A stretch of 28,250 nucleotides of DNA. Source: a virus. The notes under the pieces were generated by a model, which did not search any database, had not been told where the DNA came from, and saw nothing but the letters and a program-made list of their open reading frames with translations. Shown in pieces: positions 1 through 28,250 of the stretch. A program made the translations under genes and the position numbers. The stretch spans positions 1 through 28,250 of the IMG/VR virus record IMGVR_UViG_3300027710_001435, one strand, 5' to 3'. The number at the start of each line of letters is the position of its first letter. Positions within the stretch are counted from its first letter, which is position 1.

Positions 1-243
1 GAACCTACTCACCCATTGCTGAATGATGGATTAGCAATCCATTGCCTTAACCGGTCGGCCAATGCTCCAATAAATACATCTATGCATACTTACGACATTG
101 TAACAGAAAACGGATTGCTAATCCATCTGTCATTACTCAACGGCATAACATACATCTTAGTGGAAGATTTATACACCCACTACTTTGATATGAAATTCTT
201 CACAGAGTTTGACCCTGCGTTAGAATTCATACGCTCACTTTAA
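1..243 (+). CDS. Hypothetical protein, 3' part of a gene entering from the left
   Basis: An open frame runs from the first base to TAA at 241-243 (80 codons visible). No start is required inside the window, because codons upstream of the TTG at 16 are also open. The C-terminal sequence is mixed hydrophobic/acidic (ITYILVEDLY, FDPALEFIRSL) and I do not recognise the family. It is the only plus-strand gene at this end, and it converges on the minus-strand tRNA array, whose last gene begins 2 bases after its stop. A perfect 16-bp inverted repeat (25-40 and 112-127) lies inside it and encodes the similar peptides GLAIH and GLLIH. Confidence 0.5.
   Translation, partial: EPTHPLLNDGLAIHCLNRSANAPINTSMHTYDIVTENGLLIHLSLLNGITYILVEDLYTHYFDMKFFTEFDPALEFIRSL
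25..127. repeat. 16-bp inverted repeat inside the left-edge gene
   Basis: GATGGATTAGCAATCC (25-40) is the exact reverse complement of 112-127; 71 bases separate the arms. It is too far apart for a tight terminator hairpin but could form a long stem-loop in the mRNA. Confidence 0.7.
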
Positions 244-244
244 A

Positions 245-321
245 TGGTGCCCCCGCCGGGATTTGAACCCAGAACGACCGTTTATGAGACGGCTATTATA
301 ACCTGATTTAATTAAAGGGGC
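245..321 (-). tRNA. tRNA-Met(CAT) (or Ile2 with modified CAT)
   Basis: Read on the minus strand, a 77-nt cloverleaf with encoded CCA. The acceptor is GCCCCTT/CGGGGGC with one mismatch, the T arm CTGGG-TTCAAAT-CCCGG, and the anticodon stem GCCGT/ACGGT around loop CTCATAA (anticodon CAT). It is the last gene of the array. Its first 10 bases are also the last codons and stop of the homing endonuclease gene. Sequence alone does not decide between elongator Met and Ile2 with lysidine. Confidence 0.9.
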
Positions 322-968
322 AATGAATATTTCTTTCTCTGAATGTTGATTATATCATCTTTTTTGATAATTAGCAACTTTTCAGGGAACTGATTCCATT
401 TAGCACTGTCTCTGTCTGTTTGAAAGCCTTTGACTTCAATATAGGAATTATGCTCCGGTAAATAAAAATCAGGAAAATATGTCCTTATACCATTCCATTC
501 ATACTTAAACCCAGAACCCTCATATCTAACGCAAGAAATTTTATTACATATGCACCATTTGTAGAAATTAAGTTCCCAGTTACCTTGAAATTTAATTCCA
601 TCAAAAATAATTTGCTTTGTCCTGCCTCTATTAGAAGATGTGTATGATTCAGGGTATGCTTCTACAGCCTGTTTCATGCGCTCCGAATGCTTCGCTTTTT
701 CTTCCAGGGTCCATCGCTTACCTGTATTAGAGTCTATTATCTTTTGTCTAGTAGAATCAGCCATGACATAATCAGAGTTAGACCATTGATTTTTGTTTTC
801 TTTGATGATTTCACCGGACTTTAATTTTTTGTTATACTCTGAAAAATTTGCGCCGCCTGCTAGATAAGACAAATCCATTTTATCTGGATTTTGACTACAT
901 CTAACTGAATGCTGGGCACGGGCATTTTTTGTATTGAAAACTCTATCACAATAATCACACTTGAACAT
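312..968 (-). CDS. Free-standing homing endonuclease, PD-(D/E)XK/VSR-like, with zinc finger and NUMOD3-like motif
   Basis: 218 aa. The N-terminus has a CxxC...HxxxxC zinc-finger-like knuckle (CDYCDRVF..., residues 4-25). The middle has a NUMOD3-like DNA-binding repeat (TGKRWTLEEKAKHSERMKQA). The C-terminal nuclease core contains WELNFYKW, YFPDFYLP and YIEVKGF, that is the PD...ExK signature seen in VSR-like and EDxHD-type phage homing enzymes. The start is set by AGGAG 6 bases upstream of ATG; a CATAAATA late-like box lies at 987-994. The gene sits between two CAT-anticodon tRNA genes and its stop codon lies inside the downstream tRNA. It probably spreads by cutting tRNA-array alleles that lack it. 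The nuclease class is inferred from motifs only. Confidence 0.8.
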   Translation of the reverse strand: MFKCDYCDRVFNTKNARAQHSVRCSQNPDKMDLSYLAGGANFSEYNKKLKSGEIIKENKNQWSNSDYVMADSTRQKIIDSNTGKRWTLEEKAKHSERMKQAVEAYPESYTSSNRGRTKQIIFDGIKFQGNWELNFYKWCICNKISCVRYEGSGFKYEWNGIRTYFPDFYLPEHNSYIEVKGFQTDRDSAKWNQFPEKLLIIKKDDIINIQRKKYSLPL

Positions 969-986
969 ATAAACTCCTATACAATA

Positions 987-994
987 TATTTATG
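987..994 (-). promoter_or_regulatory. T4-type late promoter-like box (CATAAATA)
   Basis: CATAAATA on the minus strand, 18 bases upstream of the homing endonuclease start, with AGGAG between. It differs by one base from the T4 late consensus TATAAATA. Confidence 0.45.
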
Positions 995-1022
995 CCAGGA
1001 GTTGAATGTTCTGACCTATTAT

Positions 1023-1097
1023 TGGTGCGCCCACTTGGAATTGAACCAAGACTCAATGGTTTATGAGACCACTGCTTTACCATTAAGCTATAGGCGC
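1023..1097 (-). tRNA. tRNA-Met(CAT)
   Basis: 75 nt with CCA. Acceptor GCGCCTA/TGGGCGC, anticodon stem GTGGT/ACCAT around CTCATAA, T arm CTTGG-TTCAATT-CCAAG. A regular elongator-like fold. A sigma-70 promoter (1115-1142) lies directly upstream. Confidence 0.92.
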
Positions 1098-1114
1098 AAA
1101 TTTTTCATGACCAT

Positions 1115-1142
1115 ACTATAATACACTCCCAATGCATGTCAA
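1115..1142 (-). promoter_or_regulatory. Sigma-70 promoter for tRNA-Met
   Basis: Minus strand TTGACA (1142-1137), 16-base spacer, TATAGT (1120-1115). The tRNA 5' end is 18 bases downstream of the -10 box. Confidence 0.75.
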
Positions 1143-1156
1143 GCATTGTAACTTTG

Positions 1157-1283
1157 TAGTATACCTTAAACCAGAGTTTCGAACATCTGAAATATAGCAC
1201 TCATCAAGGTAAACCTTTTACAGTTTCAAACCCCTGACTACACGGGCAAGCGTAAGTCCCCTCATATAGACAAGAGTATACTA
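1157..1283 (-). ncRNA. Structured gap between tRNA-Leu and the tRNA-Met promoter
   Basis: No gene or tRNA is recognisable. TAGTATAC (1157-1164) pairs with GTATACTA (1276-1283), closing about 110 bases and ending 5 bases from the tRNA-Leu 3' end. Inside are AAGGT-AA-ACCTT and, on the minus strand, a GACT/AGTC plus ACGC/GTGT hairpin. It may be a processed 3' element or a decayed tRNA. Confidence 0.3.
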
Positions 1284-1288
1284 TAGTA

Positions 1289-1372
1289 TGGTGCGACTGA
1301 CCGGACTCGAACCGGTACGAATAAATCGAGGGATTTTAAGTCCCTTGCGGCTACCAATTACGCCACAGTCGC
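1289..1372 (-). tRNA. tRNA-Leu(TAA)
   Basis: 84 nt, class II with a variable arm and encoded CCA. Acceptor GCGACTG/CAGTCGC, anticodon stem AGGGA/TCCCT around CTTAAAA (TAA), T arm ACCGG-TTCGAGT-CCGGT. A perfect consensus promoter is at 1400-1428. Confidence 0.95.
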
Positions 1373-1399
1373 AATAACTTTTTAAAGAACAGATAGCAT

Positions 1400-1428
1400 T
1401 ATATATCAATAATGATTATTTGTCAAAT
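1400..1428 (-). promoter_or_regulatory. Consensus sigma-70 promoter for tRNA-Leu
   Basis: Minus strand TTGACA (1428-1423), 17-base spacer, TATAAT (1405-1400): consensus in both boxes and spacing. The tRNA-Leu 5' end is 28 bases downstream. Confidence 0.9.
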
Positions 1429-1490
1429 ATTTTGTATGGCAATTTCTAGTTCAAGCAAGGGCGTGTGACCATTGTACTCAAACAGTTTTA

Positions 1491-1601
1491 CCATATGTAA
1501 ACACACTACATGTAGCGAACCCATCTGCTACCTAAGTTATTAATCGCTACTGGGCTTCTAGAATCCCTTCGCTGAGGCGTCAGTAATGTGTTTGCATATG
1601 G
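1491..1601 (-). ncRNA. Candidate small structured RNA joined to the tRNA-Lys(TTT) 3' end
   Basis: CCATATGTAAACACA (1491-1505) pairs with TGTGTTTGCATATGG (1587-1601), a 15-bp stem with one T-G pair that includes the tRNA-Lys CCA. On the minus strand the interior gives CGC-CTCA-GCG, GGG-A-TT-CTAG-AA-G-CCC and GTAGCG...CGCTAC hairpins, so a four-way folded unit. It has no coding potential. It lies between a tRNA 3' end and the next promoter. It may be a processing or terminator element, or an independent RNA. Confidence 0.4.
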
Positions 1602-1673
1602 TAGGGGCACAGAGAATCGAACTCTGATAGACCGGTTAAAAGCCGGATATTCTAGCCGTTGAATTATACCCCC
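1599..1673 (-). tRNA. tRNA-Lys(TTT)
   Basis: 75 nt with CCA. Acceptor GGGGGTA/TGCCCCT, anticodon loop CTTTTAA (TTT) on a CCGG/CCGG stem with one terminal mismatch, T arm CAGAG-TTCGATT-CTCTG. It follows tRNA-Lys(CTT) after 3 bases, so the two are surely co-transcribed. Confidence 0.93.
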
Positions 1674-1676
1674 ATA

Positions 1677-1751
1677 TGGTCCCTCCGCTCAGAATTGAAC
1701 TGAGTCTTCTCGGATTAAGAGTCCGGTATGCTACCGTAACATCTCGAAGGG
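1677..1751 (-). tRNA. tRNA-Lys(CTT)
   Basis: 75 nt with CCA. Acceptor CCCTTCG/CGGAGGG, anticodon loop CTCTTAA (CTT), T arm CTCAG-TTCAATT-CTGAG. Its D-arm segment GAGATGTTACGGTAGCAT is identical over 18 bases to that of the Pro(TGG)-like tRNA at 2540, suggesting array growth by duplication. The first bases can pair into an upstream hairpin (1749-1787). Confidence 0.92.
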
Positions 1752-1787
1752 ATGGATCGTAAGTGATTGTCTTTTACGTGCCATCCC
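1749..1787 (-). promoter_or_regulatory. Hairpin sequestering the 5' end of tRNA-Lys(CTT)
   Basis: GGGATGG (1749-1755) pairs with CCATCCC (1781-1787), with an inner CGTAA/TTACG stem. The three outer G-C pairs use the tRNA 5' bases, so this fold competes with the acceptor stem. A second hairpin, TGACC/GGTCA, lies at 1788-1804. Confidence 0.45.
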
Positions 1788-1813
1788 TGACCATACGGGG
1801 GTCAAGAATGACA

Positions 1814-1837
1814 CTATCGTTTACCTGAACGTTTCAT
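1814..1837 (-). CDS. Seven-residue leader peptide MKRSGKR upstream of the tRNA-Lys genes
   Basis: ATG AAA CGT TCA GGT AAA CGA TAG on the minus strand. AAGGAG lies 6 bases before the ATG, and a strong sigma-70 promoter is about 25 bases further upstream. The mini-gene lies inside a hairpin (AGAA-GACA/TGTC-TTCT, inner CGTT/AACG) that also masks part of the ribosome site. Four of its seven residues are Lys or Arg, read by the flanking tRNA-Lys and tRNA-Arg(ACG) genes. This resembles an attenuation leader. Translation is inferred from the ribosome site only; no homologue is known to me. Confidence 0.45.
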   Translation of the reverse strand: MKRSGKR

Positions 1838-1859
1838 GTCGTTCTCCTTTTAAAATTGT

Positions 1860-1888
1860 ATTGTATCAGACAACTGAATTATTGTCAA
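1860..1888 (-). promoter_or_regulatory. Sigma-70 promoter for leader peptide and tRNA-Lys genes
   Basis: Minus strand TTGACA (1888-1883), 17-base spacer, TACAAT (1865-1860), with an overlapping second TACAAT. It lies between the tRNA-Arg 3' end and the leader peptide. Confidence 0.88.
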
Positions 1889-1896
1889 ATCTTTTT

Positions 1897-1973
1897 TGGT
1901 GCGACCTAAGAGAGTCGAACTCCTGACCCCCAAGTTCGTAGCCTGGTGCTCTATCCATCTGAGCTAAGGTCGC
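1897..1973 (-). tRNA. tRNA-Arg(ACG)
   Basis: 77 nt with CCA. Acceptor GCGACCT/AGGTCGC, anticodon stem CCAGG/CTTGG around CTACGAA (ACG, needs A-to-I editing by the host TadA), canonical D arm AGCTCAGATGGATAGAGCA. Confidence 0.95.
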
Positions 1974-1979
1974 ATTGTA

Positions 1980-2054
1980 TGGTACTCAGTACGGGAATCG
2001 AACCCGTCTTTACAACTTGAAAGGCTGTCGTCCTAACCGATAGACGAACTGAGT
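1980..2054 (-). tRNA. tRNA-Glu(TTC)
   Basis: 75 nt with CCA. Acceptor ACTCAGT/ACTGAGT, anticodon stem ACAGC/GTTGT around CTTTCAA (TTC), T arm ACGGG-TTCGATT-CCCGT. Confidence 0.93.
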
Positions 2055-2059
2055 ATAAC

Positions 2060-2130
2060 TGGTTGCGGACGGTGTATTCGAAACACCTGGGCCGAGCTTA
2101 TGAGACTGACCGATCGCCTGAATGCCCGCA
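2060..2130 (-). tRNA. tRNA-Met-like (CAT), short and atypical
   Basis: 71 nt with CCA. Good acceptor TGCGGGC/GTCCGCA and T arm GGTGT-TTCGAAT-ACACC. The anticodon loop CTCATAA (CAT) sits on only about three solid pairs, and the D arm is shortened. It could be a divergent initiator-type, Ile2-type or decaying tRNA. Confidence 0.6.
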
Positions 2131-2200
2131 ATATAAAACAGGATGCGTTTTGTTTTCACCAAAAGAAAAGTTTTTAACTTTGCTGTTAGCATCCTAAATT

Positions 2201-2276
2201 TGGTGCAACCTGTAGGGATCGAACCTACTTCAACGGTACTTCACACCGCCGCTATGACCACATCAGCTAAAGTTGC
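2201..2276 (-). tRNA. tRNA-Phe(GAA)
   Basis: 76 nt with CCA. Acceptor GCAACTT/AGGTTGC, anticodon stem GCGGT/ACCGT around GTGAAGT (GAA), T arm GTAGG-TTCGATC-CCTAC. An AT-rich 70-base gap with AGGATGC/GCATCCT and AAAGTT/AACTTT stems separates it from the next tRNA. Confidence 0.88.
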
Positions 2277-2282
2277 ATTGTT

Positions 2283-2357
2283 TGGTGGAAGCCGAGGGAG
2301 TTGAACCCTTCTAGTCAGCAATCTTGCAAGGATCACCCGTAGCCCGCTACTGCCCCC
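2283..2357 (-). tRNA. tRNA-Ala(TGC)
   Basis: 75 nt with CCA. Acceptor GGGGGCA/GGCTTCC (two G-T pairs, one mismatch), anticodon stem TGATC/GATTG around CTTGCAA (TGC), short D arm. Isotype is by anticodon; a Cys reading (GCA) does not give a paired stem. Confidence 0.75.
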
Positions 2358-2443
2358 ATAAATTCTTGGAAGTTCCGATAGCACCCATCGTCACTAACAA
2401 CCGTTGAGTAGCCATGCATCAAAACAAGACTACTATTTGCTCT

Positions 2444-2530
2444 TGGTGGAGTGTGAAGGAATCGAACCTCTTGTCGCCACCCTGCTTAATTTGACCATCG
2501 GGTTACAGCCGACGACAGGGAACACACTCC
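2444..2530 (-). tRNA. tRNA-Tyr-like (GTA), class II, with a degenerate D arm
   Basis: 87 nt with CCA and a perfect acceptor GGAGTGT/ACACTCC. GTCGG-CTGTAAC-CCGAT gives anticodon GTA. The variable region is long (about 25 nt), as in bacterial tRNA-Tyr. Only about 8 bases are available for the D arm. CCCTG there can instead pair with CAGGG in the variable region. The 86-base gap upstream holds nothing I recognise. Confidence 0.55.
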
Positions 2531-2539
2531 ATTAAATTT

Positions 2540-2613
2540 TGGTCACCGAGGGCAGAGTCGAACTGCCGCTTCCTGGTTCCAGGCCAGGGATGCTACCGTA
2601 ACATCTCTCGGAG
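2540..2613 (-). tRNA. tRNA-Pro(TGG)
   Basis: 74 nt with CCA. Acceptor CTCCGAG/CTCGGTG with one T-T mismatch, perfect anticodon stem CCTGG/CCAGG around CCTGGAA (TGG, with C rather than T at position 33), T arm GGCAG-TTCGACT-CTGCC. It shares 18 D-arm bases with tRNA-Lys(CTT). Confidence 0.7.
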
Positions 2614-2620
2614 ATAAACT

Positions 2621-2696
2621 TGGTAGGGGTACTTGGAATCGAACCAAGATTAGCGAGTTCAAAGCCCGCTGTGATAAGCCATTACACTATACCCCA
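2621..2696 (-). tRNA. tRNA-Gln(TTG)
   Basis: 76 nt with CCA. Anticodon stem GCGGG/CTCGC around CTTTGAA (TTG), T arm CTTGG-TTCGATT-CCAAG. The 5' end was chosen so that GGGGTA pairs with TACCCC, leaving the weak first pair usual for Gln tRNAs. Confidence 0.9.
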
Positions 2697-2706
2697 ACAA
2701 AAAACT

Positions 2707-2781
2707 TGGCGATGCGTGGGAGAATCGAACTCCCGTCTTCGGATAGACAATCCGAGATAATGACCATTATATGAACGCACC
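2707..2781 (-). tRNA. tRNA-Asp(GTC)
   Basis: 75 nt with CCA and discriminator G. Acceptor GGTGCGT/ACGCATC, anticodon stem TCGGA/TCCGA around TTGTCTA (GTC), T arm GGGAG-TTCGATT-CTCCC. Confidence 0.95.
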
Positions 2782-2788
2782 TAAATTT

Positions 2789-2867
2789 TGGCTCCGTATC
2801 TGGGTAACGATCCCAGCTAGTCATTGATTAACAGTCAAGTCCGTGCACCATGCTCGAATTCTACGGA
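2789..2867 (-). tRNA. tRNA-Asn(GTT)
   Basis: 79 nt with CCA and discriminator G. Acceptor TCCGTAG/ATACGGA, anticodon stem TTGA/TCAA around CTGTTAA (GTT), T arm CTGGG-ATCGTTA-CCCAG with an unusual first T-loop base. First tRNA of the array; no promoter of its own was found. Confidence 0.88.
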
Positions 2868-2906
2868 ATAAATTTTGATATTTTTTGACAGGTTATATCC
2901 TGTATC

Positions 2907-3437
2907 TCACAAATAACCGGTTTCTTTTAACATTTCTTTTACTTGTTCAAAAGAATAATATTTTGATTGAAGAACTATTGCCGTTCTTTTTATCGGTGTT
3001 TTATCAATTTTATTTGATGTTACACTATGTGGATTAGTCACATCCAATAACCATGCTTCGTCTGTCTGCGCGATAAACGAATCATACTTTGATAATTGTC
3101 TTGCGTCAAACACTCGACCATTGGTCTGATTTGGTATTTGGATAGAGTTAATTTTGATATCTGTATTAATGTCATAGAATGTTGTAGTACAATCATCTGG
3201 GGTAACATATATATTGATAGTACTTAATATTTCACTATCTGTATGTGGGCCTATTGATCCTACTATTTCCATAACAAGTACTATAAACTTATCTCTATAT
3301 CTTTCAGGTACTAACGAAAATATATCATTAAATGGTACAGAAACAGTTGAGTATTTGATTTTACCAGCATATGATATCACGCTTGTTTTTGCGCTATATT
3401 CGGGTACATTAATCTTTTTGTTGAGTTTAATAAACAT
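2907..3437 (-). CDS. 2OG-Fe(II)-oxygenase-like protein
   Basis: 176 aa. It has the double-stranded beta-helix signature of the 2-oxoglutarate/Fe(II) superfamily: HxD at 65-67 (PHTD), distal His137 (TNPHSV) and Arg151 as likely 2OG anchor. It is clearly paralogous to the protein at 12583-13113: both begin MF(I/V)KL and share (T/I)FYD, F(I/V)AQT and LL(D/N)VT. The family includes hydroxylases of amino acids, peptides and natural products; the substrate is unknown. It lies alone between the candidate structured RNA and the tRNA array, 13 kb from its siblings. No clear Shine-Dalgarno; AATAAATA lies about 10 bases upstream of the ATG. Confidence 0.75.
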   Translation of the reverse strand: MFIKLNKKINVPEYSAKTSVISYAGKIKYSTVSVPFNDIFSLVPERYRDKFIVLVMEIVGSIGPHTDSEILSTINIYVTPDDCTTTFYDINTDIKINSIQIPNQTNGRVFDARQLSKYDSFIAQTDEAWLLDVTNPHSVTSNKIDKTPIKRTAIVLQSKYYSFEQVKEMLKETGYL

Positions 3438-3480
3438 ATCATTGATATTTATTAAGAGTGTAACTAACTATTATATTGTC

Positions 3481-3773
3481 ACTACAGCATAAGCCCGTCA
3501 AAAGGACACTATGATTGTTCATCTGTAGTAAGCATTCTAAAACACACTTATAACCTGCTACGCCACGGACACAATGCACTAGGCTGCATATGAGTTTAGT
3601 ATGTTTTAGAATGCCGTGTATTGCTACACGACATGATAGGGTTGATACCCTACCCAGTGATTTTACAATCTGTGTTACCGCCACAGACTTCATCCTACTG
3701 TCCGCCCGTTTAAAGATTATTATAGTGTTCTTTCAGGGCCTCGTTCCCTGGGCTTTCGCACTTATTAAACACT
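3481..3773 (-). ncRNA. Candidate novel structured RNA of about 290 nt
   Basis: No protein reads convincingly through this interval, but perfect stems tile it: 3481-3487/3523-3529 (7 bp), 3532-3544/3602-3614 (13 bp, with an inner ATGCA/TGCAT), 3615-3620/3625-3630 (6 bp), 3637-3642/3647-3652 (6 bp), 3669-3674/3682-3687 (6 bp), and 3724-3729/3768-3773 (6 bp) enclosing 3734-3738/3746-3750 and 3752-3759. On the minus strand two loops become GNRA tetraloops (GCAA, GAAA), favouring that strand, the same as the tRNAs. The 13-bp and following 6-bp helices abut and could stack. Large structured phage RNAs such as GOLLD are known near tRNA arrays, but I do not recognise those motifs here. Confidence 0.6.
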
Positions 3774-3779
3774 TTCCTA

Positions 3780-3941
3780 TCAATCATCAAAGTAGACTTT
3801 GTCCTCTTTGTGATGATAGATTTTTGCACGTTCGAACTTGTTACGGATCAATTGTGCAACTTGCTCTGTAGACAATGTGTGATTAGCTAACCAATCATTT
3901 TTGTCATCAGAAGAAGTTTTGTATTCTATCACATCTTCCAT
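3780..3941 (-). CDS. Small acidic protein, 53 aa, unknown
   Basis: ATG at 3941 to TGA at 3780; the protein begins MEDVIEYKTSSDDKND and ends YHHKEDKVYFDD. It is charged, with a predicted helix in the middle (TEQVAQLIRNKFERAK). A weak AAAGGA lies about 13 bases upstream. It follows a strong terminator and precedes the structured RNA by 7 bases, so it may be served by read-through or be weakly expressed. Codon use and a sensible amphipathic sequence support it; no family recognised. Confidence 0.55.
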   Translation of the reverse strand: MEDVIEYKTSSDDKNDWLANHTLSTEQVAQLIRNKFERAKIYHHKEDKVYFDD

Positions 3942-3978
3942 TTACTGTCAAAATTCCTTTGTTGTATTTTTGAGACAC

Positions 3979-4018
3979 AAACAAAAACCCCTGAGACTTT
4001 TTAGTTTCCCAGGGGTTT
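3979..4018 (-). terminator. Rho-independent terminator
   Basis: AAACCCCTG (3985-3993) pairs with CAGGGGTTT (4010-4018). On the minus strand the stem is followed by TTTTGTTTG. It closes the three-promoter/57-codon unit. The plus-strand T run is poor, so it works mainly on minus-strand transcripts. Confidence 0.85.
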
Positions 4019-4042
4019 CATAAACTTGTTAGAGTAGTTACT

Positions 4043-4216
4043 TTAAGCGTAACCTGCTCCTTCTATGAAACTCCCCGGAATTCTCGCATCATAATTAGAT
4101 TCTGATCCGCGAATACTCGGTGTAAACATATTACCCTCAAAGGCTAATACTGGTGTCAAAGAGGCGATCTGCCACTGACCCGTATGTTTTAGCGATTGAA
4201 TGCAAATGTTTTTCAT
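4043..4216 (-). CDS. Small protein, 57 aa, behind three tandem promoters
   Basis: ATG at 4216 to TAA at 4043. The protein begins MKNICIQSLKHTGQWQ and ends PGSFIEGAGYA; it is rich in Gly, Ser and Ala with no charged cluster or membrane segment. It is the only gene between three strong sigma-70 promoters (4295-4519) and a terminator 25 bases after its stop, so the whole unit seems built to express it. That layout fits T4-like immediate-early host-takeover genes. The Shine-Dalgarno is weak (AGGA about 14 bases upstream). No family recognised. Confidence 0.6.
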   Translation of the reverse strand: MKNICIQSLKHTGQWQIASLTPVLAFEGNMFTPSIRGSESNYDARIPGSFIEGAGYA

Positions 4217-4294
4217 AGTATGTTTATTTAGTCCTGGTTAAAAAAATTGTCTTTTTACGGCGTTTTTATGTGCCTTTTGTTAATTCATGTATGA

Positions 4295-4323
4295 ATTGTA
4301 GCAGAACATCGAATTAGTGTCAA
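4295..4323 (-). promoter_or_regulatory. Tandem sigma-70 promoter, copy 1 (proximal)
   Basis: Minus strand TTGACA (4323-4318), 17-base spacer, TACAAT (4300-4295). About 75 bases upstream of the 57-aa gene. Confidence 0.88.
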
Positions 4324-4392
4324 TCACTTTTTTCAACAATCTACCCAACTTCAAAAATTCTTTTCTGAATCGATTTCTCAATTCATGACTGA

Positions 4393-4421
4393 AGTATAGC
4401 AGAGATAGGAATAATTGTCAA
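4393..4421 (-). promoter_or_regulatory. Tandem sigma-70 promoter, copy 2
   Basis: Minus strand TTGACA (4421-4416), 17-base spacer, TATACT (4398-4393); exactly 98 bases from copy 1. Confidence 0.9.
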
Positions 4422-4490
4422 CAACTAATTTCTATCATCTTGCCCAAACATCAAAATTCTTTCTTGATCGATTTCTCGATGCAAGTGTGT

Positions 4491-4519
4491 AGTATATATG
4501 CCTTTTGATTTATTGTCAA
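4491..4519 (-). promoter_or_regulatory. Tandem sigma-70 promoter, copy 3 (distal)
   Basis: Minus strand TTGACA (4519-4514), 17-base spacer, TATACT (4496-4491); exactly 98 bases from copy 2. Confidence 0.9.
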
Positions 4520-4578
4520 CAATTTTTTAAGTTGGTTGCCCAATGCTTCGATTTGTACAATTTTTTGGCAAAGATCAC

Positions 4579-4619
4579 TGTAAACTAAATAAAGTTAGTA
4601 CAATTTTATTTAGTTTACA
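4579..4619 (+). promoter_or_regulatory. 15-bp perfect hairpin just upstream of the PaaK-like gene
   Basis: TGTAAACTAAATAAA (4579-4593) pairs exactly with 4605-4619 around an 11-base loop. It ends 16 bases before the ATG at 4636. AT-rich and without a T tail, so more likely an mRNA 5' stabiliser, operator or translational control element than a terminator. Confidence 0.6.
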
Positions 4620-4635
4620 TGTAGGACAACTTACC

Positions 4636-5598
4636 ATGATAGCAGAGCAATTAAAAAATATATTAAAAGATATGGGTGAAGATCGATTCTCGTCTATAGA
4701 TGAAATCCTATCCAAGAAAGAACAAAACTTGTCAGAAATCCAATCTAGAATGACAGCGTACCAAAAAGATTTTTGGTTTGATGGTCACGAAATTCAGTCT
4801 TCTAGTGACCTTGTAAAAGTAAGAGCCAAAAGTTCTATTGATATCATCAATGAACAACTAAAGACACCCCCTTATGGTATTTTTACTCCAGGGCCGATTG
4901 TGAGTACTAGCAGTGGATCAACGACTGGTATTAAAAAAATGTACCCTAGATCACTAGATGATTACTATCGGTATATGTTAGGTAAGATCAGGACCTTCCA
5001 ACACTATGGGGTAGATTCCAGTGATGTGTTTAGTTCAACTGAAACAGGCGGCATGTTCTTGGCACATGCTGGGCACGAAGATGCCGCAGTTATTTGTTAC
5101 AATGCAACACGTGCAAGAACACACGACCCAGTATTGACCAAACGTCTGGAGTTTATGGGAGAGATGGGCGTGACAATTATTTCAGGAACACCCACAAAAC
5201 TACTGCGTATGGCTAGACTTGGACCAAAAAAATACATAAAAAATAAGATTAAACTTATCATAAGTGTAGGGGAAAAGCTAACTGATGCAGAAGAAATCGC
5301 CAAAGCATTTGATGTAAAGTTAGTTACAGATTCATATGGATCTGTTGAAATGGGTAATATATTTTGGACCTGTCCGTTTGGTCATAAACATGTAAATGAT
5401 GACGTTCTACACATCATACCCAGCAATGACAATGATAGGTCTTTGTTTTCAAATTTAAGTTCATTGCCAGTTTTTAATTATGACTTGGGTGAGAATTTAA
5501 ATTTTAGTTATAAAGGTAAGTGTGAATGCGGTAGCTATTTACCAACAGTTGATGCATTCACCATCGATGGTCCCAGTAGAGCAAACAAAAACGATTAA
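4636..5598 (+). CDS. PaaK/CapK-like adenylate-forming enzyme (ANL superfamily)
   Basis: 320 aa from the ATG at 4636, chosen because the longer frame from 4543 reads through the 15-bp hairpin and AGGA precedes this ATG. The ATP-binding P-loop-like motif STSSGSTTGIK is at residues 90-100. DSYGSVEMG matches the YGxxE adenylate-binding motif, and a C-rich CPFGH...CECGSYLP segment resembles the zinc-binding part of phenylacetate-CoA ligase relatives. Such enzymes activate a carboxylate as an acyl-AMP and often transfer it to CoA or another acceptor. Family members are usually about 400-450 aa; here the mobile C-terminal lid domain seems absent, so it may only adenylate or may need a partner. First gene of a plus-strand operon; TctC-like gene 8 bases downstream. 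Confidence 0.8.
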   Translation: MIAEQLKNILKDMGEDRFSSIDEILSKKEQNLSEIQSRMTAYQKDFWFDGHEIQSSSDLVKVRAKSSIDIINEQLKTPPYGIFTPGPIVSTSSGSTTGIKKMYPRSLDDYYRYMLGKIRTFQHYGVDSSDVFSSTETGGMFLAHAGHEDAAVICYNATRARTHDPVLTKRLEFMGEMGVTIISGTPTKLLRMARLGPKKYIKNKIKLIISVGEKLTDAEEIAKAFDVKLVTDSYGSVEMGNIFWTCPFGHKHVNDDVLHIIPSNDNDRSLFSNLSSLPVFNYDLGENLNFSYKGKCECGSYLPTVDAFTIDGPSRANKND

Positions 5599-5606
5599 GG
5601 AATTCA

Positions 5607-6503
5607 ATGAAAAAAATTATTACAATACTCACAACATTACTGTTTACGACATGTGCTATTGCCAAACAAGAAGTAGAGATAGCCTGGTGGGCTGGTATTT
5701 CATCTGGTCCTATAAATTATGTAAGGGCAGTCATCGATGAGGCAAATAGAAAACAAGATAAGTATGTATTTGTCATAGTTGCAAAACCCGGGGCAGGTGG
5801 TGCTATTGCGGCCCAATATACCCTATTAAATAAAAAATTGACAATTTTGGGCACAGGGGATGCATTTTTTGTTAGACCTAATTTGTTCCCTAACGAAAAA
5901 TTGTATAGTGTTGACGATTTTAAATTAATAACACCGTTATCTAATTTACCTTATGCTGTCATTAAAAATAAAAACAAGTCAATGGCAGAATTAGAAAAGC
6001 AAAAACAAATTGTGATAGGTATAGGTGGTTTAGGAACGCAACAACATTTGATTGCAGAACAACTTAAATTAAAGCACCCAAACTTAGTAATTGTACCATA
6101 TAGCGCACATACTGATGCTACCCGAGAAGTATTAGGTGGGTTTGTAGACATGAGCACTGATTTCTTAGTTGGAGTAGCGCAATACCCACAACTTGATGTG
6201 ATAGGTATCACCGGTCGTACCAAAATTGGCAACCACGACACTTTATCTAGTAAAGGGTATGTAGGTCTAGAGAAATATAATATAAACATTTTTATGGTTG
6301 CTCCCGCAAACATGCCAGTTAATACGTATGACGAAATACATGATATTCTAGCAGATGCACAAACTAATAATATTAAGTTAGAGGAAATGTACAAACGTGA
6401 CTTTGCTTCAAAAATTGTTTTGAATAAATCTGATTATCCAAATTGGATACGTGAAAAACAGAACGAATTTAAAGTCAAAACAAAAAATATCAAGCTAGAC
6501 TAA
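5607..6503 (+). CDS. Bug/TctC-family periplasmic solute receptor
   Basis: 298 aa. N-terminal signal peptide (MKKIITILTTLLFTTCAIA, cleavage near residue 19), then the Bug fold: WWAG near the mature start, AKPGAGGAIAAQY (the conserved PGAGG loop), LGTQQHLIAEQL, VPYSAHTDATREVLGG and MSTDFLVG. The family binds carboxylates (citrate, nicotinate, aspartate and others) in the periplasm for TTT transporters or signalling. No membrane TctA/TctB genes are present, so a host transporter or another role is implied. AAGGAA lies upstream, 8 bases from the previous stop. Bug receptors are greatly expanded in Burkholderiales, hinting at the host. Confidence 0.9.
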   Translation: MKKIITILTTLLFTTCAIAKQEVEIAWWAGISSGPINYVRAVIDEANRKQDKYVFVIVAKPGAGGAIAAQYTLLNKKLTILGTGDAFFVRPNLFPNEKLYSVDDFKLITPLSNLPYAVIKNKNKSMAELEKQKQIVIGIGGLGTQQHLIAEQLKLKHPNLVIVPYSAHTDATREVLGGFVDMSTDFLVGVAQYPQLDVIGITGRTKIGNHDTLSSKGYVGLEKYNINIFMVAPANMPVNTYDEIHDILADAQTNNIKLEEMYKRDFASKIVLNKSDYPNWIREKQNEFKVKTKNIKLD

Positions 6504-6504
6504 A

Positions 6505-7488
6505 ATGAAAAAACTATTACTCGTGGGAAGTAGTCTTTTTGTCGAGAATCATTTCAATTTTAAAATTAATAATATCACAGATAAGGATGAATATCCAATC
6601 AGTGATATGTGTGCTAAACTAGGTGATTTTTCTTCTACAAAAACAGTTGCAATCAATGCCGCAGGAAACCAATGGACTGCGGCAGCCGTCATAAATCAAT
6701 TAAAAGAAATTGATGCTAATACACATGTGATTGTGCAATGGTCGGGTATCGACAGATGGGACATGTTTTTGCCTAGTAGTAAAAATAATGAAGATTTAGG
6801 ATTTAATGATATAAATTCCCTACCAGAGCATTTACGAAATGATCCGGTGTTTACCAATACGCATGATCTAGAGGGTAAACCCACAGATACTGGGTTTAGA
6901 GTTTGGATTACCGGTGCTATGTATTTAGGAAAAAAGTTCTATTATCGTAAAAATTACTTTAGTTGGCCTGACGCATTCAAATCATCATGTGAATCAATTG
7001 CCCTTGTACAGAAACTAATCGAAGAAACCGGTGCTACACAACAACATATGATACCATGGGATTACACTCGTATATTAGAGAGGGACATAATAAAACATTT
7101 TGCCCTAAATCTAACAGATCAAAACAACTATGTACCAGTAGAATTACCATCGTTAGAATTCAATGTGCTGGAGGCTTATCCGATATTAAAGGTCTGGCAT
7201 AACATGATCGACTGGTCTACTGTTCCGGAAACACATTTAGAGTTCTTTCATAGGAATAAGCTACCCAGCTGGTGTGGAAGAATGGATCATGCACACCATC
7301 CTCTTCCGCTAATTAATTATTTTTATATCAAAGACCAATATTTCCCTAACAGCAAAGTAGATTTATTAGACGAAGTGATGGTTGCGACCAAGCGACACTG
7401 TGAAAAATACAATGTAAATTTAGACTTTAACAGTGACTCTATCAAATTTATGATAAATAGATTAAAAGGAGCACACAATGAGTGTTGA
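6505..7488 (+). CDS. SGNH/GDSL hydrolase-like protein
   Basis: 327 aa. KLLLVGSSL at the N-terminus fits the GDS(L) block with Ser; NAAGNQW fits the block II Gly; VIVQWSGIDRWD is in the place of block III (GxND, here GID). MDHAHHPLP near residue 270 supplies the DxxHP catalytic pair of block V. The fold suits an esterase or acyl hydrolase; no signal peptide, so cytoplasmic. The start lies 1 base after the stop of the Bug gene. Block III lacks the usual Asn, so activity is uncertain. Similar proteins occur in T4-like phage accessory regions. Confidence 0.65.
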   Translation: MKKLLLVGSSLFVENHFNFKINNITDKDEYPISDMCAKLGDFSSTKTVAINAAGNQWTAAAVINQLKEIDANTHVIVQWSGIDRWDMFLPSSKNNEDLGFNDINSLPEHLRNDPVFTNTHDLEGKPTDTGFRVWITGAMYLGKKFYYRKNYFSWPDAFKSSCESIALVQKLIEETGATQQHMIPWDYTRILERDIIKHFALNLTDQNNYVPVELPSLEFNVLEAYPILKVWHNMIDWSTVPETHLEFFHRNKLPSWCGRMDHAHHPLPLINYFYIKDQYFPNSKVDLLDEVMVATKRHCEKYNVNLDFNSDSIKFMINRLKGAHNEC

Positions 7489-7795
7489 AAAAAGTTTTGA
7501 TCTATTTGCCGTAAGACCTAGTCTAGATATACCGTTTTACGATACTACTACATTTGATGATTACCTAGAAGAAAAATACTGCAAAGCTAACAAAATGATA
7601 GTATCCCCTCATACCGAGATATCGGACGGTTTTATTCAGAAAAAAAGAATTTCATTTGTAACTTTGGACGATTGGGCAGAGTTTTTACAAGATCCAGTTT
7701 TTTATGAGTTTTCTGTCAACAGAAGCGAATACGAATCAGCTAATGGAATACAACGTTACAAAGAAGTAGTTGACGTTTCCACAATAAACGGTTAA
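7478..7795 (+). CDS. Hypothetical protein, 105 aa
   Basis: ATG with AAAGGAG 7 bases upstream, overlapping the SGNH gene by 11 bases, so translationally coupled. Soluble, acidic, with aromatic residues scattered (FDLFAVRPSLDIPFYDTTTF, WAEFLQDPVFYEF). No family recognised. Last gene of this plus-strand operon; its stop overlaps the stop of the convergent Bug gene, leaving no room for a separate terminator. Confidence 0.75.
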   Translation: MSVEKSFDLFAVRPSLDIPFYDTTTFDDYLEEKYCKANKMIVSPHTEISDGFIQKKRISFVTLDDWAEFLQDPVFYEFSVNRSEYESANGIQRYKEVVDVSTING

Positions 7796-8709
7796 TTCTT
7801 TGGCATCAACAGAAGCTGTTTTGCTAGCTTCTGTCTTTCTAATCTTGCAAATTCCTGAAACGACAAGCGATTAATTCGCTTGTCGTTTGTGTTTATACCT
7901 TGTGTTTTCATTTGTTCAACTAACAACGGATCTCTAACTAGTTCATTCAATATACGAGTAAACTTATCAACGTTTTCTCTGTCTGCCTTTGAACTCATTA
8001 CAAATCCAAATACAGTTACATCTGAATCTAAATTTGGAATAAACTTTTGTAGATTAGGTTCGACTAAATCGTCTTCCCCTACTGCTCCAACTATTCTAAG
8101 TTGCCCTTGCATGTGTGGGTTTTTTGCAACAGCATACGGTATAAATGCATAATCTACATTCTTCCCGTATATATCAGCTAACAACGGACCTGTGCCCCTA
8201 TAATCTACTATGACTGCATCCTTTGATCCCAACTGAATAGTAACATAATTAGTCAACACTTTTAATCCTAATGCGCCGCTAGCAAAGGTAACTTTGTCGG
8301 TTGTAATGTGTGTGATAACGTCTTTGACCGAACGGTTGTTGTCGGGATGTGTTACTAACACAGTTACACTAGATCCTATTGCTCTAACGTATGTCAAATC
8401 ATTGGGGTTATATTTTCTTACACTATCACTAAGTACGACAGAGTGTGCATACTGAGCTTGTGTTGCCATACATATTAAATTTTTATCATCGTACAGTGCT
8501 TCACACTCGTTCATACCAATGATGCCGCCAGCGCCTTCTTTAAACATGAGAACATTTTTATATCCATTACGGGATGCGGCATCTGATATGATTTTAGTAG
8601 TTATATATTGACCTCCGCCGGGAGCAAATCCAACTAAAAATTTTATAACATTCTGATCCGCAAAACAGATTGCGGGCACTAACAGTAAAAAGATTAATAT
8701 TTTTTTCAT
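7792..8709 (-). CDS. Second Bug/TctC-family periplasmic solute receptor
   Basis: 305 aa. Signal peptide (MKKILIFLLLVPAICFA, cleavage near 17), then VGFAPGGGQYITTKII, the conserved EGAGGIIGMNE loop, YRGTGPLLADIYG and DYAFIPYAV. It is diverged from the copy at 5607, so not a recent duplicate; ligands probably differ. Last gene of the long minus-strand operon from 15943. It overlaps the PP-loop gene by 4 bases (ATGA) with AGGAA upstream. Again no membrane transporter subunit is present. Confidence 0.9.
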   Translation of the reverse strand: MKKILIFLLLVPAICFADQNVIKFLVGFAPGGGQYITTKIISDAASRNGYKNVLMFKEGAGGIIGMNECEALYDDKNLICMATQAQYAHSVVLSDSVRKYNPNDLTYVRAIGSSVTVLVTHPDNNRSVKDVITHITTDKVTFASGALGLKVLTNYVTIQLGSKDAVIVDYRGTGPLLADIYGKNVDYAFIPYAVAKNPHMQGQLRIVGAVGEDDLVEPNLQKFIPNLDSDVTVFGFVMSSKADRENVDKFTRILNELVRDPLLVEQMKTQGINTNDKRINRLSFQEFARLERQKLAKQLLLMPKN

Positions 8710-9881
8710 ATAACATTTCCTAAAGTAAAGATACTACTTATCATCATTTTTGGTCTATTGAGAGATTCTACGTAATTCGATGATTTATGTACGGTGTTCC
8801 AAGAAGCACTGTGATGGTTCCATATTTCTATAAATCTAGAAAATTCAGGGGAGTTTAAATACAATCTATCTCTTGTTCTTCCAGCTTGACTCAATGGCAT
8901 GGGTTTGTTAACTTGAAACTTGTCATGATTCCATGTGGTATAAATCAAATCTATCGATAGTCTACGCATGGCTTCTTGCCGTACATGATCGTTTGAACTT
9001 ATACCAGCTACATCAACCAATGACAGCATATGTGGGTTTTCTTTAAAATACAGATAATGCTTGTATGCTTGCTCAAATGCTATTTCTGGCATGTCAATAG
9101 ACCAGTAGAACAATTCAGTATTGCATGTAGAATACCCATATCTACTATTACCATCTGAGTTCACACTATGAGAATGTCTAGCAACATTGGCAGCAATATC
9201 TGTAAAAAACATAACCAAGTTATTATCTTTAACTAATACGACGGGCTTATCAATTCCATATATGTCAGCTACGGTCTTTCCTTGACGTTCTAGCTCAGGG
9301 ATAGAACTAGAATGAGAAGTCTGTCGTAAGATTTCAAATGCACCAGTATAATGCCCCGCATATAACATAGTATCATCATTCAATAGTTTTTCGATTGGTT
9401 TCTCAAATACATCATGTATGTTTATCTTTATGTCAGGATGTGTAGCACTAACCATTTCTAACGCAGGCTTTATAACAAAATCCCATTCAGAGTGAATATT
9501 CTCTGCGTCACGATTGTGCATGTTTGGTGTATAAATTACCGTGTCTACTGATTTGCTGTATTGCACATATATTTCATCTAACTTGATATTGTTATTCAGA
9601 AATGTCATAAGTATGTTGTGACTATCTGCACCGCCGCTATAGTTCAAAATGAGGTAATCATACTTGTCACGCAATTGTAAGGCACGTTGCTTATATAACT
9701 CATCTAATGAACGTGTACCCAAAAGATGCCTGTTGTTATTCAAATACAATGACCAACATTGGTCATTGAAGTCCCAACGCATGGGTTTGCCAGTGACAGC
9801 AGATTCATACAATGCTTGATTTTTAAAAAAGAATTTATTATCACCCACTTCATAGTAGCCACAGGGAAAAACATTAGACAT
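8706..9881 (-). CDS. PP-loop ATP-pyrophosphatase family protein (asparagine synthase-like), A
   Basis: 391 aa. LILNYSGGADSHN at 78-89 is the SGGxDS PP-loop that holds ATP in asparagine synthases, QueC and related enzymes that adenylate a carboxyl or carbonyl group before amide or N-bond formation. The glutaminase domain of AsnB is absent (no N-terminal Cys), so nitrogen would come from an amine donor or partner. The remainder is mixed alpha/beta and not assigned. Overlaps the second PP-loop gene by 8 bases, suggesting a pair working together. Beta-lactam synthetase-like or tRNA-modifying roles cannot be excluded. Confidence 0.7.
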   Translation of the reverse strand: MSNVFPCGYYEVGDNKFFFKNQALYESAVTGKPMRWDFNDQCWSLYLNNNRHLLGTRSLDELYKQRALQLRDKYDYLILNYSGGADSHNILMTFLNNNIKLDEIYVQYSKSVDTVIYTPNMHNRDAENIHSEWDFVIKPALEMVSATHPDIKINIHDVFEKPIEKLLNDDTMLYAGHYTGAFEILRQTSHSSSIPELERQGKTVADIYGIDKPVVLVKDNNLVMFFTDIAANVARHSHSVNSDGNSRYGYSTCNTELFYWSIDMPEIAFEQAYKHYLYFKENPHMLSLVDVAGISSNDHVRQEAMRRLSIDLIYTTWNHDKFQVNKPMPLSQAGRTRDRLYLNSPEFSRFIEIWNHHSASWNTVHKSSNYVESLNRPKMMISSIFTLGNVI

Positions 9882-10797
9882 ATGTAGATCCTGTTATATC
9901 TATACTGAGTTCATCAAGGGTCCTGTCGTACCCTCCCCTATTATGAAGACCATTGTATTTCTTGGTTAACAATGCTTCCATTTCGTTTACAAGAGTATCT
10001 ATTTTTTCAAAGCCTGTTTGTTTTACTCTATGCAATAAGTCAGGATATGCTTCTCTGTACCCCATGATTTTCGTTGATGTTACACCTAGTTTACCAAAAA
10101 ATTCATCATTAACTAATCGCTTGAACCAATTAAGCCTAGTATATGATACTACGATACCCGGAGTCCATTTGAACCATTCAGCACAACCCGATCGATTGAT
10201 AGCTCTTAAATACTTTGACCAAGCAGTATCATGCTCCCAACAACGTATTTTCCACGTTCCTTTTTTTGTGTAATCGTTATCTAATCTATACGCTGTTAGG
10301 TCACTTGCGCCCAAGACAGGGAAGCCATCTACTGTACTTAAAAATTTACAGTAAGGTAATGCGCGTGGTCTATCTATTTGAGCTATCTCAGATATAGCCT
10401 CAGCATCATTTTCATAAAACTTCTGTAAATTGAAGTCTACCAAATTGAAATCTATATTCAGTGAATGACAGATAGCGACGGCATAACTAACATCATATAA
10501 ATTGTAATCTTTTTCATATCTAAAAATATAAACATTAGGTTTAACCCCAATATCTAAATAAGACCTGATGACTAATTCACTATCAAGTCCACCGCTAAAC
10601 ATAACAGATGGTGTTCCTAAATTTAACTCCATAGTGTCTCTAGCTACATTGTGTAATTCTTCTTTAAAGCTAAGTATCGAACCATGATACCTTGAAAAGT
10701 AACTTTTGAATTGTTGTGAACCACTTAAGCGGCGACCGAATAACTCGCCGTCATCATACTTCCAACTATACCAATTGTCCTTACTAGTGTATATCAT
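9874..10797 (-). CDS. PP-loop ATP-pyrophosphatase family protein (asparagine synthase-like), B
   Basis: 307 aa. SVMFSGGLDSELVIRSYLD (64-82) is a textbook asparagine synthase C-domain PP-loop; CKFLST...PVLGASDLTAYRLDND continues as in that domain. No glutaminase domain. The protein is shorter than AsnB (about 550 aa) and matches only its synthetase half. Overlaps protein A by 8 bases downstream and the fatty acid hydroxylase by 4 bases upstream. The two PP-loop proteins differ at the loop (GLDS versus GADS), so they are probably functionally distinct partners. Confidence 0.75.
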   Translation of the reverse strand: MIYTSKDNWYSWKYDDGELFGRRLSGSQQFKSYFSRYHGSILSFKEELHNVARDTMELNLGTPSVMFSGGLDSELVIRSYLDIGVKPNVYIFRYEKDYNLYDVSYAVAICHSLNIDFNLVDFNLQKFYENDAEAISEIAQIDRPRALPYCKFLSTVDGFPVLGASDLTAYRLDNDYTKKGTWKIRCWEHDTAWSKYLRAINRSGCAEWFKWTPGIVVSYTRLNWFKRLVNDEFFGKLGVTSTKIMGYREAYPDLLHRVKQTGFEKIDTLVNEMEALLTKKYNGLHNRGGYDRTLDELSIDITGSTYV

Positions 10798-11225
10798 GTG
10801 ACTTTCTTATATGTACCAAATACTAAATCCCACACTGGGGTAAATAGACCATAGTTGCACGGAGATCGATGATGGATCAAATGCCATTTTCCGCTAGTCA
10901 GCACTGGTAAATCAACAGTAGAATTATGTTCTATTGATTCTTGTATGAAGGACGCCCAAACATAGTATAAGACAAATATCCACCATTGTCCAGTTATTAA
11001 ACTGAAAACAATCGTAGGTATAACTTCTGTGATCCATAAATCTAAAGTGCTTATCCAAGTGTCATTGAACAAAAATAGATTTGACCAGTGCCACCCTGTC
11101 GGATTAGATAAGATGTATGCATGATGATGTAGATGAATTTTAGACACCCATGGCATTACGTGACCGATTCGGTGTATTACATACAACATCAAAGTCCATA
11201 AGAAAAAATATATAACAACCATCAC
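10794..11225 (-). CDS. Fatty acid hydroxylase / sterol desaturase superfamily membrane di-iron enzyme
   Basis: 143 aa. His boxes HRIGH (18-22), HLHHH (31-35) and HLIHH (115-119), followed by PVWDLVFGTY, are the hallmark of the family; they bind two irons at the membrane face. Membrane segments near 3-17, 66-80 and 82-96. The protein is short for the family (often 200 aa or more) but keeps all boxes. It would hydroxylate a fatty-acyl chain or a carotenoid/hopanoid-like lipid. Overlaps neighbours on both sides by 4 bases (ATGA), so one transcript. Confidence 0.88.
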   Translation of the reverse strand: MMVVIYFFLWTLMLYVIHRIGHVMPWVSKIHLHHHAYILSNPTGWHWSNLFLFNDTWISTLDLWITEVIPTIVFSLITGQWWIFVLYYVWASFIQESIEHNSTVDLPVLTSGKWHLIHHRSPCNYGLFTPVWDLVFGTYKKVT

Positions 11226-11803
11226 TGTTCTCTGAATTCAGGTTTTAGTACTCTACACTTTATTGCTATACTCTCGGGCCGTAGCTCCTGTCCCATCAGG
11301 CGCCAATAAATCTCAGACTCTGGTTTGGTGTTAGGTGGAATAACTGCTACTAGGGACATATCATATCTACCATGAAAGCCCAACTTATTCTTTTTCCACT
11401 GGGTCTCATACACCCGCTCCAGTCTGTTAGAGATACTATAATAATATGTATAATACTTATTACCCTCTGCAATCTCAAATGCCTTTTTTGTCAGCAACCC
11501 TATTTTTAGATTGTTGAATGAAAAGTAATTACCAATATCTCTAGTATAGAGTGCAGTTATAGCCCATACTTTTCCGTCTTTGGGTCCTTCTGCAAATCCC
11601 AAAGATATCCAACTATGAAGGGCACCATCTTCTATGTAGCCAATTGAACAACTTTTGTCATTTGGAGTCAAACATCCGGTGATGAATTCTTGAGTTTTTT
11701 GTGTAAACTCCGTTCGAATTCCACTGATTTTTGCTTTGGCTTTAGCTATGTCGATACATTGCTCTAAGTACTCTTCGGTAAGAATAGCTATTTCTGTTGA
11801 CAT
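11222..11803 (-). CDS. GNAT-like acyltransferase, putative
   Basis: 193 aa. The layout suits a GNAT fold: N-terminal beta-alpha (IAILTEEYLEQCIDIAKAK), central strands (SCSIGYIEDGALHSWISLGF, WAITALYTRD) and an alpha/beta end (LLTKKAFEIAEGNKYYTYYYSI; RVYETQWKKNKLGFHGRYDM). I do not see a clean Q/RxxGxG acetyl-CoA loop, so the assignment is weak. Lies between the hydroxylase and a desaturase with a 4-base overlap and no gap, suggesting a role in acyl transfer in the same pathway. Confidence 0.5.
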   Translation of the reverse strand: MSTEIAILTEEYLEQCIDIAKAKAKISGIRTEFTQKTQEFITGCLTPNDKSCSIGYIEDGALHSWISLGFAEGPKDGKVWAITALYTRDIGNYFSFNNLKIGLLTKKAFEIAEGNKYYTYYYSISNRLERVYETQWKKNKLGFHGRYDMSLVAVIPPNTKPESEIYWRLMGQELRPESIAIKCRVLKPEFREQ

Positions 11804-12577
11804 TTATTTTTTGATTGATTTGATTATCAAGCCGGCTATATCAAATTCCCACCACGCTTGTGAGAACGTAGCATTACGCGGGAATCTATGATGGTTATTG
11901 TGCCATGCTTCTCCCCAACTAGGAATAGCCCACAGCCAGTTATTAGTGCTTTGGTCTGACAAACTATATCGTCTATAGCCACCCCACCAGTTTGGCTTAT
12001 GCCCTGCGTAGTTAACAACATTGGACATGATTCCTGTAATAACAGCAGGTGCCCAATGTAGAAATACCATTAACCAAAATCCACCCACAGCAAATAACAA
12101 AAGACTATAGGCTGCAAGTATTACAAAATAATAACGATGTAAAAATTGATGGAATTTATCAGTCACTAGTCCACGCATTCTCCATTTAGTATCTGAATTA
12201 ACTTCATTGACGTAATCGAGGGTAAAGATTCTTAGCCCTTTATAATGCGGGCTGTGCGGATCCTCTGGCTTATCACTTTTTAAGTGATGATTGATATGAA
12301 TTGCAACCCATGCCAATGGACTGCCAGTGCCAGCAAAGCACCCAAGAAATGCAAAAAGTTTAGTCAACCACGGGTATGTTTGATAGCTGTCATGTGTGTA
12401 TTTTCTATGGAATGTTAGTACGATGCCCAAACAGCCATATAAAAAATAACCTAGTACTGTTAGTAGTAGTGCGTTAATAGATATACCATATGTAATTGTG
12501 GCAGCAATGGTGCCGGCCATGGCCAGGATCATAAATAGTTGTGCACCTTTTGTGCTAGAGGATAGATGTTGCATCAT
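11804..12577 (-). CDS. Acyl-lipid/acyl-CoA desaturase (delta-9 type), A
   Basis: 257 aa. Three His boxes: HRKYTH (57-62), HINHH (94-98) and HNNHH (226-230), as in stearoyl-CoA/DesC-type desaturases. Four hydrophobic segments near 14-30, 33-54, 73-92 and 150-186. EDPHSPHYKG after box II and the WGEAWHNNHH context are typical of the bacterial class. It introduces a cis double bond in acyl chains of membrane lipids using O2 and a reductase supplied by the host. A TATAAATA late box ends 2 bases before the ATG, overlapping the upstream stop. Confidence 0.93.
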   Translation of the reverse strand: MMQHLSSSTKGAQLFMILAMAGTIAATITYGISINALLLTVLGYFLYGCLGIVLTFHRKYTHDSYQTYPWLTKLFAFLGCFAGTGSPLAWVAIHINHHLKSDKPEDPHSPHYKGLRIFTLDYVNEVNSDTKWRMRGLVTDKFHQFLHRYYFVILAAYSLLLFAVGGFWLMVFLHWAPAVITGIMSNVVNYAGHKPNWWGGYRRYSLSDQSTNNWLWAIPSWGEAWHNNHHRFPRNATFSQAWWEFDIAGLIIKSIKK

Positions 12578-12579
12578 AT

Positions 12580-12587
12580 TATTTATA
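12580..12587 (-). promoter_or_regulatory. T4-type late promoter box before desaturase A
   Basis: Exact TATAAATA on the minus strand, 2 bases before the desaturase ATG and overlapping the preceding stop codon. If used, the transcript would be nearly leaderless; it could also be chance in AT-rich DNA. Confidence 0.4.
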
Positions 12588-13113
12588 TCTTTAGGCTATT
12601 AAGTATCTCATTAAATTTGTGATTTCTCCACCTATATGTTAACATTGTTCTAGGTGTAGCTGTTGTTTTTTGTATTCCGTGTATTTCCGTAACATTTAGT
12701 AGATACAAGTCATTTGTCTGAGCAACGAATCTACCGGTCTCAACTAATGATGACAATGACGTAGTATATGGTTTAGCATCTCTCACAACATGATAAGTAC
12801 CATCAGCATTAACCTCATCATAAAAAATAGTTGTCGCATCGTCTGTATTCAAGTACAAATTCATAGCAACACAGTCTGATTTGTCACGGTGCGGGGTGAC
12901 CAATCCGGATCCAGTAAATTCGCAAAAAGCAATACTAGTAGGGAATATAGTAAAAATACTACGATGCAACATCAAAAATTCTGTAATATTGCCCACTTTA
13001 TAGAAATAGCTGCCGGCACCGCGCACTTCAGAATAATGTTGGTCTAATATTATATTTGTTTTAAACTTAGACCAATCAACGGTTGGTAATTTATTCTGTA
13101 ACTTGACAAACAT
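12583..13113 (-). CDS. 2OG-Fe(II)-oxygenase-like protein, paralogue of 2907-3437
   Basis: 176 aa, the same length as the paralogue. VTPHRDKSD supplies HxD (75-77), EIHGI the distal His145, and TPRTMLTYRW the 2OG-binding Arg155. DATTIFYDE and FVAQTNDLYLLNVT align with the sibling. The HxD is followed by strands rich in aliphatic residues, as expected for a jelly-roll. Probably hydroxylates a small molecule or peptide made or modified in this operon; not an AlkB or a P4H on visible motifs. Tightly packed: 1 base after the upstream stop. Confidence 0.8.
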   Translation of the reverse strand: MFVKLQNKLPTVDWSKFKTNIILDQHYSEVRGAGSYFYKVGNITEFLMLHRSIFTIFPTSIAFCEFTGSGLVTPHRDKSDCVAMNLYLNTDDATTIFYDEVNADGTYHVVRDAKPYTTSLSSLVETGRFVAQTNDLYLLNVTEIHGIQKTTATPRTMLTYRWRNHKFNEILNSLKI

Positions 13114-13114
13114 A

Positions 13115-13699
13115 TTAAATTATCCATGCTACTTCTTTGTATTTTTCAGTACTGATATTAAGTGTTTCATAAAAATCAGGTTTAGGTGTACCGTATACAA
13201 TTAGTAAACCCTTAGAATATCTAGGATCATAATGTGCGGCGTGTTTAAGAGGATAATCATAATAATAAAATGAATTTGTGTCTTCCGGCAAGCTCATTTG
13301 TCTCACACTGTCTCCGTACTTAAACATCCATATAGAATCAGGATACGTATTCCAAAGTACTGATCTAAATTCATGTTTGGGATACAATACATCGCTATGA
13401 AATTGTATAGTTTCTAAATTTTCCATCACACGAATAAATGTAGGTTCAAATGGGCAATGAGTTCTAACCTGTTCTATTAAATCATCAGCGGCTGGGTGTT
13501 TAGGTGCTACTGCAGCCTCATATACTTCATGATTGAATTCATTCATTAAGTCGAACCCTTTCCAGGGCGAACCAAATGCTGGATTGTGATTTGTTACTTT
13601 TTTGTTTATTAATTGTGCATGGTTATTCCACAAATCCCACCATGCATCCCAATCACTAGGGACTATTTTTGGTATATCTAACGGGGTGAACAATATCAT
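13115..13699 (-). CDS. 2OG-Fe(II)-oxygenase-like protein, divergent
   Basis: 194 aa from ATG at 13699, chosen because it gives the ATGA overlap with desaturase B that is the habit of this operon. An in-frame ATG at 13723 would add 8 residues and a 28-base overlap. IQFHSDVLYPKHEFRSVLWN holds an HxD, and KHAAHYDPRYSKGLLIVYG a later His and basic residue; this resembles small phage and cyanobacterial 2OG-dioxygenase-like proteins. Trp-rich N-terminus (DWDAWWDLWNNH). The metal-site assignment is plausible, the substrate unknown. Confidence 0.6.
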   Translation of the reverse strand: MILFTPLDIPKIVPSDWDAWWDLWNNHAQLINKKVTNHNPAFGSPWKGFDLMNEFNHEVYEAAVAPKHPAADDLIEQVRTHCPFEPTFIRVMENLETIQFHSDVLYPKHEFRSVLWNTYPDSIWMFKYGDSVRQMSLPEDTNSFYYYDYPLKHAAHYDPRYSKGLLIVYGTPKPDFYETLNISTEKYKEVAWII

Positions 13700-14454
13700 T
13701 TTTGAATTACTTTTATTAGCCATGCCATTGGGTCTATTTCGTATGGTTTAACGGTGGTAGAATAACTACTTGCTACTGCATGATGATTGTTGTGCCAAGC
13801 TTCTCCTAATAACAACGGGAAAAGATAAGGGCAATTTCTACTGTCATCTGTCGTATTCTCATTTCTATAACCATACGTGTGACCACAGTAATTGAACACA
13901 GACTGGCTGATTTGAATAATTACTGCCGGCAACACCCAAGCAAAATAGAACAGTGTAAAGTTAGTGAGGGCAAAAAGAACACAAAAACTGAATAAACCCA
14001 ATGCATACCACGTGTGTATGAATATCTGTTCTTTTGTCATCAAGTCTTTTATCAAAAACAATTTCATGTTTTCTTCTTGTTTTTTGAAGTGGCTGAAGCC
14101 AAACATCTTAAATCCCAAATGCTTAGGACTATGAGGATCTTTTTCAGTATCAGAGTATGCATGGTGCTGTCTATGCAAATATACCCAGCCTAACGGACTT
14201 CCTCGACCGGCTAACAATGCTAATAACAAAAATATTTTTTCTATAAAATTGTGTCTGAACTTAAATGATTTGTGAGAATAATAACGATGCATCGTCATCC
14301 ACACTCCTAAAATATTTAAAATATAGAAGCTGACAGCAGTTATTAATAGATTAGACCACACAAACCATCCGGTGTTGAACAATCCCATTATGGCAATAAC
14401 GAAGGTTGATAGTGTTAATATACTTATATTTCTAGAGGTTGATCCGTATGTCAT
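13696..14454 (-). CDS. Acyl-lipid/acyl-CoA desaturase, B
   Basis: 252 aa. His boxes HRYYSH (56-61), HRQHH (94-98) and HNNHH (221-225); hydrophobic segments near 13-32, 34-54, 72-92 and 150-183. Same class as desaturase A and similar in layout (EKDPHSPKHLGF after box II), but diverged enough that a different chain position or lipid is likely. An exact TATAAATA lies 4 bases before the ATG. Two desaturases plus a hydroxylase in one phage operon point to acyl-chain tailoring. Confidence 0.93.
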   Translation of the reverse strand: MTYGSTSRNISILTLSTFVIAIMGLFNTGWFVWSNLLITAVSFYILNILGVWMTMHRYYSHKSFKFRHNFIEKIFLLLALLAGRGSPLGWVYLHRQHHAYSDTEKDPHSPKHLGFKMFGFSHFKKQEENMKLFLIKDLMTKEQIFIHTWYALGLFSFCVLFALTNFTLFYFAWVLPAVIIQISQSVFNYCGHTYGYRNENTTDDSRNCPYLFPLLLGEAWHNNHHAVASSYSTTVKPYEIDPMAWLIKVIQK

Positions 14455-14458
14455 CTAG

Positions 14459-14466
14459 TATTTATA
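14459..14466 (-). promoter_or_regulatory. T4-type late promoter box before desaturase B
   Basis: Exact TATAAATA on the minus strand, followed by CTAG and the ATG. Same close placement as at desaturase A. Confidence 0.45.
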
Positions 14467-14470
14467 TGGT

Positions 14471-15943
14471 TTACATCTGACCTAAAATTGATTTAGGTAA
14501 TGATTTGCAAAATGCTTGTGCTCTATCAAACTTACTCTTACGTAATTCGGCTGTAAATTCATGCGGGTAATATAACGAGTTGTTAATAAAGTCTTCCGAT
14601 TTATCAATTTGCCAGCAGCCTGCAATACTCCAACCACCTATATATTGTTTATTTTCTGACTGTTTGTTTAACTTGGTTGTCAACTCTGTTGCAGTAATAT
14701 CTGTAAAGAATGCTGAACTCCATGTACGAGTATTAGGAGTAGCAGTGTACCCATATTTTTCTGGGTTTTTATCAAATTCAGACTGTAGGCTAGATTGGCT
14801 GCTCGTATCCTTGCGTATCAATAGAGATTGAAATTGCCACGATCTACAAAAAGAATCTACGTTATTCATTAAAAAGTCATATGTTTGATACAAGTCGTCA
14901 GGTGTTTCATGTGGCAAACCTACGATGAAACTACCGTTAATGCGGACTTGTCGATTATTTTGTTCGGCTAACTTGAAACAAGCCTCTTTAACTTTTTCAA
15001 TATTAGTACCTTTTCCGATTATCTTACGAGTCTGGTTTTTGAAGCTCTCAAATCCTATATAGGCACCGCGCAAGCCTAGATTGGCTAGCTTTGGTATCAT
15101 TTCTTGTTTGGTTACTAGCAATTCAGGTTTTATGTACGAAACAAATTCAAACTTGGGCAATTTAGCTAATTCAATAGCTTTTTCCAATCTATCCAACTTT
15201 TCTATACTATCATTAAACGTGTCATCTAAGATAGTATATCTAGTGGTACCAAACAAATCATAATTACGCCGCAGTTCGTTAGCAATATTCTCTGGTGTTC
15301 GCTGATAATCATCGTAACTTTTTTTACCTTGAAAAGGATGTTTGCAAAATGTGCATCTAAAAATACATCCTCGACTGATTTCAATTGGTACTGGTTGATA
15401 ACTTTCAAAACCATCCGATTTTCTAAATACTGTTTCAATTGAATCTGGATTTAATACCGGGTGAGCGTTATCACTATCAATGAAATAACCCTTGTTGATT
15501 AGGCTTCGGTGGTGAACAAGCTCATTGGACAATCCGTTAATTTTTTTCAAAAATTCAACAAAGCTAACATCACTAAACCCATTAAAATGATAATCACTGT
15601 ACTTGAGTATCATATTTCTAAATCCAAACGATTGATGACCGCCAGTTATAACCAACAGCGATGGATATCTAGCAGTCAGGTTGTTAAAAAAATCAACATT
15701 GTACCAGTTTCTGTTTGTTTCATATTCAAGTGCAATCCAAGATACACTGAATCCTATGAATTTAGTATTAGGTGTGATGACTGCATCGATGATGTCAAAA
15801 ATTTGTTTTTGAGAAATGTAACCAAGTATGTCACATACTGCAATTTCATAACCCGCTTTCTCGGCCGCGGTTCGAAGTCTAGCTCCCGCAATTCCTCTTC
15901 CAGCGAGATCCCAATTTTGGCTTAGAAATACTATGCCTTCCAT
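14471..15943 (-). CDS. Radical SAM enzyme with B12-binding-like N-terminal domain, A
   Basis: 490 aa. Residues 1-150 resemble a cobalamin-binding Rossmann domain (VFLSQNWDLAGRGIAGARL; FIGFSVSWIAL; SLLVITGGHQS), but the DxHxxG cobalamin-ligand motif is not visible. The radical SAM core begins at RGCIFRCTFC with CxxxCxxC at 193/197/200, the [4Fe-4S] site that cleaves SAM. FIVGLPHETPDD is the later GxP motif of B12-type radical SAM proteins. Such enzymes methylate, rearrange or couple unactivated carbons in natural products and lipids (for example hopanoids). First gene of the minus operon, 16 bases before desaturase B. Distant paralogue of the divergent gene at 15999. Confidence 0.85.
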   Translation of the reverse strand: MEGIVFLSQNWDLAGRGIAGARLRTAAEKAGYEIAVCDILGYISQKQIFDIIDAVITPNTKFIGFSVSWIALEYETNRNWYNVDFFNNLTARYPSLLVITGGHQSFGFRNMILKYSDYHFNGFSDVSFVEFLKKINGLSNELVHHRSLINKGYFIDSDNAHPVLNPDSIETVFRKSDGFESYQPVPIEISRGCIFRCTFCKHPFQGKKSYDDYQRTPENIANELRRNYDLFGTTRYTILDDTFNDSIEKLDRLEKAIELAKLPKFEFVSYIKPELLVTKQEMIPKLANLGLRGAYIGFESFKNQTRKIIGKGTNIEKVKEACFKLAEQNNRQVRINGSFIVGLPHETPDDLYQTYDFLMNNVDSFCRSWQFQSLLIRKDTSSQSSLQSEFDKNPEKYGYTATPNTRTWSSAFFTDITATELTTKLNKQSENKQYIGGWSIAGCWQIDKSEDFINNSLYYPHEFTAELRKSKFDRAQAFCKSLPKSILGQM

Positions 15944-15974
15944 AACAAACCAGAAAAAGTAAAATTAAACATAA

Positions 15975-15995
15975 GAATATTTATGTTAAATATTC
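15975..15995. promoter_or_regulatory. Palindromic divergent control region
   Basis: GAATATTT (15975-15982) pairs with AAATATTC (15988-15995) around 5 bases. It includes CATAAATA on the minus strand (15978-15985), a late-promoter-like box for the radical SAM A operon. It lies in the 55-base gap between two divergent operons. Confidence 0.5.
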
Positions 15996-15998
15996 ACT

Positions 15999-17492
15999 AT
16001 GCAAGTTATTTTATTCACCGACGTTGCTGATACTTTGGGTTACGGTAAGTACGCAGGTACGTACAAAGTTGCTACTGAGGTAAGAAACGCTGGGTACACA
16101 TGTCAGGTTGTTGATTTGTTCAGTAAATTTACTTACCAAGAACTCGAAAATATCATTAACAAGTTTGTTACCAGCGAAACTGTTCTTATTGGGTTCAGTT
16201 GTACTCTGATGGAAAAGCGTGTTGGGTTATATGGTAGTAAAAATTCTACAGTATATAATTTTGGTAGACCTGACAGTGAAGTTGAGAGTCTATTGAATCT
16301 TGCCAAATCTAAGAATTCAAAGATTAAAACAGTAGTAGGTGGTGCTCGTATCAATATGAATGTAGGGTGGTCATTCATTGATTACGCAGTAGTCAACAAA
16401 GGTGACACTGCTATAGTTAAGCTGATAGAGCATTTGCTATACGGTAACAACTTACCTGCAGTAAGAACTGATCCTATTGTTGTAATCGATGGAAGCAGTA
16501 GTGATTACTTCTATACACAAGAGCAATTCGCTACAAGTAAAATTATATATCAACCACAAGATATTATATTACCCGGTGAGTGCTTGCCGATTGAAGTAGC
16601 ACGTGGATGCATTTTTAGTTGTGCTTATTGTCACTTTGACTTGATTGGTAAGCGGATCGGTGATTGGCAGAAAGCAGAAGATTCATTACGTGATGAATTG
16701 TTACGCAACTACGAACTTTATGGTACTACTCATTACATGGTATCGGATGAGTTGATTAATGAGAGCCTTCCTAAAATGGAACTCGTTCACAACGTCTTTA
16801 CTAATCTACCTTTCAAAATTACATATACTAGCTATGCACGACTAGATTTGATATCAGCATATCCACAGATGCGTGACATGATACAAGAGAGCGGTGCTGT
16901 TAGTATTGCATTTGGTATAGAAACAATGAACGATGTCGCTGGTAAAAAGATCGGCAAAGGCTTAGGTAAGGTTAGAACTAAAGCGGCATTAGCACATTGT
17001 GCCGAAACTTGGAAAGGTAAGATTATTACAAGTAGTCAATTTATTGTTGGCTTACCCGGTGAGAATGAAGCAAGTATGCGTGAAACTGTCGATTGGCTAG
17101 TCAGCGATGAATGTGATTTAGATATATTCGGATTCTTGCCATTGTTTATTAGACCAGAAGAAGATGGTCGATCTACTAGTAAGATTGACAGAGATCCTAG
17201 TAAATTTGGGTATGTATTACATGAGGACAAACCTTGGGAAGGCGAGCACATGAACTTCCAAGAAGCGTGTAAACTAGTATCAAGTTTGTATAGTGACCCT
17301 AGAGTACAAAAGAAGATTAAGTTTTCTGCGGCAACATGGATTGGAAGACTATTAAATTTAGGTTATAATATTGAAGATATCTTTAGCATGATTAATAATC
17401 CAAATCTTGCAAAGAATGAAGTTATTAATATCATCAATGAAAAGTCAGATGTTAAGAAACAAATATATTATGAAGAACTGATGAAAATATAA
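15999..17492 (+). CDS. Radical SAM enzyme with B12-binding-like N-terminal domain, B
   Basis: 497 aa. N-terminal Rossmann-like domain (VILFTDVADTLGYGKYAG; VLIGFSCTL; KTVVGGARINM), then RGCIFSCAYCHFDLIGKR with CxxxCxxC at 204/208/211 and FIVGLPGENEAS downstream. The same two-domain plan as enzyme A and a shared RGCIF(R/S)C core, so an ancient duplication. YELYGTTHYMVSDE and IAFGIETMND are typical of the core barrel. First gene of a plus-strand three-gene operon with a GNAT and a 2OG-like enzyme. Cobalamin use is inferred, not shown. Confidence 0.85.
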   Translation: MQVILFTDVADTLGYGKYAGTYKVATEVRNAGYTCQVVDLFSKFTYQELENIINKFVTSETVLIGFSCTLMEKRVGLYGSKNSTVYNFGRPDSEVESLLNLAKSKNSKIKTVVGGARINMNVGWSFIDYAVVNKGDTAIVKLIEHLLYGNNLPAVRTDPIVVIDGSSSDYFYTQEQFATSKIIYQPQDIILPGECLPIEVARGCIFSCAYCHFDLIGKRIGDWQKAEDSLRDELLRNYELYGTTHYMVSDELINESLPKMELVHNVFTNLPFKITYTSYARLDLISAYPQMRDMIQESGAVSIAFGIETMNDVAGKKIGKGLGKVRTKAALAHCAETWKGKIITSSQFIVGLPGENEASMRETVDWLVSDECDLDIFGFLPLFIRPEEDGRSTSKIDRDPSKFGYVLHEDKPWEGEHMNFQEACKLVSSLYSDPRVQKKIKFSAATWIGRLLNLGYNIEDIFSMINNPNLAKNEVINIINEKSDVKKQIYYEELMKI

Positions 17493-17493
17493 C

Positions 17494-18096
17494 ATGTCTG
17501 AACTAATTGAATACAAAAACTTAACTAATCATCAACGTGAAATATTTTTTGATTTTTTAAAAGAGGCTAGAAAAGAAACAACTCAGCCTGCACACGAGAA
17601 TATGTGGAATGCTGATTGGCAAAATCAAACACACACCTTACCTTATCTATTAGAAAAAACAGATAGATTCTCTATTGGTGGAATCTACAACGTAGTATTC
17701 GACCGAGATATTGTAGTGGCGTGTAGTGGAGTATACACTAGTACATTCTGTACTGAGTTAGCGATAGCAGGAACACGCACTTGGATTAATAAAGAATACA
17801 GAAACAAGTCTATATCTAGGGATATATTAGCTAATGAAAAGTTATGGGCTATTAACAATAATTTTAAAGCTGTAGGTATTTGTTTCAATGATTACAATAA
17901 AAATATTATTAATATTTGGAAACGAATTCGACTAGGAGAAAAAAGAACTCCTAGAATGGCACATCATTTATTCTTTAAAGGCGTTAGTGAAGTTCCATTT
18001 CCAGTTACTATTCAATATACTAAACAATGGCTAATATATGAAAAGTTAAAAGAAGATTTTAACTTTAACTGGAAAGATATTGAATGGAAAATTTGA
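17494..18096 (+). CDS. GNAT-like N-acyltransferase, putative
   Basis: 200 aa, starting 1 base after the radical SAM stop. The middle looks GNAT-like: VVFDRDIVVACSGVYTS, TELAIAGTRTWINKEYRNK, then a helix SRDILANEKLWAINNNFKAVG where the acetyl-CoA-binding loop would be (YRNKSIS in place of Q/RxxGxG), then a C-terminal NKNIINIWKRIRLG segment. Cytoplasmic, no membrane segment. Overlaps the following oxygenase-like gene by 13 bases. A second GNAT-like gene lies at 11222, so both operons carry an oxygenase plus an acyltransferase. Confidence 0.6.
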   Translation: MSELIEYKNLTNHQREIFFDFLKEARKETTQPAHENMWNADWQNQTHTLPYLLEKTDRFSIGGIYNVVFDRDIVVACSGVYTSTFCTELAIAGTRTWINKEYRNKSISRDILANEKLWAINNNFKAVGICFNDYNKNIINIWKRIRLGEKRTPRMAHHLFFKGVSEVPFPVTIQYTKQWLIYEKLKEDFNFNWKDIEWKI

Positions 18097-18641
18097 AATG
18101 TCACTATCTCTTAGATTTATCAACATCTTATTTTATAAAAGATATTGATACTATTCCACAACTACCCGTAGGTAAAGAATTTCATGTCACAGCATGTGAT
18201 CCTCAAATATACTTACATGAGCATGTGTACAAAAAACTATCAGAATTAGGGTCATTGGCTAGTTTAGTTTTTTCTATGAAACCGGGGGCTGATAAGAAAA
18301 GCATTCACATAGACCTTGATGCAAAAACTCAAACGCCGTATTGGCCCAGTTTAAATATTGTTATTGATGGTCAAGGGATAATGAGATGGTTTAATCCAAC
18401 TAAACCCGGAGTTGTGTTAAAAAATAATAGTGCAGGAGTATTTTATAAAGCTTGGTTTCATGATTACGGCGATACAGTTGATGAATGGAATGTCGGAAAA
18501 GTTGCATTAGTGCGAACTGATATTCCTCATCAAGTTTGGAATTTTGACAATGACATTAGGCGTATTGTCTCTATCCGATGGGATAAAAAAACGAGTTGGG
18601 AAGAAACAATTGAATGGTTCAATCGTAACTTCCCTATATAA
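18084..18641 (+). CDS. 2OG-Fe(II)-oxygenase-like protein (aspartyl hydroxylase-like)
   Basis: 185 aa. SIHIDLD holds HxD (75-77), followed by PSLNIVIDGQGIMRWF. IPHQVW gives the distal His149 and RRIVSIRW the anchoring Arg, in the order expected for the jelly-roll core. The family resembles small phage and cyanobacterial aspartyl/asparaginyl hydroxylase-like proteins. Translationally coupled to the GNAT gene. It ends directly against the stop of convergent ahpD with no spacer. Substrate unknown. Confidence 0.75.
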   Translation: MENLKCHYLLDLSTSYFIKDIDTIPQLPVGKEFHVTACDPQIYLHEHVYKKLSELGSLASLVFSMKPGADKKSIHIDLDAKTQTPYWPSLNIVIDGQGIMRWFNPTKPGVVLKNNSAGVFYKAWFHDYGDTVDEWNVGKVALVRTDIPHQVWNFDNDIRRIVSIRWDKKTSWEETIEWFNRNFPI

Positions 18642-19187
18642 TCAAGGTGCGACTTTTCCAATTGCAGTAACGACTGCGGCAATACGACCGACAGACATTA
18701 ACTCTTGCGTAGTCATGCCTTCTTTCTTTAGTGTATCATAATGTGCCTTGACACAGAAATGACATTTACCAACGATACTTGCGGCTAATGAATACATTTC
18801 GAATTTCTTTTTAGATACCCCACCGTGAGTAGCATATGCGTTCATACGCAAGCCTGCGGGTAAACCCTTCATTGATTCGTCACCTGCCATCTCAACGAAT
18901 GGATACCATACATTGTTTTGACCCATGAGACTTGCGGCTGTCTTTGCGGCTTCACGTTCTTCTGCACCCATTAATGGACCATTCATTTGAATTTCAAATG
19001 CTAGTTCACCGTTACCTGAGGCAATTGCGGCTGCTAATGCACAAGCATGTGCATCAACTAAATCTAATCCACTACGGTTAATAACCGCATCTAGGTTCAA
19101 CTTAATGTCTTTGGAATGATCTGGAATAGATTCTTTTACGTTCGCAACCCAGTCGCCACCGATTGTGATTGGATTGATTTGATTCAT
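18642..19187 (-). CDS. ahpD: Alkyl hydroperoxide reductase AhpD-like protein
   Basis: 181 aa. Carboxymuconolactone decarboxylase/AhpD fold with the catalytic set Glu130, Cys142, Cys145 and His149 (KCHFCVKAHYD). In AhpD these form a CxxC disulfide relay that re-reduces peroxiredoxin AhpC. Length is standard for AhpD. It overlaps ahpC by 4 bases (ATGA), the usual ahpC-ahpD order, so the phage carries a complete two-component peroxidase. Better conserved than the accessory island genes, suggesting recent gain from a host. Confidence 0.93.
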   Translation of the reverse strand: MNQINPITIGGDWVANVKESIPDHSKDIKLNLDAVINRSGLDLVDAHACALAAAIASGNGELAFEIQMNGPLMGAEEREAAKTAASLMGQNNVWYPFVEMAGDESMKGLPAGLRMNAYATHGGVSKKKFEMYSLAASIVGKCHFCVKAHYDTLKKEGMTTQELMSVGRIAAVVTAIGKVAP

Positions 19188-19723
19188 AGTGTTGCACCAC
19201 CGATAGCACGATTACACGGGCATAGTTCACCAGTTTGCAATGCGTCTAATACACGCAATGTTTCTTCTGGGTTACGGCCAACATCTAAGTTATTAACTGT
19301 GATGTGTTGGATAACGTTTTGTGGATCAACAATGAATGTTGCACGTAGTGCCGCACCTGCCGGAGCATAGAATACTCCTAACTGATTAATCAAACTACGC
19401 TCATCACGGGCTGTATCAGCAAATTGATTATGACTAATCTTTACTAAGTCTGGATGTGCTTTTTGCCATGCTACTTTACAGAACTCATTGTCTGTTGAAC
19501 CTGTTAACAATACTGCGTCACGGTCAGCAAAGTCACTTGCTAGTTTATCAAATGCTACGATTTCTGTAGGGCACACGAAAGTAAAGTCCTTTGGATAGTA
19601 AACGATAATCTTCCATTTACCTGCAAAACTTTCTTCTGTAATTGGAAAGAATGCATCTTCCGGTTGACCTGGCTTAACACCTGTAACAACAAATTTTTCT
19701 AATTTATCACCGACTGTTTTCAT
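19184..19723 (-). CDS. ahpC: AhpC-type peroxiredoxin
   Basis: 179 aa. FVCPTEIVAF carries the peroxidatic Cys51; ELCPCN near the C-terminus carries the resolving cysteine(s). PKDFTFVCPTE and STDNEFCKVAW follow the AhpC pattern. Reduces H2O2 and organic peroxides, with electrons from AhpD in this arrangement. AAGGAG lies 6 bases before the ATG, and a sigma-70-like promoter lies at 19754-19783. Could protect phage replication, or the Fe-S scaffold and O2-using enzymes encoded nearby, from peroxide. Confidence 0.95.
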   Translation of the reverse strand: MKTVGDKLEKFVVTGVKPGQPEDAFFPITEESFAGKWKIIVYYPKDFTFVCPTEIVAFDKLASDFADRDAVLLTGSTDNEFCKVAWQKAHPDLVKISHNQFADTARDERSLINQLGVFYAPAGAALRATFIVDPQNVIQHITVNNLDVGRNPEETLRVLDALQTGELCPCNRAIGGATL

Positions 19724-19753
19724 AATTTCTCCTTGTGTGTAATAGTCTGTTTG

Positions 19754-19783
19754 AGTATATCATACTCTATGTTATTTATTCAA
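19754..19783 (-). promoter_or_regulatory. Sigma-70-like promoter for ahpC-ahpD
   Basis: Minus strand TTGAAT (19783-19778), 18-base spacer, TATACT (19759-19754), about 30 bases before the ahpC ATG. Confidence 0.6.
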
Positions 19784-19796
19784 TAAAACGGACAGA

Positions 19797-20099
19797 TTAA
19801 TCTTCTGATGGGCTTAAGCCATTACTATGTTTATCTGTAGTTTTTTCAACATCCTGAAACAACCGTTTCTCTTGTGCTGTAAGTTTGTCTTTATGTGTCT
19901 TGCGAGGATTTCCGCATAAGTAGCAATCAGGATTACCGCAATCCATTACATGATGTTTAGCTAAACGATGTGGTTCTTTAATTGCTTTGTCTTTATTTGT
20001 TAAGCCATGTGCTTTTGCAATCTTAACTTGTCTTGCAATTGCTACATCATTCTTATGCCGCCGGCGGCTGTTTATGTATTTTGCTGTTTCATTTGACAT
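19797..20099 (-). CDS. Small conserved phage protein with a cysteine-rich CGNPRK motif
   Basis: 100 aa, highly basic. The core CGNPDCYLCGNPRKTHKD carries CxxxxCxxC, a likely metal or Fe-S knuckle. To my knowledge similar proteins are common in T4-like cyanophages and in bacteria, without assigned function. Its ATG overlaps the iscU stop by one base (TAATG), so translation is coupled to IscU. A link to Fe-S handling is suggested by position and cysteines only. Confidence 0.8.
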   Translation of the reverse strand: MSNETAKYINSRRRHKNDVAIARQVKIAKAHGLTNKDKAIKEPHRLAKHHVMDCGNPDCYLCGNPRKTHKDKLTAQEKRLFQDVEKTTDKHSNGLSPSED

Positions 20100-20488
20100 T
20101 AGTGCCTCTGTTTGTAATCATTTACTGCGGCTTTGATGGCGTCTTCCGCAAGGATTGAGCAATGGATTTTGACTGGGGGGAGTGCAAGTTCCTCTGCGAT
20201 TTGACTGTTTCGGAGCTCGGCAGCTTGGTCAAGTGTTTTCCCCTTGACCCATTCAGTGACAAGACTTGAGCTAGCAATAGCCGACCCGCACCCATATGTT
20301 TTAAATTTGGCATCTGTTATTATTCCTGTTTCTTTATCTACTTTAATTTGGAGTTTCATTACATCACCTAACTAACCGCACGCCGGGGCTCCTACCATAC
20401 CAGTCCCAACGTGCGTGTCCTCCTTATCAAAAGTTCCCGCATTGCGGGGGTTATTATAGTGATCCAACACTTTATCTGAATATGCCAT
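20099..20488 (-). CDS. iscU: IscU Fe-S cluster scaffold interrupted by UAG at a possible bypass site
   Basis: From ATG at 20488 the frame reads MAYSDKVLDHYNNPRNAG...GMVGAPACG, then UAG UUA GGU, then DVMKLQIKV...KFKTYGCGSAIASSS...PPVKIHCSILAEDAI to TAA. Removing nine bases (UAG UUA GGU, or equivalently GGU UAG UUA) gives a standard IscU of about 126 aa with ligands Cys37, Asp39, Cys63 and Cys106. The stop splits the protein right after the Cys37-Gly motif. The remainder is so well conserved that long-standing decay is unlikely. Outcomes: ribosomal bypass, two-piece translation from ATG 20359 (AGGTGA upstream), or a very recent null. The HNH endonuclease gene overlaps its first 17 bases. Confidence 0.85.
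20363..20377 (-). other. Putative 6-nt ribosomal bypass site (GGU UAG UUA GGU)
   Basis: Minus strand GGT (20377-20375) TAG (20374-20372) TTA (20371-20369) GGT (20368-20366) GAT (20365-20363). Matched take-off and landing Gly codons flank a stop directly after take-off, as in T4 gene 60 (GGA UAG ... GGA). The gap is far shorter than the 50 nt of T4. No experiment or homologue is available to me. Confidence 0.45.
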
Positions 20489-21077
20489 TAAAGTTCTCCA
20501 TTATATTATTAACTATTTCTTCAGATTGAAATGTATCCCATTTCTTTCTGTTTTCCTCACCTGTTATAAATCTTAAATTACATAGATGTCCTATAATCAT
20601 AGGGTCAATTTTAAGTTCATATCCCTGTTTAAAGGGTATGATGTGATCTACTTGAATATCTGTTTTCTTTTTACCAGTCACTGGCATTAAATTTTGCTTT
20701 CTAAGTCTATATAGAGACCGGCGAGTTGCCTTCCTACATTCTCTCTTGTATTTAACTAATTCATCATTTATCTGTTTTTTAGGCCTTTGATTGTTTAATT
20801 TGCCTTCCCAGTTTGGGTTTGATGAACCGGTCCATTTTTCTTTTTGTGTCGGATTATCTTTCCCCTTGTTCCAACCGTGACCCTTTTTAAGACCTTCTGT
20901 GTTTAGTTTAGACTTTTGGTCAGGTGTCATTTTTATACCCTTATTCCAAGGTATATTACCTACACGATTTATAGGATTTTTGCAAGGAGTTGAACAAAAC
21001 TCTAAAAATCTAGGTTTAGTTACAAACTCAATTCCACAATGCGAACAAGATATTAATAAGCCATATTTATTTTTCAT
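20472..21077 (-). CDS. HNH homing endonuclease, free-standing, next to iscU
   Basis: 201 aa. N-terminal zinc ribbon (CSHCGIEF...CSTPC), then two NUMOD3-like repeats (IPWNKGIKMTPDQKSKL and HGWNKGKDNPTQKEKW), a basic region, and an HNH core DIQVDHIIPFKQGYEL...HLCNLRFITGEENRKKW. Such proteins cut DNA in a cousin genome so that their gene is copied by recombination. The last 17 bases, including the stop, lie inside iscU, placing it as an intruder at the iscU 5' end. A GATAAATA late-like box precedes the ATG closely; no Shine-Dalgarno is evident. Confidence 0.9.
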   Translation of the reverse strand: MKNKYGLLISCSHCGIEFVTKPRFLEFCSTPCKNPINRVGNIPWNKGIKMTPDQKSKLNTEGLKKGHGWNKGKDNPTQKEKWTGSSNPNWEGKLNNQRPKKQINDELVKYKRECRKATRRSLYRLRKQNLMPVTGKKKTDIQVDHIIPFKQGYELKIDPMIIGHLCNLRFITGEENRKKWDTFQSEEIVNNIMENFNGIFR

Positions 21078-21125
21078 ATAACTATTTATCTAGGTGCGCC
21101 CGTTTGTGAGGTTTATCTGCTATAT

Positions 21126-21692
21126 TTAGTATGCTTCAGGTTCTTCATCTATTACTATCCAACCCAATTTCAATAAATCTTCTCGTATCTCATCAGTTAC
21201 AACACTTTCAGATACAAACTTTTTACCTTGTATATAGTATTCTTGCTGTTCTTTAGTTAGAGCAAGGAATTCATCATCATCTAGTATCTTAGCATCTCTG
21301 ATACCACTACAGTACCAATCAATGTAGTCGCCCTTTTCTTGCATATCAGCAATGATACCACCTGCACTTCTCCAACTACAATGCCATCGTTTCTCAGTTA
21401 GTATAGGGATAACATCGTTCTTAGTGAAGTCATTGTTGCACATTGCGGCATATAAGTTTTGTGCATACACATCACTTGTTTTTACCTTGTCAATAATCCA
21501 TTGAGTAGAACGCAGATCATACTCCATGTTATCTTTTTGCCATTCAGGATCTACTATCTTTTCTTTATCTTGTTGTTGATAGGACTTGTAAAGATTTAAA
21601 TAATCTTCACTAGGCTCTTTACCTTCTTCTGCACAGCGTTTGATATACGCTTCAGCTTGAAAGGTATGCCGTTCTGGACTACTACTTATCAT
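21126..21692 (-). CDS. Conserved T4-like phage protein of unknown function
   Basis: 188 aa, acidic. The segment NDFTKNDVIPILTEKRWHCSW followed by RSAGGIIADMQEKGDYIDW is of a type I associate with hypothetical proteins of T4-like cyanophages. The N-terminal third (AEAYIKRCAEEGKEPSEDYL) is helical. No catalytic motif seen; soluble. Overlaps the DUF2452-like gene by 11 bases, so co-translated. It ends 49 bases before the HNH gene, in a short gap in which I see only the endonuclease start region. Confidence 0.8.
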   Translation of the reverse strand: MISSSPERHTFQAEAYIKRCAEEGKEPSEDYLNLYKSYQQQDKEKIVDPEWQKDNMEYDLRSTQWIIDKVKTSDVYAQNLYAAMCNNDFTKNDVIPILTEKRWHCSWRSAGGIIADMQEKGDYIDWYCSGIRDAKILDDDEFLALTKEQQEYYIQGKKFVSESVVTDEIREDLLKLGWIVIDEEPEAY

Positions 21693-22158
21693 CTTCTACC
21701 TCTATCCATGTGTGATCGCCTAACCATTTTACTTTGCACAAATATTCATATTCAGTGGGAGCACTACTAGACCAATCATTGGGCCCATTAATACTCAACC
21801 TAGTAAACTGTTTTCTATGGTCATATAGTAACCAATATATACTACCATTTGATAATTGAAAATCATACTTTGCCGCATGAACCATATCTGTCAAATCAAG
21901 TCTATGCTTAATCTGTTCAGCTTGCTTCTGTAATACAGTTACTAGTTCCATGATTCTATCATATTCTTGCTTGGCATGCAACCTTGCAACATTAAGCATA
22001 ATATCTTTATGCTTCTCTACAGGTACTAAATCAAATTTGGGACCTGAACTTTCTGTAGCATACGGTGTTATATTACGATTAAAGAAGTGAATCAATGATC
22101 CACTACTAGTAGAATCATAACTACTAACACCGTTCGCTGAATTTGGTTTATCAAGCAT
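21682..22158 (-). CDS. DUF2452-like conserved phage protein
   Basis: 158 aa. HAAKYDFQLSNGSIYWLLYD and TRLSINGPNDWSS...YLCKVKWLGDHTW fit the DUF2452 pattern found in T4-like phages; function unknown. A coiled, helical middle (LHAKQEYDRIMELVTVLQKQ). It ends in TAG, which argues that UAG is an ordinary stop in this phage. Overlaps the SleB gene by 8 bases. Confidence 0.75.
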   Translation of the reverse strand: MLDKPNSANGVSSYDSTSSGSLIHFFNRNITPYATESSGPKFDLVPVEKHKDIMLNVARLHAKQEYDRIMELVTVLQKQAEQIKHRLDLTDMVHAAKYDFQLSNGSIYWLLYDHRKQFTRLSINGPNDWSSSAPTEYEYLCKVKWLGDHTWIEVEDDK

Positions 22159-22762
22159 CTTCTAACTTAGTTTTAACTTTTTGTTTCCTTTTTTCTTTGG
22201 AATAAAAGATATGATTACCAATCTTCTTTACTTGTTGATAGGGCCATGAAGGTTGAACAGATAAGTTATGAAAGAATAGTGTAGACTTTGGTACAACATC
22301 TTCATAAGCGTTGTATGCCATAACATCATATGCTATTTCTTTTGCTTGTAAGTAGCTTGGGTTGTTTTTGTTTGGTTCACCTTTGTTTGCACATACCCAA
22401 CTGAACTGACAAAGTTTAGCTTTGTACATATCACCATACTCATTCTCTGTTTCAACATAAGTTGCTTGATAGATAACATTGCATGGGTTAGAACCGAAGC
22501 CATGATTAACACGATTCATTACTACTCTAGCTACTGCGGCTTGTCCATTAAATGGTTCACCTTTTGCTTCATAGTAGATATTCTTTGCCATGCAGGCAAG
22601 TTGTTTTGGATCTACTGCTTTAGCTACTTTAGCAACTTCGGCAACAGGTTCAGGTGTGCTATCGAATAAGAAATATCTTTCTTCTGTATTAGTAAGAAAT
22701 AAACCAACTACTAGAACTAGTATGCCGGCGACTATCCTTAAAAATTTAATTTTATCGCTCAT
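22151..22762 (-). CDS. SleB-type cell wall hydrolase with N-terminal membrane anchor
   Basis: 203 aa from ATG at 22762, chosen because GAAAGGA lies 8 bases upstream; an in-frame TTG at 22798 is less likely. A hydrophobic anchor or signal (FLRIVAGILVLVVGLFL) is followed by a Hydrolase_2 domain: LACMAKNIYYEAKGEPFNGQ with the conserved Glu, AVARVVMNRV, CQFSW and FFHN. The family cleaves peptidoglycan as a lytic transglycosylase-like enzyme. In a phage it may act in lysis or be carried on the virion. Basic C-terminal tail (KEKRKQKVKTK). Confidence 0.9.
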   Translation of the reverse strand: MSDKIKFLRIVAGILVLVVGLFLTNTEERYFLFDSTPEPVAEVAKVAKAVDPKQLACMAKNIYYEAKGEPFNGQAAVARVVMNRVNHGFGSNPCNVIYQATYVETENEYGDMYKAKLCQFSWVCANKGEPNKNNPSYLQAKEIAYDVMAYNAYEDVVPKSTLFFHNLSVQPSWPYQQVKKIGNHIFYSKEKRKQKVKTKLEDA

Positions 22763-22779
22763 AGGAAAAATCCTTTCGT

Positions 22780-24771
22780 TTATGCAAGATTCCAGCAATC
22801 ACAGTTGCAACGGATAACTTCGTCAATTGCTTCGTCAACTGTGTATGTGCTGGGCATGAGGGTTGCTGATGTATACCACGAATTTAAGTTAGGTGGTATT
22901 AAGTTTGAGTAAGGAGATCCGGCAAACGATCCAGGTCTGTTTGGATCACCTATATCAATTGGTAATCCGGGTACCTGTCCTCCAAAACTCGGGTTAGTTA
23001 CGATATATTCTCCGGTGCCAACATTTATAGTGCCAGTGGGTTGAGGTATTACATCTGCACCGTCACGTATAACGATGGGAGTAGATGGTGTAGTTGTTAC
23101 TGGAACAAAAGGTGTTGTTGGGTTTGCAATAGTAGAACCACTAGGTATATTTGGGTTAGCGGTCCCAGTTGGCAACGTTCCGTTTGCTATTAACACTCTT
23201 TGTTGCTCGTATGGTAGTCTGTCAATAATGTTATTATCTAACGAAATGCCTAATGCTGTCAAGCGACTTTGGTTACGATTCTCTCTCATCATACCCACAA
23301 TGCTCTGTCCACCTATTGTGTCCCAATTTGAAATGTTTTCTATTGTTTGGGCATACATATGTGGTTCGGTGTCTTTGCCATATTGCGGAATAGAATCAAC
23401 AAATGTGTAAATAGTAGTTGGGTAAAGAGATAAGAAGTTTTCTCTAGGATTGGGTAATGGTGGACGCAATCCCTCTTGTCTAGCACGTTGTTCAATTGTT
23501 AATTGGGTACCTGTTGCATTCCAGTAGTCATTTAACTTTTGACAACTTGCTCTGTTATTAGTATTAATATTATCAATCTCTGCATTTGCTTGACCAATAT
23601 AACCTGTTATAGGGTTGTTCATACCAGGGCTACTACCACCGCGCGGCCAGAACCAAGTACCTTCAGACTTTGTACCTTTGTATGAAATAGCAAATCCGGG
23701 AGTGTTTCTTCCGTCAGTAGAAAAGTCACCGTTAGATTTTATAGGTAACATTTCAATGGGAGGTGCTTCAATTGTAATTATTTCTTCTGGCATGTTAGCA
23801 CGAACCCACCCATCATCTTTAGGTGGGTAAAAAGGCGGGGTAGTAGCTGGGTATATAGTTGGAGCCCAATTATCTTGTACAGTGTGCGCCCATAAATAAG
23901 AGCCGCCAAAATTGTCAGATGTTGATACCCTGCCAAACATACCCGGGATATCATTATCATCTCGACCTACACTCGACACAGATGACGCGCCTACATTGTT
24001 AGGTGCTATAGTAACAATTGGATTCGGGGCGGTGCCTCGACCATAGCCTCCACCGGAAACAGATAAATTAAATGTAATTCTATAATACCAATCATATTCT
24101 TCCGGAGAACCCGGATGTGACCAATACACCGGCGAGTCGGTTGGGGCAAATGAATATGGAGTGTCATCATACGGTACAGGTGGTGGTTCAGGTGGTGGTT
24201 CAGGTGGAGTAGGGTTGTAATTAGGATTAGGTGGATTAGCAGCCGCAGTTGGTGGCACATATGGTTTAGTAATCACATACCAATATGGTTGTTCGATGCT
24301 GAACTTAGCACGTTGATGTGTTACTGCAAGATACGTTTCATGGTATATGTTAAACAACTTGCGTGTTGCTACTTGGTTTAACTTATTGTATATACCTTCA
24401 AAACCGCATTCAGGTAATAATGGGCCTAAATATGAACGCCCATTATAAGGCAATCCACTCATACAACCAAAGAAGTCACTCATAGTGTAAGAACCTTGAG
24501 GGCCACTACCTAAAGCAATTTTAGGTCTACCGGCTGTGCGTAGTGGTAAATTAGTAGGAACTAAGTTATTACTATTAGCATTAGTATTCAATCCTACCAT
24601 AGTTTCCATAGTAGTTACAACTTGTGCAAACTTTTCAATTTGTACTTCTTGTATGTTTTGTATCTGCTGCATTGCCGCACTAAATGCGCCGGCAGCCACA
24701 GCTATGTCAGGTGGGAGTATACCTGTTAAGTATGATCCATATCCTTTTGATGGTTGTTGTATTTCTGCCAT
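22780..24771 (-). CDS. Large virion structural protein, Pro-rich
   Basis: 663 aa. N-terminus MAEIQQPSKGYGSYLTGILPPD resembles T4-like cyanophage virion proteins. Helical region 25-60, then a proline-rich linker near 180-200 (NPTPPEPPPEPPP), Gly/Ser/Thr-rich beta-like middle parts, and a C-terminal CNCDCW. The amino acid profile (Asn, Pro, Gly, Thr) is that of tail, baseplate or neck components. Starts 1 base after the stop of the next virion gene, with which it is surely co-expressed. Exact location in the particle is not decidable here. Confidence 0.75.
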   Translation of the reverse strand: MAEIQQPSKGYGSYLTGILPPDIAVAAGAFSAAMQQIQNIQEVQIEKFAQVVTTMETMVGLNTNANSNNLVPTNLPLRTAGRPKIALGSGPQGSYTMSDFFGCMSGLPYNGRSYLGPLLPECGFEGIYNKLNQVATRKLFNIYHETYLAVTHQRAKFSIEQPYWYVITKPYVPPTAAANPPNPNYNPTPPEPPPEPPPVPYDDTPYSFAPTDSPVYWSHPGSPEEYDWYYRITFNLSVSGGGYGRGTAPNPIVTIAPNNVGASSVSSVGRDDNDIPGMFGRVSTSDNFGGSYLWAHTVQDNWAPTIYPATTPPFYPPKDDGWVRANMPEEIITIEAPPIEMLPIKSNGDFSTDGRNTPGFAISYKGTKSEGTWFWPRGGSSPGMNNPITGYIGQANAEIDNINTNNRASCQKLNDYWNATGTQLTIEQRARQEGLRPPLPNPRENFLSLYPTTIYTFVDSIPQYGKDTEPHMYAQTIENISNWDTIGGQSIVGMMRENRNQSRLTALGISLDNNIIDRLPYEQQRVLIANGTLPTGTANPNIPSGSTIANPTTPFVPVTTTPSTPIVIRDGADVIPQPTGTINVGTGEYIVTNPSFGGQVPGLPIDIGDPNRPGSFAGSPYSNLIPPNLNSWYTSATLMPSTYTVDEAIDEVIRCNCDCWNLA

Positions 24772-24772
24772 G

Positions 24773-26371
24773 TTATCTTACCTGATTATTAAGAGTATCA
24801 TACGCTCTGCCACTACCATCTTGAGTAGTGGTAGTATTTCTACCCGGAGCTGTTGTTGTCTGTGTAATAGCATTTAACTCTGATAAATTGTCAGTTGTAG
24901 GTGATGCCGCCGGTACTATATCATTGATTAATGGAGTACCAACTGGAGTTTGAGTGCCAATTTGATTCAGCACTTGTGTGCTTGTCAAATCTGAATTCAC
25001 TGTACCAGATAAGTTATAGATCGGGAATGCTATCTTACTATTTTGTGCGCCGTTCTGCGTTCCAGTATTGTATAACTGAACGGTTAATGTCTTGTAACTA
25101 GTAGGGAACATCTTTGCCGGATTTAACAAATCTGCTAATGAACTTAATCCAGCAGTCTTACAATTCAATGGAACTAATACTTCATTTAAAGTATCTCCCA
25201 CTGTAATGTAATATGCGGCGTATAGTTTGCGTTCTTGGTCAGTAGTAGGCTGTGATATGTTTGATATAATCTCTCCTAATATATCAACCGGGATACCTGC
25301 TGATATAATTGCTAAACTTAAATTTTTAGTTAATGCATTATACTTTACTAATGTCTTTAATAAGTTTGATGGCAAGCCATATGTTGCAATAGTAGACAAA
25401 TCAATTGCTTTACCTAGTGCTATTAAGTCTTGACCAAATGCCTTTGTTGCTAAACTTACGTTAGTGATATCACCAGTAATAAGGTCATTCATATTACTGT
25501 ATGTACCTTCTAAGAAGTCTTTGCTGTTGTCTACACTAAGAATAGCATTGTTGGAATACCCAATAAAGCCATATGCACTTTGCCATTGTTGTAGAAAGTC
25601 TCTGTAACCTGCTGGATTTAGGCTATCACCTCGTTCTAGGGTAGAATTATAATTAAACTCCATCCATGCTTGTAGTGCAAACAATCTTAAATATGCCCAC
25701 TGTGTTGCAGGATTTGGATCAGAACTATCTAAGTTATTTTTATATGTAGAACCGCCCCAGCCTTTAGTATCACCTAAGTTAAATGTACCAGTTCCAAATC
25801 TACCTATCATTTCTTCCCATGTATATACTATTGATTTGGCATTACCTAATCCTGGTACTTGTGTATCAATTACAAATGAGCCCGGAGAAGTTGCAGTGCC
25901 ATAAGATGCGGTTGAATATACTCTGAATTTACCTGATGATCCACTTTCAATTAACCAATTGCCATTGTATCCGCCGGGGGTTGCACCATTGATTCTTACA
26001 TACGATCCGGGCGTGAGTGCAAAAGGTTGATTATACACTACGTCAAAGTAAAATTGTTCAGTACCTGAAATTACTCCAGATGTAATACTTGTTATAGGTA
26101 TAGAACGTGTGCCTCCACCTATACTGATAAGATTGTTATATACATCATTGTAAGGTATACCATCGGCATTACCTCCATATCCTTCATGTATAGCATGAGT
26201 AATGACACGCAATACAGTTTCTTGTACTAATCTACCAAAAGTATAACTAGGGAAGGTGCGTGATGTTCCTGACCAAGATTCAAACTTGGCGTTGATTCGT
26301 AAACCCTCAATATTTAATAAGGAGTTAAGACTATTAACTCCTAATGGACTTTGTTTTCCTGTATCGCTCAT
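24773..26371 (-). CDS. Virion structural protein (T4-like, cyanophage type)
   Basis: 532 aa. MSDTGKQSPLGVNSLNSLL is a start I associate with structural proteins of T4-like cyanophages located next to the PAAR protein. Beta-rich; a segment at 110-165 (YVRINGATPGGYNGNWLIES) looks like a small beta-barrel insertion. The C-terminus is Thr/Asn-rich and low in complexity. Overlaps the PAAR gene by 4 bases, suggesting tail-tip or baseplate assembly. No enzymatic motif. Confidence 0.78.
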   Translation of the reverse strand: MSDTGKQSPLGVNSLNSLLNIEGLRINAKFESWSGTSRTFPSYTFGRLVQETVLRVITHAIHEGYGGNADGIPYNDVYNNLISIGGGTRSIPITSITSGVISGTEQFYFDVVYNQPFALTPGSYVRINGATPGGYNGNWLIESGSSGKFRVYSTASYGTATSPGSFVIDTQVPGLGNAKSIVYTWEEMIGRFGTGTFNLGDTKGWGGSTYKNNLDSSDPNPATQWAYLRLFALQAWMEFNYNSTLERGDSLNPAGYRDFLQQWQSAYGFIGYSNNAILSVDNSKDFLEGTYSNMNDLITGDITNVSLATKAFGQDLIALGKAIDLSTIATYGLPSNLLKTLVKYNALTKNLSLAIISAGIPVDILGEIISNISQPTTDQERKLYAAYYITVGDTLNEVLVPLNCKTAGLSSLADLLNPAKMFPTSYKTLTVQLYNTGTQNGAQNSKIAFPIYNLSGTVNSDLTSTQVLNQIGTQTPVGTPLINDIVPAASPTTDNLSELNAITQTTTAPGRNTTTTQDGSGRAYDTLNNQVR

Positions 26372-26640
26372 TGTACAAACACATCAGGACTTCCCTGTGC
26401 CATATGATGACCACAAGAATTACCTGACCCTACTTTAGCTACTGCTATGCCGTCAGCGAATACAGTAGGACTACCATTTGTTATTGTAGCACTATTATGA
26501 GGTCCTTTGAAGGGGGCGTGGGGACTAATCTTGCTGCCTTGCTGTCCTACTAATATACCATTAGCAAAGACTGTCCTGGCTCCTGCAACGATTGCACCCT
26601 TCATCTCATTTGTATCACCTATACGGCATATTTGTGGCAT
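26368..26640 (-). CDS. PAAR-repeat tail spike-tip protein (T4 gp5.4-like)
   Basis: 90 aa. GDTNEMKGAIVAGARTVFANG, PFKGPHNSATITNGSPTVFADG and SCGHHMAQGSPDVFVQ show the PAAR pattern with paired His/Cys that bind the apical metal. PAAR proteins sharpen the spike of contractile tails (T4 gp5.4, T6SS). Length is typical. AAAGGA lies 8 bases before the ATG, and a CATAAATA box (26661-26668) is suitably placed for late expression. Confidence 0.93.
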   Translation of the reverse strand: MPQICRIGDTNEMKGAIVAGARTVFANGILVGQQGSKISPHAPFKGPHNSATITNGSPTVFADGIAVAKVGSGNSCGHHMAQGSPDVFVQ

Positions 26641-26660
26641 TGTTTATCCTTTGTTATTAG

Positions 26661-26668
26661 TATTTATG
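26661..26668 (-). promoter_or_regulatory. Late promoter-like box upstream of the PAAR operon
   Basis: CATAAATA on the minus strand, 20 bases before the PAAR ATG, with AAAGGA between; good placement for a T4-type late transcript. Confidence 0.6.
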
Positions 26669-26752
26669 ATAAATAAAAGTGTAATCCACGAGAATCTGAC
26701 CTCCCCGACTACTCTAACTGCTATTCATTGATAAAGGAGCAATCAGCATGAG

Positions 26753-26760
26753 TATTTATA
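26753..26760 (-). promoter_or_regulatory. T4-type late promoter box (exact TATAAATA)
   Basis: Exact TATAAATA in the gap between the 102-aa gene and the PAAR operon, about 110 bases upstream of the PAAR ATG. Confidence 0.65.
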
Positions 26761-26768
26761 ATTGTGAG

Positions 26769-27077
26769 TTAGCCTTGTAATACAATTTTCTTATCAGGAA
26801 TTTTTAGGCCGGTAGTCGCTTCCAAATATTTTAATTTGATGCTATCATCAGTTTCTGCATACATTGCAATACTAGAAGTGTTTAACTTGAATTCACCCTT
26901 TGGATCTGCGGTAAACATGCTAGGAATCATTTGCATTCCTTGTTGTGTAGGTGCAATAGAGACAGGTTCTTCAATAATAATGAAGTCTCCACCTGCTTGT
27001 CTAACTTTAGCGATTAGTTCTTCGCCCGAGTTAAGCTTAAATGTGAATACTTTGTTTGGTTCTAGTGCTATTTGCAT
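26769..27077 (-). CDS. Conserved T4-like phage protein, small beta-barrel type
   Basis: 102 aa. KLNSGEELIAKVRQAGGDFIIIEEPVSIAP followed by SMFTADPKGEFKLNTSSIA resembles an Lsm/SH3-like small barrel found in T4-like cyanophages; function unknown. Soluble. Its ATG overlaps the glutaredoxin stop by one base (TAATG). Last gene of the nrdB-grx unit before the late-promoter gap. Confidence 0.8.
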   Translation of the reverse strand: MQIALEPNKVFTFKLNSGEELIAKVRQAGGDFIIIEEPVSIAPTQQGMQMIPSMFTADPKGEFKLNTSSIAMYAETDDSIKLKYLEATTGLKIPDKKIVLQG

Positions 27078-27307
27078 TAATTACTTTCTGTTAATTTTTG
27101 TTTAAGTTCGGTGAAACCACCGATCAGTACACCATCTAAAATGATTTGTGGTACTGTACGTGCTGTTGGGATTGCTTCAAGCAATTCTTCTCTTGTATAA
27201 CCATCTCCGATCTTACGTTCTTCGAACGTAATACCCTTTTGTGTTAATAGTGCCTTTGCTTGGTCGCAATAGGGGCAATGGTACTTTGACCAAATAACTG
27301 CTTTCAT
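27077..27307 (-). CDS. grx: Glutaredoxin
   Basis: 76 aa, near the short size of NrdH/glutaredoxin-3 types. CPYC active site at 11-14, TVPQIILDG (cis-Pro strand) and GGFTEL (GSH-binding loop). Supplies electrons to ribonucleotide reductase, in keeping with nrdB 14 bases upstream. AAAGGA precedes the ATG. Confidence 0.95.
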   Translation of the reverse strand: MKAVIWSKYHCPYCDQAKALLTQKGITFEERKIGDGYTREELLEAIPTARTVPQIILDGVLIGGFTELKQKLTESN

Positions 27308-27321
27308 TTTTATTTTCCTTT

Positions 27322-28212
27322 TTAAATATTTGGTAGTTCATCATAGTTTAATGATTCACTCATTATTCCTATGACATAGTTAGTTGATTCAGTTTCCTGC
27401 AATGCAGATTGTTTCTTACTAGTATCACTATGTTTAGTAAACCAAGGAATAGGAGTACTCTTTGGCGCAGGAGTATTATATTTAATACCAATAGCTTTTA
27501 GTGCATCATTTGCTGTATAGTCAACAAAATCTTTCAATACAGTTGCATTCAATCCTATAACAGGGCCCATCTTAAACAAATAGTCAGCCCAGTCTTTTTC
27601 TTCACGGATAACATCCATATAAAGTTGATAGACTTCGGCTTCACACTCTGATTTAACTTGTGCGAAACGACTATCTTCTTTAACTACTTGATTAATAAGA
27701 TAAGCAGTCCAGCCTTTATGTAACAATTCATCTTGGAGAATTAAACTGATAATGTTGCCATTACCAATAAAGATTTTGTTCTCAACCATTGCTAAACTTG
27801 TAGCAAATGATACCATAAAGCGGAATGCTTCTAATGCATAACTAGCATGTAATGCCATGTAGATTGCTTTGATGTGCTCTTTTTCATTGACATTTTCACC
27901 TAACTCTTTACGGCAGTTAACTTTGTGTAGTTCATCATAGTAACGACCAACACTGCTTGCCATGTCTACAATCTCTTTTGTATCATGGATAGTGTTGAAT
28001 ACATCTTTAGGTACATTATAGATGTTACGAATGATGTGACTGTAACTGCGACTGTGGATGTTAGTCTCAAAGAAACTCCAATTGTAAATCAATGCTTCTA
28101 ATTCAGGCAATGACACAACCGGCGTGAATACTTGACTAGGTGCTCTACCTTGCAAGCTATCTAGTGCTGTTTGACGCAATAGGTTACTAGTAAAGATATG
28201 CTTAACTGCATC
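27322..28212 (-). CDS. nrdB: Ribonucleotide reductase class I beta subunit, 5' end missing
   Basis: About 296 aa visible. Reading begins at 28212 (DAVKHIF), matching E. coli NrdB from its KHIF segment; about 75 N-terminal residues, including the Asp metal ligand, are outside. HSRSY carries the radical Tyr; DELLH supplies Glu/His ligands, and KIFIGNG precedes it. EEKDWADYLFKMG and the C-terminal YDELPNI tail that docks on NrdA are present. The first metal Glu is in FETNIHSRSY, one residue further from His than in E. coli (SETIHSRSY). The true sequence stops at about 28213, where an inverted copy begins. Confidence 0.93.
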   Translation of the reverse strand, partial: DAVKHIFTSNLLRQTALDSLQGRAPSQVFTPVVSLPELEALIYNWSFFETNIHSRSYSHIIRNIYNVPKDVFNTIHDTKEIVDMASSVGRYYDELHKVNCRKELGENVNEKEHIKAIYMALHASYALEAFRFMVSFATSLAMVENKIFIGNGNIISLILQDELLHKGWTAYLINQVVKEDSRFAQVKSECEAEVYQLYMDVIREEKDWADYLFKMGPVIGLNATVLKDFVDYTANDALKAIGIKYNTPAPKSTPIPWFTKHSDTSKKQSALQETESTNYVIGIMSESLNYDELPNI

Positions 28213-28250
28213 ACTTTACTAGTAACCTATTGCGTCAAACAGCACTAGAT
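28159..28250. repeat. Perfect 37-bp inverted repeat ending at the window end
   Basis: 28159-28195 and 28214-28250 are exact reverse complements around an 18-base loop. The left arm is genuine nrdB coding sequence, so the right arm breaks the gene. Most likely a fold-back read or amplification chimera at a contig end. Confidence 0.9.

Follow-up and report, generated by a model that had tools for sequence, protein, structure and literature searches.

Results

Seventeen closely packed genes form a replaceable island in a phage genome

The window, by which we mean the whole 28,250-nucleotide stretch of viral DNA analysed (IMG/VR record IMGVR_UViG_3300027710_001435), holds 17 ORFs between positions 4636 and 18641, spaced by overlaps of at most 28 bases or by tiny gaps. 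They lie in three strand blocks, with four ORFs on the + strand (4636-7795), ten on the - strand (from 15943 down to 7792) and three on the + strand (15999-18641). This packing agrees with the sequence-only reading, which had described 17 tightly coupled genes over about 14 kb. Each of the enzyme classes that it listed is also backed by a profile, a motif or a fold, but it had left out two exported TctC/Bug proteins.

Compared with its nearest relative, the phage locus L004, the window is 95-97% identical to the right of 18640 and 87-99% identical to the left of 4525 (down to about 1790), whereas the island interior is 65-76% identical and differs in gene content. The boundaries are thus real, and since the identity drops so sharply between flanks and interior, the island behaves as a replaceable cassette. 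The conserved right flank, outside the island, begins with AhpD (18642-19187, - strand; PF02627, 3e-14) and AhpC (19184-19723, - strand; PF00578, 2e-20), which share 97-99% protein identity with L004. Where dS could be estimated, island genes gave dN/dS values of 0.05-0.24 against L004, indicating purifying selection. A tRNA array adjoins the island. An 18-base inverted repeat precedes the first gene and was not found in any locus.

A truncated AMP-forming ligase and two predicted exported Bug proteins

The left block opens with a PaaK/F390-synthetase-like AMP-forming ligase of 320 aa (4636..5598, + strand), whose ORF is open from 4543. It matches the Pfam AMP-binding profile (E 0.0015), the NCBIfam F390 synthetase-related family (2e-8) and phenylacetate-CoA ligase in the PDB (5e-6), and carries the motif SGSTTGIKK. 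The profile match stops short of the C-terminal lid domain, leaving only the N-terminal one of the two domains. Relatives of this ligase were absent from the neighbour loci seeded with the PP-loop enzyme PPA (see below), two ACP operons among them.

Two further proteins, Bug1 (5607..6503, + strand; PF03401, 1.4e-10) and Bug2 (7792..8709, - strand; PF03401, 6e-13), are assigned by profile to the TctC/Bug family of solute-binding proteins and are predicted to be exported from their N-terminal signal-like segments. Such segments, judged by hydrophobicity only, occur in 57 of 58 Bug proteins. Bug2 overlaps the PPA gene by 4 bases. Between the two Bug genes lie a 327 aa protein (6505..7488, + strand), possibly SGNH-hydrolase-like as judged by eye only, and a 105 aa protein (7478..7795, + strand). 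The former could not be placed convincingly by Pfam, PHROGs, NCBIfam or PADLOC and had a single relative in the PPA-seeded loci (in L047, 2.8e-59). The latter belongs to a family found in 20 loci, where it sits beside PPA, cupin and P450 genes.

Two PP-loop enzymes

The - strand block encodes two putative PP-loop ATPases, PPA (8706..9881, - strand) and PPB (9874..10797, - strand), both assigned to this superfamily by the SGGxDS loop and a predicted HUP fold. PPA matched no Pfam, PHROG or NCBIfam family, and its SGGxDS motif is invariant across 50 homologues. Its AF2 model (pLDDT 90.9) gave weak Foldseek matches, the top one being TilS, with LarE and carbapenam synthetase (CarA) among the leaders. 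PPB appears QueC/NadE-like, with PDB profile matches to NAD synthetase (5e-7) and MJ0690 (1e-5) and, weakly, to QueC; the SGGxDS motif is present in all 33 of its operon homologues. A profile-profile match of 95.9% indicates that the two enzymes are homologous. Thiolation and nucleic-acid modification are further reactions known for PP-loop enzymes. We considered a QueC identity for PPB and rejected it (a score of 15.7 bits where the family cut-off is 150.3), as we did an AsnB-type glutamine-dependent amidotransferase, neither protein having an Asn_synthase or GATase match or a glutaminase domain.

Desaturases, oxygenases, acyltransferases and radical SAM enzymes

The remaining - strand genes begin with a short membrane di-iron hydroxylase of the FA_hydroxylase family (10794..11225; PF04116, 1e-11), whose histidine motifs are kept in five sequences. 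Two membrane fatty-acid desaturases (11804..12577, PF00487 at 6e-19 and the DesA family at 8e-28; 13696..14454, PF00487 at 7e-17) both carry the three histidine boxes expected of this family; the second box of the operon desaturase clade in relatives reads HX3HH. Between them lie two 2OG oxygenase-like proteins, a putative 2OG/Fe(II) member of family c42 (12583..13113; HxD...H in 6 of 6 sequences) and u202 (13115..13723; HxD, R and H invariant in the alignment). The 2OG assignments in the island are based on HxD...H motifs and weak matches. The block also encodes a B12-type radical SAM enzyme, rSAM1 (14471..15943; PF04055, 3e-23; PhpK, HpnJ and lipid-B12 families at about 1e-16).

For GNATa (11222..11803, - strand), an AF2 model (pLDDT 83.7) predicts a GNAT fold, in agreement with matches to PDB GNATs (E 1e-7); in L016, its homologue is fused to a u202-type 2OG protein. 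The model resembles ordinary small-molecule acetyltransferases more than LuxI or FeeM. An OlsB/FeeM/LuxI-type N-acyltransferase was sought and rejected, as neither PF13444 nor autoinducer synthases were matched by any of 36 GNAT-like proteins, and none of these types appeared among the 50 GNATa fold matches listed. The "acyltransferases" of the sequence-only reading are GNAT-fold proteins in which nothing specific to long-chain acyl transfer was seen.

The right block, all on the + strand, comprises rSAM2, a B12-binding radical SAM enzyme (15999..17492; PF04055, 3e-11; PF02310, 2e-4; PhpK family, 1.6e-17; dN/dS 0.08 against L004), the GNAT-like protein GNATb (17494..18096; GNAT54 family, weak PDB match to PaiA), and OGb, a putative Asp/Arg-hydroxylase-like 2OG oxygenase (18084..18641; weak PF05118 match at 0.07, with HxD...H in 19 of 19 family members). 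In six operons of relatives, the GNATb family stands immediately before the ACP, giving the order GNAT-ACP-PPB.

Two linked modules recur in diverged phages

PPA, rSAM1 and the AMP-ligase recovered next to nothing when scanned as single sequences; relatives had to be sought with profiles. Among uncultured phages in IMG/VR, more than 120 contigs hold a pair of linked modules. The first, module A, consists of a GNAT, an ACP, PPB, a second GNAT and a fatty-acid desaturase, together with 2OG oxygenases. PPB, GNAT and desaturase genes are contiguous in 33 operons, 19 of which also encode an ACP that retains the phosphopantetheine serine, and the start/stop overlaps within these GNAT-(ACP)-PPB-GNAT-desaturase operons are mostly 4 bases. 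The ACP of a homologous operon matches PF00550 (4.6e-5), as expected for this family, and the DSL motif is present in 20 of 20 operon ACPs. A scan seeded with PPB returned 40 full groups, with a GNAT in 40, a desaturase in 39, a 2OG enzyme in 36 and an ACP in 15. In module B, PPA adjoins an exported TctC/Bug protein, with 40 same-strand adjacencies; in the PPA-seeded loci the two genes adjoin at 26 sites, with a median gap of -4, and a Bug-seeded scan found PPA in 26 of 35 loci. The window holds both modules, but no ACP was found in it.

PPB and the desaturase co-occur with an odds ratio of 37 (p 6e-6), distances between operon genes correlate (PPB-GNAT r 0.80, PPB-desaturase 0.62, PPB-ACP 0.60), clustering in records of 102-353 kb far exceeds random placement, and a PP-loop-GNAT fusion (PPB2-GNAT) exists in relatives. 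The sequence-only reading had proposed a search for the same gene set in other phages, holding that genes found singly and shuffled would favour unrelated cargo. Co-occurrence was found in dozens of diverged phages; only the accessory genes around the cores shuffle, varying strongly between phages even where flanks are near-identical. Accessory oxygenases in relatives include TauD, P450, Rieske and cupin proteins, and Asp/Arg-hydroxylase-like oxygenases occur beside desaturases.

Beyond IMG/VR, distant desaturases were all that INPHARED phages yielded, with PPA, PPB, the ACP-type PPB, Bug2 and rSAM2 going unmatched. PLSDB plasmids had neither PPA nor PPB, and Bug2 matches among those listed were only about 24-27% identical, mainly in Burkholderiales and Rhizobiales. 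A PPA scan of GTDB genomes, of low sensitivity, returned only a 20-residue match that is probably spurious, and 198 genomes from the phylum of G001 contained no PPA and only weak PP-loop-type matches to the PPB profile. An anti-phage defence role was also considered; the only profile matches were weak ones to QueC-, DndC- and viperin-like proteins, plus one to a PDC-M51A radical SAM protein, and no complete system was seen.

Discussion

The genes, their families and intact motifs, the operons and their co-inheritance, the ACP in relatives and the signal-like segments of the Bug proteins are observed, and on balance we favour, by a modest measure, a dedicated phage biosynthetic cluster making an acyl-amide-type molecule, presumably expressed during infection. 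The view, first proposed, of a phage-borne biosynthetic island has good support: the genes co-occur, are translationally coupled and in places fused, diverge in a correlated way and are under purifying selection. The acyl-amide part of that proposal is putative; it is chemically plausible and gains strength from the ACP found within homologous operons. The proposed O-antigen modification found no support and was rejected because the island contains no sugar enzyme, neither a sugar-nucleotide enzyme nor a glycosyltransferase having been seen.

In such a pathway, the exported Bug proteins would capture a carboxylate, fatty-acyl-like or scavenged, in the periplasm and feed it to a host TctAB-type permease, and/or the carboxylate would be activated by the AMP-ligase or by PP-loop chemistry, with the phage ACP as its carrier in relatives. 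The membrane desaturases, di-iron hydroxylase and 2OG oxygenases could then introduce double bonds into the chain and oxidise it, an amine would be acylated by the GNATs, the PP-loop enzymes may spend ATP on an amide (or nitrile-like) bond, and the B12-radical SAM enzymes may methylate or rearrange the product. The probable target of a small acyl-amide-type output would be the envelope of the infected cell, rival phages or nearby bacteria. We infer the reaction order, the amide bond, the import step, the product and its use. Counting against this pathway are the absence of an ACP from the window, the truncated AMP-ligase, the likeness of GNATa to ordinary acetyltransferases, LarE and TilS among the top PPA fold matches, and the variation of accessory genes.

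Lipid desaturases are known in cyanophages as single auxiliary metabolic genes, and the membrane desaturases and FA_hydroxylase-family enzyme of the island would also suit remodelling of host membranes, in which an aminolipid (N-acyl amino acid, ornithine- or glutamine-lipid-like) is built or modified, or existing lipids are desaturated and hydroxylated, the envelope change serving superinfection exclusion, the maintenance of fluidity or a saving of phosphate. An ACP plus GNAT in the operon, the Asp/Arg-hydroxylase-like oxygenases adjoining desaturases in relatives, and the altered phage attachment on aminolipid loss in Ruegeria (PMC11631085) fit this explanation. We nevertheless think it unlikely, given that the 36 GNAT-like proteins include no OlsB-family PF13444 member, that no O-acyltransferase was seen and that known aminolipids do not need PP-loop, B12-radical SAM or Bug genes. 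The close tie between exported-looking Bug proteins and PPA raises instead the idea that Bug redirects host carboxylate uptake during infection, with the PP-loop, GNAT and oxygenase proteins catabolising or assimilating acids or their nitrogen, and the accessory oxygenases do vary among phages as catabolic genes would; with no catabolic trunk pathway, and with an ACP, tandem desaturases and B12-radical SAM enzymes that are biosynthetic in style, we consider it distinctly improbable.

The remaining explanations seem to us very improbable. A variable hot spot that has collected unrelated auxiliary genes without a shared pathway would account for accessory content that differs even between near-identical phage flanks, yet the cores, across dozens of diverged phages, keep their order, start-stop overlaps and fusions and diverge in a correlated manner. 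Least probable in our view is that PP-loop, GNAT, radical SAM and 2OG enzymes act on phage DNA or tRNA in a QueC-, TilS-, Elp3- or Mom-like manner. PPB is weakly QueC-like, TilS is the top fold match of PPA, tRNA-modification pathways include GNAT and radical SAM enzymes, and a tRNA array is adjacent, but this would leave the desaturases, hydroxylase, AMP-ligase, ACP and exported Bug proteins with no role.

A bolder form of the acyl-amide reading, which we put forward only tentatively and regard as doubtful, is a natural-product system spanning phage lineages, in which ACP-dependent, PP-loop-driven synthesis of a new acyl-amide class (possibly polyunsaturated or alkynyl) is coupled to phage-encoded periplasmic receptors. 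The cassette would be swapped between close phages, each version giving a different compound, for use in chemical competition, signalling or superinfection exclusion. Single metabolic genes are known from phages. If a whole pathway is translationally coupled, includes a carrier protein, persists in dozens of diverged phages and is exchanged as a unit, large aquatic phages would be running a specialised chemistry themselves, and many unannotated phage genes, along with two PP-loop families that lack an assigned function, would gain a testable product.

Comparison with known systems

JamABC-type terminal-alkyne cassettes combine an acyl-ACP synthetase, a membrane desaturase and an ACP (PMC4356899), and the phage genes share these part types: an ATP-using acyl-activating ligase, a membrane-bound desaturase and a free-standing ACP. 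The phage operons differ in adding PP-loop and GNAT enzymes and in showing no PKS or NRPS, and acyl-ACP use by their desaturases is only putative. A cassette with ligase, desaturase and ACP in one operon was not found, as the window lacks the ACP and the ligase is in the window but not in PPA-seeded neighbour loci. In aminolipid and N-acyl amino acid synthesis, an N-acyltransferase plus acyl-ACP forms amides, and the hydroxylase OlsE decorates the product (PMC11631085). Module A resembles OlsB, GlsB and FeeM with ACP in its logic of an ACP and a GNAT-type N-acyltransferase making amides; it differs in having no PF13444 protein or O-acyltransferase, and PP-loop enzymes may replace or supplement amide formation.

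With the known amide, nitrile and thiol enzymes NadE, QueC, carbapenam synthetase/AsnB, LarE and TilS, the PP-loop enzymes share SGGxDS and the predicted HUP fold, PPB being closest to NadE/QueC by profile and PPA weakly to TilS, LarE and CarA by fold, but PPA lies outside any Pfam, NCBIfam or PHROG family and a glutaminase domain is lacking. Reports from aquatic phages describe isolated 2OG and TTT-transporter-related genes, among them a tctA domain in SUP05 phages (PMC4164917); the operons seen here instead group several genes with ACP, GNAT and two families of PP-loop enzymes, a combination absent from those reports. The island resembles other phage-carried clusters in its putative specialised-metabolite genes. 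Those clusters are mostly bacteriocin clusters of temperate phages, whereas here we recognised no gene for a RiPP precursor, a PKS or an NRPS, and the island represents a widespread core in large aquatic phages.

Cassette boundaries and gene layout

The window is an entire IMG/VR virus contig (28,250 bases) and represents a piece of a larger tailed-phage genome, as indicated by 12 tRNA genes in its left part and by a PAAR protein, an endolysin and a ribonucleotide reductase beta subunit in its right part. Seventeen genes in three strand sets occupy positions 4636-18641. Four plus-strand genes encode an AMP-ligase, the TctC-type solute-binding protein Bug1, a 327-aa unknown protein and a 105-aa protein (7478-7795). 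The ten minus-strand genes, running from 15943 to 7792, encode the B12-type radical SAM enzyme rSAM1, the membrane desaturase DES2, the 2OG oxygenase-like u202, another 2OG-like protein, DES1, GNATa, a hydroxylase, the PP-loop enzymes PPB and PPA, and Bug2; three further plus-strand genes encode rSAM2, GNATb and the oxygenase-like OGb. Adjacent genes share as many as 28 bases or have only very few between them. Families were assigned with Pfam, NCBIfam and PDB profiles, motifs and two structure models, and NCBIfam and PDB profiles showed the AMP-ligase to be an N-terminal domain alone. The sequence-only reading had recognized the seventeen genes, but left the two exported TctC/Bug proteins unmentioned. 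A further 2OG-like protein outside the island (2907-3437), in the same cluster as that at 12583-13113, adjoins the tRNA array.

Against its nearest relative, the phage locus L004, the window shows 95-97% identity beyond 18640 on the right side and 87-99% from 4525 leftwards to about 1790, whereas inside the island identity is 65-76%, in alignable parts only. L004 also carries an extra PPA-Bug pair and lacks the AMP-ligase. This drop in identity and the differing gene content indicate that 4636-18641, originally delimited without database searches, corresponds to real cassette boundaries. As dN/dS was 0.05-0.24 where dS could be estimated (it is near saturation in most pairs), the island genes look functional and under purifying selection. 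The block as a whole appears to be swapped among close phages. A minus-strand IscU-like gene, intact in L004, looks broken in the window, where an in-frame stop (20344-20392) interrupts the conserved PACG-DV motif and lies in a short stretch inserted by comparison with L004.

At the left edge, three tandem near-consensus sigma-70-type promoters on the minus strand (4295-4323, 4393-4421 and 4491-4519; TTGACA-17-TATACT or TACAAT), spaced exactly 98 bases apart inside imperfect repeats, point away from the island, towards the tRNA array; a fourth is found at 3951 (3923-3951). Directly before the first island gene lies an 18-base inverted repeat (4579-4619; 94% complementary, 5-base loop), possibly an operator or 5' hairpin, and no exact copy of one arm was found in 167 loci.

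The gene set recurs in other phages

A PPA profile retrieved 381 relatives from IMG/VR, of which the best 78 loci were retained; with the window, these 79 loci form 60 groups at 90% identity. Within about 10 kb of PPA we found Bug in 57 loci, a desaturase in 42 and PPB in 36. PPA and Bug were direct same-strand neighbours 40 times, in both orders (median gaps -4 and 0). On records of 102-353 kb, 15 of the 16 Bug genes tested and 19 of 26 desaturase genes lay within 15 kb of PPA, against 3.4 and 4.5 expected from random placement. Since the PPA seed might bias co-occurrence, we seeded independently with PPB and Bug. The PPB scan gave 80 loci in 60 groups; the 40 full-length groups contained a GNAT gene (40), a desaturase (39), a 2OG oxygenase (36), ACP, the acyl carrier protein (15), and PPA (15). 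With Bug as seed, PPA was within 6 kb in 26/35 loci, many on contigs already found by other seeds. The three seeds combined cover more than 120 distinct contigs.

Many phages share the gene order GNAT, ACP, PPB, GNAT, desaturase. PPB-GNAT-DES was contiguous in 33 operons, 19 of them with ACP, and gaps were overwhelmingly -4 bases or other overlaps. The DSL phosphopantetheine motif was present in 20/20 ACPs listed, and the one ACP tested matched PF00550. Protein distances correlated among operon members (PPB-GNAT 0.80, PPB-DES 0.62, PPB-ACP 0.60; reached by 0/2000 permutations), partly owing to common phage ancestry. In L068 PPB2 is fused to a GNAT, and in L016 GNATa is fused to the u202 oxygenase; cupin occurs in fusions with 105-aa or c25 proteins. 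Of this core, the window holds PPB, GNATa, GNATb and two desaturases; in six operons a member of the GNATb family stands directly before ACP-PPB. No ACP was found in the window. Relatives also carry a recurrent accessory set of P450, cupin and 105-aa proteins (L034:12489-13628, L033:11202-11792, L016:11191-14971, L025:11183-12100), some fused together, in which the 105-aa protein is associated with P450 and with cupin (p 1.5e-4).

PPA and PPB are PP-loop enzymes

PPA has no family match in Pfam, NCBIfam or PHROG. All of 50 homologues keep the SGGxDS loop unchanged, and the PPA structure model is confident (pLDDT 90.9), with only weak PDB matches (E about 1e-2), topped by TilS, LarE and carbapenam synthetase and including unrelated EgtD structures. 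In profile comparison PPB matched NAD synthetase, MJ0690 and QueC, and it is homologous to PPA (95.9% probability). On this evidence both are ATP-using PP-loop enzymes; the type of bond they make we infer. A third PP-loop-like family (c23, L046:5223-6293), DndC-like (PADLOC 7e-4), also recurs in these neighbourhoods.

Proposed pathway, novelty and comparison with known systems

Bug and host TctAB may import a carboxylate, which may additionally or instead be activated and tethered to ACP. Modifying the chain would fall to the desaturases, the hydroxylase and the 2OG oxygenases, forming amide bonds to the GNAT and PP-loop enzymes, and B12-radical SAM enzymes could add methyl or other groups. 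Export-like signals were present on 57/58 Bug proteins, and the frequent tie between Bug and PP-loop enzymes in phages suggests that Bug provides the acid that PPA activates, the most suggestive and least proven part of the scheme. Solute-binding proteins of the DctP/TRAP type that neighbour PPA and Bug (including L070:12219-13178, L007:3957-4955 and L077:12179-13144) carried a signal-like segment in 0/9 cases and so, unlike Bug, look cytoplasmic.

The strongest rival to acyl-amide assembly is lipid remodelling, followed by carboxylate scavenging. After these come nucleic-acid modification, against which desaturases, ACP and exported proteins speak, and unrelated cargo, at odds with the conserved operons. 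O-antigen modification, also proposed from the sequence alone, found no support.

Desaturase genes have been described singly in aquatic phages. The same holds for 2OG oxygenase and tctA-domain genes (PMC4164917). We found no description of the island gene set in the open-access literature searched (subscription papers and preprints were outside its scope), no relatives of PPA, PPB, Bug2 or rSAM2 among isolated phages in INPHARED, and no PPA or PPB on PLSDB plasmids. The GTDB scan used a single PPA sequence and is insensitive (the same query matched one phage, against 381 by profile); bacterial profile searches covered one phylum, 198 genomes. From the single-gene precedents and the phage, plasmid and literature negatives, with limited bacterial genome searches, we assign the island to phage auxiliary metabolism and consider it quite possible that it represents a new kind. 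The Bug family and plasmid matches make Burkholderiales a plausible host.

The 36 phage GNAT-like proteins scanned showed no match to the OlsB family; a similar logic of ACP plus N-acyltransferase is nevertheless known from aminolipid synthesis (PMC11631085), and one of ligase, desaturase and ACP from JamABC (PMC4356899). In some phages, four or five different membrane desaturases surround the module (L020 (1-13649), L142), and these loci are reminiscent of polyyne clusters.
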